Part shown: piece after piece, positions 1-64,000 of the stretch
How the letters are laid out: every line of letters starts with the position of its first letter
How positions within the stretch are numbered: position 1 is the stretch's first letter
Position numbers and translations under genes: made by a program
Assembly: GCF_025231525.1 (NCBI RefSeq)
Contig: NZ_CP103057.1
Span: 496,001 to 560,000 of the forward strand
Direction: 5' to 3'
DNA from: Sphingomonas endolithica
GTDB lineage: Bacteria; Pseudomonadota; Alphaproteobacteria; Sphingomonadales; Sphingomonadaceae
Length of the DNA stretch: 64,000 bases
Notes under the pieces: model-generated
What the model saw: only the letters and a program-made list of their open reading frames with translations
Databases searched by the model: none
Told to the model about the DNA's origin: nothing

Positions 1-309
1 GCACGGGCATTGCGCTTCTACGAAGACGAGGGGCTGATCGCGCCGGAGCGGCGTGGGACGACGCGGATCTATTCCTATCGCGACCGTGCGCGGCTCGCCT
101 GGATCCTGCGTGGCAAGCGCGTAGGCTTTTCGCTGACCGAGATCCGCGAGATGATCGACCTGTACGATCTGGGCGACGGTCGCCGCTCGCAGCGTGCCGT
201 CACGATCGAACGGTGCCGCGACCGCGTGGCGCTGCTCGAAGCGCAGAAGCGCGATCTGGACGCGGCGATCGCCGAGCTGAACGACTTCATTTCCGTCATC
301 GACCAATAA
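1..309 (+). CDS. MerR-family transcriptional regulator (5' end outside the window)
   Basis: The reading frame is open from base 1, so the start lies upstream. The visible 102 residues begin inside the winged helix (LRFYEDEGLI, the standard MerR recognition segment), continue through the second half of the DNA-binding domain (GFSLTEIREMIDLYD) and end in a long helix typical of the MerR dimerisation coiled coil. No cysteine cluster for metal sensing is visible in the remaining part. It ends 21 bases before an acyl-CoA dehydrogenase on the same strand, an arrangement known for LiuR/PbrR-type MerR proteins that control acyl-CoA catabolism. I infer that it regulates that gene; the effector cannot be read from the sequence. 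Confidence 0.85.
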   Translation, partial: ARALRFYEDEGLIAPERRGTTRIYSYRDRARLAWILRGKRVGFSLTEIREMIDLYDLGDGRRSQRAVTIERCRDRVALLEAQKRDLDAAIAELNDFISVIDQ

Positions 310-330
310 GAACCATCCCAAGGAACCACC

Positions 331-2133
331 ATGCCCCAGTTCACGCCGCCCGTCCGCGACACGCGCTTCATCCTCGATCACGTCGTGGGGCTCGATCGTT
401 ATGCAAACCTGCCCGGCTTCCAGAATGCCACGCCCGACGTCGTCGATGCGGTGCTGGAGGAAGGCGGCAAGTTCGTCGCCGAAGTGCTGTTCCCGCTCAA
501 CTATTCGGGCGACCAGGAAGGCTGCAAGCGCCATGACGATGGCAGCGTGACGACGCCGGCGGGCTTCAAGGAAGCCTATAACGCGTTCGTCGAATCCGGC
601 TGGGGCACGCTCAGCGCGCCTGAGGAATTCGGCGGGCAGGGCATGCCACACGTCGTCTCGACCGCGTTCCAGGAATATATGATCTCCGCCAACATGGCGT
701 TCGCGATGTATCCCGGCCTGTCGCACGGCGCGATTGCCGCGCTCCTAGTCAAGGGCACGGACGAGCAGAAGACCAAATACGTCCCCAACATGGTCAGCGG
801 CAAATGGGGCGGGACGATGAACCTGACCGAGCCGCAGTGCGGCACCGACCTCGGCCTGATCCGCACCCGCGCCGAGCCGCAGGCCGATGGCTCCTATGCG
901 ATCACCGGCACCAAGATCTTCATCTCGAGCGGTGAGCATGACCTGACCGAGAACATCATCCACCTGGTGCTCGCCAAGACGCCGGGGGCGCCGGAAAGCT
1001 CGAAGGGCATCTCGCTGTTCGTCGTGCCGAAGTTCATGGTCGAGGACGATGGGTCGCTGGGCGCGCGCAACGCCGTCACCTGCGGCTCGATCGAGCACAA
1101 GATGGGCATCCATGCCAATTCGACCTGCGTGATGAACTATGACGGGGCGACCGGCTGGCTGGTCGGCGAGGAGATGAAGGGCCTGGCCGCGATGTTCATC
1201 ATGATGAACGCGGCCCGTCTGGGCGTTGGCCTGCAGGGCCTCGGCATTGCCGAAGTCGCTTACCAGAATGCCGTGCAATATGCGCATGATCGCCGTCAGG
1301 GCCGGTCACTGACCGGTGCCAAGGAGCCGAACGAGAAGGCCGATACGTTGTTCGTCCACCCGGACGTGCGCCGCATGCTGATGGAATCCAAGGCGATGAC
1401 CGAGGGCCTGCGTGCGCTATGCATGTGGGGGGCACTGCAGGCCGATCTCGAGCATGCCGCGACCAGCGAGGAGGAGCGGCAGCTAGCCGGTGACCTGCTC
1501 GGACTGCTGACCCCGGTTATCAAGGGCTACGGCACCGACAAGGGCTATGAGATCGCCACCAATGCGCAGCAGGTATATGGCGGCCATGGCTATATCGCCG
1601 AATGGGGCATGGAGCAGTATGTCCGCGATGCCCGCATCGCGATGATCTACGAGGGCACCAACGGCGTGCAGGCGATGGATCTGGTCGGCCGCAAGCTCGC
1701 CTTGAACGGCGGTCGTGCGGTGCAGGCCTTCTTCAAGGTCGTGGCGGAGGATGTCGCCGCTGCCAAGGCCGTGCCGGAGACCGCGGTGTTCGCCGAGCAG
1801 CTGGAAAAGGCCAATGGCCAGCTCCAGGCGGCGACGATGTGGTTCATGCAGAACGGCATGCAGAACCCCGACAATGTCGGCGCCGGCGCGTACAGCTATA
1901 TGCAGATCATGGGGCTGGTCGCGACCGGCCTGATGTGGCTGCGCATGGCGAGTGCGGCGGTCAAGCTGAAGGCGGCAGGCGAGGGCGATCCCGCATTCCT
2001 CGACGCCAAGCTGGTCACCGCGCGCTTCTTTGCGGAGCGTATCCTGCCGGATGCGGGCTCGCTGCGTCGCAAGATCGAGGGTGGCAGCGAGGCATTGATG
2101 GCGCTGCCGGTGGAGATGTTCCAGGCGGCCTGA
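331..2133 (+). CDS. Acyl-CoA dehydrogenase, DmdC-like (600 aa)
   Basis: This FAD enzyme family oxidises acyl-CoA thioesters to 2-enoyl-CoA. The protein is about 600 residues, longer than the 380-residue classical enzymes, and carries the extra C-terminal domain of the group that includes 3-methylmercaptopropionyl-CoA dehydrogenase. Visible motifs are [13 protein letters not shown] near residue 160 (FAD and substrate region) and [13 protein letters not shown] near residue 438, where the glutamate is at the expected catalytic-base position. The start ATG follows an AAGGAA ribosome site. It is preceded by a MerR regulator and probably forms a two-gene unit with it. The substrate is not determinable; a medium-chain or branched acyl-CoA is as likely as a sulfur compound. 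Confidence 0.9.
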
Positions 2134-2156
2134 GAGTAAAATAGGATAACCTCACT

Positions 2157-2297
2157 TTCCGTTCGTGCGGAGTGGAGGGCGAGTAAGTCAGAGGGCGTAT
2201 CGAGGGATCGTAGCGGAGCGCACGCCGCATGTCCTTCGATACGCCCTCTCGATACGCGCTTCGCGCTACTCGATGGCTACTCAGGACGAACGGGGGT
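2157..2297. repeat. Dispersed intergenic palindromic repeat, copy A
   Basis: This 140-base intergenic element starts with CCGTTCGTGC and ends with GACGAACGGGG, so its ends are inverted copies. Its centre at 2248-2275 (CTCGATACGCG, then a CGCG-rich turn, then CTACTCGATG) is identical over 28 bases to the centre of a second element at 22964-22991. It lies between the convergent acyl-CoA dehydrogenase and wall-hydrolase genes. No reading frame of interest is inside. Confidence 0.8.
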
Positions 2298-2317
2298 GAG
2301 GCCCTTTCAATTTGAAC

Positions 2318-3694
2318 TCAACGGTTATCCGGCACCGGCGTCGCTACTGGGCGTGGCGTGGGCGCCGGCTTCGGCGGCATGGCGGTCATCTCGACGCGTC
2401 GCCGCACACCGGTCAGCCCGCCCGCGTCCGGCTTGGCTGGCGCGGTGCCGACCGGCACGGCGATGCCGGTGCCGGGTAGGGTCTCCAGCTTGAACGTCTC
2501 GGTCTGGCGTGCGGCGGGCAGCATCTGCAATTTCATGCACTGGGTCTTGTCGGGGCGCTTCAGCTGCACGCAGTTCCACAGCGCCTTGTCATAGCCGCGT
2601 GCCCGGTCGCGCAGATAGCTGAACGTCAGCGACGCGATCTGCGTGGGCTGTAGCGGCAGAGTGCTCGGCGTCTTGGCCTTGTCGAGCCAGCCCATGAACT
2701 TGCAATAATCCCGGACGCCACACGTCCGCGCCGCCAGGAGCGAAAAGAGGTCGGCAGGCATGTCGGGATCGAGCGTGACGAGGAAGCTGTTATTGTCTGT
2801 CGCTAAGGCCGGCGGCAACCCTCCGGCCGTGACCGTCGCGTCGTCGGCCAGCGTATCCGCTTCGCCCAGCCCGGCAGCCAGGCGATGGGCCTCCGAGTAG
2901 AAGGCGAGCGCCGGGATCACCGGCTCGCTCGAGGATACGGTTCGGCGGAAGGCGGGCGGGGTGCCCCACCAGCCGGTCCAGCGGAAGAACAGATGGGTGC
3001 GTACACGCGCGACCTTGTCCAGGCTCGACTGCCAATACGGCACCACCCAGTCGGTATGATAATGCGTCGAATAGCCGACCGCCTTGAAGACGCTGCCGGT
3101 CAGCGCCAGCGTCGCCGTTTCGCGCGCGCGCAGCCACGCGGCGTCGGACCAGGCATGACGGACGAGCGCGCCGTCGCAGGTGAAGGTGAACTGGCAGCCG
3201 GTCGAGCGTTCCGACCCCTGGAACACCACGCCGCAGATCGTCTTCGGGAAGGCGGGATGCCGCGTGCGATTGATGATCACTTGGCCGACCGAGCGCTGTC
3301 CCAACGTGTCGTCGCCGGCCTCGTAGAGCATCGCCACCGCCATGCAGTCGATCGCGCGTGCGCGGTCATCCGGGGTGCCCGACAGGATGAAGGGCCGTGC
3401 CGCCGGGTTGGGATCGGTCGAGAACGGCACCGTTTCGTTGAAGCTACGTGCGTCCGCGGGCGCCAGATCCTGATATTTGAGCGGCTCCACTGCGGGCAAT
3501 TCCGCCTGCGGGACGACGCGCTGCGGCGCGCGAACGACGGCATGCCGCCTGGGCGGCAGCGGCGGGGCAAACGTCACGATCAGCGCAGGAACGGCCACGG
3601 CGAGCAGTGCGACGACGATCAGCAGGATGCGGAGAATCCGCGCCTCGCGCATCGGGGCGGACACGGCAGGCGCCGCCGCGGGAGTCGGGGACAT
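2318..3694 (-). CDS. Cell wall hydrolase, SleB type, membrane-anchored
   Basis: The protein has a short basic N-terminus, a single membrane helix at about residues 20-45 (ILLIVVALLAVAVPALIV) and a periplasmic region containing the SleB-like Hydrolase_2 domain at about 110-230. Recognisable family segments are CMAVAMLYEA, QVIINRTRHPAFP, ICGVVFQG and CQFTFTCDG. Members cleave peptidoglycan and include spore-cortex lytic enzymes and general wall hydrolases of alphaproteobacteria. The C-terminal 230 residues are not recognisable and end in a proline/lysine-rich tail. I chose the ATG at 3694; a GTG two codons upstream is possible. It is transcribed alone, converging with the acyl-CoA dehydrogenase. 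Confidence 0.85.
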   Translation of the reverse strand: MSPTPAAAPAVSAPMREARILRILLIVVALLAVAVPALIVTFAPPLPPRRHAVVRAPQRVVPQAELPAVEPLKYQDLAPADARSFNETVPFSTDPNPAARPFILSGTPDDRARAIDCMAVAMLYEAGDDTLGQRSVGQVIINRTRHPAFPKTICGVVFQGSERSTGCQFTFTCDGALVRHAWSDAAWLRARETATLALTGSVFKAVGYSTHYHTDWVVPYWQSSLDKVARVRTHLFFRWTGWWGTPPAFRRTVSSSEPVIPALAFYSEAHRLAAGLGEADTLADDATVTAGGLPPALATDNNSFLVTLDPDMPADLFSLLAARTCGVRDYCKFMGWLDKAKTPSTLPLQPTQIASLTFSYLRDRARGYDKALWNCVQLKRPDKTQCMKLQMLPAARQTETFKLETLPGTGIAVPVGTAPAKPDAGGLTGVRRRVEMTAMPPKPAPTPRPVATPVPDNR

Positions 3695-3792
3695 GAGCAC
3701 GATGCTTCAGCGCGGTCGGAAAATCAGCGGAAAACGGTACATTCGGGCTCCTGCCACAACGGGCGACGGCCCTTACCCCAGAATGCCGCAAA

Positions 3793-3829
3793 GTAAAAAC
3801 GGGACGCGGCCCCCAGGCCACGTCCCGTA
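3793..3829 (-). terminator. Rho-independent terminator after cysK
   Basis: Read on the minus strand, an ACGGGACG stem (3821-3828) pairs with CGTCCCGT (3799-3806) and is followed directly by a run of five T (complement of 3795-3799). It lies about 30 bases after the cysK stop codon. Confidence 0.8.
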
Positions 3830-3856
3830 AGTGGACTCAGCTAATGAGCCGCGGCA

Positions 3857-4777
3857 TCAGCTCTCCGGCAGGAAATCCGGTACCGAGAGGTAACGCTCGC
3901 CAGTATCGTAGTTGAAGCCGAGCACGCGCACGTCATCGGGCAAATCGGGCAGTTTCTGCAAGATGGCGGCCAGCGTCGCACCGGAACTGATGCCGACCAG
4001 CATGCCTTCCTCGGTCGCGGCACGGCGCGCCATGTCCTTGGCCACGACGGCATCGACCTGGATCGAGCCGTCGATCGACTGGGTGTGCAGGTTGGCGGGC
4101 ACGAAGCCTGCGCCAATGCCCTGGATCGGGTGTGGCCCGGGCTGTCCGCCCGAGATGACCGGAGAAGCGGCGGGTTCCACCGCATAGACCTTGAGGTTCG
4201 GCCAGACCTTCTTCAGCGTTTCGGCGACGGCAGTGATATGGCCGCCGGTGCCTACCCCGGTGATGATCACGTCGATCGGCGTCTCGGCGAAGTCGGTCAG
4301 GATCTCCTGCGCGGTGGTGCGCACGTGCACGTCGATATTGGCGGGATTCTCGAATTGCTGCGGCATCCAGCTGTTGGGCGTCAGCTCGATCAATTCCAGC
4401 GCCCGCTCGATCGCGCCCTTCATGCCCTTCTCACGCGGCGTGAGATCGAACGTCGCGCCATAGGCAAGCATCAGGCGGCGGCGCTCGATCGACATGCTTT
4501 CGGGCATGACGAGGATGAGCTTGTAGCCCTTGACGGCCGCGACCATCGCCAGGCCGACACCGGTATTGCCCGAGGTCGGCTCGATGATCGTGCCGCCGGG
4601 CCGCAGGTCGCCGGACCGTTCCGCCGCCTCGATCATGGCAAGCGCGACGCGATCCTTGATCGAGGCGCCGGGATTGGAGCGCTCGGACTTGATCCACACT
4701 TCGGTACCCGGGAACAGCCGTTGCATGCGGATGTGCGGGGTGTTGCCGATCGTATCGAGGATCGTGTTGGCCTTCAT
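3857..4777 (-). CDS. cysK: Cysteine synthase (O-acetylserine sulfhydrylase)
   Basis: This PLP enzyme makes L-cysteine from O-acetylserine and sulfide in the cytoplasm. The 306-residue length matches the CysK/CysM family. Visible motifs are [11 protein letters not shown], with the PLP-binding lysine near residue 43, [11 protein letters not shown] (substrate-binding loop), [11 protein letters not shown] (phosphate-binding loop) and GISSGA. The ATG at 4777 overlaps the stop of the upstream MFS gene by four bases (ATGA), so the two are translationally coupled. The reading frame continues upstream of this ATG without a stop, but that part is the shadow of the MFS gene. A strong terminator follows. 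CysK versus CysM cannot be separated with certainty from motifs alone. Confidence 0.93.
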
Positions 4778-6078
4778 GATACTGCCTCCATCTCTTTGTC
4801 CGCGGCATCCTGCCGGGTGGTCGGGGGATCGAACGTCTTGGCGCGCCTGATGCTCGGGAACAGATAGGTCCACAGGATGGTCACTACAATCGCGCCGCCG
4901 CCGCCGACCAGCACCGCGCCGACCGGGCCCAGCATCGAAGCGAGGAAGCCCGATTCGGCCTCGCCCAGTTCGTTGGAGGCCGAAATCGTCAGCTGCGAGA
5001 CCGCGCCGACGCGACCGCGCATCTCGTCCGGCGTGTAGAGCTGGATCAGCGACTGGCGGATATAGACCGAGAACATGTCCGCACCACCCGCGACCGCCAG
5101 CGCGCCGACGGCGACCGGGAAGTCGTAGGCCGGGATGATGATGTGCGCGACGCCGAACAGCACCGTGGCGCTGCCGTAGATCAGCACCGACACGAGCATC
5201 TTCGGCCCGACATTGGTCTTGAGCGGCCGGATCGAGAAGAAGATCGCGATCAATGCCGCGCCCGCCGCCGGTGCCGCCGCCAGCCAGCTGAGGCCCGCCG
5301 CGCCGACCTTGAAGATGTCGTTGGCGTAGATCGGCAGCAAGGCATTGGTGCCGGCGAGGAACACGGCGAACAGGTCGAGCGTGATCGTGCCGAGCACCAG
5401 CTTGTTCTGGCCGACATATTTCAGGCCGTCGATGATCTGCTTGATCGGGCGCGCGGTGGAGCGCGGCGGCTGCGCCACCTTGCCGATCAGCAGCAGGCAG
5501 GCGAGCGCGATGCCGAACAAGGCGACGGCCAGCCAATAGGCGCCCGAATGCGTCGCCGTGTGCGCGTAGGCAAAGCCGCCCAGCGCCGGCCCGATGATCG
5601 TGCCGACCTGCCACGAGATCGACGACAACGCGATTGCGGTCGGCAGCACTTCCCGCGGCACCAGATTGGGGGCCAATGCGCCGAACGCCGGCCCGGCAAA
5701 GGCGCGCGCCAGCCCGAGTAGCACCGCGACCGAGAACAAGACGGGGAGCGAGATCCACCCTTCATAGGTGGCGATCGCTAGGATCAACGCGCAGGTTAAC
5801 TGCATGGCGACGGTGATCCGCGCGATCCAGCGGCGATCGAAGCGGTCCGCGACATAGCCGGTGATCGGCGTGCTGAGGAACAGCGGCAGGAATTGCAGCA
5901 GGCCGATCAGCCCGAGCTGTGCGGCGGCCTGCGGCACCGTCATCGTTTCGCGTGCGATCGTGTAGACCTGCCACCCGACGACGATGATCATCGCGTTCTG
6001 CGCGATCGTCATGGTGAAGCGCGCGACCCAATAGGCGCGGAAATTGGCGATGCGGAGCGGGTGGGGGGCGGTGTCCAT
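4774..6078 (-). CDS. MFS transporter, EntS-like exporter family
   Basis: The 434-residue protein begins [17 protein letters not shown] and shows about a dozen hydrophobic segments. The N-terminal pattern ([18 protein letters not shown], then [10 protein letters not shown] after the second helix) is that of the MFS_3 group that includes the enterobactin exporter EntS. The reading frame could start 65 codons earlier, but that extension lacks membrane character and would cross the pdhA promoter, so I use the ATG at 6078. It is the first gene of a two-gene unit with cysK (four-base overlap). Export of a sulfur-containing or cysteine-related metabolite is a reasonable guess from that coupling, but the substrate is not known. 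Confidence 0.85.
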
Positions 6079-6162
6079 CGCTACCGGCTTTAGGCGGGGT
6101 GGCGACGACGCGGCAATCACGGATTGCTTGGGGCGGTAAAACTTCTGTAACGAGGCGCACGA

Positions 6163-6191
6163 TTGATGTCTCGACAGGAACGGGCTTATAC
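6163..6191 (+). promoter_or_regulatory. Sigma-70-like promoter of pdhA-pdhB
   Basis: TTGATG (6163-6168) and TTATAC (6186-6191) are separated by exactly 17 bases and lie about 37 bases before the pdhA start. The site sits in the divergent gap between the MFS gene and pdhA. Confidence 0.55.
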
Positions 6192-6227
6192 GCGCCCCTC
6201 CTCCCCAAGGAAACGAGGTTCCCACAC

Positions 6228-7283
6228 GTGGCCAAAGCCCCCGCCCGACCAGCCGACCTGACCGCCGGACCACCCGCGCACAACCGCGAGCGACCCGCCG
6301 AACCGCAGCCGTACAAGGCGTCGAAGGACGAGCTGCTCGAACTCTACAAGCAGATGCTGCTGATCCGCCGCTTCGAGGAAAAGGCCGGCCAGCTCTACGG
6401 CCTCGGCTTCATCGGCGGCTTCTGCCACCTGTATATCGGCCAGGAAGCGGTCGCGGTCGGCCTGCAGTCGGCGCTCGACGGCGAGAAGGACAGCGTGATC
6501 ACCGGCTATCGCGACCATGGCCATATGCTGGCCTACGGTATCGATCCCAAGGTGATCATGGCCGAATTGACCGGGCGCGGGGCCGGCATCAGCCGCGGCA
6601 AGGGCGGCTCGATGCATATGTTCTCGACCGAGAAGAAGTTTTACGGCGGGCACGGCATCGTCGGCGCGCAGGTCTCGCTCGGCACCGGGCTGGCCTTCGC
6701 GCATAAGTATAACAATGATGGCGGGGTCGCGATGGCCTATTTCGGCGATGGCGCGTCGAACCAGGGCCAGGTCTATGAATCGTTCAACATGGCCGAGCTG
6801 TGGAAGCTGCCGATCATCTTCGTGATCGAGAACAACCAGTACGCCATGGGCACCAGCGTCAATCGCTCGTCGGCCGAGGACCAGCTGTACAAGCGCGGTG
6901 AATCGTTCCGCATTCCGGGCATCCAGGTCGATGGCATGGACGTGCTGGCGTGCCGCGGCGCGGCCGAAGAGGCGCTCGCCTGGGTGCGCGCCGGCAAGGG
7001 GCCGATCCTGCTCGAGATGAAGACCTATCGCTATCGCGGCCATTCGATGTCCGATCCGGCCAAATACCGGTCGCGCGAAGAGGTCCAGGCGGTGCGCGAC
7101 AAATCCGATCCGATCGAGCATTGCAAGAAGCTGCTCGAAGGGGAGGGGGTCACCGAGGCCGATCTCAAGGCGATCGACGCGGAAATCCGTCGTCAGGTCA
7201 GCGACGCTGCCGACTTTGCCGAAGCCGCACCCGAGCCGGATGCCGCTGAACTGTATACCGACGTGCTGGTGGAAACCTACTGA
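6228..7283 (+). CDS. pdhA: Pyruvate dehydrogenase E1 component, alpha subunit
   Basis: With PdhB this subunit forms the thiamine-diphosphate-dependent E1 that decarboxylates pyruvate and acetylates the lipoyl arm of E2. The visible features are the family start [19 protein letters not shown], the substrate region [12 protein letters not shown], the TPP-binding segment [13 protein letters not shown] (about residue 172) ending in [10 protein letters not shown], and the phosphorylation-loop-like [19 protein letters not shown] chose the GTG at 6228 because AAGGAAACGAGG lies just upstream; an upstream extension of 43 codons is open but lies across the predicted promoter. The stop overlaps the pdhB start by one base (TGATG). 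Confidence 0.95.
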
Positions 7284-8734
7284 TGGCGATCGAAATCAAA
7301 ATGCCCGCGCTTTCCCCGACGATGGAGGAAGGCACGCTTGCCAAATGGCTGGTCAAGGAAGGCGACGTCGTCAAATCCGGCGACATCATGGCCGAGATCG
7401 AGACCGACAAGGCGACGATGGAATTCGAAGCGGTCGACGAAGGCACGATCGGCAAGATCCTGATCGCTGAAGGTAGCGACAATGTGAAGGTCGGCACCGT
7501 CATCGCGACGTTGTTGGCCGAGGGCGAGGATGCGTCGGCCGAAGCGCCCAGGACTGCCGAAGCGCCCAAGACCGAGGAACGTGCCGGCGACTCCGCCAAC
7601 GCGCAGCCCAAGGAAGCGCAGCCCGCCGACCAGGCCGCCAACCAGCCGGAAGGCACCACGCCGACCAAGGTCGAGAGCGGCGCGCAGCAATTGTTCGAAG
7701 CGTCCAAGCATGGCGCCGAGATCGCCGATCCCGCGCTCCCCGAGGGCACCGAGATGGTCAAGATCACGCTGCGCGAAGCGCTGCGTGATGCGATGGCCGA
7801 GGAAATGCGCAGCGACGACCGCGTGTTCGTGATGGGCGAGGAAGTCGCCGAATATCAGGGCGCGTACAAGGTGACGCAGGGGCTGCTCGAGGAATTCGGC
7901 GACCGCCGTGTGATCGACACGCCGATCACCGAATATGGCTTTGCCGGCGTCGGCACCGGCGCGGCGATGGGCGGACTGCGCCCGATCGTCGAGTTCATGA
8001 CGTTCAACTTCGCGATGCAGGCGATCGACCATATCGTGAACTCGGCGGCGAAGACCAACTATATGTCCGGCGGGCAGATGCGCTGCCCGATCGTGTTCCG
8101 CGGCCCCAACGGCGCGGCGAGCCGCGTCGGCGCGCAGCATTCGCAGAATTACGGCCCGTGGTATGCCAGCGTTCCCGGCCTGATCGTCATTGCGCCGTAT
8201 GATGCGGCGGATGCCAAGGGGCTGCTCAAGGCCGCGATCCGCAGCCAGGATCCGGTCGTGTTCCTCGAGAACGAATTGCTGTACGGTCGCACGTTCGAAG
8301 TGCCCAAGCTCGACGATTACGTGCTGCCGATCGGCAAGGCGCGGATCATGCGTGAAGGCAGCGACGTGACGATCGTGAGCTATTCGATCGGCGTTGGCTT
8401 GGCGCTTGAAGCAGCGGAAGAGCTGGCCGGCGAGGGGATCGATGCCGAGGTGATCGACCTGCGCACGCTGCGCCCGCTCGACAAGGCGACCGTACTCAAG
8501 AGCCTGAAGAAGACAAACCGGATGGTCGTCGCGGAAGAGGGTTGGGCGACCTGTTCGATCGCCTCGGAGATCGTGTCGATCTGCATGGAAGAAGGCTTTG
8601 ACGATCTCGACGCCCCCGTGCTGCGCGTGGCGAACGAGGATGTGCCGCTGCCGTATGCGGCCAATCTGGAGAAGCTGGCGTTGCTCAATTCGGCGAAGAT
8701 CGTCGAGGCGGTGAAGAAGGTGACATACCGCTAG
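7283..8734 (+). CDS. pdhB: Pyruvate dehydrogenase E1 component, beta subunit, with N-terminal lipoyl domain
   Basis: Residues 1-80 form a lipoyl domain with the acceptor lysine at residue 43 in the motif ETDKATME. A linker rich in alanine, proline and charged residues runs to about 150. The rest is the transketolase-like beta subunit ([55 protein letters not shown]). A lipoylated E1-beta is typical of alphaproteobacteria and lets E1 carry its own swinging arm. The E2 and E3 genes are not in the window. The start is coupled to pdhA by TGATG. Confidence 0.95.
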
Positions 8735-8748
8735 GTGGCAAGGTATCC

Positions 8749-8788
8749 GGGGCTGGCGGATGCCGGCCCCGTAAGCACAAGCCGGGGC
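8749..8788. terminator. Hairpin between convergent pdhB and TadE-like gene
   Basis: GGGGCTGGC (8749-8757) can pair with GCCGGCCCC (8762-8770), and an alternative pairing of GGCCCC with GGGGCC downstream is possible. It fills the 55-base gap between two convergent genes and could serve both; there is no long T run. Confidence 0.5.
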
Positions 8789-8789
8789 C

Positions 8790-9461
8790 TTATTCCTCGT
8801 ACAAGGTACACGATGCGGCGGTGGCGGACGGCGAGGGATTGTACGGGTTCTTCGCGTCGGTAAAGTCGCGTTGGTCGCGCACAATGAACGCCGATTTGGT
8901 CTGGATCGTCTGCTCGCCGAGTAGTGAGTTGCTGAAGAGCGGCTGGTAATCGAAAGCGATCTCGACGAACATCACGCCGCTTTTATCGGGCGCCGTTATC
9001 TTGGGCTGCCCAGTAGGCCCCATGCCCGCAAATCCGGTACCGCTCGACCCGTTTCCGGCGACGCCGTAGCTAGACGCCCACTGCTTCTTGCCCAGGCAGC
9101 GTTGCCAATGGATCCACTGCCCGCCAGCGCTGTTGCGTTCCAGGCTCGACAGGATCACACGGCCGTAAGTCGTCAGCTTATAGCTTGAAGACTGGCTGCG
9201 CAGTGCGGCGAAGCTATCGTTGATGTCCACTTCGCGGATCGATTTGACACCAAGCGTGTCCATAGCGCCCATCCGCGAGATGTTGTCCGCCAGGTTCGCC
9301 GCCGCCTGACTAACTCGCATACGCATGATGGCAAGGTTCGCAGTCTCAAGCCCGTACATGCCCAGCACCATCAACAATGGCGCGGCGAAAGCGAATTCTA
9401 TCAGCGCGATCCCGCTTTTTTCAGCTGCCAGCGAGCGTAGCATGATGAAACGTAGCGACAC
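8790..9461 (-). CDS. TadE-like pseudopilin / pilus assembly protein
   Basis: The N-terminus contains the TadE pattern, a short basic leader with EKSG followed by a hydrophobic helix with an invariant glutamate (IALIEFAFAAPLLMVLG). These minor pseudopilins are processed by a prepilin peptidase and act with Tad (Flp) pili. The remaining 180 residues are extracellular in character and contain a few cysteines. An AGGAGG site lies right before the GTG at 9461, which I take as the start; an ATG further in (9443) is possible. It is the last of three genes in a row (vWA protein, TadE-like, TadE-like). The pilus motor and secretin genes are not in this window. Confidence 0.8.
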   Translation of the reverse strand: MSLRFIMLRSLAAEKSGIALIEFAFAAPLLMVLGMYGLETANLAIMRMRVSQAAANLADNISRMGAMDTLGVKSIREVDINDSFAALRSQSSSYKLTTYGRVILSSLERNSAGGQWIHWQRCLGKKQWASSYGVAGNGSSGTGFAGMGPTGQPKITAPDKSGVMFVEIAFDYQPLFSNSLLGEQTIQTKSAFIVRDQRDFTDAKNPYNPSPSATAASCTLYEE

Positions 9462-9469
9462 GGTGCCTC

Positions 9470-10063
9470 CTAGCACTTGGCAACGACGGGAATGGCCTGG
9501 GTCGCGTACGGCTGATTGCGCAGCACCGTCGATGCCGTGATCGATTGGTTGGGGCTCCAGCCGAAAAGGCCGGCCATTGGAAACATGCGTGGGTACGTCA
9601 CAGTGATCTTGTAGACCACGACGTCATTCGCGCCGCCCTGACCGGTTTTGCCACTATCGGCGTCCCACTGCCCGTTGCCGTTGACGTCCTCGAAACATTC
9701 GCCGGGATCGTACTTGTTATTCTTCGGCACTTTATCGACGAAAACTTCGGGTGTGCCTACCGCAGCAAAGGTCGAATAGTTGAGCCGCTGCGATACGAAT
9801 GTCGCACCGCTGCCGATGAGGTTGCGTACAATGCTGCTGACCGAATTATCGATCGCAGTCGTGCTGCTCGTTCCGGACTGCAACGACGAGGAGCGGCCGG
9901 CGCGCTCGAGTTCCCCCTGCAGCACGGCGGTGACGTACATGCTGTGCCCGAGATCGAACAACCCTATGATCATCAGCATCAAAACCGGCGCCACGATCGC
10001 GAATTCGGTAGCAGCCGATCCCTGACGCGCCCGGGCCAATAAGGCGAGCCGATGCAGCATCAC
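9470..10063 (-). CDS. TadE-family pilus assembly protein
   Basis: This is a second TadE-like protein of about 197 residues, with the motif RQGSAATEFAIVAPVLMLMIIGLFD: a glycine before the processing site, the conserved glutamate at +5 or so, and one membrane helix. The start overlaps the stop of the upstream vWA gene (GTG at 10063 overlapping TGA; an ATG at 10060 gives TGATG), so the genes are translationally coupled. The gap to the next TadE-like gene is 8 bases. The C-terminal part has a DPGECFEDVNGNG segment that resembles an acidic calcium-binding loop; that reading is tentative. Confidence 0.82.
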   Translation of the reverse strand: MMLHRLALLARARQGSAATEFAIVAPVLMLMIIGLFDLGHSMYVTAVLQGELERAGRSSSLQSGTSSTTAIDNSVSSIVRNLIGSGATFVSQRLNYSTFAAVGTPEVFVDKVPKNNKYDPGECFEDVNGNGQWDADSGKTGQGGANDVVVYKITVTYPRMFPMAGLFGWSPNQSITASTVLRNQPYATQAIPVVAKC

Positions 10064-12156
10064 GATGTAAGCCTGAGATCGGCGATACGCTGAGCGATCT
10101 GTGCCAACGCAGAGTTGAGGCTCGCGGCATTCAGCGCCTCATAGGCTTGCGTATCGCTACTCGCACAGGTTCTGAGTTCGGTGGTCATCGTCTGTCCAAA
10201 GGCGACCACCCAGACATTCACGCCGTTATCCTGCGCTGCTTGGCAGGCGGCAAGAAAGCGGGCATTGTGCGCGGTCTTGAGTGTCGTATCATTCAGGGTC
10301 GCTGTTGGCCCCATAACCCGCCGATCGACCTTCTCGATGCCATAAGGGCTATACGATTGCGCGGTAGGCTTCATATCGCCGTCGGTCATGAAGATGATGT
10401 TGCGACTTATTGGCTTTCCGTTGGGCGCGCCGCTATGCAGCGCTGAGAAGACCGAGGTGGTCGACATGATACGCGCAGCCCAGATCATACCGATATCGTG
10501 ATAGGTACGCCCATGCGCCACGAAATCCGGTGCATCGACGTAAGCGCCGACCTGCGCGGCAGATAGTTCCTCAGGCAGTGCCGCTGCCTTCGGGCAAGAA
10601 TATGAGGTCTCGCTTAATCCCGTTGTGTCTTGCGAAGCGCGGTAAAAATCTCCCGAATCGGAAGATGAAGTGGTTTGGGCCGTAAAGGCCGTTCGGCTGT
10701 ACTCAATGTCGCGCCAGGCTGGACGCCAGCGCGTCGACGCGGAATTGGCAGCGCCGTTGATATCCGCGCTTCCGGTAATCCGTTCCTCGATGCACCCGTC
10801 CCAAGCGGAACTGATGGCGGTCATTCCGGTGGTCGATCCGGCCGCTGTCATGTCCGCTAACTCAAGAGGGGAATAAGGCGGAGGTGTCCCAGACCCAGTC
10901 GATGGGACGGTCGAGGTTGATGTCAGCGCTGGCACGATCATCTGCGAGCCAGCGACGTAATTCGCGACCGGCATGGATCGTGCGGACGTGTATGTCCAAT
11001 TGGTGAACGCCCAGCGGGTAGTATAAGTCGTTGTGACAGTCCGCCGGTCACGCTTGCACGTCGCAGTTCCGCTCTCGTTGTTCTTTTTGCCGGAATTGTA
11101 CTTGTATTCGTAGGTCGTGACATTCGCAGGAGTGTTGCCGCCTGTTATCACCGAAGTCGGCGGTCCGGCGGTTGGATTGTAGCCTGAAAAAGCCTGGTTG
11201 GTCGTGTAACTCGTGCAATTGGCGGCGTTGAGCGCCGTACCGTTATTGTAGGTCTCGACAGTGTCGTAATTGCCGTACGATGTCACGCTGGGAGAGTGCT
11301 TTGACGTGGAGAAGTTGGCAAGACGGCTCGCATAAGTAATCAAACCGTTATCGAGCGTACCTGAGGGCAGGACATCTCCGACATTGACGCCACTCGAATA
11401 CGGGAGGAACCCGATTCGGAGTCGGGAGCCCGGTGCCTTGGCATTGTTGACGGCAGCATAGAAGCTCTTCACTGCAGCCCGCAGTACATCGATACGAGAG
11501 TTGTCTTTCTCCCTCGTCAGCCAAATTCCGTTGCTTTGGGTAGTGTTGCTCCCCACGTAGCTGTCGCACGTGGAGACGCTGTCCCCCGGCAGACACGCCA
11601 TGGACCCTGTCGTATCGAGCACGAACAGGATGTCCTGGTTCGAAACGTTGAGTTCGGCTTCGCACGTCACGTTGAGCGAGATGCTGTCCGTCCCGAACAG
11701 CTTCATAATCGTCATCGGCACGGTGGCGGCGGCAACGCCGTGCACCGTGCCAGTGGGGATGTCAGTACCAGTCACTGCGTTATGCGCGATTACATCCGAG
11801 ACCACGATCGGCTGGACAGTCGAACCGTGCGGCCCGGTGCCGGGTGTGCCGTCGGCATTGGCGGGGTAGGGCCCGGCGTTCAGGTTGATGTTGAAGAAGG
11901 ATGTCGCCTGAGTACGCGCCGCCGTGTCCAGCGTCGTGCCGGTCATCGATTTGCGCGCGGCAAGCACGCCGGCGTCGCACGCCTGCTGCAGGCGCGCCTT
12001 GACGAGATACGCTCGGCCCATATCGAGCCCGCTGCCAATCATGCCGAGCAGCGGAAAGACGGCCATTGCCGCGAGCGCCAGCGTATTGCCGCGCCGGTCA
12101 CGCGCCAGCCGGCCGAGAAAGGTGGTTGGCGAGCGCCGGCTGTTGGTATCCCGCAT
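10060..12156 (-). CDS. TadG-like protein with von Willebrand factor A domain
   Basis: The 698-residue protein has a basic leader (LARDRRGNTLALAAMAVFPLLG) with one hydrophobic helix like TadE/TadG proteins, then a vWA domain starting at about residue 175 (DILFVLDTTGSMACL), which contains the DxTxS metal-ion site. A long serine/threonine-rich insertion (about 245-470) splits the vWA fold before the closing strands near residues 560-690 (NIIFMTDGDMK, NVWVVAFGQ). Such proteins are surface components of Tad/Flp pilus systems and help adhesion. I use the ATG at 12156 (MRDTNSRRSP). First gene of the three-gene group. The insertion has many cysteine and tyrosine residues and a base composition visibly less GC-rich than the neighbours. 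Confidence 0.82.
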   Translation of the reverse strand: MRDTNSRRSPTTFLGRLARDRRGNTLALAAMAVFPLLGMIGSGLDMGRAYLVKARLQQACDAGVLAARKSMTGTTLDTAARTQATSFFNINLNAGPYPANADGTPGTGPHGSTVQPIVVSDVIAHNAVTGTDIPTGTVHGVAAATVPMTIMKLFGTDSISLNVTCEAELNVSNQDILFVLDTTGSMACLPGDSVSTCDSYVGSNTTQSNGIWLTREKDNSRIDVLRAAVKSFYAAVNNAKAPGSRLRIGFLPYSSGVNVGDVLPSGTLDNGLITYASRLANFSTSKHSPSVTSYGNYDTVETYNNGTALNAANCTSYTTNQAFSGYNPTAGPPTSVITGGNTPANVTTYEYKYNSGKKNNESGTATCKRDRRTVTTTYTTRWAFTNWTYTSARSMPVANYVAGSQMIVPALTSTSTVPSTGSGTPPPYSPLELADMTAAGSTTGMTAISSAWDGCIEERITGSADINGAANSASTRWRPAWRDIEYSRTAFTAQTTSSSDSGDFYRASQDTTGLSETSYSCPKAAALPEELSAAQVGAYVDAPDFVAHGRTYHDIGMIWAARIMSTTSVFSALHSGAPNGKPISRNIIFMTDGDMKPTAQSYSPYGIEKVDRRVMGPTATLNDTTLKTAHNARFLAACQAAQDNGVNVWVVAFGQTMTTELRTCASSDTQAYEALNAASLNSALAQIAQRIADLRLTS

Positions 12157-12242
12157 ACACAATCCCAGGTACGATAGAGTAACCGGCCGCCATCTAAGTG
12201 CAGCCGGATAACCTGCTATCAAACAAGAGGATTAAGATCGCC

Positions 12243-12935
12243 TTGACGACGCTTGGAAACACAGCCGACGAGCGCGCAACAGATCCCGAACGGCTGCTGG
12301 CGCTCTCCTACGCTCCCGCCTCCGTCCGACCCGCCGTCGCCGCGTTGTTCGCGCTCGACGACGTGCTGGGCCGCATCCTGCGTACGACGCGTGAGCCGAT
12401 GGTGGGGCAGATGCGGCTGACGTGGTGGTACGAGGCGCTGGAGCGGCTCGATCGTGCGCCGCCGCCGGCCGAGCCGGTGTTGCAGGCGCTGGCCGCGCAC
12501 GTGTTGCCACGTGGGGTTACAGGCACGCGCCTCGCCTTGATGATCGATGCCTGGGAAGTGCTGCTCGATCCCGAACTGCCGGATGATGCGACGCTGGAGG
12601 CATATGCCGCGCGCGGGGTGATCCTGTTCGGCGCGGCGGCCACGGTGCTGGGGGCGGCGCAGGGCGATCCCGTGGCGCCTGCGGGGCGTGGCTGGGCGCT
12701 GGCCGATCTGTCGCGGCATATCGGCGAACCGGCGATCGCCGCCCGTGCCGCAGCACTCGCCGATGCCGCTTTGTCCGCGGCAACGGAGCGGAAATGGAGC
12801 CGGGATGCGCGGAGCCTGGGCGCGCTGGCACATCTCGCGCGGATGGATCTGGCGGTGGCTTTGGACGTCCCGGTGCGGCGTGGATCGCCGGCGCGGGTGG
12901 CGCGGGTACTGCTGCACCGGATGACCGGTCGCTAG
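12243..12935 (+). CDS. Squalene/phytoene-synthase-fold protein, probably not a prenyl synthase
   Basis: The sequence follows the squalene/phytoene synthase family through the helix around LALSYAPASVRPAVAALFALDDVLGRI, the RLTWWYEALERL motif (family RLxWWRE) and YAARGVILFGAAATVLG. The aspartate-rich substrate motifs are poor: the first is DDVLG and the second is DAWEVLLD instead of DGMxMD. At about 230 residues it is also shorter than the 280-300 of true synthases. This resembles the NDUFAF6-like branch, which helps assemble respiratory complex I, or an orphan sphingomonad family. The start is uncertain: I use TTG at 12243 after an AAGAGG site; a GTG at 12198 is also in frame. It is divergent from the vWA gene. 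Confidence 0.65.
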   Translation: MTTLGNTADERATDPERLLALSYAPASVRPAVAALFALDDVLGRILRTTREPMVGQMRLTWWYEALERLDRAPPPAEPVLQALAAHVLPRGVTGTRLALMIDAWEVLLDPELPDDATLEAYAARGVILFGAAATVLGAAQGDPVAPAGRGWALADLSRHIGEPAIAARAAALADAALSAATERKWSRDARSLGALAHLARMDLAVALDVPVRRGSPARVARVLLHRMTGR

Positions 12936-12996
12936 GCTTTCGCAGGGTAGAGAAAGCCGATAGGTTGCTGCCCGCGACAGGCGAGGGGGACGGCGG

Positions 12997-13482
12997 ATGT
13001 GGCGATATCTGGCGGGTGGCGTGGCGGCATTGCTGCTAGTGGCGGCGGGCGTGCTGGTGTTCAAGAGTCCGGCGCGGTCGGATACGATGTTGCCGGCAGC
13101 GCCCATGAAGATCGAGGCGGCAACCGGCGAGGCGCAGGAGGCGCTGCCCGATAGCGTGCCGGAGGCCAGCCCCAAGACGCGCGAAGAGAAACGCTTCAAT
13201 CGCTACGACAAGGATCGCAACGCGCTGATCACGCGCGAAGAATATCTGGCCTCGCGGCGCAAGGCGTTCGCCAAGCTCGACACGGACAAAGACGGGCGGC
13301 TGTCGTTCGACGAATGGGCGGTGAAGACGACGGGCAAGTTCGCCGCGGCGGATACGGACAAATCGGGGACGATGACGCCTAAGGAATTCGTGGCCACGGC
13401 ACCGAAGCGCAAGGTGCGGGCGCAGGTGAAGTGTCCGCCGGCCGGCGCCGCATCGCCGACGCGGGAGGAAGATGAGGGGTAA
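12997..13482 (+). CDS. Secreted or membrane-anchored EF-hand protein
   Basis: The 161-residue protein starts with a hydrophobic segment (residues 5-23, LAGGVAALLLVAAGVLVF) that is a signal anchor or signal peptide. Three EF-hand loops follow: DKDRNALITREE near residue 70, DTDKDGRLSFDE near 94 and DTDKSGTMTPKE near 120. The last two fit the 12-residue calcium loop well (D-x-D-x-[GS]-x-x-x-x-x-x-E); the first lacks the central glycine. It is likely to bind calcium in the periplasm. It lies 61 bases after the squalene-synthase-like gene and may be co-transcribed. Function beyond calcium binding is unknown. Confidence 0.8.
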   Translation: MWRYLAGGVAALLLVAAGVLVFKSPARSDTMLPAAPMKIEAATGEAQEALPDSVPEASPKTREEKRFNRYDKDRNALITREEYLASRRKAFAKLDTDKDGRLSFDEWAVKTTGKFAAADTDKSGTMTPKEFVATAPKRKVRAQVKCPPAGAASPTREEDEG

Positions 13483-13483
13483 T

Positions 13484-13561
13484 CGTTCCCCGACGAAGAC
13501 CCCGGCCGGGCCAAGATGAGGGACCATTGCCAGCCTGGCCCCAGCCTTCACCGGGGATCGT
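13484..13561. repeat. Imperfect palindromic repeat between convergent genes
   Basis: The left arm (TCGTTCCCCG, then CCCCGGCCGGGCCA) is an imperfect inverted copy of the right arm (TGGCCCCAGCC, then CACCGGGGATCG). It belongs to the CCCCGGC-GAAGGCCGGGG family of intergenic palindromes seen again at 16.4, 37.1 and 61.2 kb. It may work as a bidirectional terminator. Confidence 0.6.
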
Positions 13562-14875
13562 TCAAGCCGCCAGCCAGACCCCCAGCGCTTCCCTTGCGCG
13601 ATCGGTGTACATCTTCTTGCGATCCGCCTTCTTGGTTCGGCCGGGGATCGGTGGGAACAGCCCGAAATTGACGTTCATCGGCTGATACGTCTCCGCCTCC
13701 GCCGCGCCGGTAATATGATGTAGCAGCGCCCCGAGCGCCGTTGCCACTGGCGGCGGGGCCAGCATCTCGCCCTTGAGCTCGGCGGCGGCAAAGCGCCCGG
13801 CGATCAGGCCGATCGCCGCACTCTCGATATAGCCTTCGCAGCCGGTGATCTGGCCAGCGAAACGCACGTTAGGCATGGATTTAAGCCTTAGCGTCGGATC
13901 GAGCAGTTCCGGCGAGCGGATGAAGGTGTTGCGATGGAGCCCGCCCAAGCGCGCGAACTCGGCGTTTTCGAGGCCAGGAATGGTGCGGAACAGGCGCACC
14001 TGCTCGGCATGCTTGAGCTTGGTCTGGAAGCCGACGATGTTCCACAGCGTGCCGCTCGCATTATCCTGGCGTAACTGCACCACGGCATAGGGCCAGCGCC
14101 CGGTGACCGGGTGATCGAGCCCGACCGGCTTCATCGGGCCATAGCGCAGCGTATCGACACCGCGCGACGCGGCGACCTCGATCGGCATGCAGCCTTCGAA
14201 ATAGGGCGTATCCTTTTCCCATTCCCTGAACTCGGTCTTCTCGCCCTCGATCAGGCCCTGATGGAAAGCGAGATACTGCTCCTGATCCATCGCGCAGTTG
14301 ATGTAATCCTTGCCCTCGCCCTTGTTCCAGCGCGACTGGAACCAGGCGGTGTCCATGTCGATGCTGTCGAAATGAACGATCGGCGCGATGGCATCGAAGA
14401 AAGCGAGCGCATCGGCGCCGGTCGCCGCGCCAATGCTAGCGGCGAGCGGTGCGGCGGTGAGCGGACCGGTGGCGATGATCACGGGGCCGTCGGGGATCGT
14501 GTCGATGCGCTCGCGTATCACGCTGATGTTGGCGTGGCCCTCGATCGCCTTGGTCACACCTTCGGAAAAGCCGTCGCGATCGACCGCCAGCGCCGAGCCG
14601 GCAGGGACCTTGTGGATATCGCCCTCGCGCATGATGAGCGAGCCCATTGTGCGCATTTCCTGGTGGATCAGGCCGACGGCGTTGCTCGTTGCATCATCCG
14701 AGCGGAAGCTGTTCGAGCAGACCAGTTCGGCGAGCCCGTCCGTGTGATGCGCGGGCGTCTTCTCGCCGCTGCCGCGCATTTCGGACAGGCGGACCTTGAA
14801 CCCGGCCTCGGCGAGCTGCCACGCCGCTTCCGATCCGGCAAGCCCGCCGCCGATGATGTGGATGTCATGTGTCAT
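13562..14875 (-). CDS. trmFO: tRNA (uracil-54-C5)-methyltransferase, folate-dependent
   Basis: TrmFO uses methylene-tetrahydrofolate and FAD to make ribothymidine at position 54 of tRNA. The 437-residue length is usual for the family. The FAD-binding N-terminus ([20 protein letters not shown]) and the family-specific [21 protein letters not shown] are clear. Other signature segments are [11 protein letters not shown] and [12 protein letters not shown] near the C-terminus. It is transcribed alone, convergent with the EF-hand gene and divergent from the DUF488 gene, with a 97-base gap upstream. Confidence 0.95.
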
Positions 14876-14972
14876 GCGCGTGCGTTAGCGCCTATCCGGG
14901 GTATCGGCCAAGCCCGCAGTGCAAGTCGCAAATGGCTTTATTGCGGGCGGCTCGGCGCACTACCATCTGTGT

Positions 14973-15407
14973 ATGATGAAAATATTCACCATCGGATACG
15001 AGGCCACGACGATGGCCGATTTCCTCGCCGCGCTCAGCAAGGCGGGCGTGAAGCGCGTCATCGATGTGCGGGCACTCCCACTGTCGCGCCGGCCGGGCTT
15101 TTCGAAGACGTCGCTGGCGGCGTCGTTGTTCGAGGCGGGGATCGGCTATGTGCATCTGAAGGCGCTGGGCACGCCCAAGCCGGGGCGCGATGCGGCCAAG
15201 AAGGGTGATGTGGCCACGCTCGAGGCGGTCTATGCCGAGCAGTTGGAATTGCCGGAGGCGCAGGTTCAGGCGGCGCAGATGCTGGAGCTGGCAGCGGAGA
15301 TGCCGTCTGCCTTGTTGTGCTTCGAGCGCGATCCGTGTCATTGCCACCGGACCTTGTTGCTGCAGGCGGTCGGGCAGGGGGCCGAGGTGGTCGATCTCTA
15401 TACTTGA
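14973..15407 (+). CDS. DUF488 family protein
   Basis: The 144-residue protein starts MMKIFTIGYEATTMADF, the hallmark DUF488 opening, and contains VIDVRALPLSRRPGF and the cysteine/histidine segment CFERDPCHCHR near residue 118. DUF488 proteins are small soluble proteins of unknown biochemical role; the CxRxxxxCHR-type motif suggests metal or nucleic-acid binding. The start is one of two adjacent ATG codons (14973 or 14976). It is divergent from trmFO. Confidence 0.85.
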   Translation: MMKIFTIGYEATTMADFLAALSKAGVKRVIDVRALPLSRRPGFSKTSLAASLFEAGIGYVHLKALGTPKPGRDAAKKGDVATLEAVYAEQLELPEAQVQAAQMLELAAEMPSALLCFERDPCHCHRTLLLQAVGQGAEVVDLYT

Positions 15408-15472
15408 TCGGCGCTTGGCATTCATTGGCCACGTAACTACCCCGTCAATCAACATTGCGGGGAAAGCAAGCG

Positions 15473-16411
15473 ATGGCGTGGACCAGGAAGGGACTGTGGC
15501 TGGCGACAAGCATGGCGATCACGCTGAGCGCCTGCAACAGCCCAAGCGGCGGGACTGAGGCCACGGAAACGCTGGCCACCGCCCGGGCCGGCCATGTTAC
15601 GGCCATCTTGGACAAGACCAAGGGTGACGGCCCGGCGCCGCAACCGCCCAAAGGCGTTCTCGACCTGATCCATTACACGTCACCGGCGGGTCAACTCGCC
15701 GCCTATGTCACACCGAAGCCTGCCGCGGGCGGGCGTCACCCGGCGATCATCTGGATTTCGGGCGGCGACAGCAATTCGATCGGCGACTTCTGGAGCAAGC
15801 AGGATCCCGCCAACGATCAGACGGCGTCAGCCTTCCGCGAGGCGGGCATCGTCACCATATATCCCTCGCTGCGCGGCGGGAACGACAATCCCGGCTATCG
15901 CGAGGGCTTTTACGGCGAGATCGACGATATCCTTGCGGCGGCGGCCTATCTCGCCAAGCTCGATTATGTCGATCCGACGCGGATCTATCTCGGCGGGCAA
16001 AGCACGGGCGGGACGACCGTGTTGCTGGCGGCAGAAGCAAGCGATCGCTTTCGCGGCGTGTTCGCGTTTGGCGCGGCGGACGACGTGCGATCGTATGGCA
16101 GCGATTACAATTATGCCGACCCCAAGGACGAGAAGGAGATGAGATTGCGCTCGCCGGTCTACTGGCTTGAGTCGGTCAAGCGGCCGACCTGGGTGATCGA
16201 AGGCACGGGGCAGGGCAATATCGAGTCGCTCGATGCGATGCGGGCCAAGACGGCCAACCCGCAATTGCACTTCCTGCGCGTTGCGGGGCGCGGGCATTTC
16301 GACGTGCTGGCTCCCGTGACGACGTTGATCGCACGCAAGATCGTCGCCGAGGCGGCGGGCAAGGGGCCGGTGGCGTTCAGCGCGGCGGAGGTGGATGCGG
16401 CGGGGCGGTGA
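15473..16411 (+). CDS. Lipoprotein alpha/beta hydrolase of the S9-peptidase/esterase type
   Basis: The N-terminus has a basic start, a hydrophobic stretch and the lipobox LSAC (cysteine near residue 21), so a lipid-anchored periplasmic protein is expected. The hydrolase domain shows the nucleophile elbow GGQSTGGTT (serine near residue 180) and a late histidine in GRGHFD near residue 275. The segment DYVDPTRIYLGGQSTGG is close to that of prolyl-oligopeptidase-type hydrolases, though the natural substrate may be an ester. The ATG at 15473 follows a GGGGAAAG site. It is monocistronic, ending at a palindromic repeat. Confidence 0.8.
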   Translation: MAWTRKGLWLATSMAITLSACNSPSGGTEATETLATARAGHVTAILDKTKGDGPAPQPPKGVLDLIHYTSPAGQLAAYVTPKPAAGGRHPAIIWISGGDSNSIGDFWSKQDPANDQTASAFREAGIVTIYPSLRGGNDNPGYREGFYGEIDDILAAAAYLAKLDYVDPTRIYLGGQSTGGTTVLLAAEASDRFRGVFAFGAADDVRSYGSDYNYADPKDEKEMRLRSPVYWLESVKRPTWVIEGTGQGNIESLDAMRAKTANPQLHFLRVAGRGHFDVLAPVTTLIARKIVAEAAGKGPVAFSAAEVDAAGR

Positions 16412-16416
16412 CCCCC

Positions 16417-16523
16417 ACTTTCCCCGGCGAAGGCCGGGCCCAGTCGCGACGGTGGAATAACGGAGCGCGGCGCTCGCCAACTGCTGTTCCACCACTGGGC
16501 CCCGGCCTTCGCCGGGGAAAGTA
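16417..16523. repeat. Long palindromic repeat between convergent genes
   Basis: The left arm at 16417-16444 (ACTTTCCCCGGCGAAGGCC...) and the right arm at 16494-16522 are inverted copies with one extra base. Inner arms GGTGGAA and TTCCACC extend the stem. It separates the lipoprotein hydrolase from the DUF952 gene. Confidence 0.8.
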
Positions 16524-16532
16524 GATCGGGAT

Positions 16533-16882
16533 TCAGCCGGCGACGGGCAGCTTGACCTTGCCGTCAGGCAGCCGCTCGAGCGGGCCGTAAGCGATTACCG
16601 TCTCCAGCAATAGCGGCCCGTAGAGGTGCGGGAAGAGCTGGCCGCCGCGTGACTCTTCCCATTTCAGCGAGCTGCCGAAACTGCCGAGATCGACTGCTGC
16701 GACATGCAGGTCATCCTGCCCGGCGAAATGCTTGTCGACCGTCTCGGTCAACTGCTCGCAGGTCGAGAGGTGGATATAGCCGTCGGCCAGATCGACCGGC
16801 GCACCGGCGAACGTGCCGTCCGCCTCCAGCGCCGCCATCTGCTCGGCGGTCAGCACCTTGTAGGCGATGGTTGCCAACTCGC

Positions 16883-16886
<4 letters not shown>
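16533..16886 (-). CDS. DUF952 family protein
   Basis: The 117-residue protein has the DUF952 pattern: YKVLTAEQMAALEADGTFAG, then DLADGYIHLSTCEQLTETV (conserved DGYIHLS) and LFPHLYGPL. The family is sometimes named glutathione S-transferase-like in databases but has no proven enzyme activity. The start overlaps the gyrA stop by four bases (ATGA), so it is translationally coupled to gyrA and probably made at a fixed ratio to it. Confidence 0.85.
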
Positions 16887-19639
<2,753 letters not shown>

Positions 19640-19733
19640 ATTTCTGGTGCTTTCGGGTTCGTTTCAGTCGTGTGACGGCTTTAGCCGAGGCGGGGGGGGA
19701 TGCCAAGGGTTGGGGCTATACGCGGTATACCAT

Positions 19734-19832
19734 CCGTCACCCCGGACTTGTTCCGGGGGCCACTGTTATGCAAACACAACGCCTGTGAATTTTGCGGCAC
19801 GGTGGACCCCGGAACAAGTCCGGGGTGACGGT
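19734..19832. repeat. Palindromic repeat of the CCCCGGACTTGTTCCGGGG class
   Basis: Left arm 19734-19763 (CCGTCACCCCGGACTTGTTC...) and right arm 19802-19831 are inverted copies with a few mismatches. It lies between gyrA (upstream side) and the SDR gene stop. The same class of palindrome appears at 39.8 and 55.6 kb. Confidence 0.8.
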
Positions 19833-19837
19833 GTGGG

Positions 19838-20536
19838 TTAAGCGGGCACTTCCGCCCCGTCCCAGGCGAACACCTTGCCGCTGTCCGGCACCTTCAGCCC
19901 GTCGATCACATCCAAAAGCTGGACCGCCGCACGCCCGGCATCGAACAGATGCCCGGCCTGTACATTGCCCTGAAACGGCTTCGACAACGCCGTATCCACC
20001 GTCCCCGGATGCAACCCGACCACGATGCTGCGCTCGTTGCGGCGGCGTTCCTCGATCGCCAGCGTGCGGATCATCATGTTGAGCGCGGCCTTGGAGGCGC
20101 GATAGCCGTACCAGCCGCCGAGCTTGTTGTCGGCGATGCTGCCGACACGGGCAGACAAGGCCGCGAACACGCCGCGCTGACCCTTGGTCATCAGCGGCAG
20201 GAAGTGCTTGGCGACCAATGCCGGCCCGATCGTGTTGATCGCATAGGTGCGGGCGAGCCAGGCGGCATCCAGCTCGCGCATCGTCTTTTCGGGGCCTTGG
20301 CCATCGGCGTGCAGCACACCGGTGGCGACGATCACCAGTGTCGGCGCGGCGCCTTTGGCAACGATCGCCGCGGCGGCGGCGATGCTGGCTTCGTCCTCCA
20401 GATCAATATGCCGGTCCCCGCTGCGCGACCGGGCAAAGCCGTATACCGTATCGAACGCGCCTTCGTCGCGCAGTGCCTCTTCCAGCGCCGCGCCGATCCC
20501 GCCCGATGCGCCGATGACGACCGCGGTGCCGCTCAT
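19838..20536 (-). CDS. Short-chain dehydrogenase/reductase (SDR)
   Basis: The 232-residue protein has the nucleotide-binding motif VIGASGGIGAALEEAL at the N-terminus, the NTIGP segment that aligns with the family NNAG strand region, and the catalytic pair in YGYRASKAALN (Tyr and Lys four apart). It resembles the classical SDRs of the CsgA/short family that often act without a known substrate. The ATG at 20536 overlaps the stop of yaaA by four bases (ATGA), so the two are coupled. Confidence 0.82.
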   Translation of the reverse strand: MSGTAVVIGASGGIGAALEEALRDEGAFDTVYGFARSRSGDRHIDLEDEASIAAAAAIVAKGAAPTLVIVATGVLHADGQGPEKTMRELDAAWLARTYAINTIGPALVAKHFLPLMTKGQRGVFAALSARVGSIADNKLGGWYGYRASKAALNMMIRTLAIEERRRNERSIVVGLHPGTVDTALSKPFQGNVQAGHLFDAGRAAVQLLDVIDGLKVPDSGKVFAWDGAEVPA

Positions 20537-21288
20537 GAGCGCGTGAACCGCCAACGGACGTCATCGCTCTCGGCCGGATCGAAGCGATATCCGTGCGTGT
20601 CGAAGCCTTTCATGCCATCGATGTCGGTGATGCGATGTTCGCACAGATAGCGTGCCATCATGCCGCGCGCGCGCTTGGCGTTGAAGCTGACGAAGCGTGG
20701 GCCCTTGGGGCCGGGTTCGCGAAAATCGACCTCGATCACCCGCACGGCGCCCGGCAGCTTGCCGTCGACCGAATGCCAATATTCCTGGCTGGCGAGGTTC
20801 AGGATCACGCCCGACCCCTCGTCCGCGACATCGGCGGCAAGCAGGTCGGCGATGCGCTTGTCCCAATAATCGTACAGCGTCTTGCGCCGCGGCGCCCAGC
20901 GGGTGCCCATCTCCAGCCGGTAGGGGCGCATCGCATCCAGCGGGCGGAGCAGGCCGTACAGGCCGGAGAGCATACGTACATGATCCTGGGCGAAGGCGAC
21001 GCCCGGTTCGTCCAGCGTCTTCGCCTCGAACCCGGTATAGACATCGCCGGCAAAGGCATAGAGTGCCGGACGTTCGGGCTGATCGACGAAGCCGTCAAAG
21101 CGATCGGCGTTCAGTTTGGCGAGTGGCTTGGAGATGCCCATCAGCTCGCTCAGCCGCTTCTGGCTGAGGTTGGCCGCCGACGCGGCAAGCTTCACCGCAT
21201 CATCGGCGAAGCGTGGCACGGTCGGCGTCACGTCCGGCAGCGGGCTTTCATAGTCGAGTGTCTTGGCGGGGGAGAGGATGGCGATCAT
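20533..21288 (-). CDS. yaaA: Peroxide stress protein YaaA (DUF328/UPF0246)
   Basis: YaaA lowers free iron and limits oxidative DNA damage in E. coli. The start MIAILSPAKTLDYESPLP is the family signature, followed by MGISKPLAKLNADRF, PALYAFAGDVYTGF and the C-terminal VSFNAKRARGMMARY. At 251 residues the length is normal. The ATG at 21288 is chosen over an upstream in-frame codon because the family begins with this sequence. It is first in a two-gene unit with the SDR gene and divergent from the secreted TPR gene. Confidence 0.93.
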   Translation of the reverse strand: MIAILSPAKTLDYESPLPDVTPTVPRFADDAVKLAASAANLSQKRLSELMGISKPLAKLNADRFDGFVDQPERPALYAFAGDVYTGFEAKTLDEPGVAFAQDHVRMLSGLYGLLRPLDAMRPYRLEMGTRWAPRRKTLYDYWDKRIADLLAADVADEGSGVILNLASQEYWHSVDGKLPGAVRVIEVDFREPGPKGPRFVSFNAKRARGMMARYLCEHRITDIDGMKGFDTHGYRFDPAESDDVRWRFTRS

Positions 21289-21460
21289 GCTGCCGCGGTT
21301 AGCGAGCCGCGGCCCGCCGGTCAAAAAAACGCGTTCAATCGTCGTTCAGTCGCCCCGCCGCAGGAGCGCGATCGACCGTCGCGTGTTGACCCGGCTCTGC
21401 TGCAGGTTACAGCGGCATCGGAACCAAGGTGCGATGCACCGCCAGATGGAGAGTTCGCAC

Positions 21461-22741
21461 GTGAAGAAATTGTCCTCGGCCGCGCTCGCGGCGATTCTCA
21501 TCGCCGGCACGAGCAGCATGGCCATCACCACGCCCGCCTTCGCCAAGAAGGATGAGAAGCCCACCGGCCCGAAACTCAGCAACGAAGTGCGCACCCCGGC
21601 GATCGCCGCGCAGACCGCTCTTGCCGCCAAGGATTATGCCGCGGCCGGCCCGCAGGTCTCCGCGGTCGAGGCCGCTGCCAAGACCGATGACGAGCGCTAT
21701 CTCGCGCAGGTCCTGCGGCTGCAGCTGACCGCGAACCAGGCCGGTCCGAACGGCAACGAGGCGGCGATGGCGCCGATGCTCGACGCCTTGCTCGCCAACC
21801 CGGCGACGCCCAAGGCAGAACTCGGCCGATTCACCTATTTGCGTGCCAACATGGCGTATAACGCCAAGCAATATCCGCAGGCGCTGGCCGGCTACGTCAA
21901 GGCACGTGACCTCGGCTACACGTCGGAGAACCTGCCGCTGCAGATTGCCCGCACCAAGATCATCACCGGCGACTCCGCTGGCGGCGCGAGCGAGATCGAG
22001 GCGCAGATCGCTGCTGCCAAGGCGGCCGGCAAGCCGGTCGACGAGGATCTGTACAAGTACACGATCTCGTCGCTGCAAAAGACCCCGGATACCGCGGCGA
22101 CGCTGCGTTGGACACGTGACTGGCTGTATGCCTATCCGACGCAGAAGAACTGGCACACTGCGGTCTATGTCTTCGGCTTCCAAGGCGCGAATGCCCGCAC
22201 CATCACCAAGAAGCAGCGGCTGGATCTCTTCCGCCTGCTGCGCGCCACGGACTCGCTGACGGGCGAGAACGAATATCTGGAATATGCGCAGCTTGCGGTC
22301 GATGTCGGCGTGGCGAGCGAAGCCCAGACGGTGATCGCCGCCGGCAAGGCAAGCGGCAAGATCCCGGCCGCCAGTGCCAATGCGAAGTTGATCCTGGCAG
22401 AAGCGAACGGCCAGGTCGCCAAGGAAGGCTCGATCGCCGCGCAGGAAAAGAGCGCCGCGGCTTCGTCGGATGGCCTCAATGCCACGGGCGCGGGCGATTT
22501 CAGCCTCGGTCAGGGCAATTATGCCAAGGCGATCGAGCTTTATAAGATGGCCCTCACCAAGGGCGGCGCAAAGGTCGACAAGGACGAGGTCAACACGCGC
22601 CTTGGCATCGCCTATCTGGGTTCGGGCGACAAGGCCCAGGCCAAGCAGGCGTTTGGCCAGGTCACCAATGGCCTGCGCGGGCAGATCGCTCTGCTGTGGT
22701 CCTATTGGGCCGATGCTCCGGGCAAGCCGACGGCGGCCTGA
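21461..22741 (+). CDS. Secreted tetratricopeptide-repeat protein
   Basis: A clear signal peptide (VKKLSSAALAAILIAGTSS...TPAFA, cleaved after AFA near residue 27) leads to about 400 residues of alanine-rich helical repeats. Several units look like TPRs: LRANMAYNAKQYPQALAGYV near residue 125 and FSLGQGNYAKAIELYKMAL near residue 345, the latter followed by NTRLGIAYLGSGDKAQAKQAF. Such periplasmic TPR proteins act as scaffolds; no partner can be named. I use the GTG at 21461, after GGAGAG; an ATG five codons earlier has no good ribosome site. It ends at a strong terminator. Confidence 0.8.
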   Translation: MKKLSSAALAAILIAGTSSMAITTPAFAKKDEKPTGPKLSNEVRTPAIAAQTALAAKDYAAAGPQVSAVEAAAKTDDERYLAQVLRLQLTANQAGPNGNEAAMAPMLDALLANPATPKAELGRFTYLRANMAYNAKQYPQALAGYVKARDLGYTSENLPLQIARTKIITGDSAGGASEIEAQIAAAKAAGKPVDEDLYKYTISSLQKTPDTAATLRWTRDWLYAYPTQKNWHTAVYVFGFQGANARTITKKQRLDLFRLLRATDSLTGENEYLEYAQLAVDVGVASEAQTVIAAGKASGKIPAASANAKLILAEANGQVAKEGSIAAQEKSAAASSDGLNATGAGDFSLGQGNYAKAIELYKMALTKGGAKVDKDEVNTRLGIAYLGSGDKAQAKQAFGQVTNGLRGQIALLWSYWADAPGKPTAA

Positions 22742-22755
22742 TCCGGATGTGAGAA

Positions 22756-22780
22756 GGGCGGCAGCGATGCCGCCCTTTTT
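22756..22780 (+). terminator. Rho-independent terminator after the TPR gene
   Basis: An eight-base perfect stem GGGCGGCA / TGCCGCCC with a GCGA loop is followed by TTTTT. It starts 14 bases after the stop codon. Confidence 0.9.
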
Positions 22781-22861
22781 CATGGATTCCGGTCGTTGCC
22801 TACATGCGCGGGGGTAGCGCGCGCTGTACTGACGCAATCAAAGCATGATCTCCACACCTCA

Positions 22862-23055
22862 GCCCGTTCGTGCTGAGTAGAGACCGAGTAGGCCGCAGGC
22901 CGTTTCTAGGGCTCGTATCGAAGCACCTTGGGGCGCGCGGGTGCGTGTCCTCCGATACGCCTTCTCGATACGCGCTTCGCGCTACTCGATGCCTGTCCTG
23001 AGCGCCTGCCCTTGCAGGCAGTCGAAGAGGCTAGTCAGGACGAACGGGGCGGGGG
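22862..23055. repeat. Dispersed intergenic palindromic repeat, copy B
   Basis: Same family as the element at 2157-2297: it opens with CCCGTTCGTGC, has the identical 28-base core at 22964-22991, and ends GTCAGGACGAACGGGG. It carries about 40 extra bases after the core, including a GCCTGCCCTTGCAGGCAG hairpin. The 334-base gap 22742-23075 holds only this element and the terminator; no gene is visible in it. Confidence 0.8.
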
Positions 23056-23075
23056 TTACCTGCAGTCAAAGAACT

Positions 23076-23543
23076 CTAAGCCACGCGAACCGGGATACCG
23101 GGCAGCGACTTGGCGGTACGGATCGTCAACGATGTCTTCACGCTGGCGACATTGGGTGCCGGGGTCAGGTGCGTGGTCAGGATGTCCTGAAAGCTTTTGA
23201 GGTCGGCCGCGACGATCTTCAGGATGAAGTCGATTTCGCCGTTAAGCATGTGGCATTCGCGGATTTCCGGGATCTTGGCGACATGATCCTCGAACGCGGC
23301 GAGATCGTGCTCGGCCTGGCTGCGGAGCGAGACCATGGCGAAAACCGTGATCGGAAAGCCCAGGGTGGCGGGATCCAGCTCGGCATGATAGCCGCGGATC
23401 GCACCGCCTTCTTCGAGTGCGCGTACCCGGCGCAGACACGGGGGCGCGGTCAATCCTACTTTGTCGGCAAGATCGACATTGGTCATCCTGCCGTCTTCCT
23501 GCAACAGGGATAGGATTTGACGGTCGATATGGTCGAAGGACAC
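23076..23543 (-). CDS. Lrp/AsnC-family transcriptional regulator
   Basis: The 155-residue protein opens with HIDRQILSLLQEDGRMTNVDLA, a helix-turn-helix of the Lrp/AsnC type with VGLTAPPCLRRVRALEEGG as recognition part, and continues into the RAM ligand domain (FAMVSLRSQAEHDLAAFE and ECHMLNGEIDFILKIVAADL). These feast/famine regulators sense amino acids. I chose the GTG at 23543 because GGAGAA lies at the right distance; a longer N-terminus is open but unlike the family. It is divergent from the histidine-kinase-like gene, 181 bases away, and may control itself or a distant gene. Confidence 0.9.
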   Translation of the reverse strand: MSFDHIDRQILSLLQEDGRMTNVDLADKVGLTAPPCLRRVRALEEGGAIRGYHAELDPATLGFPITVFAMVSLRSQAEHDLAAFEDHVAKIPEIRECHMLNGEIDFILKIVAADLKSFQDILTTHLTPAPNVASVKTSLTIRTAKSLPGIPVRVA

Positions 23544-23724
23544 GCATTTCTCCACGTCGGCGCGATTTCCAAAAGCTGTTTGGCTATTACGAATAATAAT
23601 GTTGCGCGGCAACGCAATTGTCCCACATTGCGACGTCCCGAAAACTAGCGCTTCCGCTTGGACGCGACCACCGTTACGGAATCACCACGGCAAGCAGTTT
23701 CGCAGTCGTTACGGGAGGGTCCGC

Positions 23725-25572
23725 TTGCGCTTCGACGACAGCCTTGAGACGGTTCTGTCGGCAGACATGTCGACGCCGTTCGGCGCGCAGTCGGCGTGGC
23801 GGCAGCTGGTCGATCTGGTCGGTCGCCGGCGCGTGCCGGCCAATGTCGAGGCGATCGAGACGCTGAAGACGCTGCGGCCCGAAGTGCCCTCGCCGGTACG
23901 CGCGGCAAGCGCGCGGGCATTGGCGTTCGCCAATCCGCCGGCCGCCGTGGTCCGCTTGTTCTTCGATGACGAATTGTCGATCTCGGCCCCGGTGCTGCGC
24001 ACGGCCAGGCTGCAGCCCAAGGAATGGATCGATCTGCTGCCCGGCATGTCGCCCACTGCGCGATCGGTTCTGCGGCATCGTCGCGACCTGGCGCCGGAAG
24101 TGTTGCGCGCGCTGGAAAGCTTTGGGCCGCTCGATTTCCGGCTGACCCAGAATGATGACGCGGGCACGGCGCCTGCTGCGGCTCAGCCCGAAGCATCACC
24201 GGCTGTATCGGCCGTGCCGACGGCGGCGCAGCCCTGGAAAACGGAAGAGCGCGCCGTAGCCCCGGTGACGAAGCCGCAAGCCTTGACACCATCGCCTTTC
24301 GTCTCCGTCGGGTCGATCACGCGCAATCTGCCGTTCGTCGCCGAGGCCTTGCGGCGCGCCGAGACGCCGACGGGTTCGTCCGCTGAACCATCAGCGGAGG
24401 CCGGCGCGGGGACCTTTCCGATCGCGGAACTCGTCGCGCGCATCGACGCCTATCAGCGCCAGCGCGGCGACGCGCCGGGCGTGCCGCTGTTGCGTTCGCA
24501 CGATGCGGATCAACCCGCATTGTTCGATCTCGAGCCGATCATCGCCACCACCTTCCGCTTCGAAACCGACGCCGCCGGCGTGGTTCGGTGGGTAGAGGGC
24601 GCGGCGCGAGCGGCACTGATCGGCCTGACGCTCGATTTCGCCGCCATGCCGGGCCGCGCCGGCGTAGACGGCGTGGCGGGCGGTGCGTTCCGGCGCCGCG
24701 CCCGCTTCGCCGATGCACGGCTCGTTGTCGGCGGGCTGTCGGATGCCGCGGGGGAATGGCGGATCAGCGGCATCCCGGCGTTCGATCACGACAGCGGGCG
24801 TTTCACCGGCTATCGCGGCACTGCCCGGCGGCCGCGGATCGACGAGAGCGCGGCACCGCTACAGACACGGCCGAACTTACCGGCGGATTCGCTGCGTCAG
24901 CTGGTGCATGAATTGCGCACGCCGACCAATGCAATCGCGGGCTTTGCGGAAATGATCGAGACGCAATTGCTGGGACCGGTACCGCAGGTGTACCGTGAGC
25001 AAGCGGGCACGATCCGTGCGCAAGTCGCGGGCCTGCTCGAGGCGATCGACGATATCGACATGGCCGCCCGGATCGAGACGCACGCGCTTGATCTGCGCGC
25101 CGGATCCGTGCCGCTGGCGGCATTGCTCGCCCGCATCGTCGACGATCTTCGCCCGTTGGCCATCCTAAGGGGCACCAACGTCGTGATCGACGGTGGGCAG
25201 GGCGGCATGGCGATTGCCGGCGACGACCGCGCGGTCGAGCGGTTGATCGGCCGGGTGATCGCCACGCTCGTCTCGTCGGGCAGCGCGGGCGAGACGCTCC
25301 GCATGTCGGCGCGCGCCATCGACGCGCACATCGCCTTGTCCTTCGATCGCCCTCGTGCGCTTGCGGCGTATGACGACCAGGCGTTGTTGACGATCGATGC
25401 GGAAGAGGTGGCGCAGGCGGATGGCGCACCGTTGCTCGGCACCGGCTTTGCGTTGCGGCTCGCGCGCAATCTTGCGCTCGAACTCGGCGGGACGCTGGCG
25501 ATCGACGAGCATAGCCTGATGCTGCGGCTGCCGGCGGTTGCCGCTGCGGCGGAGCAGGCATCGTCCAACTGA
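23725..25572 (+). CDS. Histidine-kinase-like protein with degenerate ATPase domain
   Basis: The 615-residue protein has three parts. Residues 1-140 are a helical region with a repeat pattern like DUF2336 (RAASARALAFANPPAAVVRL and VLRTARLQPKEWIDLLPG). A disordered alanine/proline linker follows, then a PAS-like region. Residues 390-470 hold a HisKA-like segment with an H-box (LRQLVHELRTPTNAIAGFAE). The C-terminal ATPase region keeps only a G2-like motif (GTGFALRLARNLALELGG); I do not find the N-box asparagines or the DxGxG G1 motif. It may be a phosphotransfer or scaffold protein rather than a working kinase. The TTG at 23725 follows GGGAGG; an ATG 13 codons later is possible. No response regulator is adjacent. 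Confidence 0.7.
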   Translation: MRFDDSLETVLSADMSTPFGAQSAWRQLVDLVGRRRVPANVEAIETLKTLRPEVPSPVRAASARALAFANPPAAVVRLFFDDELSISAPVLRTARLQPKEWIDLLPGMSPTARSVLRHRRDLAPEVLRALESFGPLDFRLTQNDDAGTAPAAAQPEASPAVSAVPTAAQPWKTEERAVAPVTKPQALTPSPFVSVGSITRNLPFVAEALRRAETPTGSSAEPSAEAGAGTFPIAELVARIDAYQRQRGDAPGVPLLRSHDADQPALFDLEPIIATTFRFETDAAGVVRWVEGAARAALIGLTLDFAAMPGRAGVDGVAGGAFRRRARFADARLVVGGLSDAAGEWRISGIPAFDHDSGRFTGYRGTARRPRIDESAAPLQTRPNLPADSLRQLVHELRTPTNAIAGFAEMIETQLLGPVPQVYREQAGTIRAQVAGLLEAIDDIDMAARIETHALDLRAGSVPLAALLARIVDDLRPLAILRGTNVVIDGGQGGMAIAGDDRAVERLIGRVIATLVSSGSAGETLRMSARAIDAHIALSFDRPRALAAYDDQALLTIDAEEVAQADGAPLLGTGFALRLARNLALELGGTLAIDEHSLMLRLPAVAAAAEQASSN

Positions 25573-25574
25573 AC

Positions 25575-26588
25575 GTGTCGGGGGTGTCGTCCTCGGCCGG
25601 CTATCGGGTGCCAGCCCCGGCTGCGAGCGACTTCGTCGTGTGGCCAGCCAGCTTCGGTACGCGATTTACGGTGATGGTCGACACCGAGGAGGAGTTCGAC
25701 TGGAACGCGCCGTTGGACAGCCTCAATCGCTCGGTCACCGCGATCGCCGCTCTGCCCGCGGCACATCAATGGTTTGCCGCCCGGGGCGTGCCGATGACCT
25801 ATCTGGTCGATCATCCAGTGGCGACCGATCCCGCCAGCGCGGATATCCTGCGTGGGGTGATTGCCGATGGACGTTCCGCGATCGGCAGCCAGCTTCACCC
25901 CTGGGTCAATCCGCCGCTGGACGAGCAGATGGTGCCGCGCAACACGTTCGTCGGCAATCTCCCCGATGCGTTGCAGGCAGCAAAGCTGGACGTGCTGACC
26001 GATGCGATCACCGCTGCGGTCGGCATGCCGCCCCGTATCTTTCGCGCCGGGCGGTATGGCATCGGACCGGCAACGCTGCAGCTGCTCGCCGATCGCGGCT
26101 ACCGTATCGATAGCTCGATGCGTTCGGTCTATGATTATAGCGCGGAGGAAGGCCCGGACTTTTCCGCGATCGGCAGCCATGCATTTCGCTGCGGCCCTGC
26201 GGCGAGCATCGTCGAACTGCCGCTGAGTACCGTATTCACCGGCTGTGCGCGGAGGGGCGGAGCTAGGCTATACCGTGCGCTCGGCCGGCTCCCCCGCGCC
26301 CGCGGTGTCTTCTCGCGGCTAGGGCTGCTCTCGCGCGTTGCACTCACACCCGAGGACATGCCGCTGGCCGATGCGTTGGAAGCGATCGCGGTCGCCATCG
26401 GGGAGGGCGTACGCGTGCTCAACTTCGCGTTCCACTCGCCGTCGCTCGTGCCCGGGCATACGCCCTATGTGCGCGATGCCGCCGATCTGGCCGCCTTCTA
26501 TCATTGGTGGGATGTCGTGCTCCACGATCTCGATCGGCGGGGCGTGCGTCCGGCATCGCTCGACGACCTGATCACCGCATCGTCGTGA
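25575..26588 (+). CDS. Polysaccharide deacetylase family protein
   Basis: The NodB-type fold is visible: VMVDTEEEFDW (first catalytic aspartate region, residues 33-43), YLVDHPVATDP, IGSQLHPWVNPP (histidine, metal site), FRAGRYGIGPATLQLLADRGYRID (conserved RAG), and FAFHSPSLVPG near the C-terminus. Such enzymes remove acetyl or other acyl groups from sugars. The closest groups are the WalW-like family in capsule and wall metabolism. The GTG start lies two bases after the stop of the histidine-kinase-like gene, so the pair is probably co-expressed. Confidence 0.8.
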   Translation: MSGVSSSAGYRVPAPAASDFVVWPASFGTRFTVMVDTEEEFDWNAPLDSLNRSVTAIAALPAAHQWFAARGVPMTYLVDHPVATDPASADILRGVIADGRSAIGSQLHPWVNPPLDEQMVPRNTFVGNLPDALQAAKLDVLTDAITAAVGMPPRIFRAGRYGIGPATLQLLADRGYRIDSSMRSVYDYSAEEGPDFSAIGSHAFRCGPAASIVELPLSTVFTGCARRGGARLYRALGRLPRARGVFSRLGLLSRVALTPEDMPLADALEAIAVAIGEGVRVLNFAFHSPSLVPGHTPYVRDAADLAAFYHWWDVVLHDLDRRGVRPASLDDLITASS

Positions 26589-26592
26589 GCTT

Positions 26593-26669
26593 TGGTGGGC
26601 CCGGCAGGACTTGAACCCGCAACCTAGCCGTTATGAGCGGCCAGCTCTAACCAGTTGAGCTACAGGCCC
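26593..26669 (-). tRNA. tRNA with CAU anticodon, probably tRNA-Ile2 (lysidine type); elongator tRNA-Met not excluded
   Basis: Read on the minus strand the 77-base gene folds as a cloverleaf: acceptor stem GGGCCTG with CGGGCCC, D-arm AGCTCAACTGGTTAGAGC, anticodon stem GGCCG/CGGCT around the loop CTCATAA, T-arm GCGGGTTCAAGTCCTGC, and encoded ACCA at the 3' end. The loop gives the anticodon CAT. The GGGCC acceptor and A73 fit the isoleucine isoacceptor whose C34 is changed to lysidine by TilS; this is a judgement, since CAT also occurs in Met tRNAs. Confidence 0.9.
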
Positions 26670-26728
26670 ACCCCGCGCCTGCGTTAGCGGAAGCCGCGCG
26701 CCGCGGTCAACGCGTCGCAGGCGTTATC

Positions 26729-26926
26729 TCAACCGTCGATGTAATCGAGATAGCTGACGACATCGTTGCTGGTCTGCAGGAACAGACCGTCCTGCGTGTC
26801 CTCGTCCTGACGCGCTGCCAGTGCGAGCGCCTCGGCCAGCGTTCCATAGGCGAGCGTCGTCGCGGTGCCGTCTTCACCCAAATGGTAGAGCCTGACGGCA
26901 ACGTCGCTGGATACCGTGCGCATCAT
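26729..26926 (-). CDS. Small conserved-looking protein of unknown function (about 65 aa)
   Basis: The frame opens with two ATG codons (26926 and 26923); a GGGGAG site precedes them and fits the second slightly better. The product is acidic and reads VRLYHLGEDGTATTLAYGTL, then a helix rich in alanine and a DYID-type end. I do not recognise the family. It begins 51 bases after the CapA gene stop on the same strand and could be co-transcribed with it. Confidence 0.5.
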   Translation of the reverse strand: MMRTVSSDVAVRLYHLGEDGTATTLAYGTLAEALALAARQDEDTQDGLFLQTSNDVVSYLDYIDG

Positions 26927-26977
26927 GACTCCCCTGTCTGCAGCCGGGCTAGCTGCCCGGGGCAGCCGCATGATAGG

Positions 26978-28093
26978 CTATGATGTCGGGCGGTGCATCA
27001 TCCTAGGGCCGTCTTCAACCATTCTTAGGCGCGGCAGTCCGGCGCGTATACCGATGTCCTCAATGTACTCGGAGATTTCCTTGCGCTGGGTCGCCGTCGG
27101 CAAGACCGGCCGCCCGGGTGCCTCGCTGAAGATGGGGATGTAACCGACCTCCAGCCTGCCATCCGCATGCCAGCGGACGGTGCCGATCATGCCGTTTACC
27201 GCTTCCGGATGGAACGGCGCGAGCGTGTAGGCGGGATCGGGTTCGAAGCCGAACATGCGCTTGCGGCGTTCGACCCATTCGGCGCGCGCGGCATGATCCT
27301 GGCCGGGGCTGAGCGCGTTGGTGACGACGACGCCGTTGCCGAGACCGTGATAGATCGGGCGGTCGCGGTAGATCTCGATCCCGCGCACGATATGAGCGTG
27401 GTGCCCGACGACCACGTCCGCGCCGGCTTCGATCGCGGCATGCGCAAGGGGGCGTTCGTAGGGGGCGAGCTCGGCGGGGCGGTGGGTGATGCCCTTGTGC
27501 AATGCGACGACGATCAAATTGTCAGGTGCACGCACCGCGGCGATATCGGCGGCCATCGCGGCGGCGGAGGCGGGGTCGATCTCGACCAGATCGGCCTGGG
27601 GGCGGCTGGGGCCGCCATCCGCGGCGTGCACTGCGACATAGGCGCTGCCGGCGCGATCCTCGGACGCCCAGGAGATTTCCGGGCCGACGCAATTGTAGCT
27701 GAGCAGGACGATGCGGCGCCCGTCACGCTCGATCACTGCCGGCACCTTGGCTGCGGCCAGCGTTGCGCCGGCGCCGGCGTGCGCGATGCCGAGCCGGTCG
27801 AGTTCGGCGTTGGTGTCGGCGATCCCTTCGGCGCCGCAATCGGCGATGTGGTTGCCGGCCATCGATACGGCGTCGATGCCGGCGCGAGCGAGGGCGGCGA
27901 GATGATCGGGATCGGCGCCGGGGGCGGGGACGTCACCGACCAGTTCCGTCCCGCGCCTTGTGTGCGGCACTTCGAGATGGCCGATCGTCACGTCGGCGGC
28001 GCGGGTAATGTCGGCGATGCCGGAGAGCCAGTGATTCGGATCGGGTACGTCGAGGATGATGTCGCCGAGAAAGGCGAGGTCGAGCGCGGCCAT
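26978..28093 (-). CDS. CapA-family metallophosphoesterase-like protein
   Basis: The start MAALDLAFLGDIIL and the motif SMAGNHIADCGAEGI (metal-binding GNH near residue 86) place it in the CapA / poly-gamma-glutamate synthesis family, which has the calcineurin-like metallophosphoesterase fold. VVALHKGITHRPAELAPYERP and GADVVVGHHAHIVRGIEIY (late histidine cluster near residue 230) agree. The 371-residue length is normal for the soluble form; no membrane helix is present. The start ATG overlaps the stop of the upstream CoA-transferase by one base (TGATG), so it is the last gene of a coupled catabolic operon. That context does not fit capsule synthesis; a role as phosphatase or hydrolase in the pathway is possible. 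Confidence 0.8.
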   Translation of the reverse strand: MAALDLAFLGDIILDVPDPNHWLSGIADITRAADVTIGHLEVPHTRRGTELVGDVPAPGADPDHLAALARAGIDAVSMAGNHIADCGAEGIADTNAELDRLGIAHAGAGATLAAAKVPAVIERDGRRIVLLSYNCVGPEISWASEDRAGSAYVAVHAADGGPSRPQADLVEIDPASAAAMAADIAAVRAPDNLIVVALHKGITHRPAELAPYERPLAHAAIEAGADVVVGHHAHIVRGIEIYRDRPIYHGLGNGVVVTNALSPGQDHAARAEWVERRKRMFGFEPDPAYTLAPFHPEAVNGMIGTVRWHADGRLEVGYIPIFSEAPGRPVLPTATQRKEISEYIEDIGIRAGLPRLRMVEDGPRMMHRPTS

Positions 28094-29280
28094 CAGATCG
28101 CCCTGCTCGCACGCAGCACGGCGATCGACGCAGGATCGTAGCCGAGCCCGTCCAGCACCGCATCGGTATCGGCGCCCAAGGTTGGAACGCGATGCGGCGT
28201 GGTGGGGCGATCGACGGCAAAGCCGGAGCCGACCGTGGCGAGCGGCCGATCGAAGCCGGGCAACTCGACCTCCTCGAGCAGACCGCGATCGACGAGATGT
28301 GGATGCTCGACTGCCTGACCTACATCGCGGATCATGGCCGCGGGTACGCCGGCGGCGGTCAGCCGCAGTTCGAGATCGGCGGCGTCTTCTTGCGACAGGC
28401 GCTCGATTAGCCAGCCGCGCACGCCGTCGTAATGCGCGACCCGCGCAGCGTGATCACGAAAGCGCGGATCGTCGACCATGTCCGCGGCGCCGAGCACGTC
28501 GAGCAGCTTGGCGACCTGATGCTGGTGATTGGCGCCAAGCGCGATCCAGCCGTTGCCGGTGGGATAGAATTCGGCGGTCGCGACCATGCGGTAGCCGCGA
28601 TTGCCGATGCTGGCGGGCGCCTCGCCGGTGTAGGAGTGGACCGACACGCTGGGGGCGATCAGCTTGAGCGCGGCATCGAGCATCGCCACGTCGAGATGCT
28701 CCCCCTTGCCGGTCGCGTCGCGCGTGCGCAGCGCGGCGAGCAGCGCGATCACGGCGAGATAGCCACTGAACGAATCGACGACCGGCATGCCGATCTTGAC
28801 CGGCCCCTGCGGCGTGGCGTTCATCGCCGCGATGCCGGACATGGCCTGGGCGATATGGTCATAGGCGCCCCAATCGCGGAGCGGCCCGTCCTGCCCGAAG
28901 CCGCTGATCGATACGGAGACGAGGCGTGGGTTGAGCGCATCGAGCCGATCACGTGGGAAGCCCAAGCGCGCGAGTACGCCGGGACGGAAATTCTCGACCA
29001 GGATGTCGGCGCGCTCGATCAGCCGCGAGAGGATCTCGCGGCCATCGTCGCTCTTGAGATCGATCGTCACCGAACGTTTGCCGGCGTTGATCGCGGCGAA
29101 GGGCACGCTCATCAGCGGCGGGCCGGCATGTTCGGTATAATGGCGGAAGTCGTCGCCCTTCACTGGTGGCTCGACCTTGGTCACCTCCGCGCCAAGATGG
29201 ACCAGCATCTGCGTGCAGGTCGGGCCCGAAATGGCGTGGCTGAGATCGACGACCTTGATGCCGGCGAGGGGCGGGATCAT
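28093..29280 (-). CDS. CaiB/BaiF (class III) CoA-transferase
   Basis: Family III CoA-transferases move CoA between carboxylic acids through an aspartyl-CoA intermediate. The 395-residue protein has KVVDLSHAISGPTCTQMLVHLGAEVTKVE at the N-terminus and NAGKRSVTIDLKSDDG; the catalytic aspartate sits in EHLDVAMLDAALKL near residue 200, equivalent to D169 of formyl-CoA transferase. Its start overlaps the preceding CoA-transferase stop by four bases (ATGA) and its own stop overlaps the CapA start by one base. The adjacent gene is a second CoA-transferase of similar size, so the two may form a heteromer as in benzylsuccinate CoA-transferase BbsEF. Confidence 0.88.
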   Translation of the reverse strand: MIPPLAGIKVVDLSHAISGPTCTQMLVHLGAEVTKVEPPVKGDDFRHYTEHAGPPLMSVPFAAINAGKRSVTIDLKSDDGREILSRLIERADILVENFRPGVLARLGFPRDRLDALNPRLVSVSISGFGQDGPLRDWGAYDHIAQAMSGIAAMNATPQGPVKIGMPVVDSFSGYLAVIALLAALRTRDATGKGEHLDVAMLDAALKLIAPSVSVHSYTGEAPASIGNRGYRMVATAEFYPTGNGWIALGANHQHQVAKLLDVLGAADMVDDPRFRDHAARVAHYDGVRGWLIERLSQEDAADLELRLTAAGVPAAMIRDVGQAVEHPHLVDRGLLEEVELPGFDRPLATVGSGFAVDRPTTPHRVPTLGADTDAVLDGLGYDPASIAVLRASRAI

Positions 29281-30458
29281 CTGCGCTCTCCGGAAAATGC
29301 GCCGCTGCTGTGCAGCGCGGCGACTTCATCGGCATCAAGGCCGAGTTCGGCGAAGATAGCCTCGTTATCGGCACCGGGCAGTCCGGCCGGGCGGGGCGGG
29401 ACCGGGGGCGTGTCGCTCAAGTGGAACGGCGTGCCGATCTGGCGCACGATGCCGCCGGGGCCGTCGAGATCGACTGCCATGCCGCGGGCGCGGTTGTGCG
29501 GATGATCGAGCGCTTCGGCCGGCGACAGCACCGGCATCGCCTGCGTGTCGGCGGCGGCGAGCAGATCGACCCAATCGTCCCGCGTCCGGGTGCGGAAGAT
29601 AGCCTTGAGCTCTTGCTCCATCCCGGGATGCGCCGCGACATCCATCCGCCGCGGCTCGAAATCGGGCCGGCCGATTGCCGTGCAGAAGCGCGCCCAATAG
29701 GCCGGTTCCATATCCGTGGTGCAGATCCAGCCGCCATCGGCGCATTGCCAGACGCCGCCCTTCGGGTGCCACGCGCCGGTCGGCGGGGGCAGCGCGGCAG
29801 GATCGTCGGTGCGGCCGAGCGTGACCATCAGCAGCGGCATTGCCGCGTCCGACATGGCGACATCGACATGCTGGCCAAGGCCGGTGCGTTCGCGTGCCTG
29901 CAGCGCCGCCAGCGTCGCGATCGTGGCGTGCGTGCCGGCGAGCACATCCGCCACCTGTAGCCCCGGCATCGCCGGATCGGGCAGGCCGTTCAGCCGCGAC
30001 AGCGCGCCGGCCAGCGCCAGCGCGGCTGGATCATGCCCGGCGCGGTCGGCGAGTGGGCCGCTTTGCCCGGCGAAGGACACCGAGCAATAGATCAACCGCG
30101 GGTTGAGCGTCGCCATCTCGGCATAGCCAAAGCCCATCGCCGCGAGCACGCCGGGGCGGTAATCCTCGATCAGGATGTCGGCCTCGGCGATCAGGCGGTG
30201 GAGCACGACGCGTGCCGCGTCGCTGCCGGGATTGATCAGCAGGCTGCGCTTGTTGCGATGATAGGTCGGGCGAGCGCGCGCCTGCGCGGCGGCGGTCGGA
30301 TCGGCGGTCGCGCCGAACATCTGCCCCTGCTTGGCCAGTTCGCGCGGATGTTCGATGCGGATCACATCGGCGCCGAGATCGCCGGCGATCCAGCTGACAT
30401 AGGCGCCGGGCAGGAAGCGCGAGAAATCGACGATCTTCAGCCCGGCGAGGGCCGTCAT
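29277..30458 (-). CDS. CaiB/BaiF (class III) CoA-transferase
   Basis: The 393-residue protein opens MTALAGLKIVDFSRFLPGAY and has the conserved GADVIRIEHPRE and NKRSLLINPGSDAARVVLHRLI. The catalytic aspartate is in QHVDVAMSDAAMPL near residue 205. Four-base ATGA overlaps join it to the dehydratase-like gene upstream and to the CoA-transferase downstream. The reading frame continues upstream of the ATG at 30458, but that part lies within the dehydratase gene in another frame. Together with its neighbour it may activate an organic acid to its CoA ester using another CoA ester as donor. Confidence 0.87.
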   Translation of the reverse strand: MTALAGLKIVDFSRFLPGAYVSWIAGDLGADVIRIEHPRELAKQGQMFGATADPTAAAQARARPTYHRNKRSLLINPGSDAARVVLHRLIAEADILIEDYRPGVLAAMGFGYAEMATLNPRLIYCSVSFAGQSGPLADRAGHDPAALALAGALSRLNGLPDPAMPGLQVADVLAGTHATIATLAALQARERTGLGQHVDVAMSDAAMPLLMVTLGRTDDPAALPPPTGAWHPKGGVWQCADGGWICTTDMEPAYWARFCTAIGRPDFEPRRMDVAAHPGMEQELKAIFRTRTRDDWVDLLAAADTQAMPVLSPAEALDHPHNRARGMAVDLDGPGGIVRQIGTPFHLSDTPPVPPRPAGLPGADNEAIFAELGLDADEVAALHSSGAFSGERR

Positions 30459-32824
30459 GGTGCGACCGTGCGCCGCGCTTCGGCACGCGCGCCAGCCGGT
30501 CCCTCGATGAAGGCCGTGATGCGGTCGTGCAGCGCAGCGGCGTCGTCGCCGGCGAGCGCAAAATTGTCGACGCCGAGTTCCAGCACCGGAATGCCGGCGG
30601 CCACCAATGCGCGGATGACGAACGGATCGGCATCGTCGAGCGCCATCGCGCCATCCACCTGATGCGTCTGTGCCTCGTGCACGTGCCATGGCGCCGCCCA
30701 GCTCGGCATGCGCAGTTCGTCGCCCATCGTCAGGAAGCGGGCGGCGAGCGCGCGCAGCGGATCGCGACCGCGATCGAAATGGCGGATATAGCCATCGGCG
30801 GCGAGCCCCAGATACATCGACCAGACGAACACCGCGCCGTGGCTTTCCTCCCAGCGCTGGTAGAACCCCATGTCGCTCCACATGCCGCGCCCGACGAACA
30901 TCAGCCTTACGCGTTCCTCCGGCACAACCGAGGCGCCATCAGCCACGCGCTGTGCGACTTCCTCGTAGAAAGCCTTGGCCGCATCGCGCGCCCATTGCGT
31001 GCCGCGGTGCCATTGCGGCACCATGGTTGCCGGCATCGAATCGACGATGCCGATCGGTGCGGGCACGGTCCGCGCGATCAGATCGCGGGTGCGGCGGTAA
31101 TATTCCTCCTGCTCGTTGACGAGGTGCATCACCGCCTCGAACCGCGCGGGTTCGAACACGCGGTCGGTTGCCGCTTCCAGCTGGGCGATCACGTCGCGGA
31201 GTTCCGCGGTGAGCAGGTCGAGGCGCGCGGGTTCGAGCGCCTCCTCCCAGCCGTCGGGCAGATCATCCCACCAGTTGGTCGCGATCGTCCAGTTGGGATC
31301 GACCGTGCGCTCGTAGAGATACGGCGCTGCGCCGGTCTCGTCGGCCCAGTTGCTGAAGATGCCGGCGGTGGCATCGCTCGACAGCACCGCATGGACGAAA
31401 TTAGGCTTGGGCAGCCCGCCCCATGGCGCCTGATCGGGATCGTCGTCGAACGATGCCGCCAGTCCTTGCGCGCTATAGGGCTCGACCTTGGCAGGATAAT
31501 CGTGTGCGCTCAGCAGGCCGAGATAGCGGCGCGATTGCTGCTTGGCGGCGACGATCGACGCCCACCACTGGTTGACGACGAACGGGATATCCAGCGCGCG
31601 GAGGATTTCCTGCGGCGCATTGGCGTTGACTACGGCGAACGGCTCGCCCTCAGCGGCCCGCGCGCGGACGCCGGCGAACCATTCGCGCTGGTAGGTGCCG
31701 AACCCTTCGAGCGAAGTCAGCGATTTGCGGCTGCGCGTCTTGTCGGCAGCGCCCGGCGTGCGGGGCGGGGCAGGGCGGGACAGCTTCGGGGGTGGGGCAG
31801 CGCGCAACTGGCCAGCAAGGAAGGCGGCGATATCTTCGATGGCGGTGTCGGTCGTTGCCAGGAACGGAAGAGCGCCACCGATCGCGCGGCGGACCGCGGC
31901 GGCGGTCCAAGGGGCTGCTTCGTCTGCACCGATCGTCAAGTGCACAATGTGCGTCGCCTGGCAGGCGGCTGCATCGGCAATCACGCGGGCCGCGATCTCA
32001 GCTGGTGGCGTGACGGCGCTCGGGCGGCGGATGGCCGGATCGGCTGGGTCGCCGCCGACGAGCGCGCGCCTGCCCCAATCGTGATCCTCGCCGACGATCG
32101 TCGCGCCGAGCGCCTCGATCGCCTCATAGCTTCGCGCCGTCTCGTGCGGGCTGCCGACGATATAGACGCGCGGTCCATCGCGCGCCGGAACGTCCGCGTC
32201 GGGAGATAGCGCAGCGTCGGCGGTGGCCGCATCCACCACGGAGAGGCTGCCGATCAGCTTCAGCATCGTCGTGCCGGACAGACGGGCGGGCATCGCGCGC
32301 CGCCGTCCGTCGAGTGCGAGCAGTTTGCCGACATCGGCGTCCGGCAGCGCGGGTCCGGTGCCGAGGTCGCGCAGCCAGGCATCCAATTCGGCGAGCCGCA
32401 CCACATTGTACGCTCGCGTCGTTTCGCGCGGCAGATGCCCGAGATCGATCAGCGCAATCGGCGGCGGGGTGGCGTCGCCTAGCCGCGCGAGATCGCGGAT
32501 CGTGGCGAACACCTGGACGAGCTCGGCATCGGCGCTGGTGAACAGCACCGGCACGCCAGGCTGCGCAGGATCGAGCAATGCCTCGAGCACGGCGCGGCCG
32601 CGCGCGCCGAGACCCTTCTGCCCCATCACCGCATCGGCGCGTGGCGTTTCGCCGGTGGCTGGCGCCAATCGCACCGGCTGGTAACCGGCGGCCAGCAGCA
32701 GCTCGCGCGGTGCATCGGCACCGATCGTCCGGATCACCCGCCGCCCGGCCGCCAGCGCGGCACGCGCGACGGCGTCGGGATCGTCATAAGCAGCGAGCAA
32801 CGGCGCGAACGGATCGGCGGACAT
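30455..32824 (-). CDS. 2-hydroxyacyl-CoA dehydratase / benzoyl-CoA reductase-like fusion protein (789 aa), almost free of cysteine
   Basis: The sequence looks like two HGD-D domains joined. The N-half (about 1-340) has the pattern of a subunit in which RELLLAAGYQPVRL, TSADAELVQVFATI and ATPPPIALIDLG lie where family members have CoA-site and cluster-binding segments. The C-half (about 370-789) ends with HQVDGAMALDDADPFVIRAL and GIPVLELGVDNF, the family C-terminal strand pattern. Canonical enzymes bind a [4Fe-4S] cluster through conserved cysteines and need an ATP-driven activator. Here I find one cysteine only (near residue 297) and no activator gene. It is flanked by CoA-transferases with one- and four-base overlaps. 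The reaction is not known; it may be a redox-free CoA-ester lyase or isomerase, or a CoA-binding scaffold. Confidence 0.7.
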   Translation of the reverse strand: MSADPFAPLLAAYDDPDAVARAALAAGRRVIRTIGADAPRELLLAAGYQPVRLAPATGETPRADAVMGQKGLGARGRAVLEALLDPAQPGVPVLFTSADAELVQVFATIRDLARLGDATPPPIALIDLGHLPRETTRAYNVVRLAELDAWLRDLGTGPALPDADVGKLLALDGRRRAMPARLSGTTMLKLIGSLSVVDAATADAALSPDADVPARDGPRVYIVGSPHETARSYEAIEALGATIVGEDHDWGRRALVGGDPADPAIRRPSAVTPPAEIAARVIADAAACQATHIVHLTIGADEAAPWTAAAVRRAIGGALPFLATTDTAIEDIAAFLAGQLRAAPPPKLSRPAPPRTPGAADKTRSRKSLTSLEGFGTYQREWFAGVRARAAEGEPFAVVNANAPQEILRALDIPFVVNQWWASIVAAKQQSRRYLGLLSAHDYPAKVEPYSAQGLAASFDDDPDQAPWGGLPKPNFVHAVLSSDATAGIFSNWADETGAAPYLYERTVDPNWTIATNWWDDLPDGWEEALEPARLDLLTAELRDVIAQLEAATDRVFEPARFEAVMHLVNEQEEYYRRTRDLIARTVPAPIGIVDSMPATMVPQWHRGTQWARDAAKAFYEEVAQRVADGASVVPEERVRLMFVGRGMWSDMGFYQRWEESHGAVFVWSMYLGLAADGYIRHFDRGRDPLRALAARFLTMGDELRMPSWAAPWHVHEAQTHQVDGAMALDDADPFVIRALVAAGIPVLELGVDNFALAGDDAAALHDRITAFIEGPAGARAEARRTVAP

Positions 32825-34077
32825 CAGATCGTGCCGGCCTGGCGCAAGGCGGCGATCTGGTCTTCGGAATAGCCCAGGATATCGCGGTAGATCGAGTCGT
32901 TATGCTCGCCGATCGCCACCGGCATGACATCGTCGAAGCCGGTATGCGCCGCCGAGAACTGGATCGGCACGCCCACCGAACGCAGCTCAACCTCGGATGG
33001 GTAGGATGGATGCGCCACTGCCAGCGTTTCCTTGCGTGCCACGACGCGCGGATCAACCAGTGCGTCTTCGGGGTGGCGCACCGGCGCGACCGGCACGCCT
33101 TGCGCCTCCAGCAAAGCGACAACCTCGGCGGTAGGGAGCGTGCGCGACCACGCGTTGATCGTCGCTTCCAGCAGTTCGGCATTGGCGACACGCACGTCGC
33201 GCGTGGCGAAACGCGGATCGTCGCTCAGCTCGGGCTGGCCCATCGCACGGAACAGGCCTTGCGCGAGCTTTTCGTGCACCGCGACGATCGCGACGTAGCC
33301 GTCGGCGCATTCGAACACGCCGAACGGCGATAGGCGCTGCACGGTCAGTCCGGTGCGCGCCGCCATGCCGGCCGAGGCCATCGCGGCCCAATTCTCGATC
33401 GCGACGAACGAGGTGAGCGCGCCGAGCATCGACACGTCGACATGCTGGCCTTCCCCCGTGCGATGGCGTTGCTCGATCGCCGCCAAGATGCCGATCACCG
33501 CGAAGACCGGCGCCAGCATGTCGGCGATCGGCACGCCGATGCGCACCGGCGGATGACCGGGCTCACCGCTGGTGTACATCGCGCCCGACAGCGCTTGGAT
33601 GATGACGTCCATCGCCTTGCCGCCCTCCGGCGCATCGGCCCCGAAACCGCTGAGCGAGCAATAGACGATACCGGGATTGACCGCGCGGGCGGCGGAGTAA
33701 CCGACACCCAGCCGATCCGCGGTGCCGGCAGTGAAATTCTCCACCACGATATCGGCATTGCGCACCAGATCGGCAAAGACATCCGCGGCGCCCTTGTCCT
33801 TCAGGTTGAGCGTTACGCCGTATTTGCCCCGGGCGCGCGTCATGTGCGAGATCGAGATGTCATCATCGTGACGCTTCTCGACGACGACGCCGTCCCGCCC
33901 GACATAGGGGCTGTTGTCGCGTGCTAGATCGCCGCCACGCGGATCCTCGACCTTGATGACATGCGCGCCGAGCCCGGCGAGCAGCAGCGTTCCGTACGGC
34001 CCGGCAAGTGCGCGCGTCAGATCGATGACGCGCAATCCTTCGAGCGGGCGGGTGGAAGTTGGAGTGGGTGACGTCAC
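32824..34077 (-). CDS. CaiB/BaiF-like protein lacking the usual catalytic aspartate
   Basis: The 417-residue protein begins with a GTG at 34077 that overlaps the stop of the TRAP binding-protein gene (GTGA). It reads RPLEGLRVIDLTRALAGPYG and KVEDPRGGDLARDNSP, and is clearly a class III CoA-transferase homologue. In the segment GQHVDVSMLGALTSF the position that carries Asp169 in formyl-CoA transferase is glycine, while the aspartate five residues earlier, used by the racemase branch (AMACR/MCR), is present. It could therefore be a racemase-like enzyme, or a partner subunit without transferase activity. Its stop overlaps the dehydratase-like gene start by one base. Confidence 0.78.
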   Translation of the reverse strand: MTSPTPTSTRPLEGLRVIDLTRALAGPYGTLLLAGLGAHVIKVEDPRGGDLARDNSPYVGRDGVVVEKRHDDDISISHMTRARGKYGVTLNLKDKGAADVFADLVRNADIVVENFTAGTADRLGVGYSAARAVNPGIVYCSLSGFGADAPEGGKAMDVIIQALSGAMYTSGEPGHPPVRIGVPIADMLAPVFAVIGILAAIEQRHRTGEGQHVDVSMLGALTSFVAIENWAAMASAGMAARTGLTVQRLSPFGVFECADGYVAIVAVHEKLAQGLFRAMGQPELSDDPRFATRDVRVANAELLEATINAWSRTLPTAEVVALLEAQGVPVAPVRHPEDALVDPRVVARKETLAVAHPSYPSEVELRSVGVPIQFSAAHTGFDDVMPVAIGEHNDSIYRDILGYSEDQIAALRQAGTI

Positions 34078-35141
34078 GAATTGCTCTCCTGCGCGCCGGT
34101 GGTGGCGCAGCGGCGCGATGCGCCGCCGTTGATCATGGCCTGCGCCGCCGCGAGGACCGGCTCGGCATCGATGCCAATCGTCTTCATGCGGCGGGCCTGG
34201 TTGATGGCGTCCTGGTAATACAGCGCGTCGAAGCGCGCCTGTTCGGCCGCGGGCAGTGGCTGGAAACTGATGCCGTTGCTCTTGCCGAAGGTGATTCCGG
34301 CGATCTCGGCGGCCTGGAGCTGGCGGTTCAGCGCCTCCTCCCACCGCGGCTTCGAGCGCATCAGTAGCGCCTGCATGTCCGCCGGCAGCCGACGCCAAGA
34401 GCGATCCGAGATGGCGCGCGCGGGATAGGCACCACGGCTGAAGCGGATCGTGGTGAAATGCTTGGCGACTTCGGAGAAATGCAGGCTCTTGATCGTGTCG
34501 GCCGGCGCGACGACGCCGTCGATCACGTTCTTGGCCAGCGCCGAATAGACTTCGCCCATCGGCATGTTGACCGGATCGGCGCCCAATTGCTTGAGCACGT
34601 CGATCGCGTCGCTCTGCGCGCGCAGTCGCAGTCCCTTGAAATCGGCAAGCGTGCGGATCGGCTTGTACCGCGTCAGCACGCCGGGGAAATTGCCGCCCTG
34701 GACGGCGAGCACCTGCAGCCCCTCGAGTTCCTTGCCGAAGCCGGGGAAGCGCGCGGCGAGGCAGTCATACACCGCGACCTGCTCGTTGATATCGCGCACG
34801 CCGCCGTAGAAGCCGGATTGCACGCGCAGCAGATGCGCCCCGCCACGGGCATAGATCGGCGTGATCAGCCCGATATCGGCGACGCCGTGGCGGATTTCCT
34901 CCATGCTCATATCGGCCGACAACAACGCGCCCGACCAATAGGGCCGGAAGGCGATCTTGCCGCCGCTCTGCTTCGTTACCAGGGCCATCCACTCGGTATC
35001 GGCGCGGCTGAATGGATGCGTCGGGGGGTAGGGGCTGGCGAAGGTCAGGACATAGGGGGCAGGGGCGGTAGTAGGTGTCCGGGCACCGCAGGCGGTGAGC
35101 AGCAGCATGGCGCTGGCGGCGATCAAGGCACGTATCTTCAT
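34074..35141 (-). CDS. dctP: TRAP transporter substrate-binding protein, DctP type, lipoprotein
   Basis: The 355-residue protein starts MKIRALIAASAMLLLTACGA: a type II signal with lipobox LTAC (cysteine at residue 18), so it is anchored rather than free in the periplasm. The mature part has the DctP features LTFASPYPPTHPFSRAD, GVADIGLITPIYA, the arginine/binding segment TRYKPIRTLADFKGLRLRAQS and YSALAKNVIDGVVAP. DctP proteins bind organic acids, often aromatic or dicarboxylic, for sodium-driven uptake. It lies one base after the dctM stop and overlaps the next gene by four bases. The ligand is unknown. Confidence 0.88.
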   Translation of the reverse strand: MKIRALIAASAMLLLTACGARTPTTAPAPYVLTFASPYPPTHPFSRADTEWMALVTKQSGGKIAFRPYWSGALLSADMSMEEIRHGVADIGLITPIYARGGAHLLRVQSGFYGGVRDINEQVAVYDCLAARFPGFGKELEGLQVLAVQGGNFPGVLTRYKPIRTLADFKGLRLRAQSDAIDVLKQLGADPVNMPMGEVYSALAKNVIDGVVAPADTIKSLHFSEVAKHFTTIRFSRGAYPARAISDRSWRRLPADMQALLMRSKPRWEEALNRQLQAAEIAGITFGKSNGISFQPLPAAEQARFDALYYQDAINQARRMKTIGIDAEPVLAAAQAMINGGASRRCATTGAQESNS

Positions 35142-35142
35142 C

Positions 35143-36447
35143 TCAGACTCCCGCAATGCTGGGCAGCCACAGGGTCAGCGCGGGAACCGCGATGATCAGG
35201 GCGAGATGCAGGAAGTCGGCGATCAGGAACGGCACGATGCCCCGGAAGATCGCGCCCAAGGGAATGTCCTTGCCGATGCCCTGAATGACATAGACGTTGA
35301 GCCCGAGCGGCGGATGGACGAAGCCGATCTCCATCGTCCGCACTAGGAAGATGCCGAACCAGATCGGGCTGTAGTGCAGTTCGAGTGCGATCGGCAGGAA
35401 GATGGGCGTCGCCAGCAGCATCAGCGCCAGCCCGTCGAGGAACGAGCCGAGTATGAGCAGCAGCAACGCCATCGCGCAGATTGCGAGCACCGGGCTGGCA
35501 TGCATGTCGCGCACCGTCGTCGCCATCAGATCGGCGATACCGGTGACGCTGACGAACGTCGCGAACAGGATCGCGCCGATGATGATGACGTAGATCATGC
35601 CGGTGGTGCGCAGCGTGCTGGTCACCGCCTCACCGATCAGCCGGCGGTTGAACGCGCCGCGCAGCGCGCACAGTCCGAATGCTGCGACGACGCCTACCGA
35701 GGCGGCCTCGGTCGGAGTAAACCAGCCGATCATCAACCCGCCGATGACGAACGTGATCAGCACGGCGATGTCCGCGATCTTGCCCAGGCTGCGCAGCCGC
35801 TCGGCCCAGCCGACGCGCACGGAGCGCGGCCCCAGTGCCGGGCGAAAATGGCACAGGATGGTGATCGCTGCCATGTAGAACAAAGCCTGGGTGAGGCCCG
35901 GAATGATCGCCGCAGCGAACAGCTTGCCGATCGATTGTTCGGCGATGATGCCAAACACGATCAGCGCGCCCGACGGCGGGATCAACGCGCCCAGCGTGCC
36001 GCCAGCGGCGAGCGCGCCGGCGGCGAAGCCGGGCTGGTAGCCGGCGCGGCGCATCTCGGGCAGCGCGGCCGAGCCGACCGTGGCAACCGTGGCAAGGCTC
36101 GATCCACTGATCGCGCCGAACCCGGCACAGCCGGCGATCGAGGCGAGCGCCAAGCCGCCGCGGCGGTGCCCGACGAAGCGCGCCGCCACGTCGAAGAAAT
36201 CGCGGCTCGCACCCGCGGCGAAGCACAGATGCGCCATCAGCAGGAACAGCGGCAACACGCCCAGTTCGTATTTGGTGACGACTTCGAACGCCACGACGCC
36301 GCCCTTGATCACCGCCGCTTCGGGCGAGATGAGGATGGCGATGCCGGCCAGACCGACGGCGCCTAGCCCGATGCCGATCGGCACGCCGAGTGTCAGCAGG
36401 ATGAGCAATGCGGCGATGCCGATAAAGCCGATCAGTTCGGGCGTCAT
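35143..36447 (-). CDS. dctM: TRAP transporter large permease subunit, DctM type
   Basis: The 434-residue protein has about twelve hydrophobic segments and the DctM signatures ALLILLTLGVPIGIGLGAVG at the N-terminus, GFGAISGSSLATVATVGS near residue 105, GGTLGALIPPSGALIVFG near 150 and FVHPPLGLNVYVIQGIGKDIP near the C-terminus. It moves the substrate across the inner membrane together with DctQ, fed by DctP. The ATG overlaps the dctQ stop by four bases (ATGA). Confidence 0.93.
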   Translation of the reverse strand: MTPELIGFIGIAALLILLTLGVPIGIGLGAVGLAGIAILISPEAAVIKGGVVAFEVVTKYELGVLPLFLLMAHLCFAAGASRDFFDVAARFVGHRRGGLALASIAGCAGFGAISGSSLATVATVGSAALPEMRRAGYQPGFAAGALAAGGTLGALIPPSGALIVFGIIAEQSIGKLFAAAIIPGLTQALFYMAAITILCHFRPALGPRSVRVGWAERLRSLGKIADIAVLITFVIGGLMIGWFTPTEAASVGVVAAFGLCALRGAFNRRLIGEAVTSTLRTTGMIYVIIIGAILFATFVSVTGIADLMATTVRDMHASPVLAICAMALLLLILGSFLDGLALMLLATPIFLPIALELHYSPIWFGIFLVRTMEIGFVHPPLGLNVYVIQGIGKDIPLGAIFRGIVPFLIADFLHLALIIAVPALTLWLPSIAGV

Positions 36448-36950
36448 CGCGTGCGCGCCCCTATGGCCTGGCGCGCGAAGACGAGCGCGACGATCAACAG
36501 GGCGGCGGCGAAGATCGCGCGCAGCACGCGGAACGGAATATGGAGCAATTCGGACCGCTCGTGCGCGCCCCACAAATCGAACATCAGCCACAGCGCGCCG
36601 ATCAGCAGGACGGCGACGATCACCGCCGATGCCACGTTCGCCGCGCGTGCCAGTCGGGCGGCGGTCGGTGGTGCCAACCGTTCGGTCAGGATGTGCACCG
36701 CGGCATGATTGCGTTCCAACGTGGCCAATACGATCGCCGAGGAAGCAAGCAGGACGATCATCGTCTGGACGATCTCGATCGAGCCGAGCACCGAGAAGCC
36801 GGTATGCCGGCCAAGTACCGCAAGCGCATCGGTTGCCATCGCACCCAGCAAGCCGATGCTGCCCACCATGACAGCAAGTCGCGTGGCCAAGGATGTCCGT
36901 CGGGCTGGGTCGGCGACGGGCGTGCTGCCAGTGTCGGCGTTGATATCCAT
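36444..36950 (-). CDS. dctQ: TRAP transporter small permease subunit, DctQ type
   Basis: The 168-residue protein has four hydrophobic segments spaced as in DctQ (LAVMVGSIGLLGAMATDAL, VQTMIVLLASSAIVLATLER, VASAVIVAVLLIGALWLMF, and IFAAALLIVALVFARQAIG). It pairs with DctM. I use the ATG at 36950, preceded by AGGGAGAG. It is the first gene of the eight-gene coupled run that ends with the CapA gene, and starts 162 bases after the marR stop, with a palindrome half in between. Confidence 0.85.
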   Translation of the reverse strand: MDINADTGSTPVADPARRTSLATRLAVMVGSIGLLGAMATDALAVLGRHTGFSVLGSIEIVQTMIVLLASSAIVLATLERNHAAVHILTERLAPPTAARLARAANVASAVIVAVLLIGALWLMFDLWGAHERSELLHIPFRVLRAIFAAALLIVALVFARQAIGARTR

Positions 36951-37072
36951 CACTCTCCCTTGGCCATGCGTGCGGTCGTGACCGCCTGGCCTTGCATCAT
37001 ATAGTGAGGTTTACAGATAGTTTGTCAATCCACCGATTTGCGATTTCGGGCGGGCCGGAGTGGAGGGCAAGA

Positions 37073-37112
37073 CAAGGCTGTCCCCCGGCAAAGGCCGGGC
37101 CCCGTCGCGACC
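37073..37112. repeat. Single arm of the CCCCCGGC-AAAGGCCGGG palindrome family
   Basis: The sequence at 37079-37112 (CCCCCGGCAAAGGCCGGGCC, then CCGTCGCGACC) matches one arm of the repeats at 16.4 and 61.2 kb. A long opposite arm is not visible nearby, only the local CCGGC/GCCGG stem. It lies between the marR and dctQ genes. Confidence 0.5.
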
Positions 37113-37541
37113 CTACTGGTAAATCCGTTCGAGCAGGCGCGACAGCGTCGTCAGTTCGCGCGCGGTGAAGCGCTCCTTAAGCCATGCCTCGTGCTCGCCA
37201 ATGGCGACGCGCGCCTCCTCCAGCATCCGCTCGCCACCCTGCGTCAGCCTGAACCCGATACGCCGAGCATCCGACCCCGCACGCGCACGCACGAGCAACC
37301 CACGCTTCTCGAGCGCATGCACGATCGCCATCGTCGTCGCGCGATCCATCTGCAGCGTGCGCGCGACATCGGTCTGGGTCGTGCCCGGCGCATCGTGTAC
37401 CAGCCACAAGACCGATACCTGCTTCTGCGTCAGCCCGAGATGCGCGCAATGCTCGGCAAAGTGCCGTTGCACCGTGCCGTGCGCCAGGCGGATGCGCAGG
37501 CCGAGAATGTCGTCCAGTGCGCCGCGCCCGGCATCATCCAT
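37113..37541 (-). CDS. MarR-family transcriptional regulator
   Basis: The 142-residue protein has the winged helix LTQKQVSVLWLVHDAPGTTQTDVARTLQMDRATTMAIVHALEKRGLL and the wing with ARAGSDARRIGFRLTQGG. MarR proteins are dimeric repressors that release DNA on binding aromatic acids or CoA thioesters. Its start overlaps the Rieske oxygenase stop by eight bases, so the two are co-expressed and the protein probably senses a substrate or intermediate of this pathway. The TRAP/CoA operon begins 162 bases downstream on the same strand. Confidence 0.9.
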   Translation of the reverse strand: MDDAGRGALDDILGLRIRLAHGTVQRHFAEHCAHLGLTQKQVSVLWLVHDAPGTTQTDVARTLQMDRATTMAIVHALEKRGLLVRARAGSDARRIGFRLTQGGERMLEEARVAIGEHEAWLKERFTARELTTLSRLLERIYQ

Positions 37542-38562
37542 CCACCAACTCCATCGTCGCTAGCCGCGTGATCATCGCCCGGGCGCGGACGCTCCCTTGG
37601 TCGATCGAATAGCCGCGCAGCTTCATGTCGGGGTTTGCTGCCATGGATTTCTGCTGCGCCTCCAGAACCTCGACATCCTCGTCGAACACGCGGCCCTGCT
37701 GCGCCTTGAACCGCGCGGTGAAGCCGGCATCGTCGATATCGAAATTGCGCGCCATGCCCCAGAAATAATGCGTCGTGCCGTCGCTTTCCGGAGTCATCGC
37801 ATCGATGACCATGCCGCGCACGCCCTGATCGTGATGCTCGGGGGTCGCTCCGGCCGCAACCGGTGCCACGCCGACGTCGATCAGCACGTTCGATGGCTCG
37901 ACGAAATGGCAGATCTGCCAGCGGTCGACCGGGCCATCCAGCCGCAGCGCATCGCGCCAGAAGGGTGGGGGCTCGATCCCCGGCATCCAGCGCTGTACGC
38001 GTACCGCGCTGCCCTCGACGATCGTATCGATCGGCGTCTCGTTGATCTCGTGCTGCCCGATCGATCCTTGATGGACATAGGTTTCGTGGCTCAGGTCCAT
38101 CAGGTTGTCGATCACCAAACGGTAATCGCAGGCGATGTGGTTATAGCCCCCGTCGAACGTCCAGCCGGGGGCGCTGCATGGCCAGAAATCCGGGATCGTC
38201 GCCGGATCGGCCTTCGCCGCCTCGCCAATCCACACCCAGACGAAGCGGTGTTTCTCGACCACCGGGTACAGGGTCGCGCAAACGGCCTTGGGCACCTTTT
38301 CCGATTTCACCGGCATTTCCGTGGCCACCCCGTCCGGGCCGATCAGCAGGCCGTGATAGCGGCACCGGATCGAATCGCCTTCCTTGATCCCCATCGACAG
38401 CGGCAGCAGCCGGTGCGGGCACGCGTCGCGCATCGCGACGATCGATCGATCGAGCTTGCGGTACAGCATGACCGGCTCGCCGCAGATCGTGCGGGCGATC
38501 GGCGCGCGATCCACCTCGCTATCCCATGCCGCGACATACCAGCGATTGGTGATCCAGGTCAT
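37534..38562 (-). CDS. Rieske non-heme iron oxygenase, VanA-like
   Basis: The 342-residue protein starts MTWITNRWYVAAW. The Rieske site has Cys48-x-His50 (ACPHRLLP) and Cys67-xx-His70 (RCRYHGLL). The mononuclear iron site is in DNLMDLSHETYVHQGS, with Asp156, His159 and His164. Length and layout match vanillate O-demethylase oxygenase (VanA) and similar demethylases. No reductase (VanB) gene is in the window, so electrons must come from elsewhere. I use the second ATG (38562) since AGGAG sits at the right distance. It overlaps the marR gene and is divergent from a MetE-like gene. The substrate is probably an aromatic acid or ether; vanillate is possible but not shown. Confidence 0.88.
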   Translation of the reverse strand: MTWITNRWYVAAWDSEVDRAPIARTICGEPVMLYRKLDRSIVAMRDACPHRLLPLSMGIKEGDSIRCRYHGLLIGPDGVATEMPVKSEKVPKAVCATLYPVVEKHRFVWVWIGEAAKADPATIPDFWPCSAPGWTFDGGYNHIACDYRLVIDNLMDLSHETYVHQGSIGQHEINETPIDTIVEGSAVRVQRWMPGIEPPPFWRDALRLDGPVDRWQICHFVEPSNVLIDVGVAPVAAGATPEHHDQGVRGMVIDAMTPESDGTTHYFWGMARNFDIDDAGFTARFKAQQGRVFDEDVEVLEAQQKSMAANPDMKLRGYSIDQGSVRARAMITRLATMELVDG

Positions 38563-38600
38563 CTCCATCTCCTCTTCGCGTCGGCTTGATAACCGCGTCG

Positions 38601-38633
38601 ATTGTAAGTAGCACGTACGGATAATCGTAAGTC
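38601..38633. promoter_or_regulatory. Direct repeat in the Rieske/MetE-like divergent promoter region
   Basis: ATTGTAAGTA (38601-38610) and AATCGTAAGTC (38623-38633) repeat the core GTAAGT 23 bases apart, about two helical turns, in the only gap between the divergent Rieske and MetE-like genes. A minus-strand TTGACT lies beside it. It is a candidate site for the MarR regulator encoded nearby; the evidence is only the repeat. Confidence 0.3.
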
Positions 38634-38649
38634 AAGTGGAGAGAATGCG

Positions 38650-39762
38650 ATGGCTACATCCCCGTTTCGCGCCGATCATGTCGGCAGTTTCCTGCGGCCG
38701 GCAGCGCTGATCGAGGCACGTACGCAGTTCCAGGCCGGCACCATCGATGCCGCCGCGCTGCGCCGTGTCGAGGACGAATCGATCCGAGGTATCGTTGGGT
38801 TCCAGGAAGGGCTCGGCCTGAAGGGCATCACCGATGGCGAGTTTCGCCGCACCTATTTCCACACCGATTTCCTGCTGCAGCTCGACGGCGTCGAGGAAGC
38901 CGGCGGCACGCAAGTGCATTTCCATCGTCATGGTGGCGAGGAACTGTCCTACGCACCACCCGTGATGAAGATCACCGGCAAGATCGAGCATGCTCGCGAC
39001 ATCCAGCGCCGCGATTTCGAATTCCTGGCGAGCGTCACATCGGCTACGCCCAAGGTGACGATTCCGTCGCCGACCATGCTGCACTTCCGCGGCGGGCGCG
39101 ATGCAATCGACGCGCAGGCCTATCCCGATCTCGATCAATTCTACACCGATCTGTCCGCCGCCTATCGCGCCGAGATCGCCAGCCTGGCCGATGCCGGTTG
39201 CCGATACCTGCAGCTCGACGATACCAACCTTGCGTATCTGTGCGACGACACGCAGCGGGCCAATGCCCGTGCGCGGGGCATGGATCCGGACGAGTTGCCG
39301 CGTCTCTACGCACGGATCATCAACGACTCGATCCGCGATCGGCCGGCCGACATGGTCGTCTGCGTCCACCTGTGCCGGGGCAATTTCCGCTCGTCCTGGG
39401 CGGCGGAGGGCGGCTACGAGCCGGTCGCGGAAGTGCTGTTCAACGAACTGGCGATCGACGGCTATTTCCTCGAATATGACGATCCCCGTTCGGGCGATTT
39501 CGCACCGTTGCGGCACGTGCCCAAGGACAAGACCGTGGTGCTCGGCCTGGTCACGACCAAGCTCGGCGAGTTGGAGAATGCCGACGACATCAAGCGTCGC
39601 ATCGACGAAGCGGCCAAGCACATGCCGCTCGACCAGATGGCGCTCTCGCCGCAGTGCGGCTTCTCCTCCACCGTCCACGGCAACGACATCGCGGTCGAGC
39701 AGCAGCGTGCAAAGATGCAGTTGGTGATCGACGTGGCACGTGACGTTTGGGGCGATGCGTAG
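38650..39762 (+). CDS. MetE-like (cobalamin-independent methionine synthase family) methyltransferase
   Basis: The 370-residue protein corresponds to the C-terminal catalytic half of MetE. FRADHVGSFLRPAAL is the usual start; ITDGEFRR, CRYLQLDDTNLAYL and the zinc ligands are visible: His240 and Cys242 in CVHLCRGN, a glutamate in LEYDDPRSGDF, and Cys336 in SPQCGFSS. The family transfers a methyl group from a folate or other donor to a thiol such as homocysteine. Stand-alone half-length members act on small methyl donors and are often placed in catabolic clusters. It is divergent from the Rieske oxygenase (88-base gap), so the two may share regulation, perhaps in handling a methyl group. Confidence 0.85.
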   Translation: MATSPFRADHVGSFLRPAALIEARTQFQAGTIDAAALRRVEDESIRGIVGFQEGLGLKGITDGEFRRTYFHTDFLLQLDGVEEAGGTQVHFHRHGGEELSYAPPVMKITGKIEHARDIQRRDFEFLASVTSATPKVTIPSPTMLHFRGGRDAIDAQAYPDLDQFYTDLSAAYRAEIASLADAGCRYLQLDDTNLAYLCDDTQRANARARGMDPDELPRLYARIINDSIRDRPADMVVCVHLCRGNFRSSWAAEGGYEPVAEVLFNELAIDGYFLEYDDPRSGDFAPLRHVPKDKTVVLGLVTTKLGELENADDIKRRIDEAAKHMPLDQMALSPQCGFSSTVHGNDIAVEQQRAKMQLVIDVARDVWGDA

Positions 39763-39779
39763 GGTTTAGCAGAGCGTGC

Positions 39780-39990
39780 CGCTCGTCACCCGGATTTGTT
39801 CCGGGGTTCACCGTGCCGCACCCTCTAGGTCAGCCGATATTGTGGCGCAAGCCGCGAGGTGGACCCCGGTCGACGGCCATCTCGCTCGAGCATAGTCGTC
39901 ATCCCAGCGCAGGCGGGGATCCATAAACTTGGACATCAGGACTTTGGGTGCGAAGCCAGCCGGTATGGATCCCCGCCTGCGCGGGGGATG
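39780..39990. repeat. Cluster of intergenic palindromes, one with 19-base perfect arms
   Basis: The arms at 39907-39925 (GCGCAGGCGGGGATCCATA) and 39964-39982 are perfect inverted copies with a 38-base loop; flanks CGTCATCCC and GGGGATGACG extend the pairing. An arm of the CCGGATTTGTTCCGGGG class lies at about 39789-39810. The 495-base gap 39763-40257 holds this cluster and a probable promoter; I see no gene in it. Confidence 0.85.
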
Positions 39991-40175
39991 ACGGGTGGTA
40001 CATGTCCAAACGGTGCAGCCACCGGACAAGCCCGCGGTGACGTCTGATTGATGTAGCCATGACCGCAGCTGCGCGTCCTCGCAAGCTTGTCACCAGCGGG
40101 AGGGTACGCGACTTGATCCTGGGCTTTATCCGCCTTCGGCGCCTCTGCCAAAATCAAGAACTTCTGTAGAAACGA

Positions 40176-40194
40176 TAGTTGTCACCTATAACTA
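40176..40194. promoter_or_regulatory. Candidate operator upstream of the first hydrolase gene
   Basis: TAGTT (40176-40180) and AACTA (40190-40194) form an inverted repeat overlapping a possible -35 element TTGTCA (40179-40184), 64 bases before the hydrolase start. It is weak evidence for a MarR-type operator. Confidence 0.3.
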
Positions 40195-40257
40195 AATGTG
40201 TTCTACATCATGGCAATTCCGGCACAGACCGGCGTGATGTGAGAGGATGTAGGCACG

Positions 40258-42018
40258 ATGTCGGCGCAGGATGTTCATCGGCAAATGGCCTTGGCGATTG
40301 CCGCATTGGCCCTGTCGGCAAACGCCGTGCTGCCCGCCATCGCCGCCCCCAGTGCGGCCGCTGCCCGGGCTGATCCGCACTTCATTCGCGAATCGATCTA
40401 TGTGCCCGTGCGCGATGGCACGCGGCTGGCGCTCAACATCTACCGCCCGGTCCGAAACGGACGCGCGGTAGAGACGCCGCTGCCGATCGTTTTCGCCTTC
40501 ACGCCCTATCGCGCGCGCTATGTCGACAAGGACGGCAAGATTGTCGAACTGGTGGATTCACCCGTATTCGGCCTGCGTGCGCTGGTTAAATCCGGCTATG
40601 TCGTCGCCACCGCCGATGTGCGCGGCAAGGGTGCTTCGTTCGGAGCGCGTCGCGGCTTTCTCGACCAGACCGAAGCGCATGACGGTTACGATTTGATCGA
40701 ATGGCTGGCGAAGAAGCCGTGGTCGAGCGGCAAGGTCGGGCTTACCGGCTGCTCTTATCTCGGCGGTTCGGCAATGCTGGTGGCGGGCACACTACCACCA
40801 TCCTTACGCGCGGTGTTCGCCGCGGCGACCGACCTCGACAAATACAGCTTCGTGCGCAACGGCGGCATTACCGGGCAGTTCAACACGCGCCCGGACGAGC
40901 CGCTGGCCGTCGATCTCGCCAGCGTGCCGGTCGATGCAGATCGCGACGGTACCATGCTGAAGGCAGCAGTGGCCGAACATGCCGGCAACACGCCAATGGC
41001 CGCTTTGTGGTACGGCATGCCGTACCGCGACGATGCGTCCCCGCTGACGAAGAACCGCTTCTGGGAAGAGGTCGGCCCCTACACCCATCTCAAGGCGCTG
41101 CAGAGCCCGCAACTCGCCTGGCTGCTGTGGAGCAATTGGGAGGATGAGCCGACCGAGCAGATGATCCTGAACGCGGCCAACCTCAAGTCGCGCATCCTCA
41201 TAGGTCCGGGTAGTCATTGCGTGCCGCCTGCGGCGTTCGACATTGCCGGGGAGCAGAAATCGTTCTTCGACCATTATCTGAAGGGCATCGACAACGGCTT
41301 CGAGCGGGGTCCGCGCGCGTCCTGGTACAGCGAGACTCCAGGCAAGGGCGTCGGCGCCGGTACGATGGTGCAGTCGGCAACGCTGCCGGGCGTCGGCATC
41401 AAGCGATCGCCGCTTTATCTGTCCGGTGCCGAGGCGGTCACACTGGCGCCGGGCAAATCGGCGAAGGTACCGTTCATCGTCGACTACAATGTCGGGCAGG
41501 GCGAGTATTTCGCCTTCTGGCCACCTTCGCAGGACGGCAAGGGGCTGACCTTCACCAGCCCAGCGCTTGCCGGCGATGCCGCCATGACCGGCTATCCCAT
41601 TGCCCACATCGTCACGGCACTCGATCGGCCGGACGCCAACCTGTTCGCTTATCTCGAGGACGTCGATCCAGCGGGTAAGGCTTATATCGTGTCGTTCGGA
41701 CGGCTGGCGGCATCGCACCGCAAGCTCGGGCGCGCACCCTATGATCGGCTCGATCTGCCCTATCATTCCGGCTTGCGCGCAGACGCGCTGCCGATGGTGC
41801 CCGGCAAAGCGGCCGAACTCGCCTTCTCGATGGTGCCGCGTGCCTATACCTTTGCCGCCGGGCACCGCATCCGCGTGACGTTGACCGGCGCCGATCCGCG
41901 CCAGCGCAACCTGGCCGAGATCAAGCAGACGCCGCCGCCGGTGTTCACCGTGGCGACCGGCGGCGCGGTGGCCTCGCGCATCGACATTCCATTTACAACG
42001 AAACCGACGTTCCGCTGA
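40258..42018 (+). CDS. CocE/NonD-family secreted hydrolase, copy 1
   Basis: The 586-residue protein has a signal peptide (MALAIAALALSANAVLPAIAA, cleaved near residue 30), then the X-Pro dipeptidyl-peptidase-like alpha/beta hydrolase fold. The catalytic serine is in GLTGCSYLGGSAM near residue 166; DVRGKGASFGARRGFLDQTE is the family oxyanion region and GPGSHCVPP near residue 320 carries the likely histidine. The C-terminal beta-sandwich domain ends RIDIPFTTKP. Members hydrolyse esters and amides such as cocaine or glutaryl-cephalosporin, so an acyl-aromatic ester is a reasonable substrate. A TonB receptor follows after 27 bases, and a paralogue of both is next. Confidence 0.87.
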   Translation: MSAQDVHRQMALAIAALALSANAVLPAIAAPSAAAARADPHFIRESIYVPVRDGTRLALNIYRPVRNGRAVETPLPIVFAFTPYRARYVDKDGKIVELVDSPVFGLRALVKSGYVVATADVRGKGASFGARRGFLDQTEAHDGYDLIEWLAKKPWSSGKVGLTGCSYLGGSAMLVAGTLPPSLRAVFAAATDLDKYSFVRNGGITGQFNTRPDEPLAVDLASVPVDADRDGTMLKAAVAEHAGNTPMAALWYGMPYRDDASPLTKNRFWEEVGPYTHLKALQSPQLAWLLWSNWEDEPTEQMILNAANLKSRILIGPGSHCVPPAAFDIAGEQKSFFDHYLKGIDNGFERGPRASWYSETPGKGVGAGTMVQSATLPGVGIKRSPLYLSGAEAVTLAPGKSAKVPFIVDYNVGQGEYFAFWPPSQDGKGLTFTSPALAGDAAMTGYPIAHIVTALDRPDANLFAYLEDVDPAGKAYIVSFGRLAASHRKLGRAPYDRLDLPYHSGLRADALPMVPGKAAELAFSMVPRAYTFAAGHRIRVTLTGADPRQRNLAEIKQTPPPVFTVATGGAVASRIDIPFTTKPTFR

Positions 42019-42045
42019 TCAGCGGGCGCAAGGGGAGGACAGACC

Positions 42046-44736
42046 ATGAAGACCAAGACCAGGATCGCCACGGGCGTTGCGATGACGGCAATGCTATGGG
42101 CCGGTGCCGCCGCCGCGCAGCAGACGACTCCGTCCGAGACCACGCAAGCGCCGGATGCCGGCCCGACCGTCAACCAGGAACCGACGGCCGACATCATCGT
42201 CACCGGCAGCCGGGTGCGCGGCGCCGCACCGGTTGGATCGACCGTGATCTCGCTCGGACGCGAAGATGTCGTCGCCTCCGGCGCCGCCACCACCGACCAG
42301 CTGATCAAGCAAATCCCGCAGGTCTTCGATCTAGGCGTCAGCCAGAATTCGCGCGGCCAGTCGGGCGGCAACGGCAACATCTCCTACGGCAACAGCGTCA
42401 ACCTCCGAGGCATAGGGCCCTATGCGACGCTGATTCTGGTCGACGGGCACCGCGCGGTGAACAACAGCCGCGCATTCGACCCCTCTGTCATCCCGACCAT
42501 TGGTCTCGAACGGGTCGAGGTCGTCGCCGACGGTGCGTCGGCGATTTACGGTTCGGATGCCGTCGCCGGCGTGGTCAACCTCATCCCGCGCCGCTCGCTC
42601 GACGGTATCGAAGCTTCCGCGCGCTATGGCTTTGCGGACGATTTCCACGAGTGGCAGGTCGGTGCCGCCTTCGGCCACAAATGGAGCCAGGGCCAGATCA
42701 TGGTCGCGCTGGAACATACGTTCCGATCGAACCTGAACGGCAACGACCGCAGTTTCTTCCGCTCCGACCAGACCGCATTTGGCGGCGGCGATTACCGCGT
42801 CAACCGCTGCAATCCCGGCACGATCACGGCCGGCGGCATCAGCTATGCCATTCCCGTCGGCGGCGTGACCCAGGCGAATGCCGGCGCTTTGGTGCCCGGC
42901 ACGAGCAACCGCTGCGACGACATCGTCGGGCAGGATCTGTTCCCGCAGCAGCAATATGATTCCGCGAACATGACCTTCACGCAGGAGATCGGCGACCGGG
43001 TCACCTTGTTTGCCGACGGCTTCTATTCCTACCGCAAGTTCCTGCGTCTGCCGGCTTACCCGAGCGCGTCGTTGACGGTGCCGCAGAGCAATGCCTTCTT
43101 CGTGCGACCGGCCGGCTTCACCGGCACCAACTACACGCTCGGCTACAACTTCCAGAACGACCTGTTCCGCGCGCCCAATCCGGGCAGCGCCGAAAACTAC
43201 CAGATTTCCCCCGGCGTCCGCGTCAAGCTGTTCGGCGACTGGCAGGCGGAAGGCGTCTACAGCTATGGCCGCGGGGACGACCAGTCCGATTCCTATTACG
43301 GTCTGAACAATGCCGCACTTGCCACGGCTCTGGCGAGCAGCAATCCGGCGACCGCCTTCGATCCCTACGGCCAGGGCCGTACCTCGCAGGCCACCCTGGA
43401 TGCGATCTACGACCAGGTGTTCCTGGCCCCTACGCTCAACCACTTCACCGGCTACGAAGCGCGGCTGAATGGCTCGCTGTTCCACCTGGGTGGCGGCGAC
43501 GTGAAACTGGCGGCCGGCTATGAGGGGCAGGAGATCGAGACGATCCTCGGCAATGTCCGCGGCGTGCGTGGGTCCAAGGTGGTTTATCGCACCTTCTCGC
43601 GGCGCGTCGACTCCGCTTATGCCGAATTGCTCGTGCCGCTGTTCAGCGCTGAGAATGCCATCCCCGGCATCCGCCGGCTCGATCTCGACGCCGCGGTTCG
43701 TTACGACAAATACAGTGACGTCGGCAGCACGACCAATCCCAAGTTCGGCATCAACTGGTCGCCTGTGCGTGGCCTGACGTTCCGCGGCAGCTACGGCACC
43801 TCATTCCGCGCGCCGCTCATCTCGCAGATCTACGGCAATTCGAACAATTTGTTCGTGCAGACCTATCAGAACCCGGCAGGAGCACCGATCACCGGCGTGG
43901 CGCTGTCGGGTGCCAATCTCGGTCTCAAGCCGGAAGAGGCGACTACGTGGTCGGCCGGTGCCGATCTCGAACTCGGCCGGCTGCGCCTGAACGCCACCTA
44001 TTTCAACGTCGAATATACCAATCAGGTCGATTCCTACCTTTCGGATCTCGCGATCGTCGCACGCGAAGACCAGTTTGCCGGCACCGGCATCATCCTGCGC
44101 GGCGCGGCGGCAGCGGCGCGTGTTGCGGAATTGCAGGCGCAGGGGATCAACGTGGTTGGTGCCTTGCCGGGCGGGAGTGCGGCGAACGTCACCTTGTTCG
44201 TCGACGGGCGGAACAACAATCTGGGGAAATCGAAGACGGAGGGTATCGACCTCGTCGCGAATTATACGTTGCCGACCGACAATGTCGGCACGTTCGGCAT
44301 GAACCTCAGCGGCACGTACCTGACACGTTACGAAGTCTCGATCACCGAAGCGGCACCCGCGATCGACCGCCGCAACACGATCTTCTTCCCGCTGAAGTTC
44401 AAGGCGCGTGGCAGCGTAACCTGGGATCTGGCGCCGTTCCGGGCGCAGCTGACCGCCACGCATGTCGGCGGGTATCGCAACAACGCGGTGACACCGTTCG
44501 AAAGCGTGAAGAGCTACACGCCGATCGACTTCAGCATCGCCTGGACGCTCGGCAATCAGGGTGGCAACAACGTGCTCGACAACACCGTGCTGGGTGCCGA
44601 AGTGCGCAACGTGTTCGATATCGATCCGCCCTACGTCAACTTGGCGCCGTCCGGAAACGGCAGCGGCGGGTATGACGCGACCGCGTCGAACCCGACCGGC
44701 CGGCTCATTTCTGCTTCGCTGCGTACCAAGTTCTGA
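42046..44736 (+). CDS. TonB-dependent outer-membrane receptor, copy 1
   Basis: The 896-residue protein has a signal peptide (MKTKTRIATGVAMTAMLWAG, cleaved after AAAAQ) and a TonB-box-like DIIVTGSRVRG, then a plug domain with SVNLRGIGPYATLILVDGHR and VADGASAIYGSDAVAGVVNLI. The barrel part ends with PTGRLISASLRTKF, a terminal phenylalanine as expected for outer-membrane proteins. No STN signalling domain is present, so it is a transporter, not a transducer. It lies 27 bases after the CocE-like hydrolase on the same strand; import of the hydrolase substrate or product is likely. The ligand is unknown. Confidence 0.92.
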   Translation: MKTKTRIATGVAMTAMLWAGAAAAQQTTPSETTQAPDAGPTVNQEPTADIIVTGSRVRGAAPVGSTVISLGREDVVASGAATTDQLIKQIPQVFDLGVSQNSRGQSGGNGNISYGNSVNLRGIGPYATLILVDGHRAVNNSRAFDPSVIPTIGLERVEVVADGASAIYGSDAVAGVVNLIPRRSLDGIEASARYGFADDFHEWQVGAAFGHKWSQGQIMVALEHTFRSNLNGNDRSFFRSDQTAFGGGDYRVNRCNPGTITAGGISYAIPVGGVTQANAGALVPGTSNRCDDIVGQDLFPQQQYDSANMTFTQEIGDRVTLFADGFYSYRKFLRLPAYPSASLTVPQSNAFFVRPAGFTGTNYTLGYNFQNDLFRAPNPGSAENYQISPGVRVKLFGDWQAEGVYSYGRGDDQSDSYYGLNNAALATALASSNPATAFDPYGQGRTSQATLDAIYDQVFLAPTLNHFTGYEARLNGSLFHLGGGDVKLAAGYEGQEIETILGNVRGVRGSKVVYRTFSRRVDSAYAELLVPLFSAENAIPGIRRLDLDAAVRYDKYSDVGSTTNPKFGINWSPVRGLTFRGSYGTSFRAPLISQIYGNSNNLFVQTYQNPAGAPITGVALSGANLGLKPEEATTWSAGADLELGRLRLNATYFNVEYTNQVDSYLSDLAIVAREDQFAGTGIILRGAAAAARVAELQAQGINVVGALPGGSAANVTLFVDGRNNNLGKSKTEGIDLVANYTLPTDNVGTFGMNLSGTYLTRYEVSITEAAPAIDRRNTIFFPLKFKARGSVTWDLAPFRAQLTATHVGGYRNNAVTPFESVKSYTPIDFSIAWTLGNQGGNNVLDNTVLGAEVRNVFDIDPPYVNLAPSGNGSGGYDATASNPTGRLISASLRTKF

Positions 44737-44808
44737 GCGGCGACCGGGCGCGTGATCGGCATCGATCGCGCGCCCGAAACATTCCAGCAATAAACCGCTC
44801 TGTATCGG

Positions 44809-44835
44809 TTGATAAGTACAACAGTACTATATAAC
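44809..44835 (+). promoter_or_regulatory. Promoter with palindromic operator before the second hydrolase
   Basis: A TTGATA -35-like element (44809-44814) and a TATAAC -10-like element (44830-44835) enclose the palindrome AGTAC-aaca-GTACT (44815-44828). A repressor bound here would block RNA polymerase. It lies about 45 bases before the start of the second hydrolase. Confidence 0.45.
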
Positions 44836-44878
44836 ACCTGACTGTAGGACGCGCAGATCGTTCCTGGGAGAGGTGGTC

Positions 44879-46627
44879 GTGACCGAGCGGCTTGGTAGGC
44901 GGACTCACGTAGTAGCGTGTGCCGCAACGATGTTGTCCTTGATGCCGCTGAGCGCGCTGGCGCAGCAGGCCGACCCGCTGGTGGCGCGACAGTCCATTTA
45001 CCTACCCATGCGCGACGGCACCCGCCTGGCCGTCAACATCTATCGTCCGGCGGCAGGCGGCAAGCCGGTCGCGACCAAGGCGCCGGTGGTGTTCGCCTTC
45101 ACGCCCTATCGCGCGCGCTATTACGACAAGGGCAAGCTGGTCGAGCTTGTCGATTCGCCGCAGTTCGGGCTGCGCGATCTGGTGCATAGCGGCTACGTCG
45201 TCGCCACGGCGGACATCCGCGGCAAGGGCGCCTCGTTCGGCGCGCGACGCGGCTTTCTCGATCAGACCGAGGCCAAGGACGGCGCGGAGATCGTTGCCTG
45301 GCTGGCGGCCCAGCCTTATGCCAGCGGCGATGTCGGCCTGATCGGCTGTTCCTATCTCGGCGGCACGGCAATGCTCGTCGCCGGTGCCCGCCCACCGGCG
45401 GTGAAGGCGGTGTTCTCGGCAGCGACCGACTGGGACAAATACGATTTCGTCCGCCGCGGCGGCATTACCGGTCAATTCAACACGCGTCCCGAAGATCCGA
45501 TCACGCCCGATCTGGACAGCGTACCGGTCGATGCCGACACGGGCGGCGTGCTGTTGAAACAAGCGGTGGCGCAGCATGCCGGCAACACGCCAATGGCGCC
45601 CTTGTGGTACGGTATTCCTTACCGCGATAGCGTTTCACCTCTGACCGGCACACGTTTCTGGGAAGAGGTCGGACCCTACACCCACAAGGCGGCGATGACC
45701 GCGCCGGGCGTCGCCTGGTATTTGTGGGGCAATTGGAACGACGAACCGACCGAGCAGGTCATTCGTTCGGCCGCCAATTTGCCCGCCAAGCTGATCGTCG
45801 GGCCGGGCAGCCATTGCGACGTGCCCAAGCAGTTCGACATCAATGCGATCCAGAAGCGCTTCTTTGATCGTTATTTGAAGGGCATTCGCAACGGCATCGA
45901 TACGGAGCCCAAATATAGCTGGTGGCGGGAAGACGGAGCCGGCGGCGCGCTGATCCGTTCGGACCGGCTGCCCGGCGTCGGTATCAAGCGCACGCCCTTG
46001 TTCCTCGGCATGGCCAGCCGCCGCGTCGACGGTACGCTGGGCTCACGTGTCCCGGCACCCGGCACCTTCGACTACCGCATCGATTATGATATCCCGACCG
46101 AAGGCTATTTCCCATTCTGGCCGGCCTCTCCGGACGGGCACGCAGCAACCTTCACCACCGCGCCGCTGGCCAGGTCGGCGACTATCGAGGGCTTTACGAT
46201 TGTATCGGTGCGCGCGGCCGCCAACGGTCCTGCGGCCAACATTTTCGCCTATCTCGAGGATGTCGCTCCCGACGGCAAGGCGGTGGTGTTGGCGCAGGGG
46301 CGGCTGGCGGGCAGCCATCGCACGCTCGCCAAGGCGCCGTATGCGAACCTTGATCTGCCTTATCGGTCGGGTCTGAAGCGTGACGATACGCCGCTGATCC
46401 CCGGCCGGCCGACGACCCTGACCTTCGAACTGTCGCCGCGATCCTATGTCGTGCAGCCGCATCACCGGCTGCGCGTCGCGCTGGCGGGCGCCGATCCGCG
46501 TCAGCGCAACCTCGCGGCGATCCGCGGCGGCCTGGCGCAACGCTGGACCTTCTACGGCGGCGCGGGCGGCTCCCGCATCGATATCCCGTTCACCACGCCG
46601 GTCCAGTTCGAGACCACGCCACAATGA
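44879..46627 (+). CDS. CocE/NonD-family secreted hydrolase, copy 2
   Basis: The 582-residue protein is a close paralogue of copy 1: DGTRLAVNIYRP, VFAFTPYRARY, YVVATADIRGKGASFGARRG, the nucleophile elbow GCSYLGG near residue 158 and GPGSHCDVP. A signal peptide ends in the ALAQQ region near residue 28. I chose the GTG at 44879, after GGGAGAGG; a GTG two codons earlier is possible. It has its own promoter region with a palindrome, and is followed at 24 bases by a second TonB receptor. The duplicated hydrolase may differ in ester specificity. Confidence 0.87.
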   Translation: MTERLGRRTHVVACAATMLSLMPLSALAQQADPLVARQSIYLPMRDGTRLAVNIYRPAAGGKPVATKAPVVFAFTPYRARYYDKGKLVELVDSPQFGLRDLVHSGYVVATADIRGKGASFGARRGFLDQTEAKDGAEIVAWLAAQPYASGDVGLIGCSYLGGTAMLVAGARPPAVKAVFSAATDWDKYDFVRRGGITGQFNTRPEDPITPDLDSVPVDADTGGVLLKQAVAQHAGNTPMAPLWYGIPYRDSVSPLTGTRFWEEVGPYTHKAAMTAPGVAWYLWGNWNDEPTEQVIRSAANLPAKLIVGPGSHCDVPKQFDINAIQKRFFDRYLKGIRNGIDTEPKYSWWREDGAGGALIRSDRLPGVGIKRTPLFLGMASRRVDGTLGSRVPAPGTFDYRIDYDIPTEGYFPFWPASPDGHAATFTTAPLARSATIEGFTIVSVRAAANGPAANIFAYLEDVAPDGKAVVLAQGRLAGSHRTLAKAPYANLDLPYRSGLKRDDTPLIPGRPTTLTFELSPRSYVVQPHHRLRVALAGADPRQRNLAAIRGGLAQRWTFYGGAGGSRIDIPFTTPVQFETTPQ

Positions 46628-46650
46628 TGTTTCATCTACAGGAGAGAATG

Positions 46651-49413
46651 ATGCTCGACACCAACAAGGGCTTCGGACGCGGCCTGCGCTCAGGCGTAGC
46701 GCTCGCCGCCCTGATCTGGGCCGGCGCGGTACAGGCTCAAACGGTGCCCGCAGAGGCGGGGCAGAACGCTCCGGCCACGCAAGTACCCGACAGCACCGAC
46801 GTGACGCGCGGCGACACCAGCACCAGCGGCACCGCTGCACCCTCCGACACGGGCGCTGCGCAGCCGAGCCCCGAACAGGCCGCTCCGGAGACTCCAGCAG
46901 CTGACGTGGTCGTCACCGGCAGCCGCATCCGCGGCGTCGCCCCGGTCGGCTCCGCCCTGATCGAACAGAGCCGCTCCGATCTGCTCGCCTCTGGCGCTAC
47001 CAACACCACCCAGCTCGTGCAGAACCTGCCGCAGGTTATCAACCAGGGCGTGAGCGAGAGCAGCCGCAGCACGTCGGGCGGCGCCGGCAACATCACCTAC
47101 AGCTCTGGCTTCAACATCCGCGGCATCGGGCCGTTCGCGACGCTGACCCTGCTCAACGGCCACCGGATCGTGCAGTCGGGTTCCTCGGGCGGCCTGCCCG
47201 ATCCCAGCGCCATTCCGACGATCGCGATCCAGCGCGTCGAGGTTGTTGCGGACGGTGCGTCGGCGATCTACGGTTCGGATGCGGTCGCGGGTGTCGTCAA
47301 CCTGATCACGCGCCGCCGCTTCAACGGGTTGGAGGCGCGTGCGCAATACGGGCTGGCGGACGACAATGCGTACAACCAATACAATGTCGGCGTGATCGGC
47401 GGGCATAATTGGGCGACCGGCAACGTCACCTTGTCCTACGAACATAGCGGCCATCGTGCGCTCAACGGTCGTGATCGCGATTTCTATGCAGCAGACCTGC
47501 GCTCGCGCGGCGGCGGGGACTTCCGTGGCACGCAGTGCAACCCCGCCAACCTCAACGTCAACGGCGTCGATTATGCCTTGCCGGGGCTGGTCGCCGGCAC
47601 AGTCAACCGATGCGATACGCTGAAGAACCAGGATCTGATCCCCTCGCAGCAACGTGACAGCATCATGGGCTCGCTGACGCAGGAGCTCGGGTCGCGCATC
47701 ACTCTTACAGGTGATCTGCTCTACACGCATCGCAAGTTCGCCTTCAATCCGGCCGGTACCACCGCGACCGTCACGCTGCCGAACACCAATCCCTATTTCA
47801 TCCTGCCGGCAGGCGTGGTCGCGACATCCGAGACGGTGCAGACCGCGTTTGGCGACAATGCGCCGATCAACACCACGTCGGGCTATGCCAAGGTGCTGCA
47901 GGGCACGGCGGCGCTGAATTGGAAGCTGTTCGGCGATTTCCAGCTCGATGCCAGCTACACCTATGGCCGCGACGAGAGCTACAGCCTGTCGACGCGTGGC
48001 GTAAACAATGCCGCGCTCGCGCAGGCGCTGGCCAGCAACAACCCCGCGACGGCGCTTAATCCGTTCGGCAACAACAGCCAGGCCGTGCTCGACAACGTCT
48101 TCAACTCGGTATTCGGCGCGCCCGGCACGAACAAGATGCAAGAAGGGGAAGTCAACGTCTCCGGCTCGCTGTTTCAGCTGCCCGGCGGTGCGGTGCGCGC
48201 AGCGCTCGGCGGTGAGATCATCCGCGAGAGCATCTATACCGGGCTCGACAATGGCATCATCGGCGCAGTCATGTCGTCGCGCTCTTCCTCAGCACGCACG
48301 ATCAAGTCGGTGTTCGGAGAACTGCGCGTGCCGATCTTCGGCGACGACAATGCCATTCCTGGCTTCCATTCGCTCGATCTGTCGCTTGCCGGCCGTATCA
48401 GCGACTATTCGGATGTCGGCACGTCGCGCAATCCGAAGATCGGCATCAACTGGTCGCCGGTACGCGGGCTCAAGCTGCACGGCAGCTATGGCACGTCGTT
48501 CCGCGCGCCGATCCTGACTCAGATCAACGGGGCGGTCAGCGCGCTGTTCATCCAGAACTATTCCACCCCGAACGGCGTCGTCACCGGCGCGACCTTGTCG
48601 GGTTTCGCCGGCGGCAATCCTCTGACACCAGAGAAGGCGCGGACTTATTCGTTCGGTGCCGACATAGCGCCGCCCTCCTTGCCTAATCTGCGTGCCAGCG
48701 TGAACTATTTCGACATCCGCTATACGGGGCAGGTCAATTCGATCCTGTCTGACCTTTCGATCCTGCAAAGCGGGGCCTCGGCCGCGCAATATAGCGACCG
48801 CATCGTTCAGGGTGCAGCGGCGGCGGCGCTGATCCAGTCGTTCCTGGCGGCGGGCTATCCGGCATTCGGACCGGTGCCGGCCAACCCGACATTGTTCGTC
48901 TATGGGCAAAACGTGAATGCCGGCAAGACGCTTGCCCAAGGGCTGGACTTCCAGGTCTTCTACCGCCTCGGCGACTTCAACCTGGCAACCAACGGCACCT
49001 ACTTCACCAAATATCGTACCGCCGTATCCGCCAGCGCGCCCTTGCTCGACAGCGTGAACACGATCTTCAACCCACCGCGCTTCCGGTCGCGCAGTTCGGT
49101 CGGCTACGACAATGGCGACAACAGCGCGATCTTGTTCTGGAATTTCACCAACAAGTACAAGAACGACCGCATTGCCCCGATCCAGAAGGTCGATAGCTAT
49201 TCGACCTTCGATCTGCACCTGGCGCATCGCTTCGACCAAGGTCTGACAGCGGCGAGCAAGCTGACGCTGGCGCTGGACGTATCGAACGCGTTCAACGTCG
49301 ATCCGCCCTTCGTCAACATTCCGCAGAGCCCGAATGGGGGCGGCGGTTTCGATCCGACCGTATCGAACCCGATCGGCCGCATCGTGTCGCTGTCGGCAAC
49401 GTTCGCGCTGTAA
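46651..49413 (+). CDS. TonB-dependent outer-membrane receptor, copy 2
   Basis: The 920-residue protein has a signal peptide ending AGAVQAQ, a proline/serine-rich leader of about 60 residues that is longer than in copy 1, a TonB-box-like VVVTGSRIRGVAPVG, and the plug motifs FNIRGIGPFATLTLLNGHR and VVADGASAIYGSDAVAGVVNL. It ends in LSATFAL, leucine instead of the terminal phenylalanine. The start is one of two adjacent ATG codons (46648/46651), with AGGAGAG upstream. The sequence parallels copy 1 along its length, so the pair came from a duplication. No STN domain is present. The ligand is unknown. Confidence 0.92.
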   Translation: MLDTNKGFGRGLRSGVALAALIWAGAVQAQTVPAEAGQNAPATQVPDSTDVTRGDTSTSGTAAPSDTGAAQPSPEQAAPETPAADVVVTGSRIRGVAPVGSALIEQSRSDLLASGATNTTQLVQNLPQVINQGVSESSRSTSGGAGNITYSSGFNIRGIGPFATLTLLNGHRIVQSGSSGGLPDPSAIPTIAIQRVEVVADGASAIYGSDAVAGVVNLITRRRFNGLEARAQYGLADDNAYNQYNVGVIGGHNWATGNVTLSYEHSGHRALNGRDRDFYAADLRSRGGGDFRGTQCNPANLNVNGVDYALPGLVAGTVNRCDTLKNQDLIPSQQRDSIMGSLTQELGSRITLTGDLLYTHRKFAFNPAGTTATVTLPNTNPYFILPAGVVATSETVQTAFGDNAPINTTSGYAKVLQGTAALNWKLFGDFQLDASYTYGRDESYSLSTRGVNNAALAQALASNNPATALNPFGNNSQAVLDNVFNSVFGAPGTNKMQEGEVNVSGSLFQLPGGAVRAALGGEIIRESIYTGLDNGIIGAVMSSRSSSARTIKSVFGELRVPIFGDDNAIPGFHSLDLSLAGRISDYSDVGTSRNPKIGINWSPVRGLKLHGSYGTSFRAPILTQINGAVSALFIQNYSTPNGVVTGATLSGFAGGNPLTPEKARTYSFGADIAPPSLPNLRASVNYFDIRYTGQVNSILSDLSILQSGASAAQYSDRIVQGAAAAALIQSFLAAGYPAFGPVPANPTLFVYGQNVNAGKTLAQGLDFQVFYRLGDFNLATNGTYFTKYRTAVSASAPLLDSVNTIFNPPRFRSRSSVGYDNGDNSAILFWNFTNKYKNDRIAPIQKVDSYSTFDLHLAHRFDQGLTAASKLTLALDVSNAFNVDPPFVNIPQSPNGGGGFDPTVSNPIGRIVSLSATFAL

Positions 49414-49421
49414 ATAGGTAT

Positions 49422-49452
49422 AGCGGGGACGGGGGCTGCCTCCTTCCCCGCT
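49422..49452. terminator. Hairpin between convergent receptor and marR genes
   Basis: AGCGGGGA (49422-49429) pairs with TCCCCGCT (49445-49452) in the 49-base gap. There is no T run, so termination may depend on rho or on the hairpin alone. Confidence 0.5.
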
Positions 49453-49462
49453 CCGCGTCAGG

Positions 49463-49942
49463 TCAGTTTCGGAAACACGAATCGTAAACGCGATCGAGCA
49501 TGTTGCTGAGCACCTGCACATCGTGGGGGCCGAGCACGTTCAGGACGTCCTTTTCGACCGCTTCCAGCTTGGCGAACAGCTTCTTCAGCGCCGCTTCGCC
49601 GGCCTTGGTGGTGTAGAGCGCGTGCCGACGCCGGTCTTCGGTCGAGCGCCGGCGCTCGGCTAGGCCAAGCCGTTCGAGGTCGTCGATCACTGCCACGGCA
49701 GCGGATTTGTCGAGCCCGACCTCGCGCGCGACCTTGCCCTGCGACAGGCCAGGATTGGCCGAGATGATCGCCAACGCCGAGAATTCACCGGGCCGCAGGC
49801 CGAGCGCGACGCTCTGCTCGGTGAAGGCGTTGGACAATTGGTTCTGGATCCGCCGCAGGCGGAAGCCGATGAAATCGCCGAGACGGCCAAGCGCCAGATG
49901 CTCGTCGTTCACGGAACTTTCAGGTAAGATCGAGACAGCCAT
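49463..49942 (-). CDS. MarR-family transcriptional regulator
   Basis: The 159-residue protein has the winged helix LRPGEFSALAIISANPGLSQGKVAREVGLDKSAAVAVIDDLERLGLAERRRS and the wing TEDRRRHALYTTKAG. It starts at the ATG at 49942. It converges with the second TonB receptor and lies downstream of the hydrolase and pobA genes on the same strand, 135 bases away. The palindromes before the two CocE cassettes are plausible targets. MarR proteins in such clusters usually respond to aromatic acids or their CoA esters. Confidence 0.88.
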   Translation of the reverse strand: MAVSILPESSVNDEHLALGRLGDFIGFRLRRIQNQLSNAFTEQSVALGLRPGEFSALAIISANPGLSQGKVAREVGLDKSAAVAVIDDLERLGLAERRRSTEDRRRHALYTTKAGEAALKKLFAKLEAVEKDVLNVLGPHDVQVLSNMLDRVYDSCFRN

Positions 49943-50077
49943 GAATCGGCTGTAATCAATAGCGGCCCGCAAACAAAGCGAGTTCGTTTCGATCACGACC
50001 GATCGTTTCAGATCGGTGCGCTGCGCCACCATGCTCGGCTGCGTGCGGGAGACGCCGTACGGCTCCCGCACGCGCGA

Positions 50078-51040
50078 TCAGTCGATACGCTTCTTGCGGA
50101 ACGTCCAGCTCGGATCGGTGCACAAGCCGCAATCCGCACCCTTGAACCAGCGCGCTGCCGTCTTGTCGCCGCGCAGCTGCCACTCCAGCCACGCGACATC
50201 GACCTGCGTCACCTTGCCGCCGTTGGCGTCATGGAACGTGCCGCCATGCCCGACATCCAGGCTGGCGATCGCCGCCGGCACATGATCGATCTTGTCGAAA
50301 TCGTCGTTCCCGTTCGGCCAAGCGACATCGGTCGGCCCGCCCATGACGTAGAGGACCGGGGTGTGCAGCCTCGTCAGCGCGGATTTACCGATGGTGATGC
50401 CCTTGATCGGGTTGCTGCCGTCCTTGAACACGCCACTATTGTGCACGACCACCGCGTGCACTCGAGCATCGGCACCGATCTCTATCGCCTGCAGGCCTCC
50501 GCAGCTATGGCCTGAGACGGCAACCATCTTCGGGTCGATCCGGTGGTAGAGCGTACTGCCCCGGCGGTTGTTCTCCGTGAGCGCCCAGTCGATGCCTGCC
50601 GACACTTGTGCGGACGTCGTCTTGATGCCGAGCGGCCCGGGGGGCGGCGGCGGACTCGGGCGCCGTGGTGCGCCGGGGCCCGTCAGTGCACTGCCGGGAG
50701 CGATCACGACATAGCCATGCGAGGCGATCTCGCCGAGGTGGAGGCGGGCGCTTGCGGCATCATCGCTGCAGCCGCCATTGCCCCACACCAGCACGCCGAG
50801 CTTGCGCGCGCCGAGGCCGTTTAGATCGGCCGGCCGATAGATCAGGTGCTCCGGCAGCCCCGGATCGGTCAGCTTGACCGCGGCATACGGCCCAGTGCCG
50901 GCAGTGTCGGGCATCGCGTTATAAACCGCGTTGGCGGCCTCCATCGCCTGGCGCGCCTGGGGGGTCATCTCGCGCTGGCCGTGCGCGATGCCGGTCGCGC
51001 CGAACGCCACCATCGTGGCCAGCAGGATCGCCTTCTTCAT
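50078..51040 (-). CDS. Secreted alpha/beta hydrolase next to pobA
   Basis: The 320-residue protein has a short signal peptide (MKKAILLATMVAFGATGIAHG). The hydrolase core has GVLVWGNGGCSDDAASA near residue 80, the nucleophile elbow VAVSGHSCGGLQAIE (serine near residue 176) and a late histidine in DVGHGGTFHDANGG. A proline run (SPPPPPGPLG) interrupts the region near residue 128. It lies 32 bases after the pobA stop, so it is probably in the same transcript. It might release 4-hydroxybenzoate or another phenolic acid from an ester, but this is inferred only from context. Confidence 0.8.
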   Translation of the reverse strand: MKKAILLATMVAFGATGIAHGQREMTPQARQAMEAANAVYNAMPDTAGTGPYAAVKLTDPGLPEHLIYRPADLNGLGARKLGVLVWGNGGCSDDAASARLHLGEIASHGYVVIAPGSALTGPGAPRRPSPPPPPGPLGIKTTSAQVSAGIDWALTENNRRGSTLYHRIDPKMVAVSGHSCGGLQAIEIGADARVHAVVVHNSGVFKDGSNPIKGITIGKSALTRLHTPVLYVMGGPTDVAWPNGNDDFDKIDHVPAAIASLDVGHGGTFHDANGGKVTQVDVAWLEWQLRGDKTAARWFKGADCGLCTDPSWTFRKKRID

Positions 51041-51072
51041 TTGCCTCTCCATCTTCGTCGTTGAATGCGTTG

Positions 51073-52317
<1,245 letters not shown>

Positions 52318-52351
52318 CTAGCTTTCGTTGGCAAGACGGTGGTGGGCAGCT

Positions 52352-53293
52352 TCATGCCTGGAGCTGCTTTTCGAGCGCGTCGAGCACGCGGTAGCATGGG
52401 AGCACCTGCGCTACTGAGCTGTTTGGCTCACGGCCCTCGCGGATCGCCGCGATGAACTCGCGGTCCTGTAACTCGATGCCGTTCATTGATACGGCGACGT
52501 CTGAGACGTCGATCTGCTCGTCCTTGCCGGTAAACAGATCGTCGTAGCGCGCGAGATAGGTCGCGGTGTCGCCGATGTAGCGGAAGAAGGTGCCGAGCGG
52601 GCCATCGTTGTTGAACGACAGGCTCAGCGTGCAGATCGCGCCGCTTTCCGCCTTCAACTGGATCGACATGTCCATCGCGATGCCGAGCTCGGGGTGGATC
52701 GGACCTTCGATTGCGTTGGCCTTGACGATCGGGCCGGCCTGATAGGCGAACAGATCGACCGTGTGCGCGGCGTGATGCCACAGCAGGTGATCCGTCCAGG
52801 AGCGCGCTTCGCCCTTGGCATTCATGTTCTTGCGACGGAAGAAATAGGTCTGCACGTCCATCTGCTGGATGTCGAAATCGCCGCGCGCGATCCGCTGGTG
52901 GATATATTGATGGCTCGGATTGAAGCGCCGCGTGTGGCCGACCATGCACGTCAGGCCGGCCTCCTGCTGCTTGGCGAGCACCGCCTCGGCATCGGCGAGG
53001 CTGTCGGCGAGCGGGATCTCGACCTGGACGTGCTTGCCGGCCTCCATGCACTGGATCGCCTGAGCAGCATGCATCTGCGTCGGCGTGCACAGTATCACCG
53101 CGTCGACATCGTCGCGCGCGAGTGTCTCGGCGAGGTCGGTGGTGGCGTGGCCGATGCCGTGCTTCGCGGCAATTGCCTGGGTCGGTTCCAGCCGACGACC
53201 AACCAGGCTGGTGACCTCAACGCCGTCGATCAGCTTGAGGCCGTCGAGATGCTTTTCTCCGAACGCGCCGGCACCGGCGAGGGCGATTTTCAT
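52352..53293 (-). CDS. ligC: 4-Carboxy-2-hydroxymuconate-6-semialdehyde dehydrogenase
   Basis: LigC oxidises the hemiacetal of the ring-cleavage product to 2-pyrone-4,6-dicarboxylate with NAD(P). The 313-residue protein has a Gfo/Idh/MocA Rossmann start (IALAGAGAFGEKHLDGLK), VILCTPTQMHAAQAIQCMEAGKHVQVEIP and the conserved lysine/histidine region TDHLLWHHAAHTVDLF. The length fits LigC of Sphingobium (315). The ribosome site AGGGAGAAG immediately upstream comes from the edge of an intergenic hairpin repeat. Confidence 0.92.
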   Translation of the reverse strand: MKIALAGAGAFGEKHLDGLKLIDGVEVTSLVGRRLEPTQAIAAKHGIGHATTDLAETLARDDVDAVILCTPTQMHAAQAIQCMEAGKHVQVEIPLADSLADAEAVLAKQQEAGLTCMVGHTRRFNPSHQYIHQRIARGDFDIQQMDVQTYFFRRKNMNAKGEARSWTDHLLWHHAAHTVDLFAYQAGPIVKANAIEGPIHPELGIAMDMSIQLKAESGAICTLSLSFNNDGPLGTFFRYIGDTATYLARYDDLFTGKDEQIDVSDVAVSMNGIELQDREFIAAIREGREPNSSVAQVLPCYRVLDALEKQLQA

Positions 53294-53295
53294 TT

Positions 53296-53420
53296 TTCTT
53301 CTCCCTCTCCCCTTTGGGGAGAGGGCCGGGGAGAGGGGCTGTCTCTCCGTCGGCCCTTAGCTATGTTTTGCGAGACTGCCCCTCTCCCCGACCCTCTCCC
53401 CGCCAGCGGGGAGAGGGAGA
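53296..53420. repeat. Nested hairpin repeat between ligB and ligC
   Basis: Local hairpins CCCTCTCC-CCTTTG-GGGAGAGGG (53303-53325) and CCCTCTCCCCGCCAGCGGGG with its continuation (53393-53418), and the larger pair GGGGAGAGGGGC / GCCCCTCTCCCC, can form in this 127-base gap. The first base pairs overlap the ligC ribosome site on the minus strand. Confidence 0.85.
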
Positions 53421-54720
<1,300 letters not shown>

Positions 54721-54724
<4 letters not shown>

Positions 54725-55620
54725 GCGGAATCTCCCCAGTAGAGGCGCATCGGGTTGTCGATCAGCAGCTTGCGCTGCAGCTCGGCGGTGCGTGCGATGC
54801 GCGGGATGATGTTCACCAGCGCGCCGTCGTCGGGCATGTGGCCGACCATGTTGAGGTTGGGATGCGGCCAATCGGTTCCCCACAGCACGCGGTCGGGATA
54901 GGTTTCGACCACTTTGCGGGCGAAGGGCACGAAATCGTCATAGGTCGGCGGCCCGGATTTGGAGAGCCGCTCGGGGCAGGTGACCTTGGACCAGACGTTG
55001 TCGCGGTCCATGAAGTCGAGGAAGCGCGCGAATTCGGGGCCGTCGGGCGACTTGGTCACGTCGGGTCGACCCATATGGTCGACCACCACCGTCGTCGGCA
55101 GCGAGGTGAAGAAGTCCCATTTCTCGGCGAGATCGGCGGCTTCGAAATAGACCACGATGTGCCAGCCGAACGCGGCGATCTTCTCGATGATGCCGCGGTA
55201 ATACTCGTCTGGGTTGGGATCGACGAGCCGCTTGACGTAATTGAAGCGCACCCCGCGCACGCCGGCCGCGTGCATCTCGGCCAGCTCGTCCGACGAAATG
55301 TCGACTCTCACCGTCGCGACGCCGCGCGCCTTGCCGCCAGAATGGACGAGCGCATCGACCATCGCGCGATTGTCGGTGCCGTGGCACGTCGCCTGGACGA
55401 CGACATTGCGCGAAAAGCCGAGGAAGTCGCGCAGTTCGTAGAGCTTGTCCTTGCCGGCGTCGCACGGCGTGTATTTGCGTTCGGGTGCATAGGGGAATTC
55501 GTCGCCAGGGCCGAAGACGTGGCAATGCGCGTCCACGGCGCCGGGGGGCGGGGTAAAGCTTGGCTTGGAGGGGGCGGGATCGAAGCAGAGCCAGTTGGCG
55601 TCCATCTGGAACTCGCTCAT
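54721..55620 (-). CDS. ligI: 2-Pyrone-4,6-dicarboxylate hydrolase
   Basis: LigI opens the lactone ring of 2-pyrone-4,6-dicarboxylate to 4-oxalomesaconate. It is an amidohydrolase-superfamily enzyme of 299 residues. Visible are VDAHCHVFGPGDEFPYAPERKYTP (metal-free HxH site), VVQATCHGTDNRAMVDAL, YFEAADLAEKW, TTVVVDHMGRPD and RVLWGTDWPHPN with the catalytic aspartate. The ATG at 55620 follows AGGAAAA. Its stop overlaps the ligA start (ATGA). Confidence 0.95.
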
Positions 55621-55637
55621 CGGCGATTTTCCTGTTC

Positions 55638-55722
55638 GTCATGCCGGACTTGATCCGGCATCCAGAGCCATGAAGGCTGTGTCCTGTTACCCTGGATCCC
55701 GGGTCGAGCCCGGGATGACGAT
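55638..55722. repeat. Palindromic repeat between ligJ and ligI
   Basis: Two hairpins, ATGCCGGACTTGATCCGGCAT (about 55641-55661) and ATCCCGGGTCGAGCCCGGGA (from about 55696), sit in the 115-base gap between ligJ (upstream) and ligI. They are of the same class as the 19.7 kb repeat. Confidence 0.82.
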
Positions 55723-55735
55723 TGGGGGAGGCCGC

Positions 55736-56755
55736 TCACAGCCCGCGTGCCTTCAGCTTCGCGTCCAGGCGCGGAAAAACCTTCCGCGTATTGCCCGAGA
55801 AGATCGCCGCCCGCTCTTCGTCCGAAATATTCAGCGCGTCGACATAGCGCTTGGTATCGTCGAAATAATGCCCGGTCCGCGGATCGATGCCGCGAACGGC
55901 GCCTACCATTTCCGAGCCGAACAGGATGTTCTTGTTCTCGATCACCTCGGCCAGTAGATTGATGCCCGGCTGGTGATACACGCAGGTATCGAAGAAGATG
56001 TTGTTCATCAGATAGTCGTCGACCGACGGCTTCTTGAGCATGTCGGCGAGGCCACGATAGCGCCCCCAATGATAGGGCACCGCGCCGCCGCCGTGCGGGA
56101 TGATGAAGCGCAAGGTAGGAAAGTCGGCGAACAGATCGCCCTCGAGCAATTGCATGAACGCGATCGTATCGGCGGCGATGTAATACGCTCCGGTCGCGTG
56201 CATCGCCGGGTTGCAGCTGCCCGAGACGTGGATCATCGCCGGCACGTCGAGTTCGACCATCTTCTCGTAGAACGGATACCAGTAGCGGTCGGTGAGCGGG
56301 GAGCTGTTGAAATGGCCGCCGGAAGGATCGAGGTTGAGATTGCAGCCGACAAAGCCATGCTCGACCACGCAGCGCTTCAACTCGGCGATCGAGGTCGTCA
56401 GGTCGGTGCCTGGCGATTGCGGCAACATGCACACCCCGGCGAAGGTCTCGGGGTACATCGCCACCACGCGCGCGATCAGATCGTTGCAGCGCCGCGCCCA
56501 TTCCTCTGCCATTGCGGCATCGCCGACGTGCGGCGCCATGGCGCTGGCACGCGGGGAGAAGATCGTCATGTCCGCGCCACGTTCCTTCACCAGCCGCAAC
56601 TGATTTGCCTCGATCGTCTCGCGGATCTCGGCGTCGGGGATGTCGGGGTAGGGCGGGCAGGGTGTGCCGGCCTTGAACGCCGCCTTCTGCGCCTCGCGCC
56701 ACGCGTCGTGCGCGGCGGGGAGGACGGTGTAGTGGCCATGGCAGTCGATGATCAT
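55736..56755 (-). CDS. ligJ: 4-Oxalomesaconate hydratase
   Basis: LigJ hydrates the tautomer of oxalomesaconate to 4-carboxy-4-hydroxy-2-oxoadipate. The 339-residue amidohydrolase-type protein begins MIIDCHGHYTVLPAAHDAW and contains DMTIFSPRASAMAPHVGD, GCNLNLDPSGGHFNSSPL, IHVSGSCNPAMHATGAYYI, LRFIIPHGGGAVPYHWGRYRG and NILFGSEMVGAVRGIDP. These fit LigJ of Sphingobium (341). The ATG overlaps the upstream DUF1932-type gene stop by four bases. Confidence 0.94.
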   Translation of the reverse strand: MIIDCHGHYTVLPAAHDAWREAQKAAFKAGTPCPPYPDIPDAEIRETIEANQLRLVKERGADMTIFSPRASAMAPHVGDAAMAEEWARRCNDLIARVVAMYPETFAGVCMLPQSPGTDLTTSIAELKRCVVEHGFVGCNLNLDPSGGHFNSSPLTDRYWYPFYEKMVELDVPAMIHVSGSCNPAMHATGAYYIAADTIAFMQLLEGDLFADFPTLRFIIPHGGGAVPYHWGRYRGLADMLKKPSVDDYLMNNIFFDTCVYHQPGINLLAEVIENKNILFGSEMVGAVRGIDPRTGHYFDDTKRYVDALNISDEERAAIFSGNTRKVFPRLDAKLKARGL

Positions 56756-57570
56756 GCGGTGCTTCCCGAAAGACGAAGAAGGTTGAGCTTGGCGCTGAGC
56801 CCTGCCGGCGCTTCGATCCCCAGCGTGCCGATCGCTCGCTGGCGCATAACCGTGCCGCGCGTCATCACGCTGCCGGTGCCAAGGGCGTCGAGCGTCTTGG
56901 CCACTTCCTCCATCTCGGCGGCGCGGCGCAGGCCGTGTTCGATCATCCGGTCGAGATTGTAGTCAGCCCGGGCGGCCCAGTCGCGGGGCGCCGGGCTGGC
57001 GTTCAATGAGGACAGTACCTCGTCCAGCACCCCTGCGGCGTCGGCGGCGAGCACGCATTCCGCGCTTAGTGCCTCGATGCCCTTGACCATCACCGATCGG
57101 ATCATCTTGATCGAGGACGCGCGCCCGATATCGCCCGCCACGATCCGCACTTTACCGAAGCCGATCGCGGTCAGGAATGCCGATCCCGACGTGGCATGCG
57201 GACCGGACACGAGCAACGGCACGTCGGTACCCGCAGGGTGGACAGGTGCCATGACCGCGACGTCGACATAGCGCCCGCCTGCCGCCTCGATCGCCTGCGC
57301 GGCGGCGCGCTTGGTATCGGGGGCCACGCTGTTCATGTCGAAGAAGAAGGCGCCAGCGGACAAATGCCGCGCGGCGGACGTGGCGGCCGCCAGTGCCTGA
57401 TCGGCGGTCACCAGCGACAGCGCCGCGTGTGCATCGACCAGCGCCTCGGCGTCGGATGCCGTTCCGGAGCGTTCGGTCAGACGATCGAAATGGCGCATCG
57501 TCGCCGCAAGCGTCGGCGCGAACGCATTGGCTGCCTCGCCATAGCCGATCAACGCAAGCCTTCTCTCCAT
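56752..57570 (-). CDS. NAD(P)-binding protein, 6-phosphogluconate-dehydrogenase-like with DUF1932 domain
   Basis: The 272-residue protein has a Rossmann-type start (RRLALIGYGEAANAFAPTL), the family segment AFFFDMNSVAPDTKRAAAQAIEAAGGRYVDVAVMAPVHP and DIGRASSIKMIRSVMVKGIEAL, followed by a short DUF1932-like C-terminus. It is joined to ligJ by ATGA and lies 55 bases after the LysR gene stop on the same strand. No step of the standard 4,5-cleavage pathway is left for it, so it may act on a by-product or feed a side substrate into the pathway. Its substrate is unknown. Confidence 0.8.
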   Translation of the reverse strand: MERRLALIGYGEAANAFAPTLAATMRHFDRLTERSGTASDAEALVDAHAALSLVTADQALAAATSAARHLSAGAFFFDMNSVAPDTKRAAAQAIEAAGGRYVDVAVMAPVHPAGTDVPLLVSGPHATSGSAFLTAIGFGKVRIVAGDIGRASSIKMIRSVMVKGIEALSAECVLAADAAGVLDEVLSSLNASPAPRDWAARADYNLDRMIEHGLRRAAEMEEVAKTLDALGTGSVMTRGTVMRQRAIGTLGIEAPAGLSAKLNLLRLSGSTA

Positions 57571-57625
57571 GGCCGAAGACGTAGGGGGAGCGCCGCTCGG
57601 GCGGCTAATCGGAAAGTACGGGCGG

Positions 57626-58825
57626 CTATTCGAAATCCTGATTCATGATCGCGTCTGCACAGCCGGCGAGCACCTCCAGAAAGCGCGCCTGGACACGCGT
57701 CGGGCTCCAGCCGGCGCGCGTCGTCACCCCGATCACCCGGCCGCTCGATGCCAGTTCGGGCCCGACCGTCGCCAGCATCCCGCTGTCGATCTCCAGCGCG
57801 ACCTGATCGGGAGACAGCATCGTCAGGAAATCGCCGTCGCGCAGGATGCCGCGGATCACCATCACCGATCCGCACTCGATCGGCGCATGGGGTTCGCTCG
57901 TGCCGCGGCCATCGGCAAACAGCCGCTGCCATAGGCTGCGCAGCGGCGCCCCGACGCGCGCGACGACCCATGGATACGCGGCAAGCGCCTCGCGGCTCGG
58001 CATTGCGGCGCCAGCGAGCGGGTGGCCCGCGCGGCCGACGATCACCAGGCGGTCGTCGAGCAGTGGTGCCTGGTGCAGATCGGGCGCGGCCTCGCGCAGT
58101 GCGCCGATCATCATGTCGATCGCACCGTCGCGCAGCGGCTCGACCAGTTCGCGCCACGATCCTTCCGAGATATCAAACCGGGCCGCCGGCGTCTCCTGAG
58201 CGATCCGTGCGATCGCCCGCGGCAGCAGCAGCGCGCGGGACAGCGGCATCGCCCCGATCGCGATCCGCCCGCCGCCCAGATCGGGCGCCGCCTCGACGAT
58301 CCCGGCGGCGATTTCCGCCGCCGCCAGCCGCACGCCGCGCGTCAGCCGCCGTCCGGCATCGCTGAGCACGATCCCCCGGCCACGTCGCTCGACCAGCACC
58401 ATGCCGCACACTTGTTCCAGATCGCGCACCGCGCGGTGGATCGCTGGCTGCGACAATCCGGTGGCGGCCCCGGCGCCGACGAAGCTGCCGGCATCGGCCA
58501 GCGCCAGGAACGCGCGCAATTGCGTCGCGGTCATCAACCGTTCGGGCCGAGCGAAGCCGCGCCCGCCGCCCGGTATCGCCCCGCCCAACCGCGCAAAGGC
58601 GGTGTCCGCGCGCGCGGCCAGCGCGAGGCCTGCCTCAGTCGGCGTCATCCCGTCGGCCCGCCGGTCGAACAGGGCGGCGCCGATCTCGCGTTCTAGTTTG
58701 GCCAGGCCTTGCGTCAGCGCTGGTTGTGACAGGCTCACCACCTCGGCGGCGGCGCTCATGCTGCCGCGCGCGACGATCGCGGCAAGCGCGCGCAGATGGC
58801 GCAGGTTGAGATCGAACGGGTCCAC
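57626..58825 (-). CDS. LysR-type regulator with two tandem helix-turn-helix domains
   Basis: The 399-residue protein carries a complete LysR helix-turn-helix at residues 6-64 ([20 protein letters not shown]) and a second at about 99-158 ([20 protein letters not shown]), joined by a glycine-rich linker. The effector-binding domain follows from about 185 ([20 protein letters not shown]). Ordinary LysR proteins have one such domain and about 300 residues. It is divergent from ligK-ligU and upstream of ligJ in the same direction, so it is likely to control the lig genes in both directions (a LigR-like role). I use the GTG at 58825, preceded by AGGTG. Confidence 0.88.
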
Positions 58826-58834
58826 GACGCACCT

Positions 58835-58849
58835 ATAGAGAAATCTTAT
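58835..58849. promoter_or_regulatory. Candidate LysR box between the regulator and ligK
   Basis: ATAGAGAAATCTTAT (58835-58849) fits T-N11-A with a weak dyad and lies in the 101-base gap between the divergent LysR and ligK genes. Confidence 0.35.
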
Positions 58850-58926
58850 CGGCTGCGCACAGTTCCGAATTGCGGCTATCACGGGTCGGCGCGCACCCCG
58901 GCGGGATAGCCGCCAAGGAGAGTTTC

Positions 58927-59598
58927 ATGGGCAAGGTCGTCACCAACATCCAGCGTGCGGATCCCGCGGTGATCGACGGGCTCGCCGCCGCCGGGGTCGC
59001 CACCGTACACGAGGCGCAGGGTCGGATCGGCCTCCTCTCCAGCCGGTTGCGTCCGATCTATCCCGGCGCGCGGATCGCCGGCTCGGCGGTGACGATCTCG
59101 GCACCGCCGGGTGACAATTGGATGATCCATGTCGCGGTCGAGCAATTGAAGGAAGGCGATATCCTCGTCCTTGCGCCGACCAGCCCCAGCGAAGACGGGT
59201 ATTTCGGCGATCTGCTCGCCACCTCGGCGCAGGCACGCGGCTGTCGCGGGCTGATCATCGACGCCGGCGTGCGCGACGTGCGCGATCTCACGCAGATGAA
59301 CTTCCCGGTCTGGTCCAAGGCGGTGTTCGCCCAAGGCACGATCAAGGGGACGCTGGGGTCGGTCAACGTGCCGATCGTCTGTGCCGATGCGGCGATCGAG
59401 CCGGGGGACGTGATCGTTGCCGACGACGATGGCGTGTGCGTGGTCAAGCGCGCGGATGCGGCGGATGTGCTCGCCAAGGCGCAGGCGCGCGAGGCGAACG
59501 AGGAATCGAAGCGCGTGCGGCTGGCCGCTGGCGAACTCGGGCTGGATATCTATGACATGCGTGGCAAACTGGCGGAGATGGGGCTGACCTATGAATAG
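58927..59598 (+). CDS. ligK: 4-Carboxy-4-hydroxy-2-oxoadipate aldolase
   Basis: LigK splits carboxyhydroxyoxoadipate into pyruvate and oxaloacetate, the final step of the pathway; the family is HMG/CHA aldolase, using a divalent metal. The 223-residue protein has [69 protein letters not shown] (metal-binding Asp/Arg region) and [14 protein letters not shown]. Start ATG after AAGGAGAG. Its end overlaps ligU by eight bases. Confidence 0.95.
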
Positions 59599-60643
59599 TG
59601 CGCCCGTCATGTGGATGCGCGGCGGCACCTCCAAGGGCGCCGTCTTCCTGGCCTCCGACCTGCCCACGGAAACGGCCGAGCGCGACGCCTTCCTGCTGCG
59701 CGTGATGGGTTCGCCCGATCCGCGCCAGATCGACGGCATGGGCGGCGCCGATCCGCTCACCTCGAAGGTCGCGGTCGTCAGTCGTTCGACCCGCGACGGC
59801 GTCGATGTCGACTACCTCTTCCTCCAGGTGTTCGTCGATCAGCCAATCGTCTCGGATAGCCAGAATTGCGGCAACATGCTGGCCGCCGTCGGCCCGTTCG
59901 CGATCGAGCGCGGGCTGGTCGCAGCGACGGGTGACGAGACGAGGGTCGCTATCTTCATGGTCAATACTGGGCAGATCGCGGTCGCCGCCTGCCAGACCCC
60001 CGGGGGTGTCCCGACCTATAATGGCGATGCTGCAATCGATGGCGTGCCCGGCACCGCCGCGCCGATCCCGCTGGAGTTTCGCGACACCGCCGGCAGTTCG
60101 TGCGGTGCGCTCCTTCCGACCGGCAATGCGGCCGACGAAATAAACGGCGTCGCCTGCACGCTGATCGACAACGGCATGCCCTGTGTCGTGTTCAAGGCCG
60201 AGGATGTCGGCGCCACGGGCTATGAGGACCGTGAGACGCTCGACGTCGATGAAACGCTGAAGGCCAGGATCGAAGCGATCCGCCTGCAGGCCGGACCGAT
60301 GATGAACCTGGGGGACGTGCGCGAGAAATCGGTACCCAAGATGATGCTCGTCGCGCCGCCGCAGCATGGCGGCGCGGTGACGGTGCGCAGCTTCATCCCG
60401 CACCGCGCGCATGCCACGATCGGCGTGCTCGGCGCGGTCAGCGTGGCTACCGCCTGCCTGATCCAAGGCTCCCCCGCCGCGGCGGTGGCGGTGGTGTCGG
60501 CCGGCGATCGCAAGACCCTGTCGGTCGAGCATCCGACCGGAGAGATGAGTTGCGTGCTCGGGCTCGACGCGGACGGGCAAGTCGTGACGGCGGCCCTGCT
60601 GCGGACTGCACGGAAGCTGATGGAGGGCAGGGTGTTCGGCTGA
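59591..60643 (+). CDS. ligU: 4-Oxalomesaconate tautomerase (1,3-allylic isomerase), PrpF family
   Basis: LigU moves the double bond of 4-oxalomesaconate so that LigJ can act. The 350-residue PrpF-type protein begins [55 protein letters not shown] and [18 protein letters not shown] are recognisable. PrpF proteins in this position are the LigU group rather than aconitate isomerases. It overlaps ligK by eight bases, so translational coupling is likely. Confidence 0.9.
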
Positions 60644-60659
60644 GCTCTGCCGCGCTTGG

Positions 60660-60676
60660 TTGACGTCAAGCGTCAA
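60660..60676. promoter_or_regulatory. Palindromic operator candidate before marR
   Basis: TTGACGTCAA (60660-60669) is a perfect palindrome, and TTGACG-tcaag-CGTCAA (60660-60676) is an overlapping inverted repeat. It lies 22 bases before the ATG of the MarR gene; TTGACG could also be its -35 element, so autorepression is likely. Confidence 0.45.
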
Positions 60677-60698
60677 ACGTGGCTTCCACATACCGGAT

Positions 60699-61142
60699 AT
60701 GTCACGCAAACCGCTCGCCATCGGCACCTTGTCGCACTTGATCGGCTATCACCTGCGCCGCGCCTCCGGTGCCTTCGCGCTCGATTTCAGTGATGCGATG
60801 AGCGGGACGGGGATGCGGCAGGTGCTGCTCGGCATTCTCGCGATCGTTGAGGCCAATCCTGGCGTCAATCAGGGGACGGTCGGCATCGCGCTCGGTATCA
60901 AGCGCGCCAACATGGTCGCGTTGATCAACGAACTGGTCGATGCCGGGTTGCTGGCGCGCGTCACCGCCCCCGACGATCGCCGCGCTTTTTCACTGACGCT
61001 GACGGACATGGGGCACGAACGGCTCAAGGATTGCACGGTCCGCATCGAGGCGCACGAAGCGCGGATGCTGGCGGATCTCAGCGCGGACGAACGGCAGACA
61101 TTTCTGGAACTGCTGGCGCGGATCGAGGCGCGTAAGGCTTAG
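60699..61142 (+). CDS. MarR-family regulator between ligU and ferA
   Basis: The 147-residue protein has the winged helix GMRQVLLGILAIVEANPGVNQGTVGIALGIKRANMVALINELVDAGLL, with the wing TAPDDRRAFSLTLTDMG. I use the ATG at 60699. It ends convergent with ferA, 168 bases from the ferA stop, and starts 55 bases after ligU. In Sphingobium the FerC MarR protein represses ferBA; this gene may be an equivalent, but its position (beyond the ferA 3' end) differs. The palindrome right upstream suggests autoregulation. Confidence 0.85.
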   Translation: MSRKPLAIGTLSHLIGYHLRRASGAFALDFSDAMSGTGMRQVLLGILAIVEANPGVNQGTVGIALGIKRANMVALINELVDAGLLARVTAPDDRRAFSLTLTDMGHERLKDCTVRIEAHEARMLADLSADERQTFLELLARIEARKA

Positions 61143-61189
61143 GCTGCGGCTGGTTCAAGATATACGGTGGTTCAGGCCACTTACCCTAA

Positions 61190-61282
61190 TCCGTCCCCCG
61201 GCGTAGGCCGGGGCCCAGTTGGGATGGCTTCTGGGCTCAAGCGGAGACCTTCGCGACTGGACCCCGGCCTTCGCCGGGGAAC
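61190..61282. repeat. Palindromic repeat between convergent marR and ferA
   Basis: Left arm CCCCCGGCGTAGGCCGGGGC (from 61195) and right arm ACCCCGGCCTTCGCCGGGGA (61261-61280) are inverted copies with a few differences; CCCAGT and ACTGG extend the pairing. It has the same class as the 16.4 kb repeat. Confidence 0.8.
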
Positions 61283-61310
61283 AAGACGTGCCAACTGGTC
61301 GAATCAACTG

Positions 61311-63404
61311 TCAGCCGTCCGCAAGAATCAGCGCGTCCAAAGCGACGGCGCCATGCCCCTTAGGATAGACCGCCACCGGATTGAGATCGATCTCTTGGAT
61401 CGCTGGCGTGCCCGACAGCACCCGGCCAAGCGCAACGACAATATCCACTACCGCATCCACGTCGAGCGCCGGGGAGCCGCGGAAGCCATTCAGGATTGCC
61501 GCGCTCTTGAGGCTGCGCAACTCTGTCGTGATCGCCTCGCGGCTGAGATCATGCGGCAGCAGCCGGACATCCTTCAGCAATTCCGCCTGCACACCGCCAA
61601 AACCGATCAGGATCACCGGCCCCCATTCGGGATCGTTCTTGGCGCCGATGATCAGTTCCGTGCCGCGCGCGCCCATCCCCTCGATCAGCGCACCATCCAG
61701 CGCTAGACCGGGGGAATAGGACGCCACATTGGCATAGAGCTTGGTCCAGGCCACCTCCAGCGCCGCATCGTCCGCGATGTTGAGCAGCACGCCACCGGCA
61801 TCGCTCTTGTGGCTCAGCGCGGCGGCCTGTGCCTTGAGCACCACGGGGTAGCCGATCCGCGCTGCCACCGCCTTGGCCGATGCGACATCGGCCGCGAAGC
61901 CGCCGGCGGGGAAGGGGATGCCGGCTGGCCCCAGCAACTGCTTGGCACGATATTCGGGCACCACGCCGACCGGCAGGTCGTCGAGCGTCATTGGCTCGGC
62001 ATCGCTCGCGTCGAAATCCCATTCGGCCAGCTTCGACAATTGGCGCAGCGCGCGAAAGGCGCGATCGGGCGAGGGAAAATACGGCACACCGATCGCGCGC
62101 AGCCCGGCAATAAATTCCGGCTGGAAGACCGCACCGTCATCCAGCCCGGCAAAGATTACCGGCTTGTCGGGGGCGATCTTCTGCACCGCCTCGATGATGT
62201 ATGGGAACTTGCGTGCCGCCGTCGCATCGTCGGTCTGGATGATGCCGAGCACGACCGCGGCGAACCCGCGATCGGCCAGGATTGGCTCAAGTGTCCGGCG
62301 ATAGAGATCGGGATCGACCAGCGCCTGCGCAGTCAGGTCCATCGGGTTGGAGACCGGAATGAAATCGGGAATGGCCGCCCGCAGCGCGGCTTCGGTGTTC
62401 GCAGCGACCGGCGGCAAGTCCAGCCCGATCGCTTCGGCCAGATCCAGCGTCAGCGCCTTGAACGCGCCGGACTCAGTCAACACTGCGGTGCCGCCCTTGC
62501 CGACGGGCTTGGCGCGGAGCGCGATTTCGATCACGTCGCCCAATTCCTCAAGGCTGTCGACCAGCACCACGCCAGCGCGCTCGACCTTGGTCTTCATTAA
62601 CTGCCAGTCGCCGGCCATCGCGCCGGTATGGGTGGCGGCGGATTCCCGCGCCGCAGCGGACTTGCCCGGATGCAATAGTACGATCGTCTTGCCCGCCGCG
62701 CGGACGCGCCGCGCCACCGCCAGGAAGCGCTGCGGCTGGCGGAACTGTTCGACGATCATGCCGATCACCTGCGTGTGCGGCGTATCGACCAGATATTCGA
62801 CATAATCCTCGACGCCGCTCGCCGCTTCGTTGCCGGTGGAGATCGACATCGAGATGCCGAGGTCCTTGGCCATCAGCGTGGTGCCCAGCACCACTGCCAT
62901 CGCGCCCGACTGCGAGACGATGCCGGCACCGCGCGCATCGCCCAGGCGAAGCGCCGGGGTTTCGACGAAGGTCAGCGCGACGCCGTCGATATAGTTGACC
63001 AGGCCGAGGCAGTTCGGCCCCTCGATCACCATGCCGTGGTCGGCAGCGATCCGGGCGACCTCGGCCTGCGCCGCTCGCCCCTCGTCACCGCCCTCGGCAA
63101 ACCCGGCCGAGAAGATCACCGCCGCCCCGACGCCGCGCGCCGCCAGTTCGCGCACGGCGCCGAGGACCGCCGGCCCGGGGATCGCCAGTACTGCTGCATC
63201 CACGCCCTCGGGTAGTTCGGCGATCGAGTTCAGGCACGGACGCCCGTTGATCGTGTCGCGCTTGGGGTTGATAAGGTGGATTTCGCCGGTGAAGCCATGC
63301 CGCTCGAGATTGCGCAACACCGAATTCCCGAGCGCACCGGGCGTAGGCGAGGCGCCGACGATCGCAACCGAACGTGGGCTGAGCAGGCGAGTGAGATCGG
63401 GCAT
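61311..63404 (-). CDS. ferA: Feruloyl-CoA synthetase, NDP-forming acyl-CoA synthetase type
   Basis: The 697-residue protein begins MPDLTRLLSPRSVAIVGASP, the CoA-binding domain of ADP-forming acyl-CoA synthetases; the succinyl-CoA-ligase-like domain follows (SQSGAMAVVLGTTLMAKDLG and STGNEAASGVEDYVEYL) and an ATP-grasp domain ends the protein (GYPVVLKAQAAALSHKSDAGG). FerA of Sphingobium belongs to this family and activates ferulate and p-coumarate. The assignment here rests on the downstream partner role: the hydratase/lyase gene ferB lies directly upstream on the same strand. The ATG at 63404 follows the family start. A 145-base gap with a hairpin separates it from ferB. Confidence 0.82.
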   Translation of the reverse strand: MPDLTRLLSPRSVAIVGASPTPGALGNSVLRNLERHGFTGEIHLINPKRDTINGRPCLNSIAELPEGVDAAVLAIPGPAVLGAVRELAARGVGAAVIFSAGFAEGGDEGRAAQAEVARIAADHGMVIEGPNCLGLVNYIDGVALTFVETPALRLGDARGAGIVSQSGAMAVVLGTTLMAKDLGISMSISTGNEAASGVEDYVEYLVDTPHTQVIGMIVEQFRQPQRFLAVARRVRAAGKTIVLLHPGKSAAARESAATHTGAMAGDWQLMKTKVERAGVVLVDSLEELGDVIEIALRAKPVGKGGTAVLTESGAFKALTLDLAEAIGLDLPPVAANTEAALRAAIPDFIPVSNPMDLTAQALVDPDLYRRTLEPILADRGFAAVVLGIIQTDDATAARKFPYIIEAVQKIAPDKPVIFAGLDDGAVFQPEFIAGLRAIGVPYFPSPDRAFRALRQLSKLAEWDFDASDAEPMTLDDLPVGVVPEYRAKQLLGPAGIPFPAGGFAADVASAKAVAARIGYPVVLKAQAAALSHKSDAGGVLLNIADDAALEVAWTKLYANVASYSPGLALDGALIEGMGARGTELIIGAKNDPEWGPVILIGFGGVQAELLKDVRLLPHDLSREAITTELRSLKSAAILNGFRGSPALDVDAVVDIVVALGRVLSGTPAIQEIDLNPVAVYPKGHGAVALDALILADG

Positions 63405-63420
63405 GAATCGTGTCCCAAGT

Positions 63421-63541
63421 TCCTCCCCGGGACGGGGAGGTGGCAGTGCGAAGCGCTGACGGAGGGGGCGTGCCACACGGTACTTGCGGCGAGCCCCTCC
63501 ACCATGCTTCGCATGGTCCCCCTCCCCGTGCCGGGGAGGAT
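63421..63541. repeat. Nested hairpin repeat between ferB and ferA
   Basis: CCTCCCCGGGACGGGGAGG (63422-63440) and CCTCCCCGTGCCGGGGAGG (63521-63539) each fold as hairpins and can also pair with each other. AGTGCGAAGCGCT and ATGCTTCGCAT lie between them. Confidence 0.85.
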
Positions 63542-63549
63542 CGAATGGC

Positions 63550-64000
63550 TCAGCCCCTCTTGTCCTTGTCGTAGGCGCCAAGCCCAGGCTTGTAGCTCTT
63601 CTCGTCGATGAACTGGCGGATGCCTTCCTTGCGGCCTTCGTTATCGTAGGAATTGGCGGCTTCCTGCGCGCGGATCAGGTAATCCTCGGCATCGTCGTAG
63701 CTCAGGACGCCAACGCGGCGCACGGCGTCCTTGGTGGCCTTGAGCGCTACCGGGTTCTTGGCGAGCAGAACCTTGGCAACTTCGGTGACGCGGTCCTTGA
63801 GCGAGGCGAGCGGCAAAGCCTCGTTGACCAGACCCCAGTCGGCGGCGGTCTTGCCGTCGATATTCTCGCCCATCATCGCATGGTACATGGCCTTGCGGAA
63901 CGGCAGGAGCTCGGTCGCCACCTTGGTCGCGCCGCCGCCGGGCAGGATGCCCCAATTGATCTCGGACAAGCCGAACTTGGCTTCTTCCGCTGCGAAAGCG
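63550..64000 (-). CDS. ferB: Hydroxycinnamoyl-CoA hydratase/lyase, FerB type (5' part outside the window)
   Basis: Only the C-terminal 149 residues are in the window; the frame is open to the edge (AFAAEEAKFGLSEINWG). The crotonase signature INWGILPGGGATK, then DGKTAADWGLVNEALPL and KDAVRRVGVLSYDDAEDYLI, fit the enoyl-CoA hydratase superfamily, and the end FIDEKSYKPGLGAYDKDKRG is like that of hydroxycinnamoyl-CoA hydratase-lyase. The enzyme hydrates feruloyl-CoA and cleaves it to vanillin and acetyl-CoA. It is upstream of ferA on the same strand, as in the Sphingobium ferBA operon. Confidence 0.85.
   Translation of the reverse strand, partial: AFAAEEAKFGLSEINWGILPGGGATKVATELLPFRKAMYHAMMGENIDGKTAADWGLVNEALPLASLKDRVTEVAKVLLAKNPVALKATKDAVRRVGVLSYDDAEDYLIRAQEAANSYDNEGRKEGIRQFIDEKSYKPGLGAYDKDKRG

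Follow-up and report, generated by a model that had tools for sequence, protein, structure and literature searches.

Within the window analysed here, a 64,000-nucleotide stretch of Sphingomonas endolithica DNA, a compact set of transport and CoA-transferase genes surrounds a relative of the 2-hydroxyacyl-CoA dehydratases (HGDD), which raises the question of what acid enters the cell by this route and what chemistry awaits it. In textbooks the dehydration of 2-hydroxyacyl-CoA esters is the standard example of chemistry considered to depend on a ketyl radical and an iron-sulfur cluster of low potential, and both hosts of the gene set, sphingomonads and soil actinobacteria, are taken to be aerobes. 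The set seems to import an acid derived from plant phenolics and to convert it as a CoA ester with a dehydratase relative predicted to be cluster-less. It is common among bacteria but apparently undescribed, since no description of such a system or of its reactions was found in the titles and abstract openings of the open-access journal papers listed (in one case 20 of 66).

The original prediction of eight tightly coupled minus-strand genes agrees with the start-stop junctions and the family matches (Table 1). Overlaps of 4 bases join dctQ to dctM, dctP to caiB1 (with GTG 34077 taken as the caiB1 start), HGDD to caiB2 and caiB2 to caiB3, overlaps of 1 base join caiB1 to HGDD and caiB3 to capA, and a 1-base gap separates dctM from dctP. 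The tight unit comprises these eight genes (36950-26978) because 162 bases lie between MarR and dctQ (159 if dctQ starts at GTG 36953), and this layout supports the predicted resemblance of the block to one transcription unit. Among the 79 distinct related loci from the best 80 of 208, caiB1 stands directly 5' of HGDD in 74, so that the pairing is more than chance and the gene order, on whose conservation in relatives the operon idea had been staked beforehand, is kept. Four of the five exceptions end at a contig edge (L020, L053, L071, L091), and only L093 has a different gene order. Genes within loci were counted by tblastn (E 1e-10, match anywhere within the locus), because the ORF caller missed genes under longer frames, such as CapA in Actinobacteria. 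The 8-base overlap of the Rieske and MarR genes is real, but their membership in the same unit is not supported: in the same loci a Rieske match occurs in 4/79 and a MetE-like one in 3/79, and Rieske/MarR were rejected as pathway members. This MarR scores over the cut-off of the Saro_0803 family, and a corresponding operator before dctQ was discarded, the region offering only a weak inverted repeat (7/10 pairs). A TTGACA followed by TATATG was seen by eye 5' of dctQ; the scan left it unscored and found one site in the region against a shuffle mean of 1.7, and no promoter is therefore claimed.

Table 1. Genes of the block and of its surroundings, in window coordinates.
Feature	Coordinates	Strand	Evidence and remarks
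capA, calcineurin-like metalloprotein	26978..28093	-	PF09587 (PGA_cap/CapA) 182 bits
caiB3, type III CoA-transferase	28093..29280	-	PF02515 369.2 bits
caiB2, type III CoA-transferase	29277..30458	-	PF02515 291.7 bits
HGDD, fusion of a HadC-like half (2-341) with a HadB/BzdO-like half (about 366-787), lacking cluster cysteines	30455..32824	-	
caiB1, type III CoA-transferase adjoining HGDD	32824..34077	-	PF02515 349.8 bits
dctP, TRAP solute receptor, lipoprotein-like N-terminus	34074..35141	-	PF03480
dctM, TRAP large permease	35143..36447	-	PF06808 301 bits
dctQ, TRAP small permease	36444..36950	-	PF04290 45.1 bits; alternative start GTG 36953
MarR regulator, Saro_0803 family; linked, outside the eight-gene block	37113..37541	-	NF053777 210.1 bits, cut-off 200
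Rieske/VanA_C gene	38568-37534	-	family match
CocE/NonD hydrolase, signal-peptide-like N-terminus	40258..42018	+	TIGR00976
TonB-dependent receptor	42046..44736	+	
Second CocE/NonD-like hydrolase	44873..46627	+	
Second TonB-dependent receptor	46624..49413	+	
MarR2 (start approximate)	49463..50071	-	best window match to the MarR preceding TRAP genes in many relatives
PETase-like alpha/beta hydrolase	50078..51217	-	relatives; GHSCGG motif
pobA, 4-hydroxybenzoate 3-monooxygenase	51073..52266	-	TIGR02360 615.6 bits, cut-off 538.7
Protocatechuate 4,5-cleavage genes: LigC-like, ligB, ligA, LigI-like amidohydrolase, ligK, ligU	52352..60643	.	
ferA-like ADP-forming acyl-CoA ligase	61311..63581	-	65% to ferA-like gene of L002; frame starts 5' of gene
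ferB, p-hydroxycinnamoyl-CoA hydratase/lyase	63559..64000, past window end (L096:3560-4423)	-	NF006588 457.5 bits, cut-off 276

The description of HGDD as a double HGD-D protein holds in part: Pfam sees HGD-D (PF06050) in residues 402-774 only, but the N half shares the fold, and the folds of both HAD/BCR subunits are found in the N and C halves. On the other hand, the idea of an ordinary HGD-D enzyme did not survive, because the cysteines that hold the catalytic [4Fe-4S] cluster are absent; the three ligand positions correspond to E448, S483 and a missing stretch, and no Cys occurs across residues 361-789. Among 94 locus rows, Cys stands at both of the first two ligand positions only in L001, L002, L016 and L093 (the 95 rows aligned include the window's own copy, L004, and some loci that are one genome reached twice; L071 lacks the region). 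The same holds against the class I benzoyl-CoA reductases BzdNO/MbdON: Ser and Thr align with BzdO Cys128 and His131, Glu stands at the first ligand and Gln where the HadB/MbdO alignment has Glu, and the stretch of the third ligand is missing. A split sister module on Novosphingobium and Croceicoccus plasmids (L001, L002, L016) likewise has TRAP, CapA, CocE, CaiB and HGD-D genes, but its HGD-D halves are separate genes and its C half keeps five cysteines, invariant among the 120 relatives listed. The clostridial 2-hydroxyacyl-CoA and phenyllactate dehydratases, whose gene make-up we take to be HadA/HadBC/HadI and FldA/FldBC/FldI, also place a type III CoA-transferase beside a two-subunit dehydratase with these folds; here, in contrast, the subunits are fused, cluster cysteines and a recognised activator are lacking, and a TRAP or ABC importer and CapA are added. 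Family models found no ATP-dependent activator of the BcrAD_BadFG type at the operon. Two proteins of that family (PF01869) lie elsewhere in the genome and match only NagK in NCBIfam (E 1e-5; 73.5 and 206 bits, cut-off 370); NagK-like yet below the NagK cut-off, they may or may not be dehydratase activators, and an activator of a type not represented in the models used is conceivable too.

Several Trp, Arg, His and Asn residues of HGDD are conserved in two phyla among the matches listed (alignment of 120 proteins, the window's own included; the protein relatives used were the best 120 of 417 and the best 120 of 2224). When the BzdO alignment is extrapolated by hand, Asn/Asp (402) occupies the position of Trp46, which lies over the ring, and Ala that of Leu302; the former would make the pocket more polar than a plain phenyl needs. 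According to PMC11574389, a 2-hydroxyl adjacent to a thioester has to be eliminated by way of a radical, the acidity of the beta proton being too low otherwise, and therefore a cluster-free HGDD carrying out such a dehydration would need new chemistry. We tentatively propose that HGDD may be the first of an oxygen-tolerant, Fe-S-free enzyme class on the 2-hydroxyacyl-CoA dehydratase fold, dehydrating alpha-hydroxyacyl-CoA, or catalysing some step of comparable difficulty, through acid-base catalysis or a novel metal chemistry centred on E448, S483/T486 and the conserved W/R/H/N, and forming with CaiB1, CapA and the importer a catabolic system common to Proteobacteria and Actinobacteria. It is unlikely, in our judgement, that HGDD is instead a CoA-ester-binding scaffold or a simple hydratase/isomerase (e.g. 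cis/trans) for hydroxycinnamoyl-CoA, with CaiB1 as an ATP-free hydroxycinnamate CoA-transferase using FerB-released acetyl-CoA. The loss of the cluster ligands and of the Glu/His pair would fit such a role, as would the dependence on FerB within the sampled family and a predicted TarP-like import of hydroxycinnamates, but the residues conserved over two phyla point to a genuine active site, this genome already has a ferA-like gene, and CapA is left unexplained.

All three CaiB proteins exceed the PF02515 cut-off and carry the Asp of type III CoA-transferases; that of CaiB1 aligns with the YfdE Asp and is presumably the catalytic residue, and those of CaiB2 and CaiB3 were read by eye. The capA product has no evident signal peptide, and its only solved relative among the matches listed is MslH, the lasso-peptide Trp epimerase. 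In the alignment it keeps six of the eight MslH metal/catalytic residues (E41, N81, H82, D85, H199, H234), which are partly generic for calcineurin-like metalloenzymes, whereas D11 matches by position only and Gly replaces His261. Moreover, it reaches 86.3 bits against a cut-off of 700 for the MslH-type equivalog NF038314, its context is catabolic and not RiPP, and tblastn gave no CapA match in 12 of the 40 full proteobacterial loci (from the best 80 of 208).

As for the transporter, both sequence and structure matches of DctP (AF2 model, pLDDT 87.8) lean to aromatic-acid receptors, which are among the closest structures in the VIA list. As in the TarPQM hydroxycinnamate transporters, P, Q and M genes are present and the model is close to TarP structures, but identity to TarP is 21% or less. 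TarP rows interleave with an isethionate receptor (30.8), and sialic-acid (29.8) and ectoine (28.9) receptors lie little lower; absence from the VIA lists, used for DctP and HGDD, excludes no family. Ligands were taken from the structure titles, beyond which the literature on ligands of the matched TRAP structures yielded nothing, so that no others are claimed.

Around the block lies an island of phenolic catabolism, and FerB, PobA, LigA, LigK and LigU all score over curated cut-offs in the genome, giving a pathway from p-hydroxycinnamate to protocatechuate (LigC-like and LigI-like are names we assign by family and place). The open frame of the PETase-like hydrolase exceeds the gene, an internal start gives a signal-like peptide, and no Pfam match of its own appears at E 0.001. 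Across the 40 full proteobacterial loci (tblastn; from the best 80 of 208), matches to CocE occur in 28, to TonB in 35 and to MarR2 in 36. Tannase, P450 and AMP-ligase genes are neighbours in related loci, promising but unproved, and in seven actinobacterial loci (best 80 of 208) the operon is adjoined by an amidohydrolase (c19), which from its family and neighbours could be CouO-like.

The association with this pathway extends beyond the window. In the family sample (397 genomes per search, same settings, taken as the same draw), an HGDD relative is found in 27/76 genomes with both FerB and PobA and in 0/33 with one only, so every relative is accompanied by both; p-values for this nesting are not strict, because the genomes are related. 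The 27 genomes divide into 21 with a C-half match only (36-44% identity; split or other type) and six of the fused type, and generalist aromatic degraders could account for part of the co-occurrence. FerB lies within 31 kb of an HGDD relative, a limit set once the distance in this genome, 30.7 kb, was known, in 15/42 against 0.98 expected (fused type 9/17, other 6/25, counted by hand); the figures are 6/42 at 10 kb (0.34 expected), 12/42 at 20 kb (0.65) and 16/42 at 50 kb (1.56). Three ECH genes of relatives, run against NCBIfam, all pass NF006588. Both the nesting and the proximity speak against a non-aromatic substrate such as a sugar acid or dicarboxylate, with closeness to phenolic genes reflecting the catabolic islands of generalist degraders. 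Such a substrate appears improbable, although the scores of TRAP receptors for very dissimilar ligands are almost as good and no more than 16/79 loci (best 80 of 208) have genes of the hydroxycinnamate type within 10 kb.

A requirement for FerB everywhere is contradicted at E 1e-60: among the module-carrying genomes searched, 6/31 from Actinobacteria and 3/5 from other Proteobacteria have it, and the remaining 25 and two do not. Its absence from 25/31 actinobacterial genomes would favour another substrate, the alicyclic half of chlorogenic-type esters, in which the transporter would bring in quinate or shikimate, CaiB1 would attach CoA, and HGDD would remove water in steps to give 4-hydroxybenzoyl-CoA feeding PobA, FerB serving the caffeate half. 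The company of PobA and FerB in the family sample, a second pobA copy 6-11 kb from the HGDD relative in G246, G310 and G350, and the hand-extrapolated pocket changes are consistent with it, but DctP leans to aromatic-acid receptors, an alpha-carbon epimerase, if CapA is one, would be useless on either acid, and the family association of FerB is as strong as that of PobA. We give quinate or shikimate little credence.

An aromatic-acid route through CoA esters remains the reading best supported by context and, together with the single block and its conserved order, is what stands of the earlier interpretation. That the module is an aromatic-acid on-ramp to the FerB-PobA-LigAB pathway is rather probable; that it serves aerobic uptake and conversion of an aromatic C6-C3 acid from plant phenolic esters, exact substrate left aside, we hold evenly balanced, and an aryl-lactate as the substrate is possible but doubtful. 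TonB receptors and secreted CocE/PETase-like hydrolases would take up and split esters, and the TarP-like TRAP transporter would bring in the acid. CapA may adjust the alpha carbon as in MslH, CaiB1 may move CoA from product to substrate like HadA/FldA, and the Fe-S-free HGDD would work on the acyl-CoA, dispensing with the radical cycling of an electron that related enzymes use. The likeliest single reaction would be hydroxyaryl-lactyl-CoA to hydroxycinnamoyl-CoA, which could then drain via enzymes whose genes lie on this island: FerB, aldehyde dehydrogenase, PobA and LigAB. Counting against this pathway are the scarcity of FerB in Actinobacteria, the polar pocket, the CapA absences and Gly at His261, the interleaved receptor list, the possibly CouO-like amidohydrolase, the radical-chemistry requirement, the mostly C-half-only co-occurrence and the possible generalist-degrader effect.

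A cluster-less family that keeps both the fold and the CoA-transferase partner makes a radical-free function of this fold directly testable. The module would moreover supply a step, missing so far, by which compounds enter hydroxycinnamate catabolism, a point relevant to the conversion of lignin and plant esters.

The eight genes running from dctQ to capA are as tightly coupled as originally predicted, with junctions made of overlaps of 4, 4, 1, 4, 4 and 1 bases and a single 1-base gap. Pfam searches likewise recovered the gene families that had been assigned to this block, namely DctQ, DctM, DctP, three CoA_transf_3 proteins, HGD-D (hereafter HGDD, a fusion of HadC-like and HadB/BzdO-like halves without the cluster cysteines) and PGA_cap. 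The Rieske (VanA_C) and MarR genes, which had been counted in the same operon, do show a mutual overlap of 8 bases, but they are not joined to the block, lying 162 bases off dctQ (159 with an alternative start). At the other end, the operon adjoins a tRNA-Met (CAT) gene, a possible integration site. The window occupies positions 496001-560000 of a genome that is a single contig of 4.09 Mb, and the closest named relative of its HGDD among the matches listed (88%) comes from Sphingomonas hylomeconis.

Positions of the operon and of features close to it
Feature	Position	Strand	Remark
tRNA-Met gene	26593-26669	-	
Eight-gene block	36950 (dctQ) to 26978 (capA)	-	
HGDD gene	30455-32824	-	
Short MetE-like protein	38650-39762	+	PRK06520 subfamily, NF005085 over cut-off
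Inverted repeat, arms of 23 bases	39903-39925 and 39964-39986		96% complementary, 38-base spacer

Conservation of gene order, on which the operon was expected to depend, was followed in 79 loci, the best among 208 related stretches of species genomes. They belong to Sphingomonas, Novosphingobium, Caulobacter, Phenylobacterium, Niveispirillum, Povalibacter and Alteromonas among the proteobacteria, and to Amycolatopsis, Prauserella, Streptomyces, Pseudonocardia, Nocardioides and others among the actinobacteria. The gene caiB1, coding for one of the three type III CoA-transferases, immediately precedes HGDD in 74 of these best 79 stretches. Neighbouring genes were counted in the 68 loci whose flanks are complete (40 proteobacterial and 28 actinobacterial), where matches to CapA, a calcineurin-like metalloprotein, were present in 54 cases (28 and 26, respectively). 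TRAP genes were matched in 36 of the 40 proteobacterial loci but in none of the 28 actinobacterial ones, 26 of which carry an SBP_bac_3 receptor with ABC genes, and 27 a PaaX regulator. Three caiB genes occur in 30 of 46 proteobacterial loci; a single one in 30 of 31 actinobacterial loci. The CaiB1-HGDD core, usually accompanied by CapA, is thus common to both phyla while importer and regulator are swapped, and it is therefore a functional unit. Its distribution is patchy: within the family, HGDD relatives were found in 27 of 397 genomes (the host genome counted), and across the phylum in 4 of 397; among those 27 the fused form is present in 6, the other 21 matching by the C-terminal half only at 36-44% identity.

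Some variants of these proteins were observed along the way. Several proteobacterial loci contain, before caiB2, a separate gene for a CaiB-like protein of ~330 aa that is 26% identical to caiB1, and a related locus encodes a double-length CaiB protein (L001:9911-11995) with two Pfam stretches, the better match being in the second half, and with a first half that looks degenerate. A sister HGD-D subunit carried on Novosphingobium and Croceicoccus plasmids (L001:11992-13278, L002:11965-13266 and relatives) keeps C93, C96, C102, C128 and C130, invariant among the matches listed; the third canonical ligand is seemingly absent, and the cluster site may possibly have been remodelled. Moreover, the HGD-D relatives of two other loci (L003 and L015) make up a lineage of their own with a long branch, and have Pro and Gly at the ligand positions, neither Cys nor Glu.

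The sole solved relative of CapA among the matches listed is MslH, described as a Ca(II)-dependent alpha-carbon epimerase acting on a C-terminal Trp (PMC10406935). Residues E41, N81, H82, D85, H199 and H234 of CapA, each with a conservation of 97% or more among 59 sequences, align with Glu44, Asn87, His88, Asp91, His259 and His295 of MslH, whereas D11 corresponds to Asp11 by position only and His261 is replaced by Gly. A putative epimerase role of CapA is a lead only, because the residues in common are in part typical of the fold in general, and the protein falls far below the equivalog cut-off of the MslH family.

Beyond the Rieske gene, on the side away from the operon, there follow a MetE-like gene, two pairs of CocE and TonB-receptor genes, another MarR gene and a PETase-like hydrolase, and then pobA, a LigC-like gene, ligB, ligA, a LigI-like amidohydrolase, ligK, ligU, a ferA-like gene and ferB, with aldehyde dehydrogenase and MFS genes past the end of the window. 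The distance from the operon, taken at its dctQ end, is 14 kb for pobA and 27 kb for ferB; FerB, PobA, LigA, LigK and LigU exceed their curated cut-offs. The MetE-like gene, divergent from the Rieske gene, adjoins the module also in three related loci (L032, L036 and L017), and the inverted repeat between it and the CocE genes looks like a dispersed intergenic repeat. In three genomes of the family sample (G246, G310 and G350), a second copy of pobA sits 6-11 kb off the HGDD relative, besides another elsewhere in the genome.

In the HadA-HadBC and FldA-FldBC systems, a CoA-transferase passes CoA from the thioester of the product to the acid, and the dehydratase fold then works on the thioester formed. 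The CaiB1-HGDD pair appears to follow the same logic: CaiB1 would charge an acid with CoA from the product's thioester, and HGDD, with its dehydratase fold, would work on the resulting thioester. The import receptor looks aromatic-type, the products of neighbouring genes would use up hydroxycinnamoyl-CoA as well as 4-hydroxybenzoate, and CapA might set an alpha-carbon. These features would be accommodated most simply by the conversion of a hydroxyaryl-lactate, as in rosmarinic-type esters, to a hydroxycinnamate. The obstacle lies in the chemistry, as dehydration of this type is said to require a radical (PMC11574389). Either HGDD would work in another way or the substrate differs from a hydroxyaryl-lactate, as in the rival readings that invoke quinate or shikimate, a non-aromatic acid, or a scaffold, hydratase or isomerase role on hydroxycinnamoyl-CoA. 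We regard the module as an aromatic on-ramp with moderate confidence, and hydroxyaryl-lactate as its substrate with low confidence.

Literature searches for the system or its reactions found no paper on it among those listed, as judged by titles and the beginnings of abstracts, and the module is apparently undescribed. Altogether, it is real, conserved and probably catabolic, and its central enzyme HGDD, as read from its sequence, keeps a well-known fold from which the ligands of the defining cofactor are gone.
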